Notes under the pieces: model-generated | What the model was told of the DNA's origin: nothing | Seen by the model: the letters and a program-made list of their open reading frames with translations, nothing else | Databases searched by the model: none | Source: an uncultured Acidobacteriaceae bacterium | Lineage (GTDB): Bacteria; Acidobacteriota; Terriglobia; Terriglobales; Acidobacteriaceae | Length of the DNA stretch: 64,000 nucleotides | Assembly (NCBI GenBank): GCA_903842065.1 | Contig: CAIMKZ010000105.1 | Location: 1-64,000 of the forward strand | Reading direction: 5' to 3' | In this document: positions 1 through 64,000 of the stretch, piece by piece | Position numbering within the stretch: position 1 is the stretch's first letter | Layout: each line of letters starts with the position of its first letter | Program-made: the position numbers and the translations under genes

Positions 1-19
1 CGCGTCCCATCGGGACGCG
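1..19. terminator. GC-rich hairpin at left edge
   Basis: Positions 1-8 pair perfectly with 12-19 around a 3-base loop (8-bp stem). It may be longer, since the window starts inside it. It could be the terminator of a gene left of the window. No U-run follows on the + strand. Confidence 0.4.
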
Positions 20-53
20 CGCCGACCCAATCCTCCCGTACAAGGCCGGGTGC

Positions 54-82
54 CCCCGGTCCCTCGCACTTAGGGACCGGGG
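54..82. terminator. 11-bp perfect hairpin
   Basis: Bases 54-64 are the exact reverse complement of 72-82, with a 7-base loop. The stem holds nine G-C pairs. Together with the hairpin at 1-19 it probably ends transcription of a gene lying outside the window. Confidence 0.5.
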
Positions 83-738
83 AGAGAACAACCTTCGACC
101 AGCCACATTCAACCCACCACCAAAACCCACCATCAACCCAAAGAATATCCACCACCTTGCCGGTTATTACCCCAAAAAGCGCATCATGGAATCCATGAGC
201 AGCCTTTTCCCCATATCGCGCCGGGCAGTGTCAGGGATGTCCCACGTCCCAAGTCCCACGAACCACGCACCACTTACTACCCATAACCCCTTTATTCCCG
301 GAACTTACAACCGCCATCCACGTAAGTCCTTTATTTCCTGCACTTACAATACGAAAAAGGTAACCAGTTTATTTTCATACTCTTACGCAATGCTTCCGCA
401 CGCTTCGCATTGCACGGTATTTCCCGCATACGCGCATGCTGATCTTGAATGAAGAAGAACAGGCCTCAATCCGACTCCCCCAAAATCCCGCACGGCACAG
501 CTCTGCAAAGCCCGAAATCGACACTAAGTCATTTAGAATGAGAAAAGACGACGAAAGTCGATGATTCTGGAATAGTTAGCTCAAAACAAAAAATCTAACT
601 CGTTGATTCCAATGGTCCACGACCCGAGATGCGGTGGGGGGGGATATAGCCTGTTTTCACTGGAATGGGTGCAAAGCCTGGCGGGTGTCTCTAAGCGCTC
701 TACACAGCGTCCCAAAGGGACCGGTTACCGCGCTCAAT
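83..738. other. intergenic region without a supported gene
   Basis: About 650 bases, C/A-rich at 90-330 and more AT-rich at 480-610. The only sizeable open frame (186-452) has a low-complexity Ser/Pro/His/Thr-rich translation, no ribosome-binding site and no family resemblance. No RNA gene or clear operator was recognised. Confidence 0.5.
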
Positions 739-1431
739 CTATCCGGCGTCAACCGCTGTCATGATCGTCAGCGTCTCGTCGAAGTGCTTCTGCATGCAAG
801 CCCTGGCCCGGGCCGCATCGCCCGCCTCGATGGCATCGACGATGACAGCATGGTTTTCGGCGGCCTTCAGCACGTCTTCCGGCCCGCGCCTCTTCTCGAG
901 TCCGGCCCGGATCGACTCTTTGATCGACTCGATCATCGCCCCGCAGACGATCTCGATCAACGGATTCCCGGTGGCTCCATGGATCACCCGATGGAACTCA
1001 AGATCGTGGCGGACAAACGAAGATGTCCTGTTGGCGGAATGTCTCATTCCCTCCACGGCTTCGTGCAGCCGCTTGATCTCCGCCGGAGTGCACCGCGCAG
1101 CCGCCAGTTCGGCAGCCGTTACTTCGAGAGCGGCGCGCAGCTCCAGAATCTGCCGGGAAGAGACCTGCTGCGTAGAAAGCGCATGAACCATCAAGTGGGT
1201 CAGAAAGGCGCTGTTCAGCGTTCCCACCCGAGGCGACCGGCCGTTCTCCTTCACCAGAATCCCGGCCACTTCGAGCGCACGGAAGGCCTCGCGGACCACG
1301 CCACGGCTGACTTCGAGTGCAGTGCTGGTCTTCAGCTCAGAGGGCAGCGTATCGCCCGATGAGAGCCGGTTCCTGCGAATGTGCTCGAGGATGTGGTCCG
1401 TAACGCGTAATGTGAGAGAGTTGGAAGCCAT
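739..1431 (-). CDS. GntR-family regulator, FadR/FCD subfamily
   Basis: A 230-residue transcription factor. Residues 1-70 form a winged helix-turn-helix (TLPSELKTSTALEVSRGVVREAFRALEVAGIL), with the serine-arginine turn typical of GntR recognition helices. Residues about 85-225 are an all-helical FCD ligand domain with the usual spaced Asp/His metal-binding set (HDLEFHRVIHGATGN, ENHAVIVDAIEAGD, KHFDE). FCD regulators commonly sense small organic acids and repress catabolic genes. It is transcribed away from the secreted SnoaL/cyclase pair, with a 142-base shared intergenic region, so that pair is the likeliest target. The ligand cannot be read from sequence. The ribosome-binding site before this ATG is weak. 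Confidence 0.9.
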   Translation of the reverse strand: MASNSLTLRVTDHILEHIRRNRLSSGDTLPSELKTSTALEVSRGVVREAFRALEVAGILVKENGRSPRVGTLNSAFLTHLMVHALSTQQVSSRQILELRAALEVTAAELAAARCTPAEIKRLHEAVEGMRHSANRTSSFVRHDLEFHRVIHGATGNPLIEIVCGAMIESIKESIRAGLEKRRGPEDVLKAAENHAVIVDAIEAGDAARARACMQKHFDETLTIMTAVDAG

Positions 1432-1573
1432 GGCATTTACTTCGGAACGCTGTATTTGAATCTATCACTCTGCCGGCCAGGCTTCCCAGGAAATGCACCG
1501 GGCGGTTTGACTACTTTGGGGACCGTAGTGAATCCTGATCTGTCCACTCTTCCCCGGACTCAAGGAGCTTTGA

Positions 1574-2074
1574 ATGAGTAAATCGTCGTTTGGCATCGGG
1601 GCCCTGATCGCCCTGGCCATAGTCATGTTCTTACTACCCACTGATGCATCGGCACAAACCTTCAAACTGCCACCCCAAAAGCCCCTGCCTACCCCGGAGC
1701 AGGTCGTCATCGAGCACTTTGCCGCTCTCAACTCCTGCAACTGGAACCGCATGATGGCCCAATACTCCGACGACATGATCTTCATGTCGAAGAACGGAGC
1801 CACCATCGAGGGCCGCGAGGCGATCGGGCAGATGTTCCAAAAGGCCCTTGCGCTGCCCGCAAAGGGCGGCCAGTGTGGCATGATCCTGATCCCGGAGAGA
1901 ACCGTCGTGGTGGGCAACACCGTCAACGTGATCTGGCGGGCCGAGGCGCCCTTCTTCGCCCAGCCCTACCGCGGCTCTGAGGCCTTTGAAACCCGCGACG
2001 GACTGCTCGCACTTCAGGTCACCACCTGGGACCCGTCCGCCATCAAGTACAAGAAGCCGGCCCCAAAGAGGTAG
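1574..2074 (+). CDS. secreted SnoaL/DUF4440-like protein
   Basis: A 166-residue protein with an N-terminal signal peptide (residues 1-27, ending ASA-Q). Residues about 43-155 form an NTF2-like fold: VIEHFAALNSCNWNRMMAQYSDDMIFM, then IEGREAIGQMFQ. This pattern is typical of SnoaL/ketosteroid-isomerase-like proteins. Some members are isomerases or polyketide cyclases, many have unknown function, and no catalytic pair can be assigned here. The start is set by AGGAG at 1563-1567. The stop lies 4 bases before the next gene, so the two are surely co-transcribed; both products are exported. Confidence 0.8.
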   Translation: MSKSSFGIGALIALAIVMFLLPTDASAQTFKLPPQKPLPTPEQVVIEHFAALNSCNWNRMMAQYSDDMIFMSKNGATIEGREAIGQMFQKALALPAKGGQCGMILIPERTVVVGNTVNVIWRAEAPFFAQPYRGSEAFETRDGLLALQVTTWDPSAIKYKKPAPKR

Positions 2075-2078
2075 AACG

Positions 2079-3080
2079 ATGAAGCGCATACTCCCCCTAC
2101 TGGCGGCAGCCTTTGCCGCCGGCATCCTCTCGCTGGCTCCGGCAACTACGGCGCAAAGCGCTAAACCTCCAGCCCCGCGCCAGAACCTGACCAAAGCCCA
2201 GTTCGACGAGGTCTTCAAGCAGGTCTCGAACTGGGGCCGCTGGGGCAACAGCGACCAGATGGGAACCCTCAACCTGATCACGCCCGCCGTGCGCCGCGAG
2301 GCCGCTAAGGAGGTGCGCGTGGGCGTCTCCGTCTCGCTGGCCCGAGACCTGAACCCCGAAAAGGCCGTCGACAACCCCGAGCCATTCCGCGACACCATGA
2401 ACCTTGGCGTCGACGACAAGTTCAACATGGACACCTACACGGTGAACTTCCACGGATTCGCCTTCAGCCACATCGACGCCCTCTCGCACACCTACTACGG
2501 AGACAAGCTCTACAACGGCTTCCCGGTCGCGAAGATCACCGCCTCCGGAGCCGGCGTTCTCGACACCGCGCTCTACCGCGACGGCATAATGACCCGCGGC
2601 GTGCTCATCGACATTCCCTGGCTGCGCGGACTTCCCTATCTCGAGACCAACGCTTTCATCACCGCCGCCGATCTCGACGCCTGGGAGGCTAAGACCGGCA
2701 TTCACATTCATGCGGGCGATGCTGTTGCCATCCGCACCGGCCGCTGGGCCTATCGCGACGCCAAAGGCCCCTGGGACATCTCCAGTGCTTCAGCCGGACT
2801 CGACCCCTCGGCGATAGTCTGGCTGCGCAAGCGCGACGCGGCAGTGCTGATCGGCGACGCCGCACACGATGCAATTCCTTCTGCGGTCGAAGGCGTGGAC
2901 TTCCCCATTCACGTGCTGGCGATTACTGCTATGGGTATGCCCATGGCCGACCAGTGCAACCTTGAGGACGTGGCGAAGGAAGCGCAGAAGCTCCACCGCT
3001 ATACCTTCCTGTTGACAGTCGCGCCGCCGCGCATCAAAGGCGGAACAGGTGCTCTGGCGAACCCGATAGCGACGTTCTGA
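2079..3080 (+). CDS. secreted cyclase-family (KynB-like) hydrolase
   Basis: 333 residues, starting at the ATG at 2079 that gives a signal peptide (MKRILPLLAAAFAAGILSLA). A longer upstream frame merely overlaps the preceding gene. The mature part matches the cyclase/kynurenine-formamidase-like family (PF04199 type). It has the metal-binding HxxxHxDxxxH-like segment HGFAFSHIDALSH, followed by a distal region with VLIGDAAHDAIPSAV. Known members hydrolyse amide, lactone or ester bonds using a divalent metal, or isatin in one subgroup. The substrate is unknown here. The close upstream SnoaL gene and the divergent FCD regulator suggest a small inducible extracytoplasmic module. Confidence 0.8.
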   Translation: MKRILPLLAAAFAAGILSLAPATTAQSAKPPAPRQNLTKAQFDEVFKQVSNWGRWGNSDQMGTLNLITPAVRREAAKEVRVGVSVSLARDLNPEKAVDNPEPFRDTMNLGVDDKFNMDTYTVNFHGFAFSHIDALSHTYYGDKLYNGFPVAKITASGAGVLDTALYRDGIMTRGVLIDIPWLRGLPYLETNAFITAADLDAWEAKTGIHIHAGDAVAIRTGRWAYRDAKGPWDISSASAGLDPSAIVWLRKRDAAVLIGDAAHDAIPSAVEGVDFPIHVLAITAMGMPMADQCNLEDVAKEAQKLHRYTFLLTVAPPRIKGGTGALANPIATF

Positions 3081-3108
3081 GGTGCATACGGCGGTTTGAG
3101 CTACACGC

Positions 3109-4494
3109 TCACTCCGCCGGCACGTGGAGCTCTTTCTCCCACGACGCCACTACGGCGCAGGCCATTCCGTTGCCGGCCACGTTCAACGCCGTCCGGAACA
3201 TGTCGAGCAGCGGGTCGATGCCAAGCAGCAGGACGATCGGAGCCACGGGGATATTGATTGCCGAAGCCGTGGCGAACAGAACCAGCGGCACCGCGCGCGG
3301 CACCCCAGCCACTCCCTTGCTGGCCAGGACAAGCACGGCAAGCAGGAATATCTGGCGCGAAAGCGAAAGATGAACTCCTCCGGCCTGCGCCGCGAAGATC
3401 GCAGCCATGGCAAGGTAGATGCTCGACCCGATGAGGTTGAAGCTGTACCCTAGCGGCACGACGAACGAGGTGATCCAGCGAGAAGCACCGAACTCCTCCA
3501 TCTTCTCCATCGTCATGGGCATCGCCGCCTCAGACGAGGCTGTCGCGAAGCCGACAGCAATAGGCTCGGCCATGGCGCTGACGAAGCGCCTGAGCGGGAT
3601 GCGGAAGGCCATCAGGATCGGTATCAGCACCAGGCCGATCATCACCACCATCGCAACCAGGAAGGTGGCGAACAACCGCACCAGCGGCAGCAAGGCCGAA
3701 AGCCCGGTTCCGCCTACAGCGGCGGCGATGGCCGCGCCCGCGGCCACTGGCGCGAGCATCATCACCATGCGCGTCAGCCGATACATGACTTCGGCCAGCG
3801 ACTGGCACAGCTCTACCAGCGGGCGCTTCTTTGTGTCGGCAAGCGCGCCCAGCGCCAGCCCGAAGAGGATTGAGAACACCGCGACCTGAAGGAACTGGTT
3901 CTGCGCAACGGCGGCGGCGATGTTCTCAGGGAAGAGACGGATCAGGAACTGCTGCCAGTTCTGCGCCTGCTCAACGCCGGCGACGGTTGGCGCCGCGGAT
4001 GCGGGTAACTGCACACCCCAACCCGGTCCGCCGAGGTCCATTGCGATCACGCCGAGAATCAGCCCGGCAGTTGTGGCAACCTCAAAGAAGAGGATCGCCT
4101 TCACCGCAACGCGGCCCACCGCGCGCATGGCGCTATGCCCGGCGATGCCGTTGACAATGGTGGCGAACAGCAGCGGCGCAACAACCATCCTGACCAGACG
4201 AAGGAACAGCTCAGCCAGAAAGCGGGACTTGAGCGCCATGTCTGGCGCCCAAGCGCCCAGTTCCACGCCGGCCAGAATCCCCCAAAGCGTCCACTTGGTG
4301 AGCGAGGGCCTTCGCGCCGCATCCAAGCCGACCAGAACCACTCCGGCCAAGCGCAGCGCGCGTCCCGGCTCATCCCAGTGCGCCAGACCGGCAATCAGTC
4401 CAGCCGCCCAGAGCAGCGCGCCAACCCACGGAAAGGCGCGCAGCAACAGATTGCCATCGCCCGAGTCAGGCGTTGTCTTCGCGGTATCGCTCAC
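3109..4494 (-). CDS. dicarboxylate/amino acid:cation symporter (DAACS)
   Basis: A 461-residue polytopic membrane protein of the GltP/DctA family. It shows the serine-rich re-entrant region (IAVGFATASSEAAMPMTMEKMEEFG) and the PLGYSFNLIGSSIYLAMAAIFAAQAG helix that replaces the more usual FNLDG-T sequence. Such carriers take up C4-dicarboxylates, glutamate or aspartate with H+ or Na+. The N-terminus carries two extra helices before the conserved KSRFLAELFLRLVRMVVAPLLFATI segment. It converges with the cyclase gene on its left and faces the cupin gene 37 bases upstream, on the same strand. The substrate is not inferable; dicarboxylates would fit an organic-acid catabolic region. Confidence 0.88.
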   Translation of the reverse strand: MSDTAKTTPDSGDGNLLLRAFPWVGALLWAAGLIAGLAHWDEPGRALRLAGVVLVGLDAARRPSLTKWTLWGILAGVELGAWAPDMALKSRFLAELFLRLVRMVVAPLLFATIVNGIAGHSAMRAVGRVAVKAILFFEVATTAGLILGVIAMDLGGPGWGVQLPASAAPTVAGVEQAQNWQQFLIRLFPENIAAAVAQNQFLQVAVFSILFGLALGALADTKKRPLVELCQSLAEVMYRLTRMVMMLAPVAAGAAIAAAVGGTGLSALLPLVRLFATFLVAMVVMIGLVLIPILMAFRIPLRRFVSAMAEPIAVGFATASSEAAMPMTMEKMEEFGASRWITSFVVPLGYSFNLIGSSIYLAMAAIFAAQAGGVHLSLSRQIFLLAVLVLASKGVAGVPRAVPLVLFATASAINIPVAPIVLLLGIDPLLDMFRTALNVAGNGMACAVVASWEKELHVPAE

Positions 4495-4531
4495 GAGCCT
4501 ACCTTATCACCCGAGGTACTGCACTCAGCGG

Positions 4532-5515
4532 CTACTTGAGCGGCCTGCCCGCTATCGTAGCTGCCTGCGTATCGCGGGAGAGGTTCGGGTTGCTGGCGAA
4601 TGCCGAAGGTATAGTCTGCGGGCGAGGAGGCGTATTGGGCCGCTGCGGGCCGCGGGCGAAGTAGAGCCACCACTCAACCTTGTCCTTGCTCACGTTGATG
4701 TTCGAGTGGTCGGTCTTGCCGGTCGGCGGAACCAGATAGGCTTCGTCCTGGTCCATCTCGCGCAGGTCGCTCCCGATCAGGATCGGAATCGTACCCGGCG
4801 TGATCTTGGTCCACACCTCCTCAGTTCCCGGAGTGTGGCTATGCGGCTGCGAGACGGCCCACGGCTGCAGCATCACCGTGTAGATGCGCTCGCCCTGAAG
4901 CAGACCATCGGCAGCGCCGAAGATGCAGCGCGAGGTGTTGTTCCAGTGCGCGTTCTCTTCGCACCAGGACAGCAGGCGAGAGTCGCGGACAATCAGTTCG
5001 TGCTTGGCATCCGGTCCAGCGGTCCACTGGAGCATGAGCAGCTTCAGCGGAGCGTCCTGCGAGGTGTTGATGAGCCTGTGCGCGACGCCCGGCGGAACCA
5101 GAATGGCGATGTCGGCGCGGAGGTCCCAGTACTGCTTGCCGTCGTCGAGCCTTCCCTGCCCGCTCTTGACGTAGAAGAAGTATGCGTCGGGATAGGTCTC
5201 AAGCGGGGTCTGCGAGCCAGGAAGCAAGTCGGCAGTGGCCAGCAGCTTGCGGTACTCCAATACCCTGCCCTGCGGCCCGGGATTGTTCGGATCGCCCGCG
5301 CCCAGGATCTCGTGGGTCAGCAGCGTGCCGTGAGAGAGATGCACGGGGCTGTTCTTCGGCTGGCCGAGGAAGCGGTCCACCGAGACGCCCTCTTTCTCGT
5401 TCAGACCGACCAGTTGCACGCGCTCCGGCGCGGCGGCGGGAGAGGGAGCAGTCACGGGCGCCTGTGCGGCGGCGATCACGGAAGCAGAGAGCAGGGCAAG
5501 CAGGAGGCTTTTCAT
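4532..5515 (-). CDS. secreted two-domain cupin protein
   Basis: 327 residues from the ATG at 5515, which is preceded by AGGGG and gives a signal peptide (MKSLLLALLSASVIAAAQA). Two cupin folds are visible. One centres on residues about 130-185 (GQGRLDDGKQYWDLR... VPPGVAHRLIN). The second, about 215-300, has the better preserved metal-site signature (QPHSHTPGTEEVW, then VPPTGKTDHSN). Bicupins of this kind include dioxygenases, isomerases and decarboxylases; nothing here fixes the reaction. It shares strand and close spacing with the DAACS gene (37 bases). The N-terminal 92 codons of the longer open frame lack coding features and are left out. Confidence 0.78.
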   Translation of the reverse strand: MKSLLLALLSASVIAAAQAPVTAPSPAAAPERVQLVGLNEKEGVSVDRFLGQPKNSPVHLSHGTLLTHEILGAGDPNNPGPQGRVLEYRKLLATADLLPGSQTPLETYPDAYFFYVKSGQGRLDDGKQYWDLRADIAILVPPGVAHRLINTSQDAPLKLLMLQWTAGPDAKHELIVRDSRLLSWCEENAHWNNTSRCIFGAADGLLQGERIYTVMLQPWAVSQPHSHTPGTEEVWTKITPGTIPILIGSDLREMDQDEAYLVPPTGKTDHSNINVSKDKVEWWLYFARGPQRPNTPPRPQTIPSAFASNPNLSRDTQAATIAGRPLK

Positions 5516-5707
5516 GGGATTCCCCTTTGGATGGTGTGGCTTATGCGCTGCGAGAAAGACGTGCACCACAGCGCTAGATTCCAGTCGCCTAAACGATACC
5601 ATGCTGGCAGCAACCTCGCGCAAGATGGGTGGCGTTAGTCCTTGACGCTCCCCGGAGCCGTTGCTACGATTCAGTTGCTCGCAGGAATAATCGGAAGGAC
5701 TCCGCCA

Positions 5708-6718
5708 ATGAAGAAGCTTGCCACCCTCGTCATCTGCTTTGCAGCCGCCATGCTCTCCGCCCAGCCTCAACCGCCCAAGGCTGAGATTCACAACAAGCAG
5801 CTAAAGCTCACTGTCTTTCTGCCCGGCGAAAACCAGTTCTACAAGGGTGTACGGTTCGATTGGGGCGGCTGGATCGGCGACCTTGAGTTTGCCGGCCATC
5901 ATCTCTACAAGCCCTGGTTTGTTGGCGTCGATCCGGCGGAACGCGACGTCGCCTTCCGCCCAGCGGGTATCTTCGTCGGCCCCAACACCGCCATGACAGG
6001 CCCTGCCGAGGAGTTCCAGACTCCGATTGGCTACGACACGGCCAAACCCGGCGAGACGTTTCTGAAGGTCGGCGTCGGCATCCTGCGCAAGACCAACGAC
6101 GACAAGTACTTCTTCGGCTCGCACTTCGACATCGTAGATGGCGGCAAGTGGACTGTAAAGAAGACCGCGAATTCGATCACGGCCACGCAAGTACTGGGCG
6201 GTCCGGACAAGGACTACGGCTACATTTACACCAAGACCATTCGGCTGGTGGGCGACACGAGCCAGCTCGTCATCGAGCACTCGCTGAAGAACACCGGCAA
6301 GCTGCCGCTCTCGACGCGCGTCTACAGCCACAACTTCCTCACTATCGACGGACTTGGGGTTGGACCGGACTACTCGGTTACCGCAGCCTACGATATTCAC
6401 CCAACGCGCCCGACCGACCCGAAGATCGTTCATATCGACGGCAAAACGGGAACCTTCCTGGTTGCGCTCAAGGACGGCGACCACGGCACATTTGGACTTG
6501 AAGGCTACGGCCCCGACGCTAAGGACTACGACTACACGGTGAAAAACTCTGCCGCGCACCTGGCGGTGCACATCGTTGGCAATCGGCCGGTAGTGAACGC
6601 AATGGTCTGGTCAATTCGCAGCATTCTTGCCGTTGAGCCTTTCGTCGCTGTCCAGGCCGATCCCGGCAAAGATTTCACCTGGAGCTACACCTACACGTAC
6701 AGCGCGGTTACCAAGTAG
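5708..6718 (+). CDS. secreted galactose-mutarotase-fold protein, function unknown
   Basis: 336 residues from the ATG at 5708, chosen because it begins a signal peptide (MKKLATLVICFAAAMLSAQ). The rest looks like a beta-rich aldose-1-epimerase/mutarotase-superfamily domain (VRFDWGGWIGDLEF..., HSLKNTGKLPLSTRVYSHNF, FGLEGYG). The PSHNF-like YSHNF segment and the order of beta motifs resemble that fold. The paired catalytic His/Glu of true galactose mutarotase cannot be assigned confidently. A sugar-epimerase or carbohydrate-binding role is possible but not shown. A strong hairpin at 6746-6778 ends the transcript. Confidence 0.6.
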   Translation: MKKLATLVICFAAAMLSAQPQPPKAEIHNKQLKLTVFLPGENQFYKGVRFDWGGWIGDLEFAGHHLYKPWFVGVDPAERDVAFRPAGIFVGPNTAMTGPAEEFQTPIGYDTAKPGETFLKVGVGILRKTNDDKYFFGSHFDIVDGGKWTVKKTANSITATQVLGGPDKDYGYIYTKTIRLVGDTSQLVIEHSLKNTGKLPLSTRVYSHNFLTIDGLGVGPDYSVTAAYDIHPTRPTDPKIVHIDGKTGTFLVALKDGDHGTFGLEGYGPDAKDYDYTVKNSAAHLAVHIVGNRPVVNAMVWSIRSILAVEPFVAVQADPGKDFTWSYTYTYSAVTK

Positions 6719-6745
6719 CCTCCGCGCCCGATCCACAACACATGG

Positions 6746-6778
6746 AAAGAGCGTCCGGACGGCTTTCGGGCGCTCTTT
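6746..6778 (+). terminator. rho-independent-like terminator
   Basis: Bases 6746-6757 pair with 6767-6778 over 12 bp with one G-T wobble and a 9-base loop. The arms are A-rich on the left and T-rich on the right (ending CTCTTT). It lies 27 bases after the mutarotase-like gene. Confidence 0.75.
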
Positions 6779-6818
6779 GTCTTAGGGTCTGCGGTCGCAT
6801 AACTCACAGAGGAAACAT

Positions 6819-7556
6819 ATGAAGAGACTGTTTACCTTTACCTTGATCTTCGCAGCGCTAATCAGCGTGCTTCTCTTCGCGCCGCGGATTGCAAAGCCCG
6901 CCCATGCATCCGACGCGCTCATCGAAGGCTTCAAGCAAGTCGAAGTTGCTTCTGTTGCTGACGCCATGGAGCAACTGTACGGCAAGAAGATATACATGTC
7001 GCACTCCATGCGCCCGCTGTTCGCCACCAAATTCGCCGGGCCAGCGGTCACCGTAATGCTCAAGAAGGAAGAGCACAACGAGGGCTCGAAGGCGCAGCAG
7101 GGGATGCTGGACCTGATCGACACCTCGCCTGAGGGCTCGGTCTACGTGATGGTGCTTGAGGATGGACTCGATTACGCCGGCGTCGGCGGACTGATGGCGA
7201 CAACGATGAAGGTGCGCGGCTTTGCCGGCGCGGTTGTGGATGGCAGCATTCGCGATCTTCCCCAGATTCAGCGGATACAGTTCCCTATCTTCAGCCGCGG
7301 CGTCGTTCCGTCAACGACCGTCAATCACTTCCGCGTAGTCGGAACAAATATTCCAGTCACATGCGACGGCGTGCACGTTGAGCAGAACGACATCGTTGTA
7401 GCTGACCAGGACGGCGTAGCCGTAGTTCCACGAGCGCAGGCCGAAGCGGTTCTCAAGAAGGCGCAGGAACTGGACTTCGCGGAACACTCGACGTTCCCGT
7501 TGATCGAGAAGTTGAAATCGATCCGCGAGGCGATTGCGAAGTTCGGCCGAATCTAA
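6819..7556 (+). CDS. exported RraA-fold / HMG-CHA aldolase-like protein
   Basis: 245 residues, with ribosome-binding sequence AGGA before the ATG. Residues 1-30 form a signal or anchor sequence. The rest is the RraA/4-hydroxy-4-methyl-2-oxoglutarate aldolase fold (VASVADAMEQLYG, VGGLMATTMKVRGFAGAVVDGSIRD, FPIFSRGVVPSTT). Aldolases of this family carry a G-x20-R-D-x2-E/D signature for Mg2+ and substrate. Here R145-D146 are present but the last acidic residue is Gln149, and the protein is predicted to be outside the cytoplasm. It may therefore not be the cytoplasmic 4-carboxy-4-hydroxy-2-oxoadipate aldolase that the LigJ-type gene further on would need. Confidence 0.8.
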   Translation: MKRLFTFTLIFAALISVLLFAPRIAKPAHASDALIEGFKQVEVASVADAMEQLYGKKIYMSHSMRPLFATKFAGPAVTVMLKKEEHNEGSKAQQGMLDLIDTSPEGSVYVMVLEDGLDYAGVGGLMATTMKVRGFAGAVVDGSIRDLPQIQRIQFPIFSRGVVPSTTVNHFRVVGTNIPVTCDGVHVEQNDIVVADQDGVAVVPRAQAEAVLKKAQELDFAEHSTFPLIEKLKSIREAIAKFGRI

Positions 7557-7601
7557 GCGGCGCCCATTATCCGCGCCGGATGCTTTCGTATTGTTAACTC
7601 C

Positions 7602-8735
7602 ATGCTGATACTCATATCGATCCTCGCCTTAGCCGTCTGGATATACCTGATTGGGTTTCACGGCCATTTCTGGCACTCCGGACCCGTGCTCGCAGGCGGT
7701 ACACCCGCTGGAAATGCGGGAGTGACGGTAATTGTTCCTGCGCGCAATGAGGCCGAGAATATTCGCGCGTGCATCGCTTCCCTTCTTTCGCAGGACTATT
7801 CGGATCCGCTCGCAATCCTGCTGGTCGATGACAACAGTACGGACGGCACCGGCGATATCGCAGCGGCTCTTTGCGCGGATGAAAGATTGACTAATATCAC
7901 GGGCCAACCCCTGGCTTCCGGCTGGAGCGGCAAGCTCTGGGCGGTTCATCAAGGGCTTTGTCACGAGAAGGCGCGGTCTGCCGATTACATCCTGCTGACC
8001 GACGCGGATATAGAACACCAGCCTGGCCATATCTCGTCGCTAGTTGCGAAGGCCGAGGCCGAAGGGCTCGATCTGGTATCGGAGATGGTCCACCTGCACT
8101 GCGCGACGTCAGCGGAACGCGCGCTCATCCCAGCTTTCGTCTTCTTCTTCCAGATGCTCTACCCCTTCGCGTGGACGGCAGACCAATCCAGGCGTACGGC
8201 AGGTGCGGCCGGGGGAACCATGCTTGTCTCAAGAGCTGCGCTCGCGCGCATCGAAGGCGTATCGCGCATCCGCGGCCAGCTCATCGATGACTGTGCGCTG
8301 GCTCGCGAGATCAAGTCCACAGGAGGCCACATCTGGCTGGGTCACTCAACGCGCGCAGCATCTCTCCGCGTCTACGCTGATTGGCGCGAAGTCTGGAACA
8401 TGATCGCCCGCACCGCTTTTGTCCAGTTACGCAACTCGTTGTTGATGCTTGCCGGGTGCATCCTGGGAATGGCGCTTGTCTACTGCGCTCCGCCAGTGCT
8501 TGCTCTGGCGGCACATGGGCTACCGCGTACATTAGGTGCGCTTGCCTGGTTGGGGATGGCATTGGCTTTTCAGCCGACGCTGCGCCGCTACAGGCGCTCG
8601 CCGCTCTGGGGCATCGCACTGCCCTCGATCGGATTGTTCTATCTCTTCGCAACCGTGGCATCTGCTGTGCGTCACTATGCAGGCCGTGGAGGCGGATGGA
8701 AGGACCGTGTGTACCCTGAGACGTCTACCAGATAA
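7602..8735 (+). CDS. hpnB: hopanoid-associated glycosyltransferase HpnB
   Basis: 377 residues. An N-terminal membrane helix (MLILISILALAVWIYLIG) is followed by a family 2 glycosyltransferase domain: VTVIVPARNEAENIRACIASLL, ILLVDDNSTDGT, TDADIEH (DxD-type), LIDDCALA. C-terminal membrane helices span about 280-360. The run WSGKLWAVHQG... AFVFFFQMLYPFAW is characteristic of HpnB, which is linked to extended hopanoid biosynthesis in hopanoid producers. Length matches the family. No other hpn or shc gene is in the window, so it stands alone here. It converges with the MFS gene at 8802. Confidence 0.88.
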   Translation: MLILISILALAVWIYLIGFHGHFWHSGPVLAGGTPAGNAGVTVIVPARNEAENIRACIASLLSQDYSDPLAILLVDDNSTDGTGDIAAALCADERLTNITGQPLASGWSGKLWAVHQGLCHEKARSADYILLTDADIEHQPGHISSLVAKAEAEGLDLVSEMVHLHCATSAERALIPAFVFFFQMLYPFAWTADQSRRTAGAAGGTMLVSRAALARIEGVSRIRGQLIDDCALAREIKSTGGHIWLGHSTRAASLRVYADWREVWNMIARTAFVQLRNSLLMLAGCILGMALVYCAPPVLALAAHGLPRTLGALAWLGMALAFQPTLRRYRRSPLWGIALPSIGLFYLFATVASAVRHYAGRGGGWKDRVYPETSTR

Positions 8736-8801
8736 CGACTCTGGCGCTGTCCGCTTTCGTCGTCAATGCCAGCGGCTATCAGAGTTGTGCTGGATGTACG
8801 C

Positions 8802-10235
8802 TTAGTGCGCGATGTCTTCAAGGGATTTCTGCTTGGTCTCAACGCCGAAGCAGGAGCCGATCACCAGACCGAAGACGCTCACAACGCCAAGCGCGATAAA
8901 GACGCTCACCAATCCCAGATTGGCCTGGAGCAGCGCGCCGAACAGGATCGGCGCGATTATGCTGCCGATTCGTCCCGCCGCGGAGCCGGTCGAAGTGATC
9001 AGCGTGCGCATCCGGGTCGGGAACAACTCGGGAGCGTAGAGGTAGACAAGCCCGGAGTTGATGCTGTTTCCGGCGACAAGGGGAATGGAGCTGAGGAACA
9101 GAACGGGCCAACTGGAAGCGTGGAAGACGCCGAGAGCAAGAGCACCGGCAACGATACCGAGAAGCGACAGCGAAAAACCGAGCTTCAGCAACTTGACGCG
9201 ACCAAAGCGATCCACGGTAAGTGCGAGCACGACGCCCAGAACCACCTGAACAGCGCCGGTAATCACCGTCAGACTAAGCGCTTTATTGATCGGCAAACCA
9301 CCGATCGTCGTATAAAGCGTCGGCAGCCAGTTGCCCAGCCCGTACGTAACGAAGTACGTGGAGAAGAATGCCACCCAGATGAGAAGCGTCCGCCTCCAGT
9401 AATCTCTGCCGAAGGCTTCACCTATTCTGGTGGCTTTTTGCAGCCAGAATCTGGGTTCTGCGGCGGGCAGCAGCGCGCGGCCCAATTTCCTTGCCTGGGC
9501 TTCGAGTTGGTCCAGCACCGCTTCAGCCTGCGGCAGACGCCCGTGTGAGGCGCACCAGCGCGGCGACTCCGGCAGCAGCCAGTAGGAAACGATTCCGTAA
9601 GGGAACGCCAGACCGCCGACAAGAAACATCACCCGCCATGCGACTGCCGGACCCAGCAGCGTATTGAACGCAACTCCGGCGAGCGGCGCGACAACAAAGC
9701 CGCAAACGAAAAGTAGGCCCACAGAGAGGCCGAACGCCTTGCCTCGCGATTTGGTGGGCATGCACTCCGCGGATATGGTGGCGGCCACCGGTATTGCGCC
9801 ACCAAGCCCCAATCCCTGGATGACTCGAATGCAGAACAGACTGTTGAAGTCCCAGGCAAAGGCGCAGACGACGGACATGATGCCGAACAGAATGACCGCC
9901 ATGCCATAGATCGTGCGCCGGCCGTATCGTTCGCTCAGCCATCCAAACAGAATCGCGCCTATCAACATTCCGAAGAAGGCCGCACTGATGACTAGCCCGA
10001 CTCTTGCATAACCGATGTGTAAGGAAGGAATGATCCCCGGAAGCCCTGAGGCGAGAATCATGGAATCGAAACTATCGAGAAAGCCGCCGATGCTCAGCAC
10101 CGCAGCCCACTTTGTGTGAGACGGAAGCGCCGGAATGCGATCGAAGCGTTGCGCGAGCGCTTGAGCCTCCGACGGCATACCTGCGGCCGGGGCTGGGGAT
10201 CCGTAACCTGTTACGCTACCGATCTGATCGCTCAT
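8802..10235 (-). CDS. MFS transporter, aromatic-acid/sugar:H+ symporter-like
   Basis: A 477-residue 12-helix carrier. The loop 2-3 motif reads GWLSERYGRRTIYG. RVIQGLGLGGAIPVA in helix 4 and YAPELFPTRMRTLITSTGSAAGRIGSIIAP are typical of the aromatic acid:H+ symporter and sugar porter branches. A cytoplasmic stretch with KKATRIGEAFGRDYWRRT joins the halves. It is the last gene of the leftward operon, 33 bases after iorB, with GGGGA before the ATG. Its position makes it the likely importer for the aromatic substrate, or an intermediate, of that operon. The substrate itself is inference. Confidence 0.85.
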   Translation of the reverse strand: MSDQIGSVTGYGSPAPAAGMPSEAQALAQRFDRIPALPSHTKWAAVLSIGGFLDSFDSMILASGLPGIIPSLHIGYARVGLVISAAFFGMLIGAILFGWLSERYGRRTIYGMAVILFGIMSVVCAFAWDFNSLFCIRVIQGLGLGGAIPVAATISAECMPTKSRGKAFGLSVGLLFVCGFVVAPLAGVAFNTLLGPAVAWRVMFLVGGLAFPYGIVSYWLLPESPRWCASHGRLPQAEAVLDQLEAQARKLGRALLPAAEPRFWLQKATRIGEAFGRDYWRRTLLIWVAFFSTYFVTYGLGNWLPTLYTTIGGLPINKALSLTVITGAVQVVLGVVLALTVDRFGRVKLLKLGFSLSLLGIVAGALALGVFHASSWPVLFLSSIPLVAGNSINSGLVYLYAPELFPTRMRTLITSTGSAAGRIGSIIAPILFGALLQANLGLVSVFIALGVVSVFGLVIGSCFGVETKQKSLEDIAH

Positions 10236-10268
10236 ACGAATCCCCGCGGGGCACCGGCTTTCGTTTAT

Positions 10269-10748
10269 TTATGCGCCTTCGCCCCTGCCCAGATAGAAGG
10301 CCTTCTCATTGCCTTCATACAGCTTCTCTGGGAAGTTGCGGCGAATCGCTTCAAGCCACGCTTCGGGCGTGAACTCCAGATGACGGCTCAGCTTTCCCAA
10401 TAGCGCCACGTTGATGGCCTTCTTGGTAGTCAGCTTGCTGGCATCGATCTGCGACTCTTCGATGAGCACTCCGTTGGGAGACAGCGCGGCCTGATTGACC
10501 GGCACCTGGTCGGTGGCGGTAACTACGAGGAAGTCCGCCTCGCCCCTGGACACCATCGGGCTGAACACCTGCGTGCCGTAGCGCACGTCGCTTGAAACCG
10601 AGCCGCCGCGCTGGCTCATGCCATGCACTTCGCTCTTCTTCACTTCGAGTCCGGCTGCGAAGGCAACGTCGGCAACAATGTCGGTTGCCGAGAGTACGCC
10701 TTGGCCTCCGAGCCCTGCAATAACGATATTAGTTACACGATTCTGCAT
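10269..10748 (-). CDS. iorB: indolepyruvate oxidoreductase-like subunit beta (gamma-domain)
   Basis: 159 residues containing the catalytic gamma domain of 2-oxoacid:acceptor oxidoreductases. The nucleotide-binding-like start is VIAGLGGQGVL, and the signature SEVHGMSQRGGSV is characteristic of IorB. It is shorter than the usual 190-200 residues; the C-terminal helices are reduced. Its start codon lies inside the end of the iorA gene (20-base overlap), so the two are translationally coupled and form one enzyme. Such enzymes oxidatively decarboxylate aryl-2-oxoacids to acyl-CoA. In this operon an aromatic or ring-cleavage 2-oxoacid is a plausible substrate, but this is inference. Confidence 0.82.
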   Translation of the reverse strand: MQNRVTNIVIAGLGGQGVLSATDIVADVAFAAGLEVKKSEVHGMSQRGGSVSSDVRYGTQVFSPMVSRGEADFLVVTATDQVPVNQAALSPNGVLIEESQIDASKLTTKKAINVALLGKLSRHLEFTPEAWLEAIRRNFPEKLYEGNEKAFYLGRGEGA

Positions 10749-12318
10749 TTGCCTTCTCCCATCCGCGGATTGATTGCACAGCCAGCAGGCACTCGCGGCG
10801 CGCGATGATTACGGTCAGCTCGGGTTTCTCCATGCTGTCCTCGACCAATTTGGTGAACTCGGCCTTGTTGGCTACCGCATCGATCACATGAACATTCTTG
10901 ACGCCCATGGCGCGCAGCACATTCTCGAAGACGATCTTGTTGGTCCCGGAGTGGTCCAGCTTGCGGCCTGTGCCGGGATTTTCCTGCATTCCGGTCATGG
11001 CCGTAATGCCATTGTCGAGAATCAACACCACATGCCCTGTCGCCGGAGGGTTGAACAGCATCTCGATCACACCGTTGATTCCGGTGTGCATGAACGTGCT
11101 GTCGCCCAGTACGCTTACCACGCGCTTGGCCTGCTCGGTGGGCAGCGTGTGGCGCATGCCAAGACCCACGGGAATCGCCGAGCCCATGCAAACCGACAGA
11201 TCGACGGCTTCAAACGGCGGCAGTACTCCCAGCCCGTAGCAGCCGATATCGTTGGCCACGATGCACTTCAAGTCGCGAAGCACTTCGAATGCGGTGCGAT
11301 GCGGACAGCCGGGGCACAAAGCGGGCGGCTTTCCGGGAACCTGCTCCGCCTCCGGAGAATCGTCGAGCGCAATCAAGCGGCGTACGCGATCGATGTTCAG
11401 TTCGCCGTAGCGGAAGTTCTCAAGCTTGTCTTCAACCTGGATGCCGCCGTTGCGAATCTGCTCGACCAGGTAGGGGTCGCCCTCTTCCACTACGAGACAG
11501 CGGTCCACGCTCGCGGCAAACTTGCGGATCGAGTCTATCGGCAGGGGGTAGGTCAGGCCCAGTTTGAGGACGCTGGCTTCAGGAGCGGCGTCGCGCACGT
11601 GCTGATACGAGATTCCTGAGGTGATGATGCCGAGCTTCTTCGAACCCTCGATGCGCGTGATCGGGCCAGACTCCTCGCACCACTTCGCAATCTCGCGCAG
11701 CTTCCCACGCAGTTTCTTGTGCTGAATGCGCGCATACGCGGGAACCATGGCGCGTACGCGCGGGTTCTTTGTGTAGTCAAAAGGCTCGACGGGCAGCGGA
11801 TTCTCGCGACGCTCGACGGCAGTCTTCGAGTGGCAGACGCGCGTGGTCATGCGCAGCATCACCGGCACGTGCCAGCGCTCGGAGACCTCGATGGCAAGAA
11901 GCGTGAAGTCGTAGGCTTCCTGCGAGTCAGAGGGCTCGAACATCGGCACTGCCGCGGCCACCGCATAGCGGCGATTGTCCTGCTCATTCTGGCTGGAGGC
12001 CATGCCGGGATCGTCGGCCGAGACCACGATCAGGGCCCGGTTCACGTCGGTGTATGCGCCTGTAAGTAGCGGATCGGCCGCCACGTTCATGCCCACATGC
12101 TTCATGGTGACGATCGCGCGTCCACCTGCATATGCCACGCCGAGGCCAACCTCAAGTGCAACCTTCTCGTTGGGCGCCCACTGGCTCTTGCCGCCCAGAT
12201 CTTCAAACGTCTCGACGATCTCCGTCGAAGGCGTGCCGGGATATCCGGTGCCCAGGGTTACTCCGGCGTCGAATGCCGCCGCTGCAACCGCTTCATCTCC
12301 ATTGAGTAGTACCTTCAT
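10729..12318 (-). CDS. iorA: indolepyruvate oxidoreductase-like subunit alpha, without ferredoxin domain
   Basis: 529 residues from the ATG at 12318, which follows AGGAG. The order is a pyrimidine-binding domain (about 1-170, GTGYPGTPSTEI), a linker/transketolase-C-like domain (about 225-300), and a ThDP pyrophosphate domain with the IorA hallmark CPGCPHR at 335-341 and GDSTF at 405-409. Classical IorA is about 600 or more residues and ends in two CxxCxxCxxxCP cluster motifs. Here the chain stops at about 529 with only a single late Cys (ARREC), so the 2[4Fe-4S] domain is absent. Another electron carrier, or a non-oxidative reaction, must be considered. Partner of the overlapping iorB. Confidence 0.85.
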   Translation of the reverse strand: MKVLLNGDEAVAAAAFDAGVTLGTGYPGTPSTEIVETFEDLGGKSQWAPNEKVALEVGLGVAYAGGRAIVTMKHVGMNVAADPLLTGAYTDVNRALIVVSADDPGMASSQNEQDNRRYAVAAAVPMFEPSDSQEAYDFTLLAIEVSERWHVPVMLRMTTRVCHSKTAVERRENPLPVEPFDYTKNPRVRAMVPAYARIQHKKLRGKLREIAKWCEESGPITRIEGSKKLGIITSGISYQHVRDAAPEASVLKLGLTYPLPIDSIRKFAASVDRCLVVEEGDPYLVEQIRNGGIQVEDKLENFRYGELNIDRVRRLIALDDSPEAEQVPGKPPALCPGCPHRTAFEVLRDLKCIVANDIGCYGLGVLPPFEAVDLSVCMGSAIPVGLGMRHTLPTEQAKRVVSVLGDSTFMHTGINGVIEMLFNPPATGHVVLILDNGITAMTGMQENPGTGRKLDHSGTNKIVFENVLRAMGVKNVHVIDAVANKAEFTKLVEDSMEKPELTVIIARRECLLAVQSIRGWEKANAESCN

Positions 12319-12450
12319 TGCATCTGCTCCTGTCTCTGCGCTCTCTATGATCAACAAGTCGTACAGGTTTGCGCTCCTCAGGGAACCGAGCGACGATATG
12401 CGCCGGCAATTGCGCTCCCCGGGAAGCACGCCTTTATCTATCTGCGGGCC

Positions 12451-13335
12451 TCAGAGTGCGCCCGAGGTTTCATCGAACAGCTCCTCGACGGCGAGACGTC
12501 GCGAAATGAGCTTCTGCTCAAATGCCCAGTCGATCGCACACTCAAGGGTCTTGCGAATTGCGCTGAACCCGCAGGGCGGCAACTCAGCCGTCACCGATGC
12601 GGGAGCCAGATTGCGGCTTTCGACGATCATCCGGTAGATCTCCCGGACCACGTCGGGACGTTCCTTCGCGAGTTCCTGCCGGACGACGAAGACGTGATTG
12701 ATGGGAATAAATCCATTGCGCTTGACCCACTCGGCGCCAACCGCGTCGGCGTTGGGAATGAACGTGGTTACTCGGGAATCCTTGGGCAGCTCTTTGCCCA
12801 GAATCGCGGCTGCTACTTCGCCGTCGAGCATCATCTTGCCGAGGTCCGATCCTGCGGGCAGTAACTGGCAGTTGGATGGGTCCTTGAATTCGGCCAGATG
12901 CGACACGTCGGTGGTGAGCCAGGTGATCTTGTTCAGATCGACGCCGTAGTCGTGCTTCAGAATGCCGCGAATCCATAGGCCAGTGGTCTGCGAGTAAGTA
13001 CGGACGCCGACCTTCTTACCTTCAAGGTCTTTCGGCGTAAGTTGACCGAGTTCCCCGTTGCATCCAATGGCCGACTGCTGCGCCCTGCCGTTGATCGCGA
13101 AGGGGAGCATAACATAGGGCTTGTTGTAGATCTTGGCCTGCAAGTAAGTAACGATGGCAAGCTCGCCGCAGTCGAAGGCATTCTCGCGAATCATGGGCTT
13201 GAAGCCATCGAACGCCGGCTTGGGGCCGCAGAAGTTCAGCTTGACGAGAGCAGAGGAGACGCGGCCGTCATAGAGAGCCGCCGAGGTCGGACCATTCTCG
13301 AGATTAGTTTTCAGCGTAATCGGTTCAGACGACAT
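12451..13335 (-). CDS. Pht5-like (4,5-dihydroxyphthalate decarboxylase-like) protein, paralog A
   Basis: 294 residues with a periplasmic-binding-protein-type fold but no signal peptide, so probably cytosolic. It resembles the 4,5-dihydroxyphthalate decarboxylase group: ALYDGRV near the start, LEGKKVGVRTYSQTTGLWIRGIL at about 110-132, HVFVVRQEL at about 218. It is closely similar throughout to the next gene (for example NAFD-GELAI-TYLQAK-YNKPYVMLPFA in both), so they arose by tandem duplication. AGGAG precedes the ATG. A decarboxylase or hydrolase acting on an aromatic acid is likely. A binding role is also possible, and no substrate is assignable. Confidence 0.7.
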   Translation of the reverse strand: MSSEPITLKTNLENGPTSAALYDGRVSSALVKLNFCGPKPAFDGFKPMIRENAFDCGELAIVTYLQAKIYNKPYVMLPFAINGRAQQSAIGCNGELGQLTPKDLEGKKVGVRTYSQTTGLWIRGILKHDYGVDLNKITWLTTDVSHLAEFKDPSNCQLLPAGSDLGKMMLDGEVAAAILGKELPKDSRVTTFIPNADAVGAEWVKRNGFIPINHVFVVRQELAKERPDVVREIYRMIVESRNLAPASVTAELPPCGFSAIRKTLECAIDWAFEQKLISRRLAVEELFDETSGAL

Positions 13336-13403
13336 TGCTTACTCCTGAACTTGTAGTGAGTATTTCCGCGTCCGGACGTTGAAGCCCGGACGCGGCACGA
13401 AGA

Positions 13404-14297
13404 TTAAAGCGTGATCGTGGTTTCGTCGAAGAGTTCTTCGGGCGTGAAGCGCCGATCGATGAGCTTCTGTTCGAGAGCCATATCGATAGCCATCTCCAGG
13501 GTCTTGCGAATGGCGTTGAAACCGTACGGAGGCAGTCCGGCCAGCACCGACTCGGACGCAAGATTGCGGCTCTCGACCAGCATCCGGTAGATCTCGCGAA
13601 CCAGGTCGGGACGCTGCTTCGACAGGTCCTTGTGTACCACGAAGACGTGATTGATGGGAATCAGGCCCTCGCGCTTGACCCATGCTGCGGCGGCTTCCTT
13701 GGCGTTGGGAATGATCAACTCGATGCGCGGATCGGCGGGCAGATCCTTACCCAGCAGGCCGGCAGCGATCTCGCCGTTCAAGAGCATGTCGCCAAGGTTT
13801 GAGTCGGGGGGAATGACCTGGCAGTTGGCCGGGTCCTTGAATTCGGCCAGATGCGAGCCGCCGGTGGTGAGCCAGGTAATCTTGCTCAGATCGACTCCGT
13901 GCTCGCGGGTGAGAATGCCGCGGAACCACAGGCCGGTGGTCTGCGCGTAGCTGCGGACGCCCACCTTCTTGCCCTCGAGGTCCTTCGGGGTAAGAACGTC
14001 GAACTCCTTGTTGTATCCCATGGCATTGTGATGGGCCTGGCCGTTCACCGCGAAAGGCAGCATCACATAGGGCTTGTTGTACATCTTGGCCTGCAAATAG
14101 GTAATGATGGCCAGTTCGCCGATATCGAAGGCGTTCTCGCGCAGCATGGGCTTGAAGCCCTGCATGGCTTGCTTGGGCCCGCAGAGGTCGAGCGTAACCA
14201 GCTTCGAGGTGACGCGGCCGTCCTTCAATGCCACCGATGTAGGAGACGCTGCAAGGTTCGTCTTCAGCGTAAGAACTTCAGGTGCGACAGGATACAT
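13404..14297 (-). CDS. Pht5-like decarboxylase-like protein, paralog B
   Basis: 297 residues, tandem paralog of the 12451-13335 product. The same core motifs are present (ALKDGRV, LEGKKVGVRSYAQTTGLWFRGIL, PINHVFVVHKDL) and again there is no signal peptide. The start is supported by AGGAG seven bases upstream. Keeping two adjacent copies, plus a third, more distant member at 16293, suggests either hetero-oligomers or distinct substrates. Proteins of this fold in phthalate pathways convert 4,5-dihydroxyphthalate to protocatechuate without an organic cofactor. Whether that is the reaction here is inference. Confidence 0.7.
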   Translation of the reverse strand: MYPVAPEVLTLKTNLAASPTSVALKDGRVTSKLVTLDLCGPKQAMQGFKPMLRENAFDIGELAIITYLQAKMYNKPYVMLPFAVNGQAHHNAMGYNKEFDVLTPKDLEGKKVGVRSYAQTTGLWFRGILTREHGVDLSKITWLTTGGSHLAEFKDPANCQVIPPDSNLGDMLLNGEIAAGLLGKDLPADPRIELIIPNAKEAAAAWVKREGLIPINHVFVVHKDLSKQRPDLVREIYRMLVESRNLASESVLAGLPPYGFNAIRKTLEMAIDMALEQKLIDRRFTPEELFDETTITL

Positions 14298-14350
14298 AAC
14301 TTACTCCTTAGTTAGTAAGTGGCGCAATGTGGCGCCAAACAAATCGTGTG

Positions 14351-15202
14351 TCAGTCGGCCAGCTTGGGATAGAGCGTTTGAGCGGTCTTGCCGAGGATCC
14401 AGGCCTGATCGTCCGTGGAGAGGCTCTTGATGGCATCCTTGAGTCTGCCGAGGATCTCGCTCAGCTCGCCCTTCGTAGCCGGGTAATCCGAACCCCAGGC
14501 CAGACGCTGTGCGCCGAAAACCTCGACCAGGCGCGGAAAAAACGTGTCGGGCGTTGCCAGCTCGCGCTGCGAGTAGTCAACGACCGTCGGCGTCAGTTTG
14601 AGATAGATGTTCTCAAACGGGGCCAGGCCAAAGAGAGGGGAAGCCTTCTTGTAGGGTGCGCCGTCGCTGGTGTCGGCGTGGCCGAGGTGATCGATGATGA
14701 TCTTCACCTTGGGAAAGCGCTTGGCAAGGCCCGCCGTCTGCGAGAAGCCCGATGAATCGATGTTCACGACGATCGGCACACCGGCCTCCTGGCAGAGTTC
14801 CCATGCCGGGAAGGAGCGGGGGTCGTCTAGCGAGCTGGTGTCGTAGGCCTTGGTGCTGCCGCCGAGGAACATGCGCAACCCGCTGATGCCGCGATCGAGC
14901 CACTTCTGGATCGTCTTGGGCGCGTCGGGCGCAAGCATATCGACAGAACCCACGGCTGTAACGCGACCTGGAAACTTAACCACGGAGTCGGCGAGGTAGT
15001 TGTTGTCGAAGCCATAGCAGGTGGAAACCTGAACGATTGCAGCTTTCGCCACGCCGGCCCGATCCATGGCGGCGATCAGGTTCTCCACATTCGACGGGCG
15101 TTCCTTCGACCACCCCGAGCGCTTGCCAAAAAGCGGCGCCGGAGGATACTTCGTCTCATCGTCGGAAACAATATGCGGATGGATGTCTACGATAACTGGC
15201 AT
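14351..15202 (-). CDS. amidohydrolase-2 family hydrolase/decarboxylase
   Basis: A 283-residue TIM-barrel protein of the amidohydrolase-2 (ACMSD/LigI/LigJ-like) family. The metal site begins DIHPHI (HxH at residues 8 and 10), with a further His in IIIDHLGHAD and the closing Asp in LAWGSDYPATKGEL. Members decarboxylate or hydrolyse aromatic and ring-cleavage acids. The operon position between a LigJ-type hydratase and Pht5-like decarboxylases supports such a role, but the substrate is unknown. AGGAG lies just before the ATG; the preceding gene ends 42 bases upstream. Confidence 0.8.
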   Translation of the reverse strand: MPVIVDIHPHIVSDDETKYPPAPLFGKRSGWSKERPSNVENLIAAMDRAGVAKAAIVQVSTCYGFDNNYLADSVVKFPGRVTAVGSVDMLAPDAPKTIQKWLDRGISGLRMFLGGSTKAYDTSSLDDPRSFPAWELCQEAGVPIVVNIDSSGFSQTAGLAKRFPKVKIIIDHLGHADTSDGAPYKKASPLFGLAPFENIYLKLTPTVVDYSQRELATPDTFFPRLVEVFGAQRLAWGSDYPATKGELSEILGRLKDAIKSLSTDDQAWILGKTAQTLYPKLAD

Positions 15203-15244
15203 TCTTTCTCCTCAAAACGTTTCAACGCGGCCATGGCCGCAGAA

Positions 15245-16270
15245 TTATTTGCCGCGTGCCTTCAGTATCTTGTCCAGGCGCGGATAGACGCGGCGGACGT
15301 TGCCCTCGAAGATCTTGTAGCGGCCCTCGTCGCTCAGCGCCGGGCAGGCATCCACATACTTCTTTGTGTCGTCGAAGTACTCGCCGGTGTTCGGATCGCG
15401 GCCGGTAATCGCGCCGATCATCTCCGAGCCAAACAGAACATTGTCGACCGGAATCACGCTGGTCAGCAGTTCGACGCCGGGTGTGTGATATACGCAGGTG
15501 TCGAAGAAGACGTTGTTCAGGATCGGCTCAAGAGGCTTCTTGGCCTGCTCGAGCGAAAGCCCGCGATAGCGGCCCCAGTGATAGGGGACAGCGCCGCCGC
15601 CGTGAGGAATCACAAAGCGCAGAGTCGGAAAGTCCTTGAACAGATCGCTGAGCAGGAACTGCATGAACGCCGTGGTGTCGCCGTTGATGAAGTGTGCGCC
15701 GGTGGTATGCGCTGCCGGGTTGCACGAACTCGAAACGTGAATCATCGCCGGTACGTCGAGGCGCACCATCTCTTCGTAGAGCGGATACCAGAACTTGTCG
15801 CTGAGCGGCAGTTCCTTCCAGTAGCCGCCCGAAGGATCTGGCGAAAGGTTGCAGCCGACGAAGCCCAGCTCCTCTACGCAGCGGCGCAGCTCGCCAACAC
15901 AGTTGGCAGGAGATACGCCGAGCGCCTGGGGAAGCTGGCAAACGCCAACAAAGTTATCCGGGAACAGCGCGACGACCCGGGCGATCAGATCGTTGCAGAC
16001 CTCTGCCCACACAGCACTGGTCTGCGGTGTGCCGAGGTGGTGAGCCATCCGCCCCGCGATGGGCGAAAAAAGCGTTACGTCGCCGCCGCGCTCTTTGATC
16101 AGCTTCAGCTGGCCGTTGGTGATAGCCGCGCGGATCTCGTCATCGGTGATGACGAGATCCGACTTCTTCGGCTGGCTGGCAGGATCGTTTACGTGCGCAA
16201 GCTGCTTGTCGCGCCACTCGAGAAGCTGTTTGGGCGCGGTGGTGAAATGACCGTGACAATCGATGATCAT
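15245..16270 (-). CDS. ligJ: 4-oxalomesaconate hydratase (LigJ type)
   Basis: 341 residues from the ATG at 16270. Strong resemblance along the whole length to LigJ of the protocatechuate 4,5-cleavage pathway: start MIIDCHGHFTT, ARVVALFPDNFVGVCQLPQ, ELGFVGCNLSPDPSGG, FVIPHGGGAVPYHWGR, VLFGSEMIGA, and the end GNVRRVYPRLD. LigJ adds water to 4-oxalomesaconate to give 4-carboxy-4-hydroxy-2-oxoadipate, using a Zn site in an amidohydrolase barrel. The same step serves gallate 4,5-cleavage. It implies a route through 4-oxalomesaconate in this organism. The dioxygenase that makes the precursor is not in the window. Confidence 0.9.
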   Translation of the reverse strand: MIIDCHGHFTTAPKQLLEWRDKQLAHVNDPASQPKKSDLVITDDEIRAAITNGQLKLIKERGGDVTLFSPIAGRMAHHLGTPQTSAVWAEVCNDLIARVVALFPDNFVGVCQLPQALGVSPANCVGELRRCVEELGFVGCNLSPDPSGGYWKELPLSDKFWYPLYEEMVRLDVPAMIHVSSSCNPAAHTTGAHFINGDTTAFMQFLLSDLFKDFPTLRFVIPHGGGAVPYHWGRYRGLSLEQAKKPLEPILNNVFFDTCVYHTPGVELLTSVIPVDNVLFGSEMIGAITGRDPNTGEYFDDTKKYVDACPALSDEGRYKIFEGNVRRVYPRLDKILKARGK

Positions 16271-16292
16271 TGCTGATTCCCTATTGATCTGC

Positions 16293-17264
16293 TTACAGTT
16301 TGCTGGGATCGACGAACAAATCCTCGACCGACATCCGCTTTGGCGTGAAGCCCTGCTTGAAAGCGGTTTCTTCCAGGGCCTTGATGGTGGGCAGGTTCGC
16401 TTCGATGCCGTAGGGCAGCGGATCGGCGCCGACGATCTTGCGCATCCCCGCATACTTCTTGGCGGGACCTTCCAAGCCGGGCGAGTCCAGCGTGGCAACA
16501 AACTCGTTCTTGGCCTGCTCGAAGGCATTGTAGATGGACTTGGCCACCCAGGGATTCTCTGCCAGAACCGAATCCTTGACCACGATGATGTCGTGGCACG
16601 GGTAAATGCCCGTGCGCTTGAACCATTCGGCCTCAAGCTCGGCGGGGTTCGCGAACAGGTCGGGATAGTTGGTCTCGACCGGCTTCCATCCGCCCGTGGG
16701 TGAGCCCACGCGGCCGATGCCTGCCAGTCCTGCGATACCGGCCTGAATCTCGCCATCCGCCATCATCCCGTTGAGAGTCTTCCCCTCGGGGGTGCGGATC
16801 ACGTTGGGAGGCAGAACGAGCTTGGTCACATGCTCCTCGTCGTCGACCACCCAGGTAACCTTCGAGGGATCGAGCCCGTATTCGCTGATCAGGACCGCGC
16901 GGGTCCATGCTCCCGAGGTAACAGAGTAGGCGCGCACGCCAACCTTCTTGCCTTCCAGATCCTTCGGGACCTTGATGCCGGCATCGGGGCGGACTTGCAG
17001 GCCGCCGTGGTGGAAGCCGCGTTGAACAAAGATGGGCAGTGCCTTGAAGGGATATCCGTACGCGCGCGCGATGACGTAGGTGACAGGCGCCAGGGCGCAG
17101 ATGTCGAACTCCACGTTGCGCACCATGCGCCGGAAGGCGGCAATCATCGGCTCAACGTTGATGAGCTCGACATCGACACCTTCGATGGGGATCGCACCAT
17201 TGCGAATCTTTGAGGTATGGGGTGCTTCTCCGACTGTTAGCGAAAGGCGAACTCGGTTGGCCAA
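16293..17264 (-). CDS. 4,5-dihydroxyphthalate decarboxylase-like protein (Pht5 family)
   Basis: 323 residues, the most typical Pht5-family member of the three in this operon. Features are RNGAIPIEGVDVELINVEP near the start, FDICALAPVTYVIARAYG at about 53, LEGKKVGVRAYSVTSGAWTRAVL at about 103, then GIYPCHDIIVVKD. There is no signal peptide. It starts at TTG (17262-17264) preceded by AGGAGG with 8-base spacing, which makes the unusual start convincing. It is the first gene of the leftward operon and faces the rightward operon across 484 bases. The family reaction yields protocatechuate from 4,5-dihydroxyphthalate; the true substrate here is not proven. Confidence 0.78.
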   Translation of the reverse strand: MANRVRLSLTVGEAPHTSKIRNGAIPIEGVDVELINVEPMIAAFRRMVRNVEFDICALAPVTYVIARAYGYPFKALPIFVQRGFHHGGLQVRPDAGIKVPKDLEGKKVGVRAYSVTSGAWTRAVLISEYGLDPSKVTWVVDDEEHVTKLVLPPNVIRTPEGKTLNGMMADGEIQAGIAGLAGIGRVGSPTGGWKPVETNYPDLFANPAELEAEWFKRTGIYPCHDIIVVKDSVLAENPWVAKSIYNAFEQAKNEFVATLDSPGLEGPAKKYAGMRKIVGADPLPYGIEANLPTIKALEETAFKQGFTPKRMSVEDLFVDPSKL

Positions 17265-17748
17265 AACGGCTTCCTCCTGGATTTCGTTAATCCTGATTGC
17301 TCAATAAGCCCAACAACATCTTTCGAACGCTATATATCTGCCGTTCGATACGGATACGGGGAAACACATCAGGGAGTGCAAACGAATGGCTGGACAGTGC
17401 AAAAACAGCTCTTGACGGCAGCAACCAACAGTACCCTTCATCACCCTTAAGAAGTCTTCCCCGTACAAGGGAAACACGACTTCAAATCAATGTGAGTATA
17501 CAGTCAAGTATCGTCCGGGTAATGTGTTCACAGCCGGAAACAGCACTCAACTGATCCGCTTTGACCTAGTGGCCGATCCGGTCCGGCCCATCTCGCTTGA
17601 AATTTATCGAAAGCGCTGAATTGATAGAGTTGAAGTTGTTCCTGGCAGTTGTTTCTTCAACTCCAACATCTGTGTGCCCGGACGCAGGAAAACGCCGCGG
17701 CTTCCATTTCACTTGTTGCCTATTTCACTTTCAATGAAGGATGTCTCT
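17265..17748. promoter_or_regulatory. divergent promoter region of the aromatic-acid operons
   Basis: 484 bases separate the TTG of the leftward operon from the ATG of the rightward operon. No gene is supported inside; the open frame at 17297-17554 has no ribosome-binding site or family resemblance. Both operons must start here. A GTATAC hexamer sits at 17496-17501 and TTGAAA at 17599, but I cannot assign promoters with confidence. Confidence 0.6.
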
Positions 17749-18615
17749 ATGGCCGATATAGGTCGTTTGAATAACATAATCCGGGCCTGGGAAGAGGGAC
17801 GCACAGCTATAGCGTCGTTCGCGCACACCGACCGCCAAACCGCGACCTCATTCAGCACCGCTCCTTACGACGGTGTGCTGTTTGAGATGGAGCACAACCC
17901 GTGGGACATGCAGGCGCTCGAGGACTCGCTGCAATTCATGCTCAACCGCCGGCAGATTGTTTCCTCGGGCTCGCTGGCGCCCGCCGTCACGCCCATGGTG
18001 CGGATTCCGGCTAACGGTGGGGAGATGACCCAGTCGTTTGCCAAACAGGCGCTCGATCGCGGCGTCTATGGCGTCGGTTTTCCTCACATCGGCAACGCTG
18101 AGCAAGCCTATAACGCCATCGCATCGTGCCGCTACGCCCGCAAAAGCGACGCCGAGAACTACGAGCCCGCCGGCTTGCGCGGCGACGGGCCCTTTTCAGC
18201 CTGCCGCTACTGGGGATTGACCCTGCCGGAGTATTACGCCAAGGCCGACGTGTGGCCGCTCGACCCGAAAGGCGAAATTGTCGTCATCCTGATGATCGAG
18301 AGCGTGCACGGAGTCAACAACCTGGAAGAGATTCTCAAGGTTCCGGGCATCGGTTGCATTTTAATCGGCGAGGGAGACCTGAGCCAGGCGCTAGGCTATC
18401 CACGGCAAACCGAGCATCCCGTAGTCAAGGATGCAATCGACCACATTGTGGCCTCTTGCAAGAAGCACGGCGTGCGCGTCGGACACCCCAATGTCAACTC
18501 TGGCAATGTCGAGAAAGTCATGGCCGCAGGCTATAACTTCGTTCTTTCCAGCCCCGTTCCAACCTACGACGCGGTGAAGAAGTTACAGGAGAGTGGCGCC
18601 AATCCGGGCGCGTAA
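17749..18615 (+). CDS. HpcH/HpaI-family aldolase
   Basis: 288 residues from the ATG at 17749, preceded by AAGGA; another in-frame ATG lies at 17734. This is the HpcH/HpaI aldolase/citrate-lyase barrel: DGVLFEMEHNPWD near residue 40, PMVRIPANGG, a metal-binding Glu in LMIESVHGVNNLEEIL, and IGEGDLSQALGY. Class II pyruvate aldolases of this family cleave hydroxy-oxo-diacids to pyruvate and an aldehyde or oxo acid. In this operon it could provide the final carbon-carbon cleavage of a ring-fission product, replacing a LigK-type aldolase. First gene of the rightward operon. Confidence 0.85.
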   Translation: MADIGRLNNIIRAWEEGRTAIASFAHTDRQTATSFSTAPYDGVLFEMEHNPWDMQALEDSLQFMLNRRQIVSSGSLAPAVTPMVRIPANGGEMTQSFAKQALDRGVYGVGFPHIGNAEQAYNAIASCRYARKSDAENYEPAGLRGDGPFSACRYWGLTLPEYYAKADVWPLDPKGEIVVILMIESVHGVNNLEEILKVPGIGCILIGEGDLSQALGYPRQTEHPVVKDAIDHIVASCKKHGVRVGHPNVNSGNVEKVMAAGYNFVLSSPVPTYDAVKKLQESGANPGA

Positions 18616-18628
18616 CAGGCATGAAATT

Positions 18629-18657
18629 GGGCAGGCACTCGAAATGAGCGCCTGTCC
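18629..18657 (+). promoter_or_regulatory. intergenic hairpin, possible attenuator
   Basis: Bases 18629-18640 can pair with 18646-18657 (12 positions, one G-U wobble, one A-C mismatch, 5-base loop) between the aldolase and the LigI-like gene. No U-run follows, so it may stabilise or attenuate the transcript rather than end it. Confidence 0.35.
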
Positions 18658-18704
18658 GGCGTTCCATTTCTCAATTGGGTCCCGGCCTTCGGCATAGGAG
18701 CACG

Positions 18705-19577
18705 ATGTCAGTTCGCGAGATGGAAGCAATGAAGGCCGCTACATTCCATTTCCCAAAAGGATCGTGCGACACGCATTGTCATGTCTTCGGCCCTTCGGGA
18801 ATGACGCACTATCCACCGGATGGACCCTACCAGCCAGCCGACTCGCCTAAAGACGCGATGGCCGCCATGCTTCGGCGTCTGGGAATCGACAGAGTGGTGG
18901 TGGTTCAGGCCAATGGTCAGCCCTCCGAATACGCCTCAGCCCGGGATGCCATTGCGGCCGATCCTATCAATCGCCGCGGCGTGGCTGTTATCGACGGGAC
19001 TTACACCAGGGAACAGGTACTGGAGTTTCATGCGCAGGGGTTCCGGGGAGCGCGCTTCAGCTATCTCGCTGTCACGGGCGGCGCCCCGGATGCGGAGACC
19101 TTCCACAGGGTTGTGGATCTGATCGAACCGCTCGGCTGGCACCTGGTGTTGCTGGTGAAGCATAACGTGCCGGGTGGCGATCTGCTGAGCCACGCAAAGG
19201 AATTCAACGCTCTTACACTCCCCTTCGTGATCGACCACTTGGGAGGCGTAAACGCCTCACTCGGCGTCGATCAGCCGGCCGTCGAATGCCTGCTGGAACT
19301 AGCGCGCAAGCCCAACTGCTGGATCAAAGTTGCCGGCGGCAACCGCAACGCGCAGCCGCCCTACGAAGAATCGATTCCAATTGCGCAGGCAATACTTTCC
19401 GTCGCTCCCGGCAGATGCATCTGGGGAACCGACTTCCCAAACCCGTATGTTCCCTACCCCGTTACGACCGAGCAGATGGTGGATCTGATCCCGCGCTACG
19501 CGCCCGATCCTGAGTTGCAGCGCCGCCTGCTGGTCACCAATCCCGCGCGGCTTTACTCTTTTGCGGATGCCGAATAG
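18705..19577 (+). CDS. 2-pyrone-4,6-dicarboxylate lactonase-like amidohydrolase (LigI-like)
   Basis: 290 residues from the ATG at 18705, just after GGAG. A TIM barrel of the LigI subgroup: CDTHCHVFGPSG carries the HxH metal motif, followed by RRLGIDRVVVVQANG, FVIDHLGG, CIWGTDFPNPYVPYP with the catalytic Asp, and LLVTNPARLY at the end. LigI opens the lactone ring of 2-pyrone-4,6-dicarboxylate to 4-oxalomesaconate, the substrate of the LigJ-type enzyme encoded in the facing operon. This pairing makes a pyrone-dicarboxylate or similar lactone a good candidate intermediate. Other lactones remain possible. Confidence 0.78.
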   Translation: MSVREMEAMKAATFHFPKGSCDTHCHVFGPSGMTHYPPDGPYQPADSPKDAMAAMLRRLGIDRVVVVQANGQPSEYASARDAIAADPINRRGVAVIDGTYTREQVLEFHAQGFRGARFSYLAVTGGAPDAETFHRVVDLIEPLGWHLVLLVKHNVPGGDLLSHAKEFNALTLPFVIDHLGGVNASLGVDQPAVECLLELARKPNCWIKVAGGNRNAQPPYEESIPIAQAILSVAPGRCIWGTDFPNPYVPYPVTTEQMVDLIPRYAPDPELQRRLLVTNPARLYSFADAE

Positions 19578-19659
19578 GCAGAAATGTAAATGGCCCCTGA
19601 GATCGATGGGCAGACAAAACGAGTATCAGAAGATGGATACTGGAATGGTGATAACTACC

Positions 19660-19677
19660 TCAGGTTATGCAACCTGA
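19660..19677. promoter_or_regulatory. perfect dyad, candidate operator
   Basis: TCAGGTT, four bases, AACCTGA: a perfect 7+4+7 palindrome about 80 bases upstream of the aldehyde dehydrogenase start. It looks like a protein-binding dyad. It could also be a short hairpin in the operon transcript. Confidence 0.35.
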
Positions 19678-19755
19678 CAGTGTGCAAATGAATCAAACCT
19701 TGTGAGTGATTCACCCTCACGACGCAGCTCCCCTCAAACTGGAAAGGAAATTGAA

Positions 19756-21246
19756 ATGAGCACAGCGCGCAGCACGACTCCCATTTCTCCCCGCGTGGCC
19801 AAATTCCTCGAGCAGCCGCATCCTATGTTGATTGACGGCGCATGGGTGCCGGCGGCTACTGGAGCGACGCGCGAGGTTATCAACCCGGCGACCGGTGGTG
19901 TGCTGACACGCGTTGCCGAGGGCAACCCACAGGACGCCGACCGTGCCGTTTCCGCTGCCCGCAATGCATTCGAGAAGGAACTCTGGCGAGGCCTCGATGC
20001 CGAGACCCGCGGCCGCATCCTCTGGCGCATCGCCGACCTGATCGAAGCGAACATCGACGAACTGGCGGAGATTGAAAGTCTGGACAGCGGCATGCTGTTC
20101 CGCGAAGCAAGACACTTTCACGTCGCACAGTCGGCGCGAGCCTTCCGCTACTTCGCCGGATGTGCCGATAAAATCTTTGGCCGCGCCAACCATATCTCTG
20201 CCGGTCCGGCAAAGTTTCATGCCTACACGATTCTTGAACCGGTTGGCGTAGCCGCGCTGATCCTGCCCTGGAACGCACCGATTATGATGGCTGCGTGGAA
20301 GCTGGCTCCGGCACTCTCTGCCGGCTGCTCCTGCGTTGTAAAGCCTGCCTCGGAGACTCCGCTGACAGCACTGCGCTTGGGCGAACTGATGGTTGAGGCG
20401 GGCGTGCCTTCCGGAGTGGTCAACATCGTCATGGGCGCTGGAACCGGCGCCGCGCTGGCTGCGCATCCCGATGTCGACAAGGTCTCCTTCACCGGCTCCA
20501 CAGAGGTTGGGCGCGATATCGTGCACGCCGCCACGGGAAACATGAAGAAGCTCTCGCTCGAACTTGGCGGTAAGTCTCCGGTGATCGTCTTCGACGATGC
20601 GGATCTTGATCTGGCTATCGCCGGCGTCTCTCAGTTGATCTTTTCCAATGCCGGCCAGGTTTGCGTTGCCGGTTCGCGCATCTACGTACAGAAGAAGGCC
20701 TACGACACGGTTGTGAACGGGGTTGCGGCTCTGGCGGCAAAGCTCAAGCTGGGCGAAGGCATTAACCCGGAGACCGATATGGGGCCGGTGATCTCCGCCA
20801 AGCAGCAAAAGCACGTTCTGGGGCTCATCGAGAGTGGTTTGTCGGAGGGTGCGGAACTGGTGACCGGCGGCAAGCGCTACGGCGATAGCGGTTTCTTTGT
20901 CACGCCTACGGTGCTTGGCAACGCGAACAACTCGATGCGGATCGTGCAGGAAGAGATCTTTGGGCCGGTTCTTGCAGCCGTTCCGTTTGAGGATCCGGAA
21001 GAAGTGATTCGCTGGGCCAATGACACCCGCTATGGGCTGGCCGCCAGCGTCTGGACAAGCGATGTGCGCCGGGCGCATAGTGTGGCGCGAAGGCTGCGTG
21101 CCGGCGGAGTCGGCATCAATTCGCATGGCATGTTCGACTACTCCATGCCGCACGGCGGCTACAAGGAGTCTGGCTGGGGACGCGAGCACGGTTCGGAAGG
21201 GCTTGGCGCATATCTCGAAGTCAAGTCGGTCTACACCCTGACTTAG
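19756..21246 (+). CDS. NAD(P)-dependent aldehyde dehydrogenase
   Basis: 496 residues from the ATG at 19756 with AAGGA upstream; a longer in-frame start at 19702 lacks a site. Standard ALDH superfamily: cofactor loop PWNAPIMMAAWKLAPAL, KPASETPLTAL, FTGSTEVG, catalytic Glu269 in LELGGKSP and nucleophile Cys303 in NAGQVCVAG. Length is typical. It oxidises an aldehyde to the acid. In this operon the aldehyde could come from the HpcH/HpaI aldolase or from decarboxylation by the ThDP enzyme encoded next. The substrate is not assignable. Confidence 0.9.
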   Translation: MSTARSTTPISPRVAKFLEQPHPMLIDGAWVPAATGATREVINPATGGVLTRVAEGNPQDADRAVSAARNAFEKELWRGLDAETRGRILWRIADLIEANIDELAEIESLDSGMLFREARHFHVAQSARAFRYFAGCADKIFGRANHISAGPAKFHAYTILEPVGVAALILPWNAPIMMAAWKLAPALSAGCSCVVKPASETPLTALRLGELMVEAGVPSGVVNIVMGAGTGAALAAHPDVDKVSFTGSTEVGRDIVHAATGNMKKLSLELGGKSPVIVFDDADLDLAIAGVSQLIFSNAGQVCVAGSRIYVQKKAYDTVVNGVAALAAKLKLGEGINPETDMGPVISAKQQKHVLGLIESGLSEGAELVTGGKRYGDSGFFVTPTVLGNANNSMRIVQEEIFGPVLAAVPFEDPEEVIRWANDTRYGLAASVWTSDVRRAHSVARRLRAGGVGINSHGMFDYSMPHGGYKESGWGREHGSEGLGAYLEVKSVYTLT

Positions 21247-21306
21247 ACTTCAGCAGCTCGAGGCACATCTGTCCGGCTACACAAGACTGTTTAGGAGAAG
21301 AGTATC

Positions 21307-22932
21307 TTGAATCAAATGAATGGCGGTAAGGCGATCGTTGAGTCACTGCTTCTGCATGGAGTGGATACAATTTTCGGACTTCCAGGAGTGCAGACATATG
21401 CGTTCTTCGATGCTTTGAGCACCGTAGGCGACCGGGTGAAGCTTTTCACCCCACGACACGAACAAGCGACCGCCTATATGGCGTATGGATACGCCAAATC
21501 CACCGGCAAGGTCGGCGTTTACTGTGTCGTGCCTGGCCCCGGGGTGCTGAATTCCACGGCCGCCATCTGCACTGCTTACGGAGCCAGCGTTCCAATAGTC
21601 TGCATCACGGGCCAGGTGCCCGCCCATTTCATCGGTTCCGGCAAAGGCCACCTGCATGAGTTGCCCGATCAGTTGGCGACTCTGCGCACGCTCACCAAGT
21701 GGGCAGCCCGGATCAACCACCCCGCCGAGGCGCCCAGGTTAGTCGCAGAAGCCTTTCAGCAGGCCACCAGCGGTCGGCCACGGCCAGTGTCGCTGGAGAT
21801 GCCGGGGGATATCTATCTTGCCCAAGCACCGGTAGAACTCATACAGCCCACCGGCAAGTACGCTGCCATTCCAACCGATCCTGAGGCAATCCGAAACGCC
21901 GCCAAACTCATCAAGGGTGCAAAGAATCCCATGATTATGGTGGGCGGCGGCGCAATCCACGCGGCCGAAGAGATTCAGGCGCTGGCTGAGATGTTGCAGG
22001 CGCCAGTGGTCTCCTATCGCGGCGGGCGGGGCATCGTCAGCGACGAACACTACCTGGGATTCAACTGCGCAGCCGGCGCAAAGCGCTGGGCTGAAACCGA
22101 CGTACTGATCGGCATCGGATCGCGGCTGCAGCTTACCTGGTTCGAATGGGGCCGTCCCAAGGGCGCCTGCGATTTGAAGGTCGTGAAGATCGATATCGAT
22201 CCCGAGCAGTCAGTCCGGCTGAGGCCAGACGTATCTATCGTGGGCGATGCCAAGGAAGCCGCACGGGATTTACTCACCTATTTGCAGCGAGATTGCCCGC
22301 AAGCGCCTTCACGCCGCGACGAGTTTGAATCCGTCAAGCAAAGAACCTGGCAGCAAGCCCAGACCGTCCGGCCTCAGATTCAATACCTCGAGGCAATTCG
22401 CAAGGTCCTGCCGCGCGATGGATTCTTCGTCGAAGAGATATGCCAGGTCGGATTCACCTCCCTGTTCGGCTTCCCGATCTATTCGCCGCGAACCTTTGTC
22501 ACTTGCGGTCCCCAGGGCAATCTCGGGTTCGGCTTCCCCACCGCGCTCGGCGTGAAAGTCGGCAATCCCGATAAGGCGGTCGTCTCCATCACTGGAGATG
22601 GCGGCTTTCAATTCGGATTACAGGAGCTGGCGACCGCCGTGCAATACGGAATCAACCTGGTCACAGTTGTGTTCAACAACGAGTCCTACGGCAACGTGAT
22701 GAGGGACCAGCAACGGCTCTTCGATGGAAGGGTCATTGGCTCGAAGCTGAAAAATCCCGATTTCATTGCGTTGGCCAAGAGCTACGGAATGGCGGCGTAC
22801 AGAACGGATACCCCGGAAAAACTGGAGGCCGCTCTGGAGAAGGCCTTGAGTGAAAACGCTCCGGCTTTAATCGAAGTGCCCGTGCCTACCGCTACGGAAT
22901 CTTCGCCCTGGGAGTTGCTGAAGCCTTTTTAG
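21307..22932 (+). CDS. ThDP-dependent decarboxylase/carboligase (COG0028 type)
   Basis: 541 residues. Three-domain thiamine-diphosphate enzyme: N-terminal pyrimidine domain with catalytic Glu52 (FTPRHEQA), a central domain (about 190-330), and a C-terminal pyrophosphate domain with GDGGF at 430-434 and NNESYGN at 457-463. It is of the acetolactate synthase/benzoylformate decarboxylase/oxalyl-CoA decarboxylase kind. The FAD-binding signatures of true acetolactate synthase are not obvious. The start is TTG at 21307, with AGGAG at 21293-21297 at good spacing; the nearest ATG (21316) is too far from it. Last gene of the rightward operon. Decarboxylation of an aryl- or alkyl-2-oxoacid is likely. 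Confidence 0.82.
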   Translation: MNQMNGGKAIVESLLLHGVDTIFGLPGVQTYAFFDALSTVGDRVKLFTPRHEQATAYMAYGYAKSTGKVGVYCVVPGPGVLNSTAAICTAYGASVPIVCITGQVPAHFIGSGKGHLHELPDQLATLRTLTKWAARINHPAEAPRLVAEAFQQATSGRPRPVSLEMPGDIYLAQAPVELIQPTGKYAAIPTDPEAIRNAAKLIKGAKNPMIMVGGGAIHAAEEIQALAEMLQAPVVSYRGGRGIVSDEHYLGFNCAAGAKRWAETDVLIGIGSRLQLTWFEWGRPKGACDLKVVKIDIDPEQSVRLRPDVSIVGDAKEAARDLLTYLQRDCPQAPSRRDEFESVKQRTWQQAQTVRPQIQYLEAIRKVLPRDGFFVEEICQVGFTSLFGFPIYSPRTFVTCGPQGNLGFGFPTALGVKVGNPDKAVVSITGDGGFQFGLQELATAVQYGINLVTVVFNNESYGNVMRDQQRLFDGRVIGSKLKNPDFIALAKSYGMAAYRTDTPEKLEAALEKALSENAPALIEVPVPTATESSPWELLKPF

Positions 22933-22956
22933 AATCGAACCAACATAAAAAACACT

Positions 22957-23008
22957 GAGCCTCCTGATCCGCCTGGTCGTATTCCAAACCAGACGAATCA
23001 GGAGGCTC
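22957..23008. terminator. bidirectional hairpin between convergent genes
   Basis: Bases 22957-22977 pair with 22988-23008 over 21 positions with two mismatches, which become G-U wobbles in the minus-strand transcript. The loop is 10 bases. It lies between the ThDP gene and the iron-sulfur subunit gene, serving both. Confidence 0.7.
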
Positions 23009-23015
23009 CACTCAT

Positions 23016-23858
23016 TCAAGATTCAAAACGAAGAACACCAAGATTGACGCTCTTCTGGAGGACGAGCGGGAATTCTTTTTCGATCGTCCGCCACTTGATG
23101 CGCACCGCATACTCACCGGAATCCGGTTCAAGGCCGTCGAACTTGAAGTCGCCAAAGCAGTTGGTCGCCTGTTCTGCGACTACGCTTCCCTGCCTCACCA
23201 GCTTCACTTCAGCCTCAACACAAGCTTCTTCAAGGCCACCGATCACCGTCGCCACACTACTCGCGATGTGCTCTTTTGTGAAGCGGTAAAGGTTCTTGTA
23301 CCAGACCCGAGGTTTGGTTCCAAGTTCAGGCCTTAGCCCTTCAAGCTGCTCCGCCTTTGCCTTGGCCAGCATCTCTTCGTCTTCGCACTTGACGACTGAC
23401 AGACAGCCCGAAGCACAGACCTGTGAGATACGCGGCTCCTTCCAGCCCTTGTCGAGAAGGTGTGCGTCGAACGAGTACTTCTGCGGAACACTCAACTCTT
23501 CGTTCCACCAGATGTGCCCATAAGGACATGCATCGACCAGTTGCTTCTGTCCTTTGGAGCGCGCCGGATCGATCATTACGATGCCGTCGGGCCGCTTGTA
23601 AAGCGCGCCGTTCGTAGCCGCCGCAACACAGGGCGCATCGTCGCACTGATTGCAGGTGGTGGGCAGGTAGGCCGCATCCATCAGCGATCCGGAACCGCGT
23701 TCCCTGCTGAGAATGTTGACCCAGTGATGTCCGTGACGAGGCTGCGGCAGGCTGTAGCCGGGAAACACGTTTCCCTCGTACTCATCCTTTACGGCCATGG
23801 CACAGTTGTTGCAGTTGCTGCAGTTGGCCACGTCGACGATCAGGTTCCACTTCTTCAT
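23016..23858 (-). CDS. bthL: iron-sulfur subunit of transhydroxylase-family Mo enzyme (BthL-like)
   Basis: 280 residues from the ATG at 23858, with AGGAG upstream. It closely resembles the small subunit of Pelobacter pyrogallol-phloroglucinol transhydroxylase: ferredoxin-like part (residues 1-160), the shared run ELGTKPRVWYKNLYRF, then a C-terminal transthyretin/Cna-B-like beta domain (about 198-280). Cys13/16/19 with Cys152, and Cys69/72/77 with Cys111, remain. The positions that should complete the third cluster are Val23, Tyr128 and Asp131, leaving only Cys148. One [4Fe-4S] cluster therefore seems to be lost. Its start overlaps the stop of the large-subunit gene by 4 bases (ATGA). Confidence 0.87.
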   Translation of the reverse strand: MKKWNLIVDVANCSNCNNCAMAVKDEYEGNVFPGYSLPQPRHGHHWVNILSRERGSGSLMDAAYLPTTCNQCDDAPCVAAATNGALYKRPDGIVMIDPARSKGQKQLVDACPYGHIWWNEELSVPQKYSFDAHLLDKGWKEPRISQVCASGCLSVVKCEDEEMLAKAKAEQLEGLRPELGTKPRVWYKNLYRFTKEHIASSVATVIGGLEEACVEAEVKLVRQGSVVAEQATNCFGDFKFDGLEPDSGEYAVRIKWRTIEKEFPLVLQKSVNLGVLRFES

Positions 23859-26854
23859 GCCTTGATCTCCTCTTGCCATCTGCGGATCTCGACCAGGCAG
23901 GAGTTTGCGGCCATCGAGTGCGAGCGCTTGATAATCGACCGGCTGGGCGTGAGCACGTTCACGCACCCTCCGCGATCAGGCGAGCGGCCCGGCTCTCCGA
24001 TGGGCGAGTAGTTTGCCGACGACTCGTAGGAGTGCACCGTTCCCTGCGCAATGCGCTCGGTAACTTGCGCAGCCAATATCACCGAGCCGCGGTCGTTGTG
24101 CATCTCCACCAGATCGTTGTTGCGGATATCGCGCTTAGCCGCGTCTTCAGGATGGATGCGTACGATCCAGTAGTACCAGCCGTCGATCAGCACACGGTGA
24201 TCGGCGATATCGTTCACATAGGAGTCCTTGCCGTCCGTCATGGTGTGGAAGGTGTGGCGCGCGTGCGGGCTGATCAACTGAAGCGGGAAGCGCTTATACG
24301 CCTCCGAGCGATGGCCCTCCCACGAGGGAATGTACCTTGACATCGTGGGCCGCTCCGGATCGTCGGGAGCAAAACGCACGAGCGAGCTCGACACGAACTC
24401 GATCTTTCCTGATTGCGTCTGCAATCCCTCGCGCCACTTGCCGGCATAGTCCGAGGGCAGCGGCGCAACCTCAGGCAGATCCTTCGGCCGGCCATCATAA
24501 AACCAGCGCCAGCTCACCGGATCGCGCTTCTCCACGGGTGGAGCCGGCACAACAAAGTAGCCCTTCTTCAAAATCTGTTTCCAACTGATGTGCTGCTTGA
24601 GGTCGGTGGAGTCGAAGAGCCGCTTGCACCATCCGAGTTCCGTGGTTCCCTCACTGAAGTAGGCGCCCATGCCCAGCCGCGAAGCCAGCTGCTTGAAGAT
24701 CTCAAAGTCCGACTTCGACTCGCCCAGCGGCTCAATGCACTTGTGCTGCAAGGTGATCACGCGGTAGTTGTTCGACAGGAACGAGTGCGTGCTGTAGCCA
24801 GAGGCGCTGCAGGTCTCCCCAATGTCCCAGCGCTCGAAGTTGGTGCACGCCGGCAGAATAACGTCGGCAAACTTGGCCTCGCCCTCAAACCAGATCGACT
24901 GGTTGACAACGAACTCCAGGCCTTCGTGCTGATACATGCGCGCAAAGCGGTTCGAATCGACCATTGTCGACAGATGCGAACCGCCGTACTTGTAGTACAT
25001 TTTGATCTTCGAGTAGCCCGGCGCAGGAAAGTGCGCTTCCTTGAACTGCGCTTCGATGGTGCGGCCGTCCATTACATGGCCCGCCGCCTCGCCGTTCATG
25101 ATCGCCTCGGGGATGCGCAGCCGCGGCACGGTCTGCTGCACGGTGTTCATGGTTACTACATGCGGCATGCGCTGGTAAAGATGCTGCGCCTCGCCGGTGC
25201 CATGCAGATCGCCGGAGAGACCGCCCTCGGCATAACCCGGAAAGTAGAAACGTGTATCCAGAGGCGAACCGATCTCAAGGTTGCCGATGTTGACTCCCGG
25301 CTTGCCGATGCCCTGCATCGCGGCCAGATAGACCATCGACCGCGCCCACTCGATGCCGGTTGCGTTGCGGCAGGCTCCGCCGAAGCCGGCGCGTCCGCCG
25401 GGCGCAAGATAGGTCTTGCGCTTGGCCCATTCGCGGGCCAGCGATCTCACATCGCGCGCTGGAATCGCTGACTCACCCTCCTGCCATTCAGGCGTCTTGG
25501 GCACGCCGTCCTCTTTGCCGAGCACGTAATCCTGCCACTCTTCAAAGCCCGTGGTGCGGTTTGCAACAAACCACTTGTCGTAGGTGCCCTCTGTCATCCA
25601 CACGTAGGCGATCGCCAGCGCCAGCGCGTTGCCTGTATCGGGCCGGGGAGCCAGCCACTTGCCGCCCATGAACTGCGCCGTGTGGTTGTAGAAAGGATCG
25701 ATATGCACAAACTTGATGCCGAGTTCCTTGGCCCACTGCCGGCGAATCGTGCCTTCCTGCGCCGAGTACACGCCATGCGTCGCCTCCGGATCGCTCGACC
25801 AGAAGACGATCATCTCGCAGTGCTTCAGGCAGTCTTCTACTGTGCCGTATCCATCCGGCATGCCCAGACGCACGGAGTTGCCCCAGTGATGCATGGCACC
25901 CCAATACCAACCCTCCCAGCTGTCCGGGTTGTGCGCCGCGTAGGTAGTGCCGATGATGTTGAAGAAGCGGTTGCGCGCCGAAAGATAGTAGCCCAGGTTG
26001 CCCCAGGTGTGATGCGAGCCGGTGCTGTTCAGGATGGCCCCGGGACCGTGCTCGCGCTTGACGCGCTTGATCTCTCCGGCCACAAGGTCCAGCGCTTCAT
26101 CCCAGCTGATGCGTTCGTAACCAGAGACCCCCCGGTACTGCGGATTGCGCTCGCCATTGGGATCGAAATCGACGCGCTTCATCGGGTAAAGAAGCCGGTC
26201 CTTGGAATAGATCGTCGATTTCAACGCCTGCGTAAAGGAGGCCACTGAGGTGCGTCGCGGCGGGGTAAACTTCTTCCCTCGCGCCTCAATCGTCCAGGCT
26301 GGTGCGTCCTCATCGGTTAGCTCCAGATTCGAGATGCGGACGATCTTGCCGTCTTTCACGTCCACGTTTACTGCGCCGCCGTTGGTGTTGTTTACGTAAC
26401 GCGTGCAACCGTCTTTTCGAGAGATGCCGAACTTCGAGAAAGCGAACTGCGCCTCGCCGGCGATGTCCATGAAATGCGTTACGTAGCGGTCGTCGCCCTC
26501 GAAATCGGTACGGAAGTTCTTCATCAGATGGATCATGTCCATGTAACTACGCCATGGAACAAAGAGCTTGACCGCGTCGCGCGCACTATCGATTAGCAGT
26601 GTTGCGTCTGGCTTCTCAGCCATGTCCGATCCGGTGCGAATGACGCCTCCCTGAAAGGCGAACCAGCGTGCGATCGATTTGTCGACCAGCCGAATCTCGA
26701 TGGTGAAATCCATCTGGGCCAGCATCTTGCGCATCGACTCAGATCTGCGCGCCGCTACTCGGAAGAACGGAGCCATACAGGCCAGAATGATCCGCAGTTC
26801 TAAGGCCGCCAGCCGTTCCACTACATTGGGCTTAATAATCGCCAAAACAGCCAC
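23855..26854 (-). CDS. athL: molybdopterin large subunit, pyrogallol-phloroglucinol transhydroxylase family, with SCP2-like N-terminal extension
   Basis: 999 residues if translated from the GTG at 26854; an ATG at 26776 (Met27) is an alternative. Residues about 150-999 match transhydroxylase AthL nearly end to end: GKKFTPPRRTS, GSHHTWGNLGY at 279-289, NPDSWEGW with Asp311-Ser312 (equivalents of the active-site Asp and Mo-ligand Ser), YFPGYAEGGLSGD, QSIWFEGEAKFADVILPACTNFERWDI. No Tat signal, so cytosolic. Residues about 45-132 form an extra domain resembling SCP2 sterol-carrier folds (KPDATLLIDSARDAVKLF). The family includes transhydroxylase, which isomerises pyrogallol to phloroglucinol, and catechol dehydroxylases; the exact reaction is inferred. 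Confidence 0.88.
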   Translation of the reverse strand: MAVLAIIKPNVVERLAALELRIILACMAPFFRVAARRSESMRKMLAQMDFTIEIRLVDKSIARWFAFQGGVIRTGSDMAEKPDATLLIDSARDAVKLFVPWRSYMDMIHLMKNFRTDFEGDDRYVTHFMDIAGEAQFAFSKFGISRKDGCTRYVNNTNGGAVNVDVKDGKIVRISNLELTDEDAPAWTIEARGKKFTPPRRTSVASFTQALKSTIYSKDRLLYPMKRVDFDPNGERNPQYRGVSGYERISWDEALDLVAGEIKRVKREHGPGAILNSTGSHHTWGNLGYYLSARNRFFNIIGTTYAAHNPDSWEGWYWGAMHHWGNSVRLGMPDGYGTVEDCLKHCEMIVFWSSDPEATHGVYSAQEGTIRRQWAKELGIKFVHIDPFYNHTAQFMGGKWLAPRPDTGNALALAIAYVWMTEGTYDKWFVANRTTGFEEWQDYVLGKEDGVPKTPEWQEGESAIPARDVRSLAREWAKRKTYLAPGGRAGFGGACRNATGIEWARSMVYLAAMQGIGKPGVNIGNLEIGSPLDTRFYFPGYAEGGLSGDLHGTGEAQHLYQRMPHVVTMNTVQQTVPRLRIPEAIMNGEAAGHVMDGRTIEAQFKEAHFPAPGYSKIKMYYKYGGSHLSTMVDSNRFARMYQHEGLEFVVNQSIWFEGEAKFADVILPACTNFERWDIGETCSASGYSTHSFLSNNYRVITLQHKCIEPLGESKSDFEIFKQLASRLGMGAYFSEGTTELGWCKRLFDSTDLKQHISWKQILKKGYFVVPAPPVEKRDPVSWRWFYDGRPKDLPEVAPLPSDYAGKWREGLQTQSGKIEFVSSSLVRFAPDDPERPTMSRYIPSWEGHRSEAYKRFPLQLISPHARHTFHTMTDGKDSYVNDIADHRVLIDGWYYWIVRIHPEDAAKRDIRNNDLVEMHNDRGSVILAAQVTERIAQGTVHSYESSANYSPIGEPGRSPDRGGCVNVLTPSRSIIKRSHSMAANSCLVEIRRWQEEIKA

Positions 26855-26913
26855 CTGCTTTAGAAAGTGTCTTCATTCTTTGAGATTCAAGTTCTATGTT
26901 GGAGGTTGCTGCC

Positions 26914-26962
26914 TATACCGTCAAATACTATAATTGCGATTGTTCTATACCTGTGGGGTATA
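26914..26962. promoter_or_regulatory. LysR-type binding dyad in the divergent promoter
   Basis: TATACC, five bases, GGTATA forms a perfect dyad at 26946-26962. It contains a T-N11-A core and ends two bases before the LysR start codon. A second TATACC half-site lies at 26914-26919, 32 bases (about three helical turns) upstream, towards the Mo-enzyme gene. This arrangement is typical for autoregulation and activation of the divergent target by LysR proteins. Confidence 0.6.
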
Positions 26963-26963
26963 T

Positions 26964-27872
26964 ATGGAGCTCCGCCATCTGCGCTACTTTATCGCCTGTG
27001 CTGAATCGGAAGGCATTGCCCGGGCCGCCGAGCGTCTGCACATGGCACAACCGGCGCTCACCCGCCAGATTCACGCCCTCGAAGCAGAGATGAACGTTAC
27101 GCTCTTTGAGCGCTCCCGGCGCGGAGTCCGTCTCACATATCCGGGTGAAGTGTTTTTGGCCGACGTTCAGCGGCTGATGGACGGTCTGCAAGAAGCGTTA
27201 TTTAGAGCTTCGCAGGCACAGGCGGGTAAAGTCGGCGCTCTCAAGATCGGTCTGGTCGAGTCTTTTAGCTGGCATGAGACATTGATCGATCCAATCCGCT
27301 GCTTCCGCCTGCGCAATTCCGAAGTGGCGCTGAGCGTTTCCGTGATGCCATCCCCTGAGCAACTTGCGGCTCTGCGCGATGGACACATCTCCGCGGGCTT
27401 TCTGTTTGACCGGCCGAATGAAGACGATACCCTTGACGGTCTTGTGATTCTGAAAGACCCGGTTTGGCTGGCCGTGCATGAAAGTTCGCCCTGGGCGAAG
27501 CATCCGCCCAGCCGTCTGGCCGAACTTGCCGACGAGACCTTCTATTGGTTCACCCGCAAACTGAATCCCGCTTTCTATGACATATTGATGCAGGCATGCG
27601 AGAAGAGCGGTCTTTCGCCTCGCATGGTGGAGGGCGGTTCTACCGATTCAACGAACCTTAGCTTTGTAGCCGCAGGCCTGGGATGCACCTTTCTTTCCGC
27701 ACAGGCCAAATGGCGAAAGCCGCGCAACGTTAAGATTGTGCCAGTGGGTGACCTGAAGATTATTCGCAGCATGGAACTGGTTTGGCGCAAAGATAATCAG
27801 CAGCAGGCGCTTCGCAATTTCATTCAAATGTTTCGCGCACAGCGCTCACGGCGAGTTCCGGCGGCTAAATAG
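26964..27872 (+). CDS. LysR-family transcriptional regulator
   Basis: 302 residues from the ATG at 26964. The N-terminal winged helix-turn-helix is textbook (MELRHLRYFIACAE, GIARAAERLHMAQPALTRQIHALEAEM). A two-lobed effector domain follows at about 90-300, with EDDTLDGLVILKDPVWLAV and GLGCTFLSAQ. It is divergent from the transhydroxylase operon with 109 bases between starts, and a dyad with T-N11-A geometry sits in that gap. It very probably controls the molybdenum enzyme in response to an aromatic inducer such as a polyphenol; the effector itself is inference. Confidence 0.92.
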   Translation: MELRHLRYFIACAESEGIARAAERLHMAQPALTRQIHALEAEMNVTLFERSRRGVRLTYPGEVFLADVQRLMDGLQEALFRASQAQAGKVGALKIGLVESFSWHETLIDPIRCFRLRNSEVALSVSVMPSPEQLAALRDGHISAGFLFDRPNEDDTLDGLVILKDPVWLAVHESSPWAKHPPSRLAELADETFYWFTRKLNPAFYDILMQACEKSGLSPRMVEGGSTDSTNLSFVAAGLGCTFLSAQAKWRKPRNVKIVPVGDLKIIRSMELVWRKDNQQQALRNFIQMFRAQRSRRVPAAK

Positions 27873-27965
27873 TTGATCGGCCGCAGATTTTCGATTTCTA
27901 TGTACGGCATCCATTTATCATTGAAGTGACTGGGCCATCTCAGTCGTTCGGGGGCTTTCTCAGCT

Positions 27966-29540
27966 ATGGCTCTTACGGTCAAATTTCTTGATCGGCTCAA
28001 AGAAGCGCTCGTGCACCGCGACATCGCGGCAGGCTTCGCGCTCCTCGACAAATTCCGCCAGTGGGACAGTCTCAAAGCGTCGGACCCACTTGCCACTGAG
28101 TTCCTCCTTGACGTAGGTCAATGGGTGAGCTTGGGCTATCGCGACTACGCTTTCTTCGATCGTTTGATGGCTGGCTTCTCCAAAGTTGGACGCAAGCAAT
28201 TGCCCTTGGAAAGCTACGTACGGTTGCGATTCGCGGAGGGCCAGCATGCGTTTTTCAGCCTCGACATGGCTTCTACCGTGTCTATCTTTGCTTTCATCCT
28301 TCAGGTTGAAGAGGGTATTCTCCCTCCTCAGCTCATCATGGTTGCGCATTATTGGAAGTCCCGCGCCCACCGGGTCCGGCTTGAATACGACGCCGGCCTC
28401 TTTCACATTCAGGCAGCAAAGAGCCTGGCGGCTGAATTGAACCTCCCCACTTTTATCGCCACTTGCAAGATTCAGGAATGTCGCATGCTCTTCGGAAAAG
28501 GGCATCGCAAAGACAACTTCCGTCTTCTTGACGAGGCCGAAGAGGTGCTCGGGACTACCGACGACGCACTCAATCTCGGCGATATTGAATTGGCCCGGGG
28601 GCGTTTCGTGCGCCGGCTGGGTGACTATCCCAAGGCGCTTTGGCACTTTGAACGCGCCATCACAATCTACTGCTCGCGCTTTCCCAGCCGGGTGAATGTG
28701 GGCCGCGCGCTGGTGAATGCCGCATACGTCAAGCGGCTGATCGCTCTCGACCTCAAGCGGCGTCAGAACTCCGGCCCCGCCCGAGCAGCCGATCACGCCC
28801 GCTTTCGGGAAGTGTGTCACGAGGCTCTGGCCTTGCTGGAACACGCCAGCGAAATCTACGCGAGGCTGAAGCACCAGCCGGGAACCGGCTCGGTGCTTGT
28901 AAACAGCGGCTATCTGCATCTCGACATTGGCAACATCGACCAGGCAGAGGCAGACGCAGCCCGAGCGTACAGCCTGGGCGAGCAGAAGAGGGACGATGTA
29001 CTGCTGGCCCGTGCCCGCATCTTGCAGGCCACCATTCAGAACGAACGCGCCGAAGAGCAGCTTGGCAATCCGCAAGAAATTACAACCTGTGCTTTCAATG
29101 CGCAAAGCCACGCCGAAGAGGCGATCGTTCTGGCCAAGAGAACAGATAACATTCGTATCCTCGCCGGCGCTTATGTAGTGCGCGGTTTCATCGCCGCCAG
29201 CGACTTCTTTTCAGACTGGGAGAAGGCCAAGCAGTTTGCAGCGCTCGCCGGCGAACTGCTCGGCAAAGACGATCTCGATCACCTGTCCAAGCAACTCGCC
29301 TTGCTCAAGGCAAATATTCTGCGCGCAACAGGCATCGATGGCACGCTGCGAGCATGGTCGGAGGGCGAAACCGGAGAAAAGAGCTTCCAGCAGATCACCG
29401 AAGAGTTCGCGGAGCTGGTGATCCCCAAGGTATGGGAGAAGCAGGATCGCAAGATCGCGCGCGTCGCCGACGTACTGTGCGTCTCACCGAAGAAGGTCAG
29501 GCGCATCCTGAAGAACCGCGGGCTTCTCGAGCAAAAGTAG
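27966..29540 (+). CDS. large helical-repeat protein with C-terminal helix-turn-helix
   Basis: 524 residues, all helical, no signal peptide. Residues about 180-420 contain TPR-like helix pairs (DDALNLGDIELARGRFVRRLGDYPKALWHFERAI; VLVNSGYLHLDIGNIDQAEADAARAYSLG). The last 50 residues (KIARVADVLCVSPKKVRRILKNRGLL) look like a Fis-type helix-turn-helix. Such architecture suggests a regulator that senses a partner through the repeat scaffold. I do not recognise a named family. It follows the LysR gene on the same strand after 93 bases, so it may belong to the same regulatory unit. The ribosome-binding site is weak. Confidence 0.65.
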   Translation: MALTVKFLDRLKEALVHRDIAAGFALLDKFRQWDSLKASDPLATEFLLDVGQWVSLGYRDYAFFDRLMAGFSKVGRKQLPLESYVRLRFAEGQHAFFSLDMASTVSIFAFILQVEEGILPPQLIMVAHYWKSRAHRVRLEYDAGLFHIQAAKSLAAELNLPTFIATCKIQECRMLFGKGHRKDNFRLLDEAEEVLGTTDDALNLGDIELARGRFVRRLGDYPKALWHFERAITIYCSRFPSRVNVGRALVNAAYVKRLIALDLKRRQNSGPARAADHARFREVCHEALALLEHASEIYARLKHQPGTGSVLVNSGYLHLDIGNIDQAEADAARAYSLGEQKRDDVLLARARILQATIQNERAEEQLGNPQEITTCAFNAQSHAEEAIVLAKRTDNIRILAGAYVVRGFIAASDFFSDWEKAKQFAALAGELLGKDDLDHLSKQLALLKANILRATGIDGTLRAWSEGETGEKSFQQITEEFAELVIPKVWEKQDRKIARVADVLCVSPKKVRRILKNRGLLEQK

Positions 29541-29651
29541 ACCGCATCGCCCCGCCCGGAAAGCATCCTTCCGCGCACTGATCCAGAGTGGGGCGCTTCT
29601 GATACTGCACTACGAGCTTGTTGAAATAGGCACCGTTCTGCAGCGTGCAGA

Positions 29652-31040
29652 TTAGAGTCCCTTCTTGATCAGGTCCATCAGGCCGTTGACGATGCCATTC
29701 TCGGCGCACCCTCTGAGAACCGGCGTCGTGTTGACCTCGAAGTTCGGCGTGTCGTAGGTTGCGTCATCGACCAGATAGCCCGCGCGGCCGTTGGCTAGAG
29801 TAATCATCATCGTATTGGCCAGCGGCGAGACAGATTTCAGATGCCAGTAGATGTTGGTTACTACCTCGCCCGATACCCAGGTAAAAGCGATGTGATCGAC
29901 AAGAATGACTCCGACACGGATGGGCACACCGTCCTTGAAGTCCTGATAGGTGTAGACATCCGACATCTTTTCCGGCTTGGCAGGACACAGAAACTGGCTC
30001 TCGGCGGCAACGATGCGCGGCGCGGTGGTCCGCGCCTGAATCTGATTCGTGACTCGGAGTACCTCCGAGCCCAGTATGAAGCCCTCTGCATCCATCGCCT
30101 GGTAGGCTAGTTGGCGGATTTGAGTGCGATCGGGTGCGGCTGGCGGTTTGCCGGTTTGCGGCGTGGTCCCGGGAGCTATCGCAGCGGCCGGTGGCCGGAC
30201 GGGTGTTGACGTGCCTCCTGCCGGGCCCGGTATGGTGCCACTGAACTTGGGATTCTGATCACCGGCCGCGCCGATTGTGAACAGCGCCACCACCTTGTCG
30301 TTGTAACGCTGCTCGATAAGATGCGCCGCAGCTTCTGCCAGATCGCCGCTTACGGCAATCGTGTTGAGGGTCACGATGGAATGCACTGCATAGTTGAACA
30401 GGATTGCTATCGGCTCGCCGGTAAGGGTTTCGAACTTGACGACCGAAACCGTCTTGTCGGATTTGCCGGCCGGATTGTATCCCGCGCCCCAGCCCCGCGG
30501 TGGCAGGTACATATCGCGGTTCACGTTCACATCCGCGCTTCCGGTACCGAGGCCCATGCGGGCAGGCTGCATCGACGATTTCGCGCGCTTGAGTGCGTCG
30601 ACGATCTTGTCGTTGGTCGCCGCCATATAGGCATCCTGCTCCGGCGAGACTGCTTTAAAGAACGGGCCTCCGCCGCCCAGGCGAGGTGCACTGTGGTCAT
30701 GGCTGGCCGTGATCACGATGTGGTCCGCCGCGATTCCCAACTCGCTCTGAATGCGCTGGCGCAGCGGCATCATGTCCATGAGATGAACCGCTTCAATGGC
30801 GACGATCGCAACCGGACCGGAGCCGCTGTCCAACACCAGCGCCCGCGCGAAGATCGGGTCATGAACTCCGTCAAAATCTCCCCCCCCGAGCGTAATCGGC
30901 TCCAGTTTAGTGAGATCCTTCGGAGTGATATCGACCTTGGCCGCACCGACGCGCAGTGTGCCCGAATCGCCAGCAACGGCCAATTGTGCGCTCAAGCATG
31001 CAAGTGCGACGATCAGGGCTAAGGTGCGCTTCTTTGTCAT
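29652..31040 (-). CDS. secreted neutral-ceramidase N-domain-like protein, paralog 1
   Basis: 462 residues from the ATG at 31040, which follows AGGAG and starts a signal peptide (MTKKRTLALIVALACLSAQLAVA). It has the neutral/alkaline ceramidase N-terminal fold: LRVGAAKVDITP, DPIFARALVLDSG, and the Zn-site HxH in SHDHSAP (113-119). Where true neutral ceramidases have GD-x-S-P-N with the catalytic Ser, this protein has GDQNP, so the nucleophile seems absent. Ceramide hydrolysis should therefore not be assumed. Two paralogs lie at 38911 and 62688. An insert of Pro-rich linker (about 275-300) is peculiar to copies 1 and 3. Confidence 0.78.
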   Translation of the reverse strand: MTKKRTLALIVALACLSAQLAVAGDSGTLRVGAAKVDITPKDLTKLEPITLGGGDFDGVHDPIFARALVLDSGSGPVAIVAIEAVHLMDMMPLRQRIQSELGIAADHIVITASHDHSAPRLGGGGPFFKAVSPEQDAYMAATNDKIVDALKRAKSSMQPARMGLGTGSADVNVNRDMYLPPRGWGAGYNPAGKSDKTVSVVKFETLTGEPIAILFNYAVHSIVTLNTIAVSGDLAEAAAHLIEQRYNDKVVALFTIGAAGDQNPKFSGTIPGPAGGTSTPVRPPAAAIAPGTTPQTGKPPAAPDRTQIRQLAYQAMDAEGFILGSEVLRVTNQIQARTTAPRIVAAESQFLCPAKPEKMSDVYTYQDFKDGVPIRVGVILVDHIAFTWVSGEVVTNIYWHLKSVSPLANTMMITLANGRAGYLVDDATYDTPNFEVNTTPVLRGCAENGIVNGLMDLIKKGL

Positions 31041-31147
31041 AATTGCTCCTGCTTCAACTTCGGAGAGGCGACTGACTCGATGATCCTGCAACTTGAGGAT
31101 ACTGCCGCCTGTTTCATGTTGGCTGAACGAATCTTCAGCACTTGCGA

Positions 31148-32740
31148 TCAGCGCCCGGTCGTATCCATCTGATGCTTCAGGTTCTCAATGAAGAGGTCGC
31201 ATATCTGCCTGCGCAACCCGGCCTTCGCGACCGGCCCGTTGTCGGTGAATTCGATGTAGGCGCGCTCTGCTGGATCGAACTTCGGCCAGTTGGGCATGCC
31301 CGCGCCATTTGGATTACCCGTCTTTGCGAAGTTCGTCCAGTAGGTCTGCATCTCATTTGAGATCCTCCGATCCGCTTCTCCGTATGGCCCGCCCAGGTTA
31401 TTCTGCGTCACCGGCAGCAGATTGCCAAACACGTACGGCAACTCGGCGGAATGATGCGGCGCAGGCTGTCCGGGAATGGCGTGATCGAACTGATACTCAT
31501 AAACCGGATTCTTCGCGGTCGAATGCCATATCGCTTCCTGCACGGCGCCGCAACGCTCGGGAAGATTCCCCTCCGTCTGAAACTGCAGCGACACCGAGCC
31601 GTACTTCGGGTCGGCGTTGCCATCGCCGGGGACGTCGAGGCCGTAGAAGGCTAGCGCCTTGTCGGCATTGATTCCGAAGGCCTCGGCAACCGCCTTACGC
31701 AGCGCCTCTGGTTTGGGTCCGGCCATCTCCTGAGCGTTATTACCGATCATCATCGGAATGGGATTAGCTTTGCCGCTCGCGAATGCCTGCCTTGCATTCA
31801 CAGGCATGTACCAGCCATCGACGATCGCCAGTCCCAGATTCAATCTCCCCATCTCATTCGCCGCCGCAACGGAAGCTTTCTGGAGTTGCGCTGCCGGCAT
31901 CGCCCTCAGGAACTTGATGGTCTCCGCTCCGGCTGGCGCCTGCATCTTCGCGGCCAGCTGCTCGCCTGTCTGCTCGGCTTCCTTCAGCGTCGGGAACGAG
32001 CGCACTCCGGCGGAGCTGCTCTCCTGGATCAGGCGATGGACCAAACCCATCGAAAGCGGTGAAGTAACCATATACGCCGTATCTCCGCCACCCGCCGATT
32101 GCCCGAACACGGTCACGTTATTCGGATCGCCGCCGAATCTCGCAATGTTCTCGTGCACCCACTTCAGCGCCGCCAGCTGATCGAGCAAGCCGTAGTTTCC
32201 CGAGGAGTGATGAGCCGATTCAGCCGTAAGTCCGGGATGGGCGAAGAATCCAAAGATTCCCAGACGGTAGTTGATGGTGACAACGACCACGCCCTTGCGG
32301 CTGAGAGACGCGCCGTCAAAATAGTCCACATTTGAGCCGCCGCCGGTGTTGCCGCCCCCAAAGATCCAGAACATCACAGGCTTCTTGGATCGGGACGGCC
32401 ATTCTGACGTCCAGACATTCAGATACAGGCAGTCTTCGTTGCTGCCGGTAGCCTCCTGGCGGTTCCAGTCACGCATCTCCTGAACGCAGGAAGCGCCGAA
32501 CGCGCCGGCATTGCGCACACCCTTCCATGTCACCACTGGAGCCGGCTCGCGCCAGCGTAGATCTCCGACCGGTGGGGCAGCATAGGGCACACCCTTGAAG
32601 ACTGCGCCGCTGGCCAGGACCTGCCCGCGTATCTGTCCACCCGACACGGTAACCGTGGGGCCAGACTGAGCCGCATCCGAAAAAATGCTCGCGCCGCAAG
32701 CAACCATCCCGGCGGCTAGAAGGAAAGGACGGAAACGCAT
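31148..32740 (-). CDS. secreted type-B carboxylesterase
   Basis: 530 residues from the ATG at 32740, which has a strong AGGAGG upstream and starts a signal peptide. Alpha/beta-hydrolase of the esterase/lipase type-B family: EDCLYLNVW at 102-110, oxyanion loop GGG at 128-130, nucleophile Ser215 in GQSAG, and a late HSAELPYVFG segment providing the catalytic His. Such enzymes cleave carboxylic esters, for example aromatic or phenolic esters. A 28-bp element shared with two other genes in the window lies 60 bases upstream of the start, suggesting joint control with a TonB receptor and an enoyl-CoA hydratase. Confidence 0.88.
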   Translation of the reverse strand: MRFRPFLLAAGMVACGASIFSDAAQSGPTVTVSGGQIRGQVLASGAVFKGVPYAAPPVGDLRWREPAPVVTWKGVRNAGAFGASCVQEMRDWNRQEATGSNEDCLYLNVWTSEWPSRSKKPVMFWIFGGGNTGGGSNVDYFDGASLSRKGVVVVTINYRLGIFGFFAHPGLTAESAHHSSGNYGLLDQLAALKWVHENIARFGGDPNNVTVFGQSAGGGDTAYMVTSPLSMGLVHRLIQESSSAGVRSFPTLKEAEQTGEQLAAKMQAPAGAETIKFLRAMPAAQLQKASVAAANEMGRLNLGLAIVDGWYMPVNARQAFASGKANPIPMMIGNNAQEMAGPKPEALRKAVAEAFGINADKALAFYGLDVPGDGNADPKYGSVSLQFQTEGNLPERCGAVQEAIWHSTAKNPVYEYQFDHAIPGQPAPHHSAELPYVFGNLLPVTQNNLGGPYGEADRRISNEMQTYWTNFAKTGNPNGAGMPNWPKFDPAERAYIEFTDNGPVAKAGLRRQICDLFIENLKHQMDTTGR

Positions 32741-32800
32741 CAGGATACCTCCTGGGATTAGTTTGTAACCGCTACAGATTTTAGTAGCTCCATGGAGTCG

Positions 32801-32828
32801 CGTATACGTCCGGTCACGTATAGTCTTA
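32801..32828 (-). promoter_or_regulatory. 28-bp repeated regulatory element, copy A
   Basis: On the minus strand, towards the carboxylesterase: TAAGACTATAC, then G, then TGACC, then G, then GACGTATACG. It matches copies B (54250) and C (34738) at 25 of 28 positions. In this copy the core is a perfect dyad, TATACGT-N6-ACGTATA, suggesting a dimeric regulator. The start codon is 60 bases downstream. Confidence 0.7.
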
Positions 32829-33022
32829 TTCAGCATCGAACGGGCAACGCAAGTCGCTTATCGTCAATCAGATAGACATTCGGTGTCGATGCCCGACAGG
32901 CAGATCGTCCTCTAGTTCGTCCAGATCGTACTTCGAGGCGTAAAATCAATCTAGAAAAGTAAATTCGCTATTACAAGACGAACATCGAGCGATGGGTTGC
33001 GAGTGGAGGACGGAGTCGACAT

Positions 33023-34414
33023 ATGAGCAGTCCAGCAGAGTTAAGTCCTGCTCAGCGTGAAGAAGTCCTTGAAGAGATGAATCGGATCCTCTCCGATTCA
33101 GGCTTCAATCGCAGCAAGCGATGCGTCATGCTCTTCACGCACCTGGTCAATTGCGCCCTGCACGGCGAGCGAAACGAATTCAAAGAACGCACGCTCGGGA
33201 TCGAAGTCTTCGGGCGCGGACCAAGCTACGATTCGCAGGCCGACCCGATTGTGCGCATGACCGCGAATGAAATTCGCAAGCGGTTGGCGCAGTATTATTA
33301 CGGTGCACACCGCCCTGCCCATAACGTCAAGATCCACCTTGATCGCGGCACTTATTTCCCCGAATTCCATTTCGCCGGTTCAGATAGTTTTGAAGCCGAA
33401 GAGGCGGAGACGCCGAAGGAATCTTCAGATCCTTTTGTTGTAGTCCCAACCGAATCTCAGGAGTTAGAAGCGACGAGCACATTCGCCCGGCTTCCTCTTG
33501 AGCGCAATTGGCTTTTGTGGATCGGAATCGGAATACTGGCGATTGCTGCCGGCAGTGCTTTCTATTACTACGTTTCTGCACCCTCGGGGCAGCATCTGCC
33601 CTGGAAGCCGCTGCTCCAATTCGATCAGCCATTCCTGTGGATCGGAATCGTCATTCTAGCAATTGCGGCAGGCGCAGCTTCTATCTTTACCATTCGTGGC
33701 CGCTCCAGGCAGTATCTGTTCTGGAAACCGCTGCTTCAATTTGATCATCCGCTGGTTGTGTGTTTGGCTGATACCCCATTCCCAATGGGCACAAGTGCAG
33801 AGGACCGCGCGCAGGCCATCGCAGTTACTACCACGCCTGGGAAAAACACCCTGGCTTCTGCCTCGCCGAACTCAATACCAACCGCTCCGTTTTTGGATGC
33901 AAGCACGGCTATTCGAATTGCAAACTGGTTGGGAATCCATGGCCGGAAGATCCTTCTACACCGCGCCTCCATCATCACGCTCCGCATGTTTCGCCAGGGG
34001 CCGGCAGTCCTGATTGGGGGCTTCAACAATCCCTGGTCGCTCACACTGCTTTCACGTCTCCGCTACAGAATCCACTTTGACCCAGTCACCCAGGAAAAGT
34101 GGATCGAAGATACGCATAACCCTTCGAGCCACGATTGGAAGATCAAAGCCAGGTCGAGATATAGCGACTCATTCGTCGATTATGCTTTGATCTCGCGTTA
34201 TTGGGATCGTGATACAGAAAACTGGATCGTGGCGGTAAGCAGTCTGGCGCTCCACGGCCTGCACGCGGCGTCCGATTTGATAACCAATCGCTCGCATGAG
34301 AGAACACTTCCCTCCATTGTCAATTCGAATGCGAACGTGCAGATAGTTCTGAAAACCTCTGTGATGAACGGAACTGCCGGACCTCCCCAGATTGTTTCCA
34401 CTCATACCTGGTAG
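33023..34414 (+). CDS. membrane protein with acidobacterial-type N-terminal DNA-binding-like domain
   Basis: 463 residues. Residues about 8-120 match a domain common in Acidobacteriota regulators (FNRSKRCVMLFTHLVNCALHG; LGIEVFGRGPSYDSQADPIVRMTANEIRKRLAQYY; VKIHLDRGTYFPEF), thought to be winged-helix-like. Residues 165-204 and 205-244 are an internal tandem repeat of 40 residues, each with a hydrophobic helix (LWIGIxILAIAAG) and a WKPLLQFD tail. That gives two membrane helices in tandem. The C-terminal half (about 245-463) is not recognised. GGAG precedes the ATG. Divergent from the carboxylesterase gene. Function unknown; possibly a membrane-bound regulator. Confidence 0.6.
   Translation: MSSPAELSPAQREEVLEEMNRILSDSGFNRSKRCVMLFTHLVNCALHGERNEFKERTLGIEVFGRGPSYDSQADPIVRMTANEIRKRLAQYYYGAHRPAHNVKIHLDRGTYFPEFHFAGSDSFEAEEAETPKESSDPFVVVPTESQELEATSTFARLPLERNWLLWIGIGILAIAAGSAFYYYVSAPSGQHLPWKPLLQFDQPFLWIGIVILAIAAGAASIFTIRGRSRQYLFWKPLLQFDHPLVVCLADTPFPMGTSAEDRAQAIAVTTTPGKNTLASASPNSIPTAPFLDASTAIRIANWLGIHGRKILLHRASIITLRMFRQGPAVLIGGFNNPWSLTLLSRLRYRIHFDPVTQEKWIEDTHNPSSHDWKIKARSRYSDSFVDYALISRYWDRDTENWIVAVSSLALHGLHAASDLITNRSHERTLPSIVNSNANVQIVLKTSVMNGTAGPPQIVSTHTW
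33515..33754 (+). repeat. in-frame 120-bp tandem duplication inside a coding region
   Basis: 33515-33634 and 33635-33754 are two diverged copies of the same 40-codon unit, encoding a membrane helix plus linker. First halves (LWIGI, LAIAAG) and ends (KPLLQFD) match; the middles have drifted. Confidence 0.8.
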
Positions 34415-34919
34415 GCGAAGGATCAGAGCTACTTGCCAGGTTCGTCTTCACTCAGAGCCGAGCCTGACGCAGGAGAGCTTGCCAATCACGCGCAGGCTTT
34501 CCGTGCGGAACGATTTGGGGCTTACTGAAGAAGCTATTGGATTAAGGTGCTATTGAACAGTGAGGGCACGCGGGCAGGCTGCGATCCTGTCTATCGAAAT
34601 ACTCCTTATCGGCCGCCGATCAAAGTACGATCTTTCGAATCGCAGGACGAAGCGCTGGATGATCTTATCATTAACTTTAGATTATTCGACATAAGTTTAT
34701 TATTTGCATATATTTAAATGAGGTGGACAAGCAAGATTAAGACTATACATGACCAGACGTAGACGCGACCATGTGGCGCCATTTAAATCTGTAATTGCTA
34801 CGGAATGAAGCAGCCGAATTCCGGCCACTTCACTCGTTTGCGTGTTCGGAGTCTCGAATGCTCTGCAAATTCATCCAATATCACAAGCTGAAGCGAATTG
34901 AACTTGAAGGTGAACGCAA
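34415..34919. other. 505-base intergenic region with AT-rich core
   Basis: No open frame of note. Bases 34665-34725 are strongly AT-rich, unlike the surroundings. The shared 28-bp element (copy C) follows at 34738, so the upstream control region of the beta-oxidation genes is here. Nothing else was recognised. Confidence 0.5.
34738..34765 (+). promoter_or_regulatory. 28-bp repeated regulatory element, copy C
   Basis: TAAGACTATAC, then A, then TGACC, then A, then GACGTAGACG, pointing at the enoyl-CoA hydratase 154 bases downstream. It differs from copy B at one of 28 positions, and copy B lies at almost the same distance (153 bases) from its gene. Confidence 0.75.
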
Positions 34920-35720
34920 ATGGGCGCTGACTTGATCGAATTGCGAATCCAGTCCGGGATCGCAACACTCTGCCTGAATCGTCCCGAAAAGCGCAATGCG
35001 ATGAACGACAAATTGCGATCGCAATTCATCTCCGCGCTCGAAGGTATCCAAGCGGACCGTAACATCCGCGCGCTGGTCCTGACCGGAAACGGCAAGGGCT
35101 TCTGCGCCGGCGGAGATGTCGCCGCCATGGAGAAGCGCCTGGAAAAGTCGGCTGGCGAAGTTGGCTTTAGTGGCTGGACCCGCCAGCAGCGCGTGCATTA
35201 CGCTCAGTCTCTGCTTCACACCCTGCCCATCCCCACAATTGCAGCCGTCAACGGCACTGCCGCCGGTTTGGGCGCAGACACAGCTCTTGCCTGCGATTTT
35301 GTCATCGCCAGCAGTGAAGCGAGTTTTGTCTGGTCGTACATCGACCGCGGCCTGATTCCGGATGGGGGCGGGATGTACTTTTTGCCGCGGCGGGTCGGCC
35401 TCTCAAAAGCAAAGGATCTGATATTCAGCGGCCGCAGGGTGAATGCAGACGAGGCCTTAAGTATGGGAATCGCCGATCGTCTCAGCACTCCGGAAACACT
35501 CATGGCCGACGCGCACACGTGGGCTGTCGAGCTGAGCCAGGGTTCCAGGACCGCTATTGCGTTAGGCAAGACCATCCTCAACCAGAGTTTCGAGCTATCG
35601 GCAGAGCAAGTCTTCGCCCAGGGAAGTCAAGCCCAGGGGATTTGCTATACAAGTACGCAGCATCGCGAATCTGTCACTGCCTTTTTACAGAAGAGTGCGG
35701 CGCGCAAGGGGGCCGCGTGA
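34920..35720 (+). CDS. enoyl-CoA hydratase/isomerase family protein
   Basis: A 266-residue crotonase-fold enzyme: CLNRPEKRNAMND, the oxyanion-hole segment GNGKGFCAGGDVAAM, NGTAAGLGADTALACDFVIAS, and IDRGLIPDGGGMYFLPRRVG. The second catalytic acid position is Asp (IPDGGG), as in PaaG-like isomerases, rather than a Glu pair. It hydrates or isomerises an enoyl-CoA in the cytosol. Its stop codon overlaps the next start by one base, so it forms an operon with the fused hydratase/dehydrogenase. Together they suggest beta-oxidation of a CoA-activated acid, such as a phenylpropenoid side chain or an acyl group released by esterases; this is inference. Confidence 0.9.
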   Translation: MGADLIELRIQSGIATLCLNRPEKRNAMNDKLRSQFISALEGIQADRNIRALVLTGNGKGFCAGGDVAAMEKRLEKSAGEVGFSGWTRQQRVHYAQSLLHTLPIPTIAAVNGTAAGLGADTALACDFVIASSEASFVWSYIDRGLIPDGGGMYFLPRRVGLSKAKDLIFSGRRVNADEALSMGIADRLSTPETLMADAHTWAVELSQGSRTAIALGKTILNQSFELSAEQVFAQGSQAQGICYTSTQHRESVTAFLQKSAARKGAA

Positions 35721-37786
35721 TGAAACAAGAACAAATCAATACGAGTACAGTTGTCCGAGTCGTGTTCGAGGAGGATGTAGCCGTTGCCATTATCGACAAC
35801 CCGCCGATCAATGCTGGATCGCACGAAGTACGGTCTGGATTGTTGGCGGCTATCGAACAAGCAAAGGCATCTCCCGATGTATGCGCTGTAGTAATTATTG
35901 GCGCGGGTACGACTTTTATCTCCGGCTCCGATCTGCGCGAGTTCGGCCAGCCCATCGCCGACCCGCAGTGGCCGGAGGTGTTCGCGGCCATTGAAGCCTG
36001 CCAAAAGCCCGTAGTGGCCGCGCTGCACGGCGCAGCGCTTGGCGGCGGCTTCGAGCTGGCCCTGGCATGTGATGCGCGAATAGCGCATTCAGGCACAGTC
36101 GTGGGCCTGCCCGAGGTGACACTCGGAATCATTCCGGGAGCAGGCGGCACGCAGCGGCTGCCGCGACTAACCGGAATTCCGAAAGCCATAGCGATGATTG
36201 GCGGCGGGGAGCGGGTGCCGGTCGCTCAGGCGCTGTCGCTTGGCATAGTCGACAATGTGGTGACAGCAGACCTGCGCAGCGAAGCCATTTCGTGGGCAAG
36301 ATCCATGCAGGGCCAGAAGCGCAGAGTTCGCGACATTGCCGTGCCTGCGTGCGATGAAGCGTCGATTGCAAAGGCTGCAGAAACCACACTACGCGCGGGG
36401 AAAAACCGACCGGCAGTTCGTGCTGCCATCGATGCAGTAATTGCGGCAAAGACACTCCCCATGGATGAGGGGCTAGCGCAGGAGCGTGCGTCGTTCCAGT
36501 CTTTGCGTGTTTCCCGCGAAGCACGTGCTCTGCGTCATCAGTTCTTTGCGGAGCGCGAAGCTGCCAAACATCCTGCCTTTGATAAGGCCGAGGTGCAGCC
36601 TGTCAAACGGATTGCAGTCATCGGCGCAGGCACAATGGGCGCAGGTATTGCAATCGCCGCGCTCGACTCCGGATACGACGTTACGCTGGTTGATCAGGAA
36701 GACGCAGCTCTTGGCAAAGGAATCGAGCACATTCACGGCTACTACGGCAGCCGCGTCAAGGCGGGCAAGCTCGACGCCGCGCAGGCCGCCGAACGGGAAA
36801 CGCGGCTGAAGTCCGGTCTTGACTGGTCGATCATCTCCGAAGCCGACCTTGTTATAGAGGCAGTCTTCGAGGACCTCAAGATCAAGAAGGATGTGTTCTC
36901 TCGCCTAGACCAAGTGGCTCGTCCCGGCGCTATCCTTGCGTCAAACACTTCCTATATCGACCTCGATGCGATCGCTGCCGCCACTTCGCGTCCACAGGAT
37001 GTGGTGGGTCTTCACTTCTTCAGCCCAGCCAACGTCATGCGCTTGCTCGAGATCGTTCGCGGCTCGGCCACTGCACCGAGTGTGCTGGCCACGTGCCTGC
37101 AACTGGCAAAGCGTCTGCGCAAGACTTCAGTGGTCTCTGCCAATGCGTTCGGCTTCATCGGAAACCGCATCTATTCCGCCTACCGCCGCCAATGCGAGTT
37201 CATGCTCGAAGAAGGTGCGACTCCGCTCGAGGTCGATGCGGCTTTGGAATCCTTCGGTTTTGCCATGGGTCCGTTTGCTGTGGCTGATATGTCCGGGCTC
37301 GATATCGCCTGGCGCATGCGCCAGAGCCTGGCCGCCACTCGCGATCCGGCGGCACGTTACGTTCAGATTCCCGACATGCTCTGCGAGGCAGGCCGCCTGG
37401 GGCAAAAGACAGGCGCAGGCTATTACTCATATGCGCAGGCAGGCTCGCGGCGGCAGGTTGATCCAGCAGTAGATGAAGTGATTGCCAGGGCAAGGACGGC
37501 TAAAGGCATCGTTGCGCGTGCGTTAGGCGCAGAGGAGATAACCCGGCGAGTGATGCTCACGATGGCCAATGAAGCCGCGCTACTGCTCAAGGAGAACGTA
37601 GCCGAGCGGCCGAGCGATATCGACGTTGTGCTGGTTAACGCTTACGGCTTCCCCAAGTGGGAGGGCGGCCCGGTATTCTGGGCTCGCGAACGCGACGCTG
37701 CAGAGTTGGAGAAGGACCTCGACTGGCTAGCCGAACTTAGCGGACCAGGATTCGTGCACGGCGATGTTCAACAACTACTTTCGTAA
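35720..37786 (+). CDS. bifunctional enoyl-CoA hydratase / 3-hydroxyacyl-CoA dehydrogenase (FadJ/FadB-like)
   Basis: 688 residues from the ATG at 35720, overlapping the previous stop (TGATG). Residues 1-190 form a crotonase domain (GLPEVTLGIIPGAGGTQRLPR). Residues about 295-475 form the NAD-binding domain (IAVIGAGTMGAGIAIAALDSG; HFFSPANVMRLLEIVRG). Two C-terminal 3-hydroxyacyl-CoA dehydrogenase domains follow (NAFGFIGNRIY; VNAYGFPKWEGGPVFWA). It carries out hydration and oxidation of enoyl-CoA to 3-oxoacyl-CoA. No thiolase or acyl-CoA ligase is nearby, so the pathway is incomplete within the window. Confidence 0.92.
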   Translation: MKQEQINTSTVVRVVFEEDVAVAIIDNPPINAGSHEVRSGLLAAIEQAKASPDVCAVVIIGAGTTFISGSDLREFGQPIADPQWPEVFAAIEACQKPVVAALHGAALGGGFELALACDARIAHSGTVVGLPEVTLGIIPGAGGTQRLPRLTGIPKAIAMIGGGERVPVAQALSLGIVDNVVTADLRSEAISWARSMQGQKRRVRDIAVPACDEASIAKAAETTLRAGKNRPAVRAAIDAVIAAKTLPMDEGLAQERASFQSLRVSREARALRHQFFAEREAAKHPAFDKAEVQPVKRIAVIGAGTMGAGIAIAALDSGYDVTLVDQEDAALGKGIEHIHGYYGSRVKAGKLDAAQAAERETRLKSGLDWSIISEADLVIEAVFEDLKIKKDVFSRLDQVARPGAILASNTSYIDLDAIAAATSRPQDVVGLHFFSPANVMRLLEIVRGSATAPSVLATCLQLAKRLRKTSVVSANAFGFIGNRIYSAYRRQCEFMLEEGATPLEVDAALESFGFAMGPFAVADMSGLDIAWRMRQSLAATRDPAARYVQIPDMLCEAGRLGQKTGAGYYSYAQAGSRRQVDPAVDEVIARARTAKGIVARALGAEEITRRVMLTMANEAALLLKENVAERPSDIDVVLVNAYGFPKWEGGPVFWARERDAAELEKDLDWLAELSGPGFVHGDVQQLLS

Positions 37787-37882
37787 TCCAGAAATTATGA
37801 AGGGCAGGAGCCAGTTCCCTTCCTAAATACATCCGGGCTGCAAATGCAGCAGAAATTCCAATAATGATTCGGAGTGAAGAAG

Positions 37883-38803
37883 ATGCCAACAGACTATGAC
37901 GTGATTATCATCGGCTCCGGCTGTGCAGGATTGTCAGCAGCCTTGTATTCGAGCCGCGCAGGACTCAAAACGCTCGTTCTGGAAAGAGAATCCATGGGCG
38001 GCGAGTCAATGAACCGGCAACTGATTGAAAACTACCCCGGCTTTGCCGCGGGCGTGGACGGGCCGGAGCTTGGCGCCGCCATGATCGAGCAAGCAATGAA
38101 CTTCGGCACCGAAATCGAAATCGGGGAGGTGACTGGCCTCAAGGTTTCTGCCGGCAGCATTACGGTTCACTGCGAAGATCAGAGCCGCACTGCAAAAAGC
38201 GTCATTGTTGCCTCCGGCGCGTGCCCGCGCAAGCTAAATGTTCCGGGCGAAGAGGAGCTGACAGGATCAGGCGTCTTCTATTGCGCTACATGCGATGGCC
38301 CAGGCTATGCGGAACGGCCTGTCGCAATTGCAGGAGGCGGCGATTCAGGCATCACCGAAGCACTGTTTCTTGAAAAGCTTGGCAGTAAGATAACCGTCAT
38401 TGAGTTCATGGCCAAGGGCAAGGTCTCGAAGGTTCTGCTGGACCGAGCCATTGCCAGCCCCAACATCGACATCAAGTACTCCACCAAGATCGAACGAATC
38501 ATCGGAGACGGAGAGGTCAAGGCCATCGAGATTCAGGATTTGAACACCGGCGTAAAGAGCGAGCTTGCCGTCGACGGGATCTGTGTTCGCATCGGTATGG
38601 TGCCCAACACCGGCTTCTTGAAGAACGTCCTCACGCTTACGCCGACCGGGCAGGTTCCCGTAAGCCCGAACATGGAGACCTCGATTCCAGGACTCTTCGC
38701 GGCCGGCGATGTGAGAGAGTTTTCCATGATGCAGATGGGAACAGCCGTCGGGGATGGAATCACCGCTGCCATGGCGGCGGGGCGATATATCCAACTGCTC
38801 TAG
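37883..38803 (+). CDS. thioredoxin-reductase-like FAD oxidoreductase
   Basis: 306 residues from the ATG at 37883; GGAG at 37871 suits this start better than the GTG at 37874. FAD motif GSGCAG at 11-16, redox pair Cys134/Cys137 in YCATCDGP, second nucleotide motif GGGDSG at 151-156, C-terminal FAD-binding AAGDVRE. The NADPH-specific HRRxxxR motif of ordinary TrxB is replaced around 174-180 by EFMAKGK, so another electron donor (NADH or a ferredoxin) or a different partner is likely. It follows the beta-oxidation genes but is 96 bases downstream. A perfect 23-bp hairpin ends it. Confidence 0.85.
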   Translation: MPTDYDVIIIGSGCAGLSAALYSSRAGLKTLVLERESMGGESMNRQLIENYPGFAAGVDGPELGAAMIEQAMNFGTEIEIGEVTGLKVSAGSITVHCEDQSRTAKSVIVASGACPRKLNVPGEEELTGSGVFYCATCDGPGYAERPVAIAGGGDSGITEALFLEKLGSKITVIEFMAKGKVSKVLLDRAIASPNIDIKYSTKIERIIGDGEVKAIEIQDLNTGVKSELAVDGICVRIGMVPNTGFLKNVLTLTPTGQVPVSPNMETSIPGLFAAGDVREFSMMQMGTAVGDGITAAMAAGRYIQLL

Positions 38804-38839
38804 CTTTCTGTTCGCGAGGCAGATACCTCCGGCGGCAAG

Positions 38840-38892
38840 CACAAACGAATGCGGCTATCGCCTATACAAGGCGATAGCCGCATTCGTTTGTG
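38840..38892. terminator. perfect 23-bp bidirectional terminator
   Basis: Bases 38840-38862 are the exact reverse complement of 38870-38892, with a 7-base loop. It sits between the convergent thioredoxin-reductase-like and ceramidase-like genes, and its A/T-rich outer ends suit termination in both directions. Confidence 0.85.
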
Positions 38893-38910
38893 GCTGGGGA
38901 CCTCAGACAA

Positions 38911-40206
38911 TTAATACTGCCGCATCATATCCACCAGCCCATTCACGATGGTGGACTCCCCACATCCCTTCTTCAGCGGAGAGCTGAAGACTTCGAAGGT
39001 CGGATTGTCATACGAGCTGTCCTGGGGGATGTATCCGATTCTTCCATTGGCAATGGTAATCATCATGGTGTTTGTGAAGGGCGACTCTTTGCGCAGGTGC
39101 TGATAGATATTCGTGACCACTTCGGCCGATACCGAGGTGATGGCGATCCGATCGATCATCAGCAGGCTCAGCCTGAAACTGACAGGATCAGCATCCACGA
39201 GTTTTCTATTCGCTCCGTCCTGCGCCTTGCCCGTAGCGCTCTGCCCTGGACAGGTGACGATCTTTTCCATTCCCCATATTCTCTGCTGCACAGATGGCGC
39301 CTTCACTCTGTCGGCAACTCTGACCACCTCGGCACCCAGGATCTCACCGAGAACATTTACGTTTTCGAAGTTCATTTCATCATCTGGCTTGTGGGGCGTG
39401 GAGATGGGGTTTTGATCGCCAGCCGCGCCCATGGTCCAAACCGCGACAACTTTGTCGTTATATTTCTGCTCGACAAAGCGCGAAGTAGCTCCGGCCAGCT
39501 CCGCGGTCACGATCGACCCTCTCAGATTCACAATGGTGTTATGAACGGCGTAGTTTATCAGGATCGCAATCGGTTCCCCGGTGAGAGATTCGAACTTGAC
39601 CACCCAAACAGTTTTGTCGGAGGGCCCATCTGGATTCCAACCGATGCCGTACCTGCCGTCCGGCATAAGCTGATCGCGGTTCATATTGATGTCGACGGTT
39701 CCTGTTCCTACCGCAACGCGCGCCGGCTGCATGTTGGCTTTGGCCTGCTTCAGCGCTTTTATCAGATCGTCTTGCACTTTGTTGATCCATGCGGTCGCGG
39801 CTGGGCCGGCATGGCGCGATCCGCTCGCGTTTGCAAGACTAAACAGCGGTGCGCTGTGATTGTGAGTAGCGGTGATGATGATGTTGGAAGTTGGAATGCC
39901 CGTCTCCCTGGAAATGCGCGCCGTCAGTTCCGTAGCATCGGTAATCTCTACAGCGTCCAACGTGATAATGGCGGCAGTGGTTGTGTCATTGCCCACAACA
40001 ATCGCGCGCGCGTAGATCCTGTCGTGAATCGCGGTGTACTTTGTTTCCCAAAAGGTGGTCACGCCTCCGGGGACATCCGGCGTCATGTCAACTTTCACGA
40101 CGCCAACCCGCAGGGTGCCCTGTTCTGCACCAAAAGCGATGCCGCCTAACATTCCCATCACAACAAGAAAGCCTAAGATCAAGCGGAGATATCCGGAGCA
40201 TTTCAT
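38911..40206 (-). CDS. secreted neutral-ceramidase N-domain-like protein, paralog 2
   Basis: 431 residues with a signal peptide (MKCSGYLRLILGFLVVMGMLGGIAFGAEQG); GGGG precedes the ATG. Same domain as the copies at 29652 and 62688: LRVGVVKVDMTPD, DRIYARAIVVG, the HxH site in ATHNHSAPLF, and GDQNP in place of the nucleophile-bearing GD-x-SP of true ceramidases. It is the shortest of the three, lacking the Pro-rich insert. It ends with the same CGEST/NGLVDM-type C-terminus as the others (G-C-x-E, IVNGL-D). Substrate unknown. It follows the tannase-family gene's terminator on the same strand. Confidence 0.78.
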   Translation of the reverse strand: MKCSGYLRLILGFLVVMGMLGGIAFGAEQGTLRVGVVKVDMTPDVPGGVTTFWETKYTAIHDRIYARAIVVGNDTTTAAIITLDAVEITDATELTARISRETGIPTSNIIITATHNHSAPLFSLANASGSRHAGPAATAWINKVQDDLIKALKQAKANMQPARVAVGTGTVDINMNRDQLMPDGRYGIGWNPDGPSDKTVWVVKFESLTGEPIAILINYAVHNTIVNLRGSIVTAELAGATSRFVEQKYNDKVVAVWTMGAAGDQNPISTPHKPDDEMNFENVNVLGEILGAEVVRVADRVKAPSVQQRIWGMEKIVTCPGQSATGKAQDGANRKLVDADPVSFRLSLLMIDRIAITSVSAEVVTNIYQHLRKESPFTNTMMITIANGRIGYIPQDSSYDNPTFEVFSSPLKKGCGESTIVNGLVDMMRQY

Positions 40207-40310
40207 ATTTTAATTCCCCTCTCTTGCAGATATACCATTTCCATGATGTACTTTTGTGGCATGTTTCAGCGAGTACGCGGTCCCCGTCTTTACTAACTGC
40301 TTGACAGGAA

Positions 40311-40338
40311 TGGCACGCATGACAGGTCACGCGTGCCA
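40311..40338 (-). terminator. hairpin downstream of tannase-family gene
   Basis: TGGCACGC at 40311-40318 pairs with GCGTGCCA at 40331-40338 (8 bp, 12-base loop), 33 bases after the stop of the tannase-family gene. Confidence 0.45.
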
Positions 40339-40371
40339 ACCTGCGTCGCTACCGATTTCAATTCTCCATCG

Positions 40372-42150
40372 CTATTGCGTTTTCTTGCAGTCCATGGTCG
40401 CACCGTTTCCGGTACACCACAATTCATAGTGCGGAGTGTAGAACGACGAACCGTACCAGTCAGCCAGACTTTCAGGAGCAAGACTTGGCTGACCTTCAAC
40501 AAAGTTCTTCGCCTCGTCTGTACTTCCGGTGCCGATGTATTTCGCAGTCAACGGATACGGAAATACTGGCCGTGTGCGATCCGGCGTTTCCGCTTGAACT
40601 TCCTTGGCTCCCTGGTCAGAACCCCGCGCGATGCTATCGCTGGGGAGATGTGATGCAATCAGCTTATACGGCGCCTGAGATTTCTCTACCCAGGCCATGA
40701 GCGCGCTGACGAAATCCACACGGAACGGGCCCTCTCCGCCAGAGCAGTGATTGCCGCCGGGGAAGAGATACAAGCGCGCGAATTTGTCTACGGTCGATTT
40801 GCCCATTACCTTCTGCATCTCGGTGTAGTAGAGGATGGTCTGCCATGGCGGCATGCCCGGATCGGTCAGGCCATGGAACTGAATCAGTTTGCCGCCATTG
40901 GCCACGAATTCCGACACATCGGGGTCCGTGGCGTCGTAAAGAGCATGCAGTTCGGTGGTCGACTCAAAGCCGGCGCGGTCATACCCCATTTCCAGGACGG
41001 TAGTGCTTTCCGGCGGGTTCTTCCAGTGGGCCAGATACTTGAAGACGTTGTTGGCCATGCCATGGATGGGCAAACTTTTACCTGCGGCGGGTGCGTACCT
41101 GCCCACCCAATTCACTTCCGATCCGGGAAGCCCGCCGCCGACGATCAGCCTCTTCCCTGCGCTGTCATGAGCGCCCATATACAAATCGCGTACGACCCTG
41201 ACCTGCTCAGGCGTCAGGCAGGTAGCTGGATCCTGATCTGGCTTGCATTGGATAACCACGGGGTCGAAGTGACAGGCCAGGGGATCGCTGATAAGACCAT
41301 CCTTCACGCTATCCGCGGCATCGCATTGGTCCAGAACCGCCTTGTGCAGAAGGGGTACTTTGTCCTCGGTAAATATTGCCTTGCCATCCGCGCCCGTATT
41401 GGTGCGCCGACCCCACGCCTGAAAATAGGTGTTCTGCGTGGTAAAGTTCAAGGCCGCGTCGCCGGAGATAATTCCGTTGAAGTCTTTTGGGAAGCGTTGC
41501 ATCTCCATCAGTGCCTCGCGGCCGCCATCCGAGCAGCCATCGAAGTAGGAGTACTTAGGCGCCTGCCCGTAGTACTTTACGATGAGCGCTTTTGCCGCAA
41601 GTGCCGTGACGTGCACGCCGCGATAGGCAAAGTCGATGCGAGCTTGATAGTCCGTGGCTCCCCAGGTTCCGTTCTCTGGTGATGCCGCCGAATTGCCCCC
41701 ATGGCCCATATCGGAGCTTGCCAGAACCAGTTCGCCGTTGGTTGCGGGAATACAGCCGTCGGCATTGCTGGGTGTACGCACGTTTACCCAGCCACATAAC
41801 CCACCACAGCCTGTCTCCATAAATCTCTGTGTCCACTTGGCCAGTGGCAGACGAACAACAAAGTTGATCTTTGCGTCTACATGGCCCTTCACTTCACAGT
41901 AGGGTGCTGGTTTCCCGTCCGGCACTGCAGTTGCCGAGTCAATGTGTGTGGGCGCTCCCACAGGCCCGCTAATATCCGCAGATGAGAGGCTCGTGCAGTC
42001 AACGACAGGAGCAATGGCGGCCAGCGCCGCGAGCCCCGAAGTGGCCGTACTGGCCGGAGCTTGCTGGGCTGACGAAGTTGAGGCAGTCCCTGCAACGAAC
42101 AGCAATGTTGCCACGCATCCACTCAAGATCAGTCTGGAATGAAGAGCCAT
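40372..42150 (-). CDS. secreted tannase/feruloyl-esterase family protein
   Basis: 592 residues from the ATG at 42150 (AAGGAG upstream), with a signal peptide ending near residue 29. The catalytic CS-D-HC arrangement of the family is complete: Cys206-Ser207 in DGCSDGG, Asp430 in HGLTDPG and His468-Cys469 in GGNHCSGG. The two cysteines should form the disulfide that brings Ser and His together. Members release gallate from galloyl esters or ferulate from plant walls. An extracytoplasmic tannase-type enzyme fits a genome that also encodes a pyrogallol transhydroxylase-like enzyme and a 4-oxalomesaconate hydratase. Gallate or hydroxycinnamate specificity cannot be decided from sequence. Confidence 0.88.
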   Translation of the reverse strand: MALHSRLILSGCVATLLFVAGTASTSSAQQAPASTATSGLAALAAIAPVVDCTSLSSADISGPVGAPTHIDSATAVPDGKPAPYCEVKGHVDAKINFVVRLPLAKWTQRFMETGCGGLCGWVNVRTPSNADGCIPATNGELVLASSDMGHGGNSAASPENGTWGATDYQARIDFAYRGVHVTALAAKALIVKYYGQAPKYSYFDGCSDGGREALMEMQRFPKDFNGIISGDAALNFTTQNTYFQAWGRRTNTGADGKAIFTEDKVPLLHKAVLDQCDAADSVKDGLISDPLACHFDPVVIQCKPDQDPATCLTPEQVRVVRDLYMGAHDSAGKRLIVGGGLPGSEVNWVGRYAPAAGKSLPIHGMANNVFKYLAHWKNPPESTTVLEMGYDRAGFESTTELHALYDATDPDVSEFVANGGKLIQFHGLTDPGMPPWQTILYYTEMQKVMGKSTVDKFARLYLFPGGNHCSGGEGPFRVDFVSALMAWVEKSQAPYKLIASHLPSDSIARGSDQGAKEVQAETPDRTRPVFPYPLTAKYIGTGSTDEAKNFVEGQPSLAPESLADWYGSSFYTPHYELWCTGNGATMDCKKTQ

Positions 42151-42443
42151 TGGTTTGTACTCCTTACAGCCTCTGTTGTAGGCACCGGAATTCTGAGCGG
42201 CGAGATCAGGCAATCGAAACTTCCGCATCCCCACCAGCGATTCATTTGCAATGGAGTTTTCTCGCGCCCGTTGTTAAGGACAGAACGGAAGACGTCAAAG
42301 ACTGTTGTTGCATAGGAGGAAATTTGGAAGAGAAAAGCGATTCCGCCGTTGGCATGGCCGCGGTACGGATGAAGGGAAAACTCTTGCGGAGGTGCTATTC
42401 GATAGGAGTCGCAACTTCCGCCGATCATGACGGCCTCTAGAGT

Positions 42444-42474
42444 TTGGGGCAAGACGCGTAGCGCCTTGCCCCAA
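42444..42474 (-). terminator. hairpin terminator of TonB receptor gene
   Basis: TTGGGGCAAG (42444-42453) pairs with CTTGCCCCAA (42465-42474), with a short inner CGC/GCG extension. It lies 12 bases beyond the stop of the receptor gene on the minus strand. Confidence 0.65.
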
Positions 42475-42486
42475 TTCACCTTACGA

Positions 42487-45400
42487 TTAGAAGTTCAACC
42501 GCAGGCTCATCTGACCCAACCTGGGCTGGTTCGCTTGAGCGATGGATTGGTTGAAGTAGTTTCCGCCAATGCCTAATCCTGGAGGCGCAAACTGTGTGTG
42601 GTTGAAGAGGTTGAAGTACTCCGCCCGGAACTGCAGATCGAACCGCTCCATGATCTTCGTCGATTTCAGAATCGAGAAGTCGAAGTTGTCGATGCCCTGG
42701 AAGCGCAGTCCGTCATCGTTACGAGGCGCGTTGCCGAAGGCAAACTGTCCCGGAGTTGTATAGCAGGCAGCGTTGAACCAGTTGTTGTTCACATATTTGT
42801 CCCAGCGCGAGGCCGAGACATGCCTATTGCAACCGGCAACCACGTTGGGACGGATCGTGCCTGCGCCGAATTGCAGGCTCAGGTAGTTTCCGGCGGACTG
42901 GAAGAGACCCATCGGGTAGCCGGACTGGAAGGTTGTAATGCCGTTGAAAGCCCAGCCGGAGATCAGTTTGTCGACAACTCCGCTCACGTTGGAGGCGAAC
43001 TTCTGGCCCTTGCCAAACGGGAGGGGCATCACATAGTTGATCACGACGCGATGCGGCGCATCGTAGCCAATGACCGAGCGGTCGCCCTTCGAGTTATAGA
43101 AATCCTGAAAGACACCGTTGCTGCCGTTGACGTTTTGTCCGGCGTTTGCCTCACCACCGCCATTCGTGTCCGTATCACCCATGGTCTTCGACCAGGTGTA
43201 CACAGCCATGACCATGGCACCGTTGTGGAAGCGCTTTTGAGTCTTAGCCTGCAACGAATTGTACGAGGTGCTTCTGGTGTAGGAGGAGCTGTTCAGGACA
43301 TTCTTGAAGAATGGATAGGGGCGCAGAGGCTGGCCTGCAGCGATGATCTGCGCCTGAGTTGAGCCACCAGTCAACATGGCCTGTAGCGTCGCGTAGTTGC
43401 CGTTGTCCTTAAGTTGATTGATCGAAGGCGACCCGAGCGAAAGCATGTGAGTGCTCTTTGCTCCAACGTAGCCCACTTCTGCCATCCAGTCACCTTTCAA
43501 CTGGCGGCTTACGCTGAGGTTCCATTGCTGTGCATAAGGGTAGTTGGTGGTTGGCACGTTGCTGGTGATTGACTGGTTCTGGAATGAACCCATAAAATTT
43601 GCCGACGTGGGAGTCAAAACCTGCGGTTGAACGAGCGTCCCCCCTGTCAGCACGCCGAAGGGATTCTGCATGCCATGGTACTGGGGAGTGGTAATGGAGG
43701 TATTGGCTGCATTCGTCGGGACACCGGTAGCAAGCGCGCCGGCGATCAGGTCAGGAGGCAGGTATGTGACGCCGTATCCACCACTGATAACCGTGCTGGG
43801 ACCGAGACGATACGCAAAACTCACGCGCGGCGCAAGCAGGGTCTTCTTTACTGGCATAGAAGACCTGGGGGCATACAGAGCAGAATTCACCGCTGCCACT
43901 GTCAAGCCGGTCGTCGCATTTGCAACGTTGGGCAGCAGCACTGTGTTCTGGTTATGCTTTTCCATCAGCCCACCGGGCAGTTCCCAGCGCAAGCCGAGGT
44001 TAATGGTCAGGCTGCGCGTTGGCTGCCAGGCGTCGCTCACATAGTAGCCTTGCGGTATGTTGTAGCTGCCGGTTTGCCGAACCACTGTGATCGATGCTGA
44101 CTGGTAGATGCCCATCAGCAGGCCTGCAAACTCATCACCTGTAGTAGCAGCGTTGAAGGTGAAGTTGCCACCCAGATCGTTCGGCCCGGCGAAGGCGTAT
44201 CTTTGTTCCAACCGAATTTCGCCGCCTACCTTGACGGTGTGTTTGCCAAAGATCTTCAGCACGCTGGCGGCCATGGAATATTGATCCTCCCAATCGGAGG
44301 AGAGGATGGAAGTGCCGGCAACAGATAATCCGTCGGTGCCCGTGAAGGCCATTCTCGGCAGCATCTTGAAGCTCGACTGATTATTGAGGGCGACCCATCC
44401 TGCACCCAATTTCGATGGATTCATCCCCAAACTGGGCGGTTTGTTCTGGTAGTTCGACCTGAGGTAGGATACGCGAACATCCAGAATCGTTGTTGGGTTA
44501 ATGGTGAAGGTATCTCCCAGCACTGCCTGATGCGTCAAGGTACGGTTGTAGGCTTTGGACGAATCGATCGGCGGGGTGGCGAAGTTCTTTACGGGCAGAT
44601 CTTCCAGCGTCCAGTAGGTATAGCGCGCGAAGATGTTCTGTTTATCGCTGAGCTTGTAGTCGACCCGCCCGTTGTACTGAGTTGCGTTGGTGCCAATGGG
44701 TGCGCTGAACCCATAAGCTGTCGCATCGGGGTTCGTCTGATCCGGGGGCTGGAAGTAGCCAGTCAGGATCACTCCCGTGGTGTCAAAACACGAACTCGGA
44801 ACATTCGATTGAGCTACGGCTCCGTTACTTGTTCCGGTCACATTCGTCACGCCACCGGTTGCGTTGTAGTACACAATTGCGCAGTTGTTGGTCGGATCCT
44901 TGACCGTCTTGTTTTTGAAGATGCCCTGCGTCATGTTGTAAGAGGGGATCTTGACGCTGAACACGTTGCTGTTGCGTGCGCTGAAGGACTCCCAGGAACC
45001 CGTGAAGAACGCTCTATCCTTCTTGATCGGGCCACTGGCAAAGACGCCATATTGGTTTTGATTCCACGAGGCAGGCTTGTTCGGCTTGCTCGCGGTTAGC
45101 TGGGTCTTCTTATTAAAGAAGTTGTTGGCGTTGAAGACGGTGTTGCGCTGGTACTCGTAGATCGAACCATGGAACTGGTTGGTGCCGCTCTTTGTGGTGA
45201 TTTCAACCACACCGCCTGCAAACCGGCCAAACTCCGGACTTGCCACGTTGGTGGCAACCTTGAACTCCTGAACCGTATCCTGCGTGGGCACGAGAACAAG
45301 AGTGTTGCCAAGAACATTGAGCGGTGTGCCATCGATATACATCGCACTGTGCCCGGCCAAGCCTCCACCGATCTGGAAGTTGCCCCAGCCTTGGGAAGTA

Positions 45401-45960
45401 CGAGTGCCGGCGTTCAGACCCGCGGATCCTTGGGTACCACCCTGCGGTACAACGCCGGGCACCAGGGAGACCAGGGACATGACGTTGCGGCCATTGAGCG
45501 GCATCTCCTGCACCTGTTTGCCTTCAACCACGGATCCCAGGGTGCCTGAGTCAGTCTGTAGCAGAGGCGCTTGCGTTGTTACTTCCACGGTCTCGGTTAC
45601 GGCGCCAACTTCGAGCGGCGTATCGATGCGAACGGTGCTATCGACTTGCACCGGGATGGGCGAGCGTGAGAATCCCTTGAACCCGGCTGCTGACACTTCC
45701 AACTTGTAGTTGGAGGGCGCCAGATTGACGAAACGATAGCCTCCGGTCGCGTCAGATTGGACGATCTTTTTGTCGTTCGTTCCGATGTTGGTCAACGTAA
45801 GCTTCGCCTGGGCAACGGCGGCGCCCGAGGTGTCGGTCACGGTTCCCACGATGCCGCCGTAGGAACTTTGGGCGTTCAGTGACGATGTCAGCGAACTGAA
45901 TATCACAGCCAGGATCCCCAGCGCGATCGCCAGACCCGCTGGCTTAAATAGCCTTTGCAT
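42487..45960 (-). CDS. Oar-like TonB-dependent outer-membrane receptor 1
   Basis: 1157 residues from the ATG at 45960, directly after GGGAGG. Signal peptide (to about residue 31), then a carboxypeptidase-regulatory/Cna-B-like domain (about 33-115, GGIVGTVTDTSGAAVAQAKLTL), a plug domain (about 120-260, EMPLNGRNVMSLVSLVPGV), and a long beta-barrel ending in an aromatic residue (MSLRLNF). This architecture is the dominant receptor type in Acidobacteriota. It imports unknown large or scarce ligands with TonB energy. Neighbouring secreted esterases suggest plant-derived esters or polyphenol fragments. It belongs to the same family as receptor 2 at 50527, with the same layout. Confidence 0.9.
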   Translation of the reverse strand: MQRLFKPAGLAIALGILAVIFSSLTSSLNAQSSYGGIVGTVTDTSGAAVAQAKLTLTNIGTNDKKIVQSDATGGYRFVNLAPSNYKLEVSAAGFKGFSRSPIPVQVDSTVRIDTPLEVGAVTETVEVTTQAPLLQTDSGTLGSVVEGKQVQEMPLNGRNVMSLVSLVPGVVPQGGTQGSAGLNAGTRTSQGWGNFQIGGGLAGHSAMYIDGTPLNVLGNTLVLVPTQDTVQEFKVATNVASPEFGRFAGGVVEITTKSGTNQFHGSIYEYQRNTVFNANNFFNKKTQLTASKPNKPASWNQNQYGVFASGPIKKDRAFFTGSWESFSARNSNVFSVKIPSYNMTQGIFKNKTVKDPTNNCAIVYYNATGGVTNVTGTSNGAVAQSNVPSSCFDTTGVILTGYFQPPDQTNPDATAYGFSAPIGTNATQYNGRVDYKLSDKQNIFARYTYWTLEDLPVKNFATPPIDSSKAYNRTLTHQAVLGDTFTINPTTILDVRVSYLRSNYQNKPPSLGMNPSKLGAGWVALNNQSSFKMLPRMAFTGTDGLSVAGTSILSSDWEDQYSMAASVLKIFGKHTVKVGGEIRLEQRYAFAGPNDLGGNFTFNAATTGDEFAGLLMGIYQSASITVVRQTGSYNIPQGYYVSDAWQPTRSLTINLGLRWELPGGLMEKHNQNTVLLPNVANATTGLTVAAVNSALYAPRSSMPVKKTLLAPRVSFAYRLGPSTVISGGYGVTYLPPDLIAGALATGVPTNAANTSITTPQYHGMQNPFGVLTGGTLVQPQVLTPTSANFMGSFQNQSITSNVPTTNYPYAQQWNLSVSRQLKGDWMAEVGYVGAKSTHMLSLGSPSINQLKDNGNYATLQAMLTGGSTQAQIIAAGQPLRPYPFFKNVLNSSSYTRSTSYNSLQAKTQKRFHNGAMVMAVYTWSKTMGDTDTNGGGEANAGQNVNGSNGVFQDFYNSKGDRSVIGYDAPHRVVINYVMPLPFGKGQKFASNVSGVVDKLISGWAFNGITTFQSGYPMGLFQSAGNYLSLQFGAGTIRPNVVAGCNRHVSASRWDKYVNNNWFNAACYTTPGQFAFGNAPRNDDGLRFQGIDNFDFSILKSTKIMERFDLQFRAEYFNLFNHTQFAPPGLGIGGNYFNQSIAQANQPRLGQMSLRLNF

Positions 45961-46814
45961 ACTGTCCTCCCTTAGACATTTCTCTTTGATCAATTGGTAT
46001 TGCGGGCCATCCCGATGGGTTCAAATGAACGAGGTGAGTAGTTATACCGCGGAGCTGCCATCTTGCTCCTTCTGTCGTTAACGTTCACATCACCTCACAA
46101 ACGTAGTGGCCAACCATGCCATACTCAGCCCACGATTACGCTTTGCTGCAATCTTTCCGACAATGGCCGATAGGCACACGATTTCGTATGGGAGAAATCA
46201 CGCCGCACGAACAACTGCTGTGCACTGCTCGCCATATATGCAGTTGATATGAGGCGATTGAATGACACGTTATCACTACCGTGTAAATATGCTTCATGCC
46301 TCACGAGAGAGTCCAATTTCTTTGCATGAACACGACTGTTCGATATTGGTTATCGAGATCGGCGCTGTTTTACTTTTTAGTACCCTATGAGGACATAATG
46401 ATGCGCGAACTTTGATCGAGTGGTCTCATAAACGCTGTCACTCCAGCTACCACATGCAGGTGTCTTCGCGGCTTAATGATGCTCATTAAAAGCCTGTCTA
46501 GCAAACTCGTACAGGGCATAGAATTATGATATCGCCAGCATTCATGCATATTTCGCAACTTCTCGGATCCTCATCCGCGCGCGGCTCGTCGACCAGAACC
46601 GACCTCTCCCCCACACCGGCCACGCCATAGACCTCCTCCACCTGCTCGGTCAGCTGAGTTCATCGGACTGGAACACCATGGCAAAGACCTGAACCGTGCC
46701 TGCGGCGAAGTGGGCTGTGACACTCGCCATATTTCACCTCTACGGCAAAGGCTGGCATGGCGTCACTATCAACCGTCCAGCGTTTTACGATGATAGCGGA
46801 CGAGTAGACAACAA
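45961..46814. other. 850-base non-coding region
   Basis: Upstream region of TonB receptor 1 and downstream of the selenoprotein operon. No gene is supported. A near-palindrome (TTAATGA, three bases, TCATTAA) lies at 46474-46490. Bases 46575-46700 are more GC-rich, and in reverse translate as an open stretch without recognised family; this may be a gene remnant. No transposon ends were found. Confidence 0.5.
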
Positions 46815-46847
46815 ACGGCCCTCTGCGTCGTTTATGCAGAGGGCCGT
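46815..46847 (-). terminator. terminator of the selenoprotein operon
   Basis: ACGGCCCTCTGC (46815-46826) pairs perfectly with GCAGAGGGCCGT (46836-46847), with a 9-base loop. In the minus-strand direction it is followed by TTTGTTGT, as expected for a rho-independent terminator, 63 bases after the stop of the 46911 gene. Confidence 0.8.
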
Positions 46848-46910
46848 ATCTCCGATGCATTCGCCACGAAACTGGTTCTGACCGACATCAATACTTCATG
46901 ATCGCGGATA

Positions 46911-47978
46911 TCACACCCGGATCAACCTGGTAACAGCCCTATGCTTCGGCCCGCCCCAAGAGGGCATCCAGCTTGAGTGCAGCCCGGCTCCCCCAACGAC
47001 GAAAATAAGAAGATTCTCTTTGTTCAACACCACCGGGATGGGCGAGACGCCATCAAACTCTCCGTGCTGCGCCGGAGCCTTCTTGCGGGCGATCAAGTGC
47101 TCTTCAGAGATCAAGTTCAAGGGCACTCTTGCATGCTCAAAGAGATAGTCTCGGACATCGTCTTTGCTGACGCCCTCTCTGCCAAGGATTGTGGCATGCT
47201 CTGGTCCCAGACAAATAACAAGATCCGAGCCCGTGACAAATCTGAAGTTTGAGGTTCCCGCGGACGTGATGCTGCTGGCCAGGATCCTCAGGAAGCTGGC
47301 AGCCTTGGTGGCATCCTGCCCATTGATATCTTGCGGACCTTCGAGGCCGAGGACTGTTACGGTGCTGTCGGTGGGCTTGAATCCACGTTCGACGTGGAAA
47401 GGCATCCATGGGCTCTGCTCCTCGTTCTCCGCAAAGCAGAACGAGAATTTTGCCGGAGTTCCTTGGGTTGACTTGTCGACCTTTCCCGGAAACGCGCCGC
47501 CGAGGTTGAGCATGATCAGTCTGATAGCGCGACCGATGGTGGCGTTGGCTCTCCAGCACGGTCCCATAGCACCTGAGCCGGAGTTAATGTCGAGAGTCTT
47601 CGCGATGGGGCCGTTCACGATCGCAACCATTGCGCAGGGGTGCGTGGTCGCCTGCACGCCGAACAAATCGAATCCCTCGGCGGTCATGGCTTCGACCGCG
47701 GCGATCACAACGGGGAGATGCTCGGGCCGGCAGCCTGCCATCACCGCATTGATCGCGATCTTCTCGACAGTCGCTATGCCATTTTGCGGAGGGACCTTAG
47801 TAGCAATGACTTGCTGCGGATCGAGATTGTTATGCTCGATCATGCGCGCCACGCGCTCTTCCGTGGGCGGAATAACAGGAAGACCGTCGGTGCAGCCTTT
47901 CTTGTAAAGCTCGTCTTCGATCTCCTCAAGTGAATCATTGAGGACGATTCTGGATGATTTCAAAGCATCCGTATTCAA
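46911..47978 (-). CDS. uncharacterised protein encoded with UGSC selenoprotein
   Basis: 355 residues, no signal peptide or membrane helix; GGAGA precedes the ATG. I do not recognise a named domain. Notable segments are KKGCTDGLPVIPPTEERV at 27-44, AGCRPEHLPVVIAAVEAM, THPCAMVAIVNGPIAKTLDINSGSGAMGPCWRANATIGRAIRL (about 112-154) and PVVLNKENLLIFVVGGAG. Cys29, Cys83, Cys115 and Cys141 are candidates for thiol chemistry with the selenoprotein. The gene starts 66 bases after the selenoprotein stop and shares its terminator, so the two proteins probably act together, perhaps as a reductase or transferase pair. Function unknown. Confidence 0.75.
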   Translation of the reverse strand: MNTDALKSSRIVLNDSLEEIEDELYKKGCTDGLPVIPPTEERVARMIEHNNLDPQQVIATKVPPQNGIATVEKIAINAVMAGCRPEHLPVVIAAVEAMTAEGFDLFGVQATTHPCAMVAIVNGPIAKTLDINSGSGAMGPCWRANATIGRAIRLIMLNLGGAFPGKVDKSTQGTPAKFSFCFAENEEQSPWMPFHVERGFKPTDSTVTVLGLEGPQDINGQDATKAASFLRILASSITSAGTSNFRFVTGSDLVICLGPEHATILGREGVSKDDVRDYLFEHARVPLNLISEEHLIARKKAPAQHGEFDGVSPIPVVLNKENLLIFVVGGAGLHSSWMPSWGGPKHRAVTRLIRV

Positions 47979-48044
47979 TCGATCTCCTTCTCTATAATCG
48001 TCATTCGCAAGCCTGCCCCGGGCATAGCCCGGGACAGCAACCGA

Positions 48045-48584
48045 TCATGCCTGGCCCGTCATCAACTTGACGAGCATCTCCATTGCGTTTTCGGCCTTAA
48101 TCTTCACCTGTTCCGCAGGGAGCCCCGCGCCCAGCGGATGGGGCACCGCACAGACCTGCACGCCCGGCAATCCCATTGCTTTGGCCTCCATTTTAGCCAG
48201 GCCGCTGAAAGAGGTGGTTGTCACAATGAGTGACGGAATTCCGTGCTTTTCGAGATCGACTGTGTCGTGGAGACTCCACGACGTGCAGCTCCCTCAATCA
48301 CCTAATCCGGTGATGGCGAAATTACAGTTCATCTTGATTTCGTCGATGATGTTCTGCGCAAGCGGAGCGGTTCGGCCGGGCTTGCGGTATCGAACGACCT
48401 TTGCGCCGTACTGGCTGACCAGAAGCTCCTCGACTCGATCGCAGAAGATCGAAAAGTTCGGCTTGGTGTTGTCGATCATGGCCACAGTCATCCCCGCAAC
48501 GCTCTTAAGGCGAGAATTGAAGGTCAGACTTTTCGTCTTGGGCAACGATACGGGGTCAAGTATCGTGATGGTTCGCTGTTCCAT
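48045..48584 (-). CDS. UGSC-motif selenoprotein (in-frame TGA read as selenocysteine)
   Basis: 179 residues when TGA at 48294-48296 is read as selenocysteine 97; otherwise the frame breaks after 96 residues. The frame continues without loss of coding character to a TGA stop at 48045. The site reads ITGLGD-U-GSC-TSW, a U-x-x-C redox motif (Sec97/Cys100) that I recall from the UGSC family of (seleno)proteins. Upstream lies VAMIDNTKPNFSIFCDRVEELL; downstream EKHGIPSLIVTTTSF and VPHPLGAGLP. The ATG at 48584 has GGAG upstream. A perfect hairpin starts 11 bases after the TGA. The full selenocysteine machinery is encoded 6-13 kb away. Substrate and reaction are unknown. Confidence 0.9.
48264..48282 (-). 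promoter_or_regulatory. candidate bacterial SECIS element
   Basis: In the minus-strand transcript GTCGTGGA pairs perfectly with TCCACGAC around a GUC loop. The stem begins 11 bases after the UGA codon, and the loop G is 20 bases after it. Position and apical G/U fit bacterial SECIS elements bound by SelB. Confidence 0.75.
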
Positions 48585-48672
48585 AGGACTCCTTTCTTGC
48601 ATATCGAGTTCGTTGTCACGGTCCGACCGAACATCAAATCGTATCCGGCCGGACCGTGCGGCGCATTGAGCT

Positions 48673-50277
48673 TTACTGAGCTTCCTGCGTCATAAAGAAT
48701 CGCTTCATGAAGTCAAACTTGGCCTTGTCAGCCACTGGGATCGGCGCGAAGTGATCACCGAGTTCCATCGTCACAGGCACCTTGGCATCAAACGGCGCCC
48801 AGACAGGCAAGCCCTTTCCATTCGGGTTTCCTGTGGTGGCAAAGTTGACCAGATAGGAAGACATAGTGTCGGCGATCTTTCGGTCTACATCGGTCCAGGG
48901 CAGATCCCTGGAATAGAGATTGTTGAACAGGTAATTGATCTCCGAACCGTGGTAGACGCCTCTGGTATCGTGCTCCGGCCCCGGAGGCGCGTGCGTCCAG
49001 AAATAGGTGAAGACGGGACTGCGCGCGGCCTTCTTCCAGTCCGTGGCAAGGAGGAAGCTGGAAAGTCGCAGCGCGTCGCGATTTGCCTCGCTGTGCGCCA
49101 AAACCGCCTCATGATCCGATGTGGCGGGATAGAGCTTGAGAAACTCCTCGGCCATGGCCCCATATTTCTTGCGCATGGCGGTCTGAAAAGCATCCAGCGT
49201 GGGCGCGGACAGATGCTCTGCCGGGCCCAGCAGTTCGTCATGGTTAAAGCCCACCATAAACGGGACATCGCTTTGCAGGCCTCTGGCCATGGTCTCGCTG
49301 AATCTTTGTGGGAAGACCCAGCCGTCGAAGTATGGGCGGAACTGGCTCAGCGGAACACTACTCTCTTTCAACTGATCCCACGGTATGGCGCGCAATTCCT
49401 TGAGCGAGTGAACACCCTGAGCTTCGCTGAATTTTACGCCTGCGTTTTCAGCTTCCTTCACCGACTGCCAATACACTGGATGTCCGGGAAGATCGGGATC
49501 GTACGGAGAGCGAGCCCCGCTCTCAGAGACGGCTCGCTGAAAGAGGCCTTTGGCCAGAGGAGACCCGGTCAATAAAAATACCGCTTCGGCGCCGGACGAC
49601 TGGCCGTCGATCGTTACGCGACCTGGATCGCCGCCAAACGCGGCAATGTTTTTCTGCACCCATTGGAGACACGCGATCGTGTCAAGCATTCCGTAGTTGC
49701 CCGAGACGTTGTGAGTAGACTCCTTACTCAGCTCCGGCGAGGCAAGATAACCGATGATTCCAAGACGGAAGTTCATCGTCACCACGATCAAGCCCTTTCG
49801 CGCCAGTCCCTCGCCGTCATAGCTCGGGGACGAGCCCGATCCCCCGGTGAAACCGCCGCCAAAGAACCAGACGAGAACCGGACGCTTCTCAGTGGTGGAT
49901 GCGGCTCCCGACCAGACATTCAGGTAGAGACAATCTTCGCTGATCGGTACTGAATTGCCGAAGCCTGCGCCCGGTCCCCGCGACGATTGCGGGCACATGG
50001 CTCCGAATTGGTCGGCCTTACGGACGCCTTTCCATGGAGTAACGGGCTGCGGCGCTTTCCAGCGCAGCTCGCCTACTGGCGTGGCAGCGAAAGGAATGCC
50101 TTTGTAGACCGAGATGGAGGGGTCCTTGCCCTGCACTCCCAGGAGTTGTCCGGCATCGGTACTGACAGGCTCGTTCATTGCCGCCATAAGCGGGCATGCG
50201 CCCAGGGTCACAACGACCACCGCAATGGATGCGCGGGCCAGAAGTCTGGCACAAAATGAATCGAATTGAGGCCTCAC
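48673..50277 (-). CDS. secreted type-B carboxylesterase 2
   Basis: 534 residues from a probable GTG start at 50277 (GGGGA upstream), which gives a signal sequence (residues about 10-33). Longer frames add a non-typical N-terminus. Type-B esterase: SEDCLYLNVW at 113-122, oxyanion GGG at about 140, nucleophile Ser227 in GQSSG, late YHGSEINYLFNN with the catalytic His region. It is 88 bases upstream of the selenoprotein gene on the same strand and may be co-transcribed with it and with the TonB receptor above. Together these could supply a substrate from outside the cell. Paralog of the 31148 product. Confidence 0.85.
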   Translation of the reverse strand: MRPQFDSFCARLLARASIAVVVVTLGACPLMAAMNEPVSTDAGQLLGVQGKDPSISVYKGIPFAATPVGELRWKAPQPVTPWKGVRKADQFGAMCPQSSRGPGAGFGNSVPISEDCLYLNVWSGAASTTEKRPVLVWFFGGGFTGGSGSSPSYDGEGLARKGLIVVTMNFRLGIIGYLASPELSKESTHNVSGNYGMLDTIACLQWVQKNIAAFGGDPGRVTIDGQSSGAEAVFLLTGSPLAKGLFQRAVSESGARSPYDPDLPGHPVYWQSVKEAENAGVKFSEAQGVHSLKELRAIPWDQLKESSVPLSQFRPYFDGWVFPQRFSETMARGLQSDVPFMVGFNHDELLGPAEHLSAPTLDAFQTAMRKKYGAMAEEFLKLYPATSDHEAVLAHSEANRDALRLSSFLLATDWKKAARSPVFTYFWTHAPPGPEHDTRGVYHGSEINYLFNNLYSRDLPWTDVDRKIADTMSSYLVNFATTGNPNGKGLPVWAPFDAKVPVTMELGDHFAPIPVADKAKFDFMKRFFMTQEAQ

Positions 50278-50461
50278 GTATTGTCCCCCACTAAAGACTA
50301 ACTTGCCTGAGTGTGCCCCTTTCAGGGTCGTTCTGGTACGAACAGGCTTCAGTGCCACGACAGCTTGAGTGCATTGCGCCAATGCGGCGCAGGCACTCTA
50401 CTCACGTGATATGCATGATTGTCTGCTTCACGCAGGCTCAGCCTCGATTAAAGTGCTTGCT

Positions 50462-50491
50462 GTACCGCGACCGTTTACACGGTCGCGGTAC
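50462..50491 (-). terminator. 13-bp perfect hairpin after TonB receptor 2
   Basis: Bases 50462-50474 pair perfectly with 50479-50491 around a 4-base loop, 35 bases after the receptor stop. No T-run follows, so it may also act as transcript-stabilising structure before the esterase gene. Confidence 0.55.
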
Positions 50492-50526
50492 TGTACTGAT
50501 TGGTAACGGTGCTTTGTCTAACTGCC

Positions 50527-53500
50527 CTAGAATACGAGGCGCCCTGAAAGCTGCAACTGGCGCGGCTGGTTGGCGGCAGAAGATACTGTGCCAAACGTGG
50601 AGGCAGTACCTATATTTCCGGCCGGAGCGCCAAACTGAACACGATTGAACAGGTTGAAGAACTCGGCGCGAAGATCCAGTTTGAGTTTTTCTGTCAAAGA
50701 GGTTGACTTGTTGATGGAAAGGTCGTAGTTCGCGATACCAGCGGCACGGATCGAGCCATCGACTCTGGGTGCATTTCCGAAGCCGTAATTGCTGGGAGCC
50801 GTAAAGCACGCGGTGTTGAACCACATGCCAAGCTTCAATTGAGACGGCATGTTGATCTTCGGATTGCAACCTGCAACCACATTGGGGCGAATTGCACCAG
50901 CGCCATACGATTTGGAGAGTGTATTGCCTGACGTGGAAAGCGAAATTGCAGTTCCGCTCTGGAGTGTCACCAAGCCGTTGGCCGCCCAACCGGAGACAAA
51001 GCCTCCTGCTACGCGAGGTAAATTGTTGAGGAATCTTTGCCCATGGCCGAAGGGCAGGTTCAAGACGAAGCTAGTGACAAAGCGTTGCCGAATATCGAAG
51101 TTCAGCACCGACCGGTCGCCTCTCGCGTTCGTGAAATCCTGGAGACCGCCTACCGAGTCGATCAGCGTGCCGCCGGATGCGGTGCCGATATTCTTGGCCC
51201 AAGTATAGTTGCTGCTCAGAATACCGGCAGCACCAAACCGCTTGCGGAACGAGAGTTGCAAAGCGTGGTAGACGTTATCACCCTGAGCATTGGTTTGTGT
51301 CACATTGGAGAATTCCGGGAAGGGCCTCAGCAACTGACCTGCTGTTGTAGTGGATTTGTTCAGACTCGACTGCGTGTTTACCAGTCCAGCCAATGGGTTA
51401 GTAACCGACGCGGTAAGGAGTTTACCGCCGCATTGCGGCTGCGTAGAGTCCGTGCCGCAAATATCGTATTGGTCCGCTAGCTGGTTAATGTTATTTGTCC
51501 CGCCATTTCTTGCGGTTGTGCCTTGAGGCAGGAACAGCCCGCGCGAGCCGGCATATGCTACTTCCACAACCGAGCCCCGCAAGAACTGCTGCTGAATGCT
51601 GAAGTTCCACTGCATTTGATAGGGGTAGCGGAGGTTTGGAACATTACCTGAAATGTTCATGCCGTTCAGTGAGGTCAGGTAGCTTGCGCTGCGGCCAGCC
51701 GGCAGAATCAGCGATTGCTGAACAGCTCCTACAACACCACCCTGGGGATATGGACTGCTCAGGGTGTTTGTCGGGATCAAGCCGGCCCCGTTCACAGATG
51801 TGACCATGTTATTTGTCGCGCTGTTAACCGGCGAGGTAAACGGCATCGAGGCGCCGTAGTAGACATCGAACGGAAGGTAGGTGATGCCGAATCCAGCATG
51901 AACAACCGTGTTCTTCAGCGGGTTATAGGAGACACCGATACGCGGCGCAAAGAGCGTTTTGCGGTTTGTATCGGTGCTTCGCGGAGCCCATGCGGAGGAG
52001 TTGACGAGCGCCAGAGCGCCCTTCAACGGGGATGAGATTCCTGCTACCGTTCCCAGCGAGTTTGCCGCGTCGGGCTGAAGTATGGTCGCACGATCATGCC
52101 GCTCCGTCCAGGCTCCCGGCACCTCCCAGCGAATACCGGCATTGACAGTCAGGTTCCGTGTCAGTTGCCAGGTATCGTTGAAATAGTAGCCCTGATAGTT
52201 GGCTTTTTGCGCCACCGCCTGCACCACAGTAGTCGTCGAGCTTGTCACCGCTCCCAGCAGGAAGGAGGCGAATGGCATGCCGCCTGTCCCTGTTGTAGTA
52301 CCGTTCGCCGACGTGTAGCTCTTGTCGAAGGCGAAGTCGCCAATGGCCTGAGTCGAGTAGTTGTAGTTGAAGTCCATCATCCGGATATCGGCGCCCACTT
52401 TCAGGGTGTGCTTGCCACGGATTGTGCTCAAGGTCGGCTCGATGGCGATCAAGTCGCGGTACTGCTTGCTGACGTTGGGCATTCCGGTAAATCCAAACAG
52501 ACCGCTTACCTGAGGCCGCAGCATTACGCGAAATGCAACCTGGTTAGTCAGCGTGGCCCAAGCCGGGCTGTATGCGGCGAGGTCTTGACCGAGGTGCGGA
52601 TTATTGTCCGACGCATATGCACGTACCAGCGATGCCCGCACATCCAGCGTGGTGTTCGCGGAAAGGCTGTAGGTGTCTCCCAGGACTCCGTTGTCAGTCC
52701 TTTGGAGGTCTCCGGCAGCGCCGGTGCCGTTGCCAAAGGTGTTCAGGGGAATATCCGCCAGGTACCAGCCCGTGTAGCGAGCAAAGAAATGCTGTTTATC
52801 GCTGATATTCGAGTCGATCCTCAGCGTGCCCTGCTTGCTAACCGTTCCGGGCGTTCTGGTGGCGGCGTAGTTTGCGCCAGACAAAGAGGCATTCGGAGAC
52901 GGATAGTACTTCATGACATTGGCAATATTGTTGGCTGCTGTATCCCAGCGGATGACTGGGATCTTGTTGCCGTTGCCGCCGCCATACACCTGAGCAAAGG
53001 ACTGGCGCGTGGTAACGCCGCCAGTCGTTACGGTCGTGAGCGGATCATAAATGGTGGGGTCCGCAGAAAAGTCGCCCGCGCGCTCGGCATCGGTCGGGAC
53101 GTTGGTCGTAACCGTCTGACCGGATACGATCTTGTACTGCTCGTAGTTGCCAAAGAACAGCACTTTGTCTCTAAGGATGTGGCCGCCGAGGGATCCGCCA
53201 TACTGATGCTGGTTGTAAGCCGGCTTCACCTGGTTTGTCAGTTTCTGAAAGTAGGAAGATGCATTCAGCGCCTTGTTGCGGAAATACTCGTAACCCGAAC
53301 CGTGCAGGTCATTGGTCCCGGATTTCGTGGTATAGCTGACCACGCCACCGCCGAAGCGCCCGTACTCGGCACTGGGGGCATTTGTGGCCACACGGAATTC
53401 GTCCACCGCGTCCTGCGCCATCACAAGGACGACCACGTTTCCGCCCAGTCCGTTGATGGGCGAGCCGTCATAAAACGATGCCGACTGACCTGACAGTCCA

Positions 53501-54096
53501 CCGCCAATCTGGAAGTTGTTCCAGCCGGTATAGTTTGTAAAGCCGGTTCCGCCGTTGCCGCCAGCTGCTCCGGACGTACCCCCTTGAGGCACTACACCAG
53601 GCACCAGCGAGATCAGGCCGATCACGTTTCTGCCATTCAAAGGCATCTCCTGGACAGTGGCAGGCGCGATCACCTGGCCGAGCGACGTGTTGTTGGCCTG
53701 CAGCAGGGGTGTTTCAGCGGACACAATCACTTGTTCGTTCGCCGCGCCGATGGCCATCACCAGATCAATGCGCACCGTTGAATCGACTTCAACCACAATG
53801 GGCTGGCGAATGAGGTGTTTGAATCCCTGCATGTCGACTTCTTCGCTGTACCGGCCTGGAACAAGGTTCAAGAAGCGATAATTGCCGCTCGCGTCAGCTG
53901 TCGTAGTGCGCTTATCGCCTGTAGCGGGATTCGCGAGAGCGATTGAGGCTCCTGGAACGACTGCCCCAGACGGGTCTGTGACCGTACCAACAATAGATCC
54001 GAAGAACGTTTGCCCATGGGCAAATAGTGGGCTAAACATCACCGCCAGCAGGCCCAGTATGATCACTGGAACTGCTGAAAAACGTGGCTTTTGCAT
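50527..54096 (-). CDS. Oar-like TonB-dependent outer-membrane receptor 2
   Basis: 1189 residues from the ATG at 54096, chosen because GGGAG stands just before it exactly as in receptor 1; an ATG at 54108 is possible. Signal peptide, carboxypeptidase-regulatory domain (FGSIVGTVTDPSGAVVPGAS), plug (EMPLNGRNVIGLISLVPGV), and a beta-barrel ending in LSGRLVF. The ligand is unknown. A 28-bp element (copy B) lies 153 bases upstream and links it with the enoyl-CoA hydratase and a carboxylesterase. It heads the block esterase - selenoprotein - unknown partner on the same strand. Confidence 0.9.
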   Translation of the reverse strand: MQKPRFSAVPVIILGLLAVMFSPLFAHGQTFFGSIVGTVTDPSGAVVPGASIALANPATGDKRTTTADASGNYRFLNLVPGRYSEEVDMQGFKHLIRQPIVVEVDSTVRIDLVMAIGAANEQVIVSAETPLLQANNTSLGQVIAPATVQEMPLNGRNVIGLISLVPGVVPQGGTSGAAGGNGGTGFTNYTGWNNFQIGGGLSGQSASFYDGSPINGLGGNVVVLVMAQDAVDEFRVATNAPSAEYGRFGGGVVSYTTKSGTNDLHGSGYEYFRNKALNASSYFQKLTNQVKPAYNQHQYGGSLGGHILRDKVLFFGNYEQYKIVSGQTVTTNVPTDAERAGDFSADPTIYDPLTTVTTGGVTTRQSFAQVYGGGNGNKIPVIRWDTAANNIANVMKYYPSPNASLSGANYAATRTPGTVSKQGTLRIDSNISDKQHFFARYTGWYLADIPLNTFGNGTGAAGDLQRTDNGVLGDTYSLSANTTLDVRASLVRAYASDNNPHLGQDLAAYSPAWATLTNQVAFRVMLRPQVSGLFGFTGMPNVSKQYRDLIAIEPTLSTIRGKHTLKVGADIRMMDFNYNYSTQAIGDFAFDKSYTSANGTTTGTGGMPFASFLLGAVTSSTTTVVQAVAQKANYQGYYFNDTWQLTRNLTVNAGIRWEVPGAWTERHDRATILQPDAANSLGTVAGISSPLKGALALVNSSAWAPRSTDTNRKTLFAPRIGVSYNPLKNTVVHAGFGITYLPFDVYYGASMPFTSPVNSATNNMVTSVNGAGLIPTNTLSSPYPQGGVVGAVQQSLILPAGRSASYLTSLNGMNISGNVPNLRYPYQMQWNFSIQQQFLRGSVVEVAYAGSRGLFLPQGTTARNGGTNNINQLADQYDICGTDSTQPQCGGKLLTASVTNPLAGLVNTQSSLNKSTTTAGQLLRPFPEFSNVTQTNAQGDNVYHALQLSFRKRFGAAGILSSNYTWAKNIGTASGGTLIDSVGGLQDFTNARGDRSVLNFDIRQRFVTSFVLNLPFGHGQRFLNNLPRVAGGFVSGWAANGLVTLQSGTAISLSTSGNTLSKSYGAGAIRPNVVAGCNPKINMPSQLKLGMWFNTACFTAPSNYGFGNAPRVDGSIRAAGIANYDLSINKSTSLTEKLKLDLRAEFFNLFNRVQFGAPAGNIGTASTFGTVSSAANQPRQLQLSGRLVF

Positions 54097-54774
54097 CCTG
54101 TCTCCCATAGTTGATCTCCTCTGATCCATTCGCATTGTCAGCACTCTCAACGTGTTGGAACGCAGAAGCGCTCAAACACTGAGGCACAGCCGAACCGTGG
54201 ACCCCCTATTCGGCAATTGTGACGAACGATACTGACAGCAAATCGAATCCGTCTACGTCTGGTCAGGTATAGTCTTATCTCGGCACCGTCTGACTTTTGT
54301 AAGATTCCCATAATCAATCGGTTGCGCAGATTGTACCCTGCGAAAATCCACAAGATCATACTTCGAAAGGCGAAGATCATACCTCCCGGCTAAGGGCTCT
54401 TCCAAATGCGAATTGAAATTGCAGAAGGATGCACTATAGGCGGCATATTGGCGGCTCGCCCCGGTACAGAATGACCAGTTCAGGGCAGTTCGGTACTACT
54501 CGCGCGGTGAATCTCTCAGTGATGAATGGAACCCCGCCGATCCAAGCCAGGAATGTCGCGGGCTTTTGCAGCAAGAGCGAGTAGAAACAAAATATGTATT
54601 AGCGTTTTTGGGGGGATGTTCAATCGAACGGATCACATTGGAATTGGCATCAGCAGCAAACGGAACAGATCAAACGGTGCTGCCTAGTTTTCATCGCTTT
54701 CAGTTCGCAAAAGGCACCAAGACCTGCACGATGCGGCCTCGCGTCCAGCTAGATACCGCCATGAACCCTGCTCT
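54097..54774. other. 678-base control region of TonB receptor 2
   Basis: Contains the 28-bp element copy B at 54250 and no supported gene. The open frame on the + strand from 54566 is antisense to selD over most of its length and is rejected. An AT-rich stretch occurs at 54585-54625. Confidence 0.5.
54250..54277 (-). promoter_or_regulatory. 28-bp repeated regulatory element, copy B
   Basis: On the minus strand: TAAGACTATAC, then C, then TGACC, then A, then GACGTAGACG. It differs from copy C at one position and from copy A at three. It points at TonB receptor 2, 153 bases upstream of its ATG. Confidence 0.75.
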
Positions 54775-55839
54775 TCAGTTCACTAATAGGCGTGGTGCGG
54801 CGCTGGTCGCCGCAATTGCCCCGACCTCAGCAGCTTGCGCGAAACCATGGTGGCGGAAGACAGCCAGCACATTATCCAAGCAAGACGGCGCGCACGATAC
54901 CAGTAGTCCGCCGCTGGTCTGTGGGTCGGTTAAGAGCGCTTGGTCTTCAGTGGCAAAGCCAGACGGCAACGTAACTTCAGAACCGTACGAAGACCAATTG
55001 CGGCCCGAGGCGCCGGTGATTAGCCCCCTTGCCGCCAGCGCGCGCACGCCGGCCAAAAGCGGCACGGCCGACCAGTCGAGCTGAACATCGCAATGAGCGC
55101 CCCGAGCAATTTCTAGTGCGTGGCCGGCCAAGCCGAAGCCGGTTACATCGGTCAAGGCGTGTACTCCATCCATGCCGGCAAGGTCCGGCCCCGGTGTGTT
55201 CAGCTGGGTGGTAACGTCAATCATCTGCGCATAGCCGTCGTTGCTAAGTTCACCCTTCTTAAGAGCGGCGGACATTACCCCCACACCCACAGGCTTTCCT
55301 AACACCAGCAGATCGCCGGGCCGGGCGTCCGCGTTGCGCTTCACGTGTCTGGGGTGCACGAGGCCCAGCGCCACCAGGCCGTATATGGCTTCGACAGAGT
55401 CGATCGTGTGCCCACCCGCGATGGGGATTCCCGCCGCCCGGCAAGCCGATGCACCACCTTCGAGAATGCGTCCTATCGTCTGCGTGGATAGTACTTTGAT
55501 TGGCATGCCCACAAGCGCCAGGGCCAGAATCGGCCGTCCACCCATCGCGTACACGTCGCTAATCGCGTTAGTGGCGGCGATGCGGCCAAAATCGAACGGG
55601 TCGTCAACTATGGGCATAAAGAAATCAGTGGTAGCGATCAAAGCCTGCTCGTCGTTGAGCTGGTACACCGCTGCATCGTCGGCAGTCTCTGTTCCGACCA
55701 GCAGTTCTTTTGGGACGGGCATGGATGCAGTTCGATTGAGTATCTCCGACAATACCCCGGGGGCGATCTTGCAGCCACAACCACCACCGTGAGACAGAGA
55801 TGTCAGGCGGGGTTCTACGTGTTTGTCGACAGCGTCCAT
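54775..55839 (-). CDS. selD: selenide, water dikinase SelD
   Basis: 354 residues; AGGAG precedes the ATG. It makes selenophosphate from selenide and ATP. Glycine-rich N-terminal active site SHGGGCGCKI with Cys21 (equivalent of the catalytic Cys17 of E. coli, so the Cys form, not Sec) and Lys24; DDAAVYQLND; ATTDFFMPIVDDPFDFGRIAATNAISDVYAMGG; DVTGFGLAGHALE; TDPQTSGGLL. Length is normal. It follows the lactonase gene on the same strand by 46 bases. Selenophosphate is the donor used by SelA, encoded 2 kb away on the other strand. Confidence 0.96.
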   Translation of the reverse strand: MDAVDKHVEPRLTSLSHGGGCGCKIAPGVLSEILNRTASMPVPKELLVGTETADDAAVYQLNDEQALIATTDFFMPIVDDPFDFGRIAATNAISDVYAMGGRPILALALVGMPIKVLSTQTIGRILEGGASACRAAGIPIAGGHTIDSVEAIYGLVALGLVHPRHVKRNADARPGDLLVLGKPVGVGVMSAALKKGELSNDGYAQMIDVTTQLNTPGPDLAGMDGVHALTDVTGFGLAGHALEIARGAHCDVQLDWSAVPLLAGVRALAARGLITGASGRNWSSYGSEVTLPSGFATEDQALLTDPQTSGGLLVSCAPSCLDNVLAVFRHHGFAQAAEVGAIAATSAAPRLLVN

Positions 55840-55885
55840 TCTTTGATTCTCCTGCAGTCAGTCAAAGCGTATCGGGGGTTGCGCG

Positions 55886-57079
55886 CTAACAGAAGGTCAC
55901 TACACAAGGATTCGGCTGGCTGATTCTCATTCCGGTCGGAGATAGCGTTCCATCCGCGCCAATCGTCCAAACCAGGACTTCTCTGCTATCCAGCGCCGCG
56001 ATGAGCATAAACCGCCCATCCGGTGAGATCGTACACCCTCTAGGACCAGTGCCATCGACCGCAATCGTCTGAGTCCTTCGAAGCTCGCCTGTTTCCTCAT
56101 CGATCTCGAAAACCGAAACAGCGCTGATGCCGCGAATCATGCTGTAGAGATACCTGCCTGAAGGATGAATCTTGATGTCGGACTGCTTCATAGCCAAATT
56201 GTCTTCACTATCCTCTGGCAGAGCATTGACGGTACAGATTGGCTCCAGTTTGCCGTCATCATCGTACTGAAATGAACTGACCACCGCCTTCATCTCATAG
56301 TTCAGGAAGAAGTATGGACGGATAGGGTGAAAAACGCTGTACCGAGGAGAACTGCCCGGTATAAGTTTGAAACCTTTGCCACACGCTTCCAGCTTTTCTG
56401 TCCGCCGGTTGATCCTGAAGAAAACAACCTCGTCGTTGCCTTTATCGCAAACCGCAAACAGCTTGCCCGATGGCGACATGAAGACAGAGTGAAGCTGGGG
56501 ATGGGTCTGCCTGGGAAGAGGGCCGCCGTCTCCGGCGTGCTTATAAACATCGCATGGTGCGCCGATCGATCCGTCCTCTCCGAGCGGAAAAAGTACGGTA
56601 GTGGCGTCATCATATTCAAGCACAATCTCGTACTTCCCGGAGGAGTCCTTCACCACCCTGGTAATCGGCACCCTGTCGGTATGGTGAGTAGCGACCAAAT
56701 ACTCCCCGGAGGCGTTAACCGCAATCATGCTGGGCAGCGATCCATAACTCGGCCGATGGTTGATCTCTGTCAGATCACCGGTCACTCGATCAATCGCAAA
56801 CGCATATACCTGTCCCCCGCCGCCTATATATTTTCCCGGAAGCGTCGAGCATTCATCCGTACAATAAAGGACATCGCGCTTGGGGTTTATGCAGGCAGCG
56901 CCAACCGCAATTTCCGGGAATACTGATTTGAGCAGCCTCAATTCACCAGTCTTGGCATCGTATCTGCAGATGCCAAATCCATTCCCGGGCGGAACCTTGT
57001 ATCGGTCCCAACTGCCAACATATGCAAAAGTACTCTCAGGAGTCGGGATTGCACTCTCTTTATCGCTCTTGCGCATCAT
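55886..57079 (-). CDS. beta-propeller lactonase-family protein
   Basis: 397 residues, no signal peptide. Repeating beta-propeller blades of the 6-phosphogluconolactonase/muconate-cycloisomerase-like lactonase family (PF10282 type): FGICRYDAKTGELRLL, YAFAIDRVTGDLTEI, HSVFMSPSGKLFAVCDKGNDEVVFF, DIKIHPSGRYLYSM, GCTISPDGRFML. Such proteins hydrolyse sugar or dienelactones, or act non-enzymatically. It is only 46 bases upstream of selD and probably shares its transcript, an association that has no obvious explanation. A second ATG follows the first directly. Confidence 0.8.
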   Translation of the reverse strand: MMRKSDKESAIPTPESTFAYVGSWDRYKVPPGNGFGICRYDAKTGELRLLKSVFPEIAVGAACINPKRDVLYCTDECSTLPGKYIGGGGQVYAFAIDRVTGDLTEINHRPSYGSLPSMIAVNASGEYLVATHHTDRVPITRVVKDSSGKYEIVLEYDDATTVLFPLGEDGSIGAPCDVYKHAGDGGPLPRQTHPQLHSVFMSPSGKLFAVCDKGNDEVVFFRINRRTEKLEACGKGFKLIPGSSPRYSVFHPIRPYFFLNYEMKAVVSSFQYDDDGKLEPICTVNALPEDSEDNLAMKQSDIKIHPSGRYLYSMIRGISAVSVFEIDEETGELRRTQTIAVDGTGPRGCTISPDGRFMLIAALDSREVLVWTIGADGTLSPTGMRISQPNPCVVTFC

Positions 57080-57332
57080 CTCTCAATCCTGATTCCCTTT
57101 GCCTGGTGAGCATGCGGAAACGCACGCGCATCGCATGTCCCACTTGACCTGTCTATTTTAGAAGCTCTACTTCGTGATCAACCAGCAAATGGTCGGAACT
57201 GGCCGTGCAGCGTACTTGTTCGTCTTGGATAGTGCTTGAAGACAGACGAATAGTCAATCCCCTGCATTGATAGTCACGTCACTCTGTGATTTGTTCCGAA
57301 TCTCAAATTTAGTCCGTCTGAAAATTCCGCAT

Positions 57333-57677
57333 TCAGAAGCTGATGGCCTTATCGGCTTCCTCTGCCCACGTCACCAGTTCATCGAGGGTGCTGCGGCGAA
57401 CTTCAGGAATGAGCGAATCCGTACCCAGTCCGCGCGCATCCATGCAGCTACCACAAGCTGCAACATCCGCTCCAGTGGCCGAAATCGCCCGCAGCATCTC
57501 TTGTGGGTTGTAGTCGGCGTGAGCTGGTGTGAGCCTAGCCAGACCGCAGGTTACCCCATCCCCCAGGAGGAATACGTTCGTCTCGGCTTTGCGCGAAAAG
57601 GCGACTGCCAACCGCAAGCCGTTGTGCGTTCGCTGGTTTCCGTAGGGAGAGTCATTGAAGATGAATAGAAATTTCAA
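57333..57677 (-). CDS. DsrE-family protein with CGSC motif
   Basis: 114 residues, starting with TTG at 57675-57677 after GGAGA. Complete small DsrE/YchN-like fold: FLFIFNDSPYGNQRTHNGLRLAVAF, NVFLLGDGVTC, and the active-site segment AACGSCMDARG with Cys75 and Cys78. Proteins of this family move sulfur, and probably selenium, as persulfide-type adducts. Its position between selD and selA suggests a role in selenium delivery. Note the same (C/U)GSC pattern as in the selenoprotein at 48045. It is divergent from selA. Confidence 0.8.
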   Translation of the reverse strand: MKFLFIFNDSPYGNQRTHNGLRLAVAFSRKAETNVFLLGDGVTCGLARLTPAHADYNPQEMLRAISATGADVAACGSCMDARGLGTDSLIPEVRRSTLDELVTWAEEADKAISF

Positions 57678-57915
57678 ATTGCGATCTCCATTTTCAACTT
57701 TCCTTCACGTGGATTGTACCGCGCTTGGCTGCTTGTCTGGACCGCTGGCTTCCACCCTCTGGCTGTTCGTGCCTGTCGGTATACGAATGGCGCCGCTACG
57801 TTGCGACACGCGCCGCGCTAAAGACATCGATCTGATGAGATGTACAGCACTGAGTAGGTATAAAATTGCACCCAGCCCGCTAAGTTCTGGCAAATATCCG
57901 AACCAAGGAGAGCCG

Positions 57916-59349
57916 TTGATTCCTGATTCTGGCGCTTCATCGTTGTCGTCGCTTCCCTCTGTCGAACGCTTGCTCCGCCACGACGAGACGGCAGGCTTGA
58001 TTGCTGAGTTTGGCAGATCAGCGGTTACTTCCGCTATCCGCTCCGTATTGGCAAGCTTGCGACATGAGCTGCGCACAGATGACTCCACCGTAATTCCCGG
58101 TGACATCGTTTTGATTCTTGCTGCCGGCCAACAATTGCACGAAGGCGCGCAGCCATCTCTCCGTCGTGTCTTTAATCTGACGGGCACAGTGCTTCATACA
58201 AATCTCGGACGAGCCACGCTACCGGAGGAAGCTATTCAAGCTATCCTGTTAGCCGCCCGCGAGCCAACAAATCTGGAATTTAATCTGCTCGATGGCCGGC
58301 GCGGAGAACGCGACACACATCTCGAAAATGACTTGTGCCGCCTCACCGGAGCAGAGGCAGCCACAGTAGTGAATAACAACGCGGCAGCGGTGTTATTGGT
58401 CCTCAATAGCCTGGCAAATCGCAAGGAAGTACCCGCCTCCCGCGGCGAATTGGTCGAAATCGGCGGCTCGTTTCGGATGCCCGAGATCATGGCGCGATCC
58501 GGCTGCCGGCTGCGCGAGGTTGGAACAACGAATCGAACCCACTTGAGCGACTACGAGGACGCCATCGGCCCAAAAACTGGGCTGGTCATGAAGATTCATA
58601 CCAGCAATTACTCGATTGTAGGTTTCACCGCCGAAGTGCCCGAGGCTTCTCTGGCCAGTCTGTGCCACGAACGCGGAGTGCCCTTCGTTGTGGACCTCGG
58701 CAGCGGCACTTTGATCGATCTTCAGAAGTTCGGGCTGCCGTACGAACCCACTCCGGCCGAATCCATAGCGAACGGGGCCGATCTGGTTACCTTCAGCGGA
58801 GATAAACTTCTCGGCGGGCCACAGTCCGGAATCATCGTGGGGCGCGCAGTCCTCATTAATGCGATCAAGCGTAATCCGCTCAAGCGCGCGCTTCGTGTCG
58901 ATAAGATGACCATTGCGGCGCTTTCCGCCGTCTTGCAGCTTTACTCGAATCCCGAGAGCCTTCACCATCGCCTTCCAGTGTTGCGGCTACTGACTCGCCG
59001 CGTGGAAGACGTCCAAGCACTCGCGGATCTGCTGAGGGGTCCGCTCGCCTCTAAGCTTGAAGGCGTCGCCGCTGTAGATTCAGTCTTTTGCGAAAGTCAG
59101 GTTGGAAGCGGTGCATTGCCCACTCGCAAGATTCCTAGCGCTGGTCTGTCGATTCGGCCGATTTCCAAAAAGCAAGGCTCCGGCACAGTATTGGAGCGAA
59201 TAGCATGCGCATTCCGCGAGCTGCCCGTTCCCGTGATTGGCCGCATACAGGATGGCGCCCTCATCTTTGATCTCCGTTGCCTTGAAGACGAGACGGAGTT
59301 CGCAGGCCAGCTACCCGCATTCAACCTCCTAGGTGTACGAACAAAATGA
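57916..59349 (+). CDS. selA: L-seryl-tRNA(Sec) selenium transferase SelA
   Basis: 477 residues from a TTG at 57916 with AAGGAG at 57905-57910. The much longer open frame upstream has no SelA similarity and overlaps the DsrE promoter. PLP enzyme that converts seryl-tRNA(Sec) to selenocysteinyl-tRNA(Sec). Signatures: LTGTVLHTNLGRATLPEEA at 89-107, NNNAAAVLL, GTTNRTHLSDYE, and Schiff-base Lys297 in FSGDKLLGGPQSG. N-terminal helical domain (LPSVERLLRHDE) is present, and length fits. Stop overlaps the selB start by four bases (ATGA), so translation is coupled. Confidence 0.95.
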   Translation: MIPDSGASSLSSLPSVERLLRHDETAGLIAEFGRSAVTSAIRSVLASLRHELRTDDSTVIPGDIVLILAAGQQLHEGAQPSLRRVFNLTGTVLHTNLGRATLPEEAIQAILLAAREPTNLEFNLLDGRRGERDTHLENDLCRLTGAEAATVVNNNAAAVLLVLNSLANRKEVPASRGELVEIGGSFRMPEIMARSGCRLREVGTTNRTHLSDYEDAIGPKTGLVMKIHTSNYSIVGFTAEVPEASLASLCHERGVPFVVDLGSGTLIDLQKFGLPYEPTPAESIANGADLVTFSGDKLLGGPQSGIIVGRAVLINAIKRNPLKRALRVDKMTIAALSAVLQLYSNPESLHHRLPVLRLLTRRVEDVQALADLLRGPLASKLEGVAAVDSVFCESQVGSGALPTRKIPSAGLSIRPISKKQGSGTVLERIACAFRELPVPVIGRIQDGALIFDLRCLEDETEFAGQLPAFNLLGVRTK

Positions 59350-61265
59350 TCATTGCCACGGCAGGACATGTCGATCACGGCAAGACGCTGCTTGTAAAAG
59401 CTCTCACCGGTGTCGATGCCGATCGGTTGCCCGAAGAGAAGAAGAGAGGCATGACGATCGATCTCGGCTTTGCTTTTCTGCCGATCGCGCCCAGTGAGAC
59501 CGTTGGTTTCGTGGATGTACCCGGTCACGAACGGTTCGTTCACAACATGCTTGCTGGCGTAACAGGAATCGACTTCGTTCTGTTTATAGTTGCCGCCGAC
59601 GATGGCCCCATGCCGCAAACACGGGAGCACCTGGCCATCCTCGACCTGCTCGGGATTTCACATGGCGCTGTTGCTCTTACCAAGATTGATCGAGTATTGG
59701 CATCGCGAATTCCGGATGTTCAAGCCGAGATCGCAACTTTGTTCTCTTCCACTTCCCTAGCGCGCTTCCCCGTCTTCCCAGTCAGTGCGATAACCGGCGA
59801 GGGGGTAGAGGCGCTGCGAGCGCATTTGCTCAGCGAAGCACGGAATTGGCGTCCCCAAAAGCCCACGGGGAACTTCCGCCTGGCCATTGACCGCTGCTTT
59901 ACCATCTCGGGCGCTGGGATGATAGTTACCGGTACAGCCGTCGCAGGATCTGTTGCGACTGGTGACTCAGTGCGAATACTGCGCCCTGCGCTCACGCTCC
60001 GTGCCCGCACAATTCATGCACAAAACACTGCGTCCCCAACCGGGCAAGCTGGCCAGAGATGCGCAATCAACCTTGCCGGGACCAGCCTCAAGCATGGCTT
60101 GATCGAGCGCGGCGACTGGATCGTCACCGGCGACGTTCCGGAAGCCGTTCAAAAGTTCGATGCACGGATCAGGGTTCTCAATAGCGAACTCCAGCCGTTG
60201 GCCCATTGGACCTCGGTCCACGTCCACTTGGGCGCGGCAGACGTCACGGGCCGGGTCGCGATTCTCGAAGGAGCCGGCATCGCTCCCGGGACAGAGGCCT
60301 TTGTGCAGGTTGTGCTCGATCGTCCGATTGGCGCGCTTGGCGGAGACGGCATAATCATTCGGGACCAGTCCGCTCAAAGAACAATCGGCGGCGGAAGAGT
60401 CGTGGATATCTTTCCGCCACTCCGTGGGCGCGCCAAACCGGCAAGATTAGCCTACCTTTCGGCAATGAACACGCAGGACACCGCTGCCGCCTACTCTACT
60501 TTGTTGCGCGCAGCTCCGCGCGGTCTGAATCTCACCCGGTTTGCGCAGAACCGTAATCTGACAGCATCGGAAGCTGCACAGACCTTCAAGAGTTTCCCCA
60601 CCAGGTCTGTGCAGACCTCCGCAGGCACAATCGGATTCTCCAGCGATAACTGGAATCAGCTGAAAACAACATTTATCGATGCACTCAGGTCGTTGCATCG
60701 CCGCTCCGCTTCCGTGCTCCCCAGTGAGAATCAGGTCTTATCGGAAGCCAAACTTCGCCTGCCTAAGGAAGTAGCAGTGGCACTGGCGGCCGAACTGATA
60801 AAAGACACGGCCATTGTGCGCGAGGCTTCCGGGGTTCGCCTGAAGACGCACGCGGCTCAACTGAGCCCCGAGGATTCCTCTCTATGGAAGAAGGCGGAGA
60901 CCCTGCTGAATGCGGCTGTCTTGCGTCCGCCACCGCTGCATGATCTCGCCAAAGCGCTTGGCGTAGACCCCAGAAAAGCAGAGTCGCTTCTGCATCACAT
61001 GACTGGCTTGGGCCTGCTGGTCAGGGTATCGGCTAATCGCTTCTTCCTGCCGGCCGGATTGCACAGCCTCGCTCAGTTTACCGAGGAAATAGGAGCGTCC
61101 AACCGAGGCATGATCACCGGTGCGGCATTGCGAGATCGTGCGGGAATTGGCCGGGCATTAGCAATAGAAGTCCTCGAGTACTTTGACCGAATACGATTTA
61201 CACGCCGGATTGGAAATGAGCATCAGCTACTCCGTAAGGCTAGCCAGGCCTTCGGTGGCGGTTAG
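59346..61265 (+). CDS. selB: selenocysteine-specific elongation factor SelB
   Basis: 639 residues. GTPase domain with GHVDHGKT at 7-14, DVPGHE at 57-62 and TKID at 112-115; EF-Tu-like domains 2 and 3 (about 175-340); then C-terminal winged helices (about 380-639, for example [28 protein letters not shown] and [27 protein letters not shown]) that bind the SECIS hairpin. It carries selenocysteinyl-tRNA to UGA codons. Coupled to selA, with the tRNA-Sec gene 52 bases downstream, so the cluster is selA-selB-selC. Expected target in this window: the UGSC gene at 48045. Confidence 0.96.
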
Positions 61266-61317
61266 GATGACTATCTCGATATACTGGCAATAATCTGCAA
61301 ACTTGGCTCATGCTTGC

Positions 61318-61413
61318 GGGAGAGAATCGCACCCCGGTGGGGCGCCCGGACTTCAAATCCGTTGAGAGGCGTTAGACGTCTCTGGTGGGTTCGACTCCCA
61401 CTCTTTCCCGCCA
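61318..61413 (+). tRNA. selC: tRNA-Sec (anticodon TCA)
   Basis: 96 bases including encoded CCA. The 8-bp acceptor stem (GGGAGAGA with TCTTTCCC, one G-U pair), 5-bp T stem (GTGGG/CCCAC), TTCGACT loop, discriminator G and anticodon TCA at 61353-61355 fit bacterial tRNA-Sec (8+5 geometry). The long variable arm (AGAGGCG/CGTCTCT) is present. The outer pair of the anticodon stem appears to be a C-U mismatch. Co-oriented with selA and selB. Confidence 0.95.
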
Positions 61414-61585
61414 CTCTCGCTATACGAGGACTTGAGCTCTTGCTGTGTCCGGATATGCGCTGCAACTGCTATACCAGCACCAAATATCAGCCAGAATTAC
61501 CAGCAGTTCTTTTTCCTGAAGTCCAGGCGAAGTGCGCACAGGCTCTATCGTTAAATGCGCTGCACCTAATCAGCCGGCCGCTGCG

Positions 61586-62590
61586 TTACTGGTGGGAAAA
61601 GAGCGGAAGCGCTGGCGCCAACATTTCAAACTTGAAGATTATGGCTCCTCCGACTCCCCCAGCCATGATGTAGCCTTCCTTCGTTCCCGGTTTGAACGCG
61701 AGGTTATTCGTGTTGAGGAATCTTCCTTCATCTCTTCCGCGTACAAGAATATTGGCAATGGGAATCCCAAGTTTGTTGAAGACGAGAATTCTGCCCTGAC
61801 CGTGCATCGCCTGGTACACATTGCCATCGGCATCGACCCGGTTCGAATCCATTCCGTTCCAGCCCGTCTCATGGTAGACATAGGAGACGAACTGGTTTCC
61901 CTTTAAAGTCACTCCGTCATCCAGAAGGTCGGCGCGGATGAGTGCGTTGCCCGCGGTCTCGGCGATCCACAGCGTCTTGCCATCAGGCGACAGGCTGACG
62001 CCATTCGGTGACATCAGATGCGTTAATACCGGCTGAACCGACTTCCCGTCAGCCGAGACATAGTAAACGCCGCCACTTGGGTCCCCCATATTCCCCACAA
62101 AATCGGTGACGAAGAGGTTGCCTTTGGCATCAAAGAGCAGATCGTTCTGCACAAGGATTTTGCCCTTGTAGGCCAGTTTCACTATGTTGACGTTGCTGCC
62201 GTCCGGATTCATGGACAGAAGCTCTCCGGTGGTGGTGCACACGAAGATCCTGCCGTCCTTGTGGATCGCCGTGCCGTTGAGCCCCATATTCGGATCGACG
62301 TCTTTTGCATCGAAGATCGTGGTTACGTGTTTTTGCGCGTCAACCTTGAGCAGCGTGCGTGGCGGAAGGCTGTGGGTAACGTAAAGGTTTCCTTGCCGGT
62401 CAAATGACCCTCCCTCAAGAGAAGGCAAGTGGTCGGCGTCGATCGAAAGCCATGGCTCCGCCCAGATGGTTGGCAGGCCGGCCAGATCGGGCGGAAGCGG
62501 CACTACACTCTTCTGCTGCGCGTTTACCTCCGAGTGAAGAAAAGAAAATGCCAGCACGATGAACGCAATGATGCCGAAGGACCGCTTCAT
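61586..62590 (-). CDS. secreted SMP-30/gluconolactonase-like beta-propeller protein
   Basis: 334 residues from the ATG at 62590, which opens a signal peptide (MKRSFGIIAFIVLAFSFLHS). Propeller motifs of the SMP-30/LRE family: LEGGSFDRQGNLYVTH, LNGTAIHKDGRIFVCT, NDLLFDAKGNLFVTDFVGN, PNGVSLSPDGKTLWIAETAGN, NGMDSNRVDADGNVYQAM. The Asn/Asp residues in NDLLFD and SPDG positions match the metal-site pattern. Predicted secreted hydrolase of a lactone or ester. It lies 97 bases downstream of the third ceramidase-like gene on the same strand and may be co-transcribed. Confidence 0.82.
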   Translation of the reverse strand: MKRSFGIIAFIVLAFSFLHSEVNAQQKSVVPLPPDLAGLPTIWAEPWLSIDADHLPSLEGGSFDRQGNLYVTHSLPPRTLLKVDAQKHVTTIFDAKDVDPNMGLNGTAIHKDGRIFVCTTTGELLSMNPDGSNVNIVKLAYKGKILVQNDLLFDAKGNLFVTDFVGNMGDPSGGVYYVSADGKSVQPVLTHLMSPNGVSLSPDGKTLWIAETAGNALIRADLLDDGVTLKGNQFVSYVYHETGWNGMDSNRVDADGNVYQAMHGQGRILVFNKLGIPIANILVRGRDEGRFLNTNNLAFKPGTKEGYIMAGGVGGAIIFKFEMLAPALPLFSHQ

Positions 62591-62687
62591 TCCTGACTTC
62601 CCTCTTCTGCTCCCTGGGCTACATCCATGTCTCTTCATTCGTGCTCACCTCGCGCCCTTGCTCATGACCGCTGCCTTGCCGCCATAT

Positions 62688-64000
62688 TCAACGATACTTG
62701 TTGATCATGTCGACCAATCCGTTCACGATGCCGTCTTCCGCACAGCCCCGCGCTGCAGGTGAAGCCAGAACTTCGAAGTTGGATGTGGCATAGGCCGCAT
62801 CATCGACAAAGTACCCGGTACGGTCGTTGGTCAGCGTTACCAGAATTGTTTTGGTGAGCGGCGACGCCTTTCTGAGGCGCCAGTAGATGGTAGTCGCCAC
62901 CTCGCCCGACACCGTGGCAAATGCGATATCGCCAATCACTATCACGCCCAGGCGAATAGGCACAGAACCGGTTGGAGTCGGATGAAAGGTCGACAGCTTA
63001 TCGATGCCCTCCCGCAAGGGACATGAAATGACGCGTTCATCCGCACCAATCTTCGCCGCTGAAATGTTCAGCTGGACCTGGTTGGCAACCCGCACCACTT
63101 CCGCCCCGATCATCAAGCCCTGAGCAGTCATCGCGTCATATGAAGATGGGCCCTGGCCCTTGACCGGCGCGGGCACACTACCTGCCGGCGCAGGCCGGCT
63201 CTGGCTACCAGTGAACCTCGGCACCTGATCGCCGGCGGATCCAAGCGTCCAAAGCGCGACTACTTTATCACCGAAATGCCGCTCGACATAATCCTCAGCC
63301 GCGCCAGCGAGGTCTCCACCCAGACGATCCTCTCTCATCGTCACCACGGAGTGCACCGCATAGTTGAACAGCACGGCTATCGGTGTGCCGGATGTCGTCT
63401 CGAACTTGAGCACCCACACGGTCTTGTCCGATGGACCGGTCGGGTTGTAGCCCTCCTTCCATCCCTGTGGCGTGTACTGTTCGCGATTCACGTTGACATC
63501 TACGCTCCCGGTTCCCAGTCCCAGACGAGCCGGCTGCATCGAGGCTTTGGCCTGTTTGAGTGCAGCGACTATCTTGTTGTTCACGACGTCCGTATAGATA
63601 TCAAATTCGGGGCTGCCGAGCTTATCAAGCGAACCCGGAGTTGGTTTGCCTAGCCTTGGCGCGCTGTGAGCGTGGCTGGTGGTGATTACGATGTGATTGA
63701 CCGGAATCCCTAGTTCTTTCTCGATCCGTCCCCGCACTTCCAGCGTGTCCCCTGTTTCGATCAGGTCAAGCGACACGATCGCTACTGAATCGTGGCCGTT
63801 ATCAATGACCAGAACTCGGGCAAAGATGGGATCGTGAACGTCGGTCTGGGTCCCGTAGCCCATTGGATTCAGATGCGTCAGGTTAGCTGGTGTAATGTCG
63901 ACCTTGGCCACGCCCACCCGCAGTGTATTGTCCTCGGCCGCCAGCACCGATTTGATCGAAAGCAATGCCAGACAGAAGACTGAACCCATAAGAATTGCAC
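62688..64000 (-). CDS. secreted neutral-ceramidase N-domain-like protein, paralog 3 (5' end beyond window)
   Basis: The frame has an ATG at 63989, but codons before it (Ala-Ile-Leu) continue the hydrophobic stretch of a signal peptide and no charged N-terminus is seen. The gene thus probably starts right of position 64000. The visible part has 433 residues: LRVGVAKVDITPANLTHLNPMGYG, DPIFARVLVID, HxH in TSHAHSAPRL, GDQVPRF where true ceramidases have the nucleophilic Ser motif, and the shared C-terminus (RGCAEDGIVNGLVDM). Closest in layout to paralog 1 at 29652, including the Pro-rich insert. Substrate unknown. Confidence 0.78.
   Translation of the reverse strand, partial: AILMGSVFCLALLSIKSVLAAEDNTLRVGVAKVDITPANLTHLNPMGYGTQTDVHDPIFARVLVIDNGHDSVAIVSLDLIETGDTLEVRGRIEKELGIPVNHIVITTSHAHSAPRLGKPTPGSLDKLGSPEFDIYTDVVNNKIVAALKQAKASMQPARLGLGTGSVDVNVNREQYTPQGWKEGYNPTGPSDKTVWVLKFETTSGTPIAVLFNYAVHSVVTMREDRLGGDLAGAAEDYVERHFGDKVVALWTLGSAGDQVPRFTGSQSRPAPAGSVPAPVKGQGPSSYDAMTAQGLMIGAEVVRVANQVQLNISAAKIGADERVISCPLREGIDKLSTFHPTPTGSVPIRLGVIVIGDIAFATVSGEVATTIYWRLRKASPLTKTILVTLTNDRTGYFVDDAAYATSNFEVLASPAARGCAEDGIVNGLVDMINKYR

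Follow-up and report, generated by a model that had tools for sequence, protein, structure and literature searches.

Does the UGA codon that interrupts a minus-strand reading frame of an uncultured Acidobacteriaceae bacterium encode selenocysteine (Sec), and what reaction might the resulting protein catalyze? We examined this locus in a window of 64,000 nucleotides, the whole stretch of DNA analysed here (Table 1). A sequence-only reading had proposed that a frame from 48584 meets TGA at 48294 and continues for 82 further codons to a second TGA at 48045; all of these elements were found, the first TGA lying in the context GLGD-TGA-GSC-TSW. That reading had also expected ordinary gene calling to truncate the gene, and table 11 indeed yields a 102-aa ORF ending at 48294 in place of the 179-residue readthrough product. 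Deposited records of relatives are likewise broken: the Paracoccus ferrooxidans gene is split at the UGA into two hypothetical proteins, and the Acidovorax sp. T1 gene is annotated as a 97-codon truncated protein. Such splitting of UGSC genes by automatic annotation is a warning for deposited records.

Table 1 Features of the window that bear on the UGSC gene.
Feature	Positions	Strand	Basis
TrxB (thioredoxin-disulfide reductase)-like gene	37874..38803	plus	TIGR01292 310.8 bits, below cut-off 343.45; CATC kept
Partner gene P0002, "unk1" family, 355 aa, TTG start	46911..47978	minus	next gene downstream of UGSC
UGSC-family selenoprotein gene (predicted)	48045..48584	minus	179 residues, Sec at 97, TGA stop 48047-48045
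Bacterial SECIS-like hairpin, 8 bp, loop GUC	48264..48282	minus	pairing, GU loop and double change kept in Sec relatives
In-frame UGA, codon 97, putatively read as Sec	48294..48296	minus	U/C column in 35/35 aligned relatives
Shine-Dalgarno-like AGGAG ahead of ATG 48584	48589..48593	minus	sequence
selD, Cys form	54775..55839	minus	TIGR00476 423.7 bits, above cut-off
selA	57655..59349	plus	TIGR00474 561.6 bits, above cut-off; match from residue 98
selB	59346..61265	plus	TIGR00475 411.9 bits, above cut-off
tRNA-Sec, anticodon tca	61318..61413	plus	ARAGORN

The readthrough product matched PF24696 over residues 7–176, unbroken across the UGA (E 2e-44, 152.2 bits, cut-off 25), and NCBIfam NF041046 at 129.6 bits, slightly above the cut-off of 125. 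It carries U-G-S-C in the conserved column where the family has U/C-G-S-C, confirming the proposed UGSC membership over the full length of the domain, well beyond what chance would give. A Chloroflexota relative, 61–62% identical to the window protein over residues 1–179, has UGA at the same codon, and among 47 distinct relatives from acidobacterial and Chloroflexota loci every in-frame UGA falls in one shared column. Residue 97 is U or C throughout the 35 members of the curated alignment, a result that holds for the Sec/Cys branch only, because members with neither residue there (some paralogues in the acidobacterial genus g42, and fusions in Vibrio and Sporomusa) were left out. The suggested U-x-x-C centre, in which Sec97 would pair with Cys100, is supported.

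Relatives on plasmids of haloarchaea, Actinomycetota and Proteobacteria carry CGSC at the Sec column, and those of Acidovorax T1 and Paracoccus carry UGA. The window genome holds a second UGSC-unk1 pair (G000:C101:6624-8176; loci L002, L051), in which CGGC replaces UGSC and the UGSC gene is without a SECIS-like hairpin; Sec and Cys versions therefore coexist in this genome. A sister subfamily has neither Sec nor Cys at this column, which indicates that part of the superfamily works otherwise. The fusions of Vibrio europaeus (L065) and Sporomusa termitida (L066), both UGSC-like/unk1, have DMGTS where the Sec/Cys motif would be, with aconitase X and DUF126 genes nearby.

We then evaluated the putative SECIS element. 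The perfect 8-bp hairpin with a GUC loop, claimed to start 11 nt past the UGA, was located there; its stem pairs positions 15–22 with 26–33, counted after the U of UGA. The 52-nt stretch folded at −20.3 kcal/mol; 1 of 200 dinucleotide shuffles was as good (z = −2.57), and shuffling synonymous codons, which keeps the protein, gave z = −2.67. Among 26 Sec-coding relatives, 190 of 208 hairpin cells pair (91%) and 23 have a GUN loop; among 10 Cys-coding relatives, 54 of 80 cells pair (68%) and none has such a loop, although these counts are not independent, since the sequences share ancestry. Mean z against synonymous shuffles was −0.89 for Sec genes and −0.17 for Cys genes, a modest difference (one-sided Mann-Whitney p = 0.013). 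Pair 21:27 is C-G in 20 Sec relatives and G-C in 5; one side of this swap turns a Cys codon into a Trp codon and the other is a silent third-base change, a double change that is hard to explain without RNA pairing. An Rfam scan of 47900–48700 gave no match above the gathering score.

The genes for Sec synthesis and insertion, which the sequence-only reading had placed in the window, were each located, and all three sel genes score above curated cut-offs. The true start of selA is probably downstream of the called one, because the TIGR00474 match begins only at residue 98. In a sample of 297 acidobacterial genomes, 31 contained a clear UGSC match (G134 and G151 gave partial, marginal matches only), and selB was present in 31/31 of these versus 163/266 of the others, kinship not being corrected for. 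Neither UGSC nor selB was found in the two sampled genomes of the window's genus (G007 and G171).

If the UGA were a true stop, as table 11 takes it, the gene product would stop after 96 codons, and the frame beyond would be decayed or due to chance. We consider this extremely improbable: it is contradicted by the domain conserved through the UGA, the Sec/Cys column, the hairpin with its double change, and the 31/31 occurrence of selB. A true stop or a frameshift was rejected also on the homologue search, as relatives neither end nor shift frame at this codon, and the U/C column is conserved. Sec insertion at residue 97 is thus a prediction that is strongly supported. Taken together, the family match, the Sec/Cys column, the hairpin and the Sec machinery indicate, at the level of sequence, that the window gene is a member of the already known UGSC selenoprotein family, with which (PMC2398784) it has in common the full-length domain (PF24696, NF041046), the U-G-S-C motif and a bacterial SECIS. 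In that paper UGSC, with 255 sequences, belongs to the selenoprotein families found most often in Global Ocean Sampling data, and a 2026 review groups it with families of largely uncharacterised function (PMC13188914).

The family is greatly expanded in genus g42, where four genomes (G122, G113, G274 and G037) contain 11–28 UGSC matches each. An in-frame UGA was present in 18/19 matches of G122, 20/28 of G113 and 17/27 of G274; all 18 UGAs of G122 lie exactly at the U-x-x-C column, giving 18 Sec-coding paralogues, whose motif middles vary (USSC, UGSC, UDGC, USVC, UPGC, UWGC, UHGC and others). Many UGSC-unk1 fusions occur in these four genomes (loci L026-L032, L042, L053, L054, L080-L098).

The gene next to UGSC in the window, unk1, proved to be a near-obligate partner. 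It was found in all 31 acidobacterial genomes with clear UGSC versus 1 of the 266 others, counts that ignore shared ancestry, and this sole exception is a contig-edge fragment in G121. Apart from loci L035, L040 and L047, nearly every locus read has unk1 next to UGSC or joined to it in one gene, and the second copy in the window genome is no exception. The pairing extends to Proteobacteria, Actinomycetota and haloarchaea, and a Chloroflexota MAG has one adjacent pair and one fusion. Two haloarchaeal plasmids (L058, L060) show the order unk1-UGSC-unk1, with two differing unk1 copies around one UGSC gene. The window unk1 protein matched nothing in Pfam or NCBIfam, and 36 relatives gave no consistent match; the unk1 profile showed no similarity to UGSC or to GrdB-like proteins, and scans of viral contigs with the unk1 family gave no matches. 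When a natural fusion of UGSC and unk1 was modelled with AlphaFold on a five-row alignment, the result was poor (pLDDT 45). A fusion of UGSC with a domain named Unknown_1 has been reported (Zhang and Gladyshev 2008, PMC2398784), and unk1 may be that domain. The near-obligate pairing, the thioredoxin/TrxB context and the haloarchaeal Cys forms were not found described in the available part of that paper, and the pairing and thioredoxin context go beyond the published record so far as the literature was searched. Co-occurrence and fusion strongly support the prediction that UGSC and unk1 form a two-component enzyme.

An electron donor is suggested by the fusions and operons. In about ten loci unk1 bears an N-terminal thioredoxin-like/redoxin domain; six of these domains match AhpC-TSA/Redoxin strongly in Pfam (E 1e-12 to 1e-21), and the remaining ones are weak in Pfam or detected only by a profile made from the strong ones. 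Gene order is trxB-trxA-unk1-UGSC on an Arthrobacter plasmid and unk1-UGSC-trxB on a Roseovarius plasmid, and trxB lies near the pair on a Variovorax plasmid. The TrxB-like gene of the window, about 9 kb from UGSC, is of the same type as those beside UGSC elsewhere, and CxxC is kept in the TrxB-like proteins of the Arthrobacter, Roseovarius and Variovorax loci, of L042 and of the window; we infer a functional link to UGSC in the window genome. Thioredoxin as the electron donor is supported as a sequence-based proposal, with thioredoxin or TrxB near the pair in only about half of the loci, although this context would suit any thioredoxin-dependent enzyme.

We next compared UGSC with known protein families and folds. 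In an NCBIfam scan of 35 UGSC members, TIGR01917 (GrdB) was matched by 21 (best 4e-5), GrdF by 18, and PrdB, GrdH and TIGR01918 by 9 each; thioredoxin- or Prx-like models were absent among the matches. The window protein itself scores 12.8 bits against TIGR01917, far below the curated cut-off of 602.2, so it is not a GrdB by that measure, and the UGSC–GrdB similarity spans only about 80 residues. In an hhalign comparison, the UxxC of UGSC fell on the U/C-P-x-x-C motif that GrdB-like proteins from Acidobacteria carry (E 1e-4, probability 58%). The window protein was modelled with AlphaFold2 from three sequences (pLDDT 78, pTM 0.77); in this model five beta-alpha units alternate without a beta hairpin, and Sec97 comes immediately ahead of helix 98–113. 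Foldseek and VIA-align placed this model with flavodoxin-, response-regulator- and Rossmann-type chains, with no thioredoxin among the matches listed; the best VIA-align match was 8s7v_H, a chain of the methyl-coenzyme M reductase activation complex (Z 11.5, rmsd 3.5, 133 residues), followed within about 1.5 Z by a designed protein, response regulators and ketoreductases. A phmmer search of P0001 against the PDB hit only designed pentatricopeptide repeat proteins, over 48 residues, which we attribute to chance, and PDB profile searches with alignments A1 and A2 returned nothing meaningful.

A Trx-like fold was guessed for UGSC in PMC2398784. The beta-alpha model and its flavodoxin/Rossmann-type matches make that fold less likely, and profiles and model together suggest GrdB/PrdB kinship and a parallel alpha/beta fold instead. 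A distant relationship of the UGSC domain to the GrdB/PrdB active-site domain is supported by the profile matches: as in GrdB, GrdF, GrdH and PrdB, the UxxC of UGSC appears to lie at a helix start and to be followed by a similar strand-helix pattern, and the thioredoxin-linked, Sec-based reduction of these enzymes (glycine, sarcosine, betaine and D-proline reductase) is our proposed parallel. Unlike GrdB, UGSC has only about 180 residues and is without the GrdB N-terminal part, and a different partner, unk1, stands in place of GrdE/GrdA; searches for GrdE- and GrdA-like genes (PF09338, PF04723) in 13 UGSC genomes, run without a positive control, gave no match. Stand-alone acidobacterial GrdB-like proteins (L069-L078) share a Sec/Cys active-site motif with UGSC but form a separate family that matches PF07355, for which the window's genome gave no match. 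Their motif reads U-P-x-C or U/C-P-x-x-C, and L076 and L078 are without Sec/Cys at its first position.

Genes beside UGSC relatives, some identified from sequence without a family scan, encode CoA-transferases, CoA ester lyase, HMG-CoA lyase, PEP mutase-like enzymes, enoyl-CoA hydratases, SDRs and TRAP or tripartite tricarboxylate (TTT) transporters. In the window, the UGSC-unk1 pair comes after a carboxylesterase gene, and its surroundings include tannase, a pyrogallol-hydroxytransferase-like molybdenum enzyme, an aromatic-acid-type MFS transporter and indolepyruvate oxidoreductase-like genes. Since transporters, CoA enzymes and aromatic-acid genes are the neighbours, the setting points to a probable role in organic or aromatic acid catabolism rather than in stress defence.

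From these observations we propose the following mechanism. Sec would be inserted at residue 97 by SelB with the help of the hairpin that follows the UGA. The 179-residue product is predicted to fold as a parallel alpha/beta domain in which a helix starts at Sec97 and Cys100 lies one turn further. This protein and unk1 would act together, probably as a two-subunit enzyme, in which unk1 may help to bind the substrate, a small carboxylic acid or the CoA ester of one. The Sec97 selenolate would attack an electrophilic centre, displacing or reducing a group; Cys100 would then close a Se–S bond, releasing the product, and thioredoxin with thioredoxin reductase would re-reduce that bond. We lean, by a little, towards a GrdB/PrdB-related UGSC selenoprotein that, together with unk1, forms a Sec reductase linked to thioredoxin, with a carboxylic acid or a CoA ester as its substrate. 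The specific element of GrdB-like reductive chemistry on such substrates, suggested by remote homology, has about an even chance. The chemistry, left open by the sequence-only reading, is only partly settled by these results.

Two other functions deserve weighing against this reductase. UGSC might serve in stress defence as a Se-dependent peroxidase or disulfide reductase, as many Prx- or Trx-like selenoproteins do, with the fused redoxin as its redox partner; the AhpC-TSA/Redoxin matches of the fused domains, the UxxC motif and the Trx-like fold guessed in PMC2398784 all suit such an enzyme. We regard it as unlikely, given the predicted five-strand alternating beta-alpha domain with its flavodoxin, response-regulator and Rossmann rather than thioredoxin matches, NCBIfam matches to GrdB/PrdB and none to Trx/Prx, neighbours that are transporters and CoA-pathway enzymes, and an obligate partner, unk1, that would be unexpected there. 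An isomerase, racemase or lyase, in which the selenolate is nucleophile or base and thioredoxin merely keeps the Sec-Cys pair reduced, could account for the weak match of one UGSC member to Asp_Glu_race (E 0.034), the aconitase X or CoA ester lyase genes near relatives and the existence of Sec-less paralogues. This seems just as doubtful, as the thioredoxin-like domains fused to unk1 at about ten loci suggest a stoichiometric supply of electrons and the profile matches are to reductases.

Returning to the proposed reductase, we suggest tentatively, and with somewhat less than even confidence, that UGSC and unk1 represent a widespread new class of thioredoxin-dependent Sec/Cys reductases, combining a GrdB-like active-site domain with a new substrate-binding subunit, serving organic-acid catabolism in diverse bacteria and in haloarchaea, and multiplied in one acidobacterial genus to about 17–20 Sec-coding paralogues in each of the three genomes with the highest counts. 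Naming the near-obligate partner, the likely source of electrons and the enzyme class to which UGSC is related makes the function of the family testable.

Several further genes were noted in the window. Positions 23016–26854 encode a molybdopterin enzyme with a pyrogallol-hydroxytransferase-like domain and an iron-sulfur subunit, and the tannase gene lies at 40372–42234. Directly before the TrxB-like gene, positions 35519–37786 hold what appears by eye to be an enoyl-CoA hydratase/3-hydroxyacyl-CoA dehydrogenase-like gene, and similar genes adjoin UGSC in L036 and L038. Three similar minus-strand genes (29652–31091, 38911–40206 and 62688–63989) share a GTLRVG-AKVDITP start and are possibly neutral ceramidase-like.
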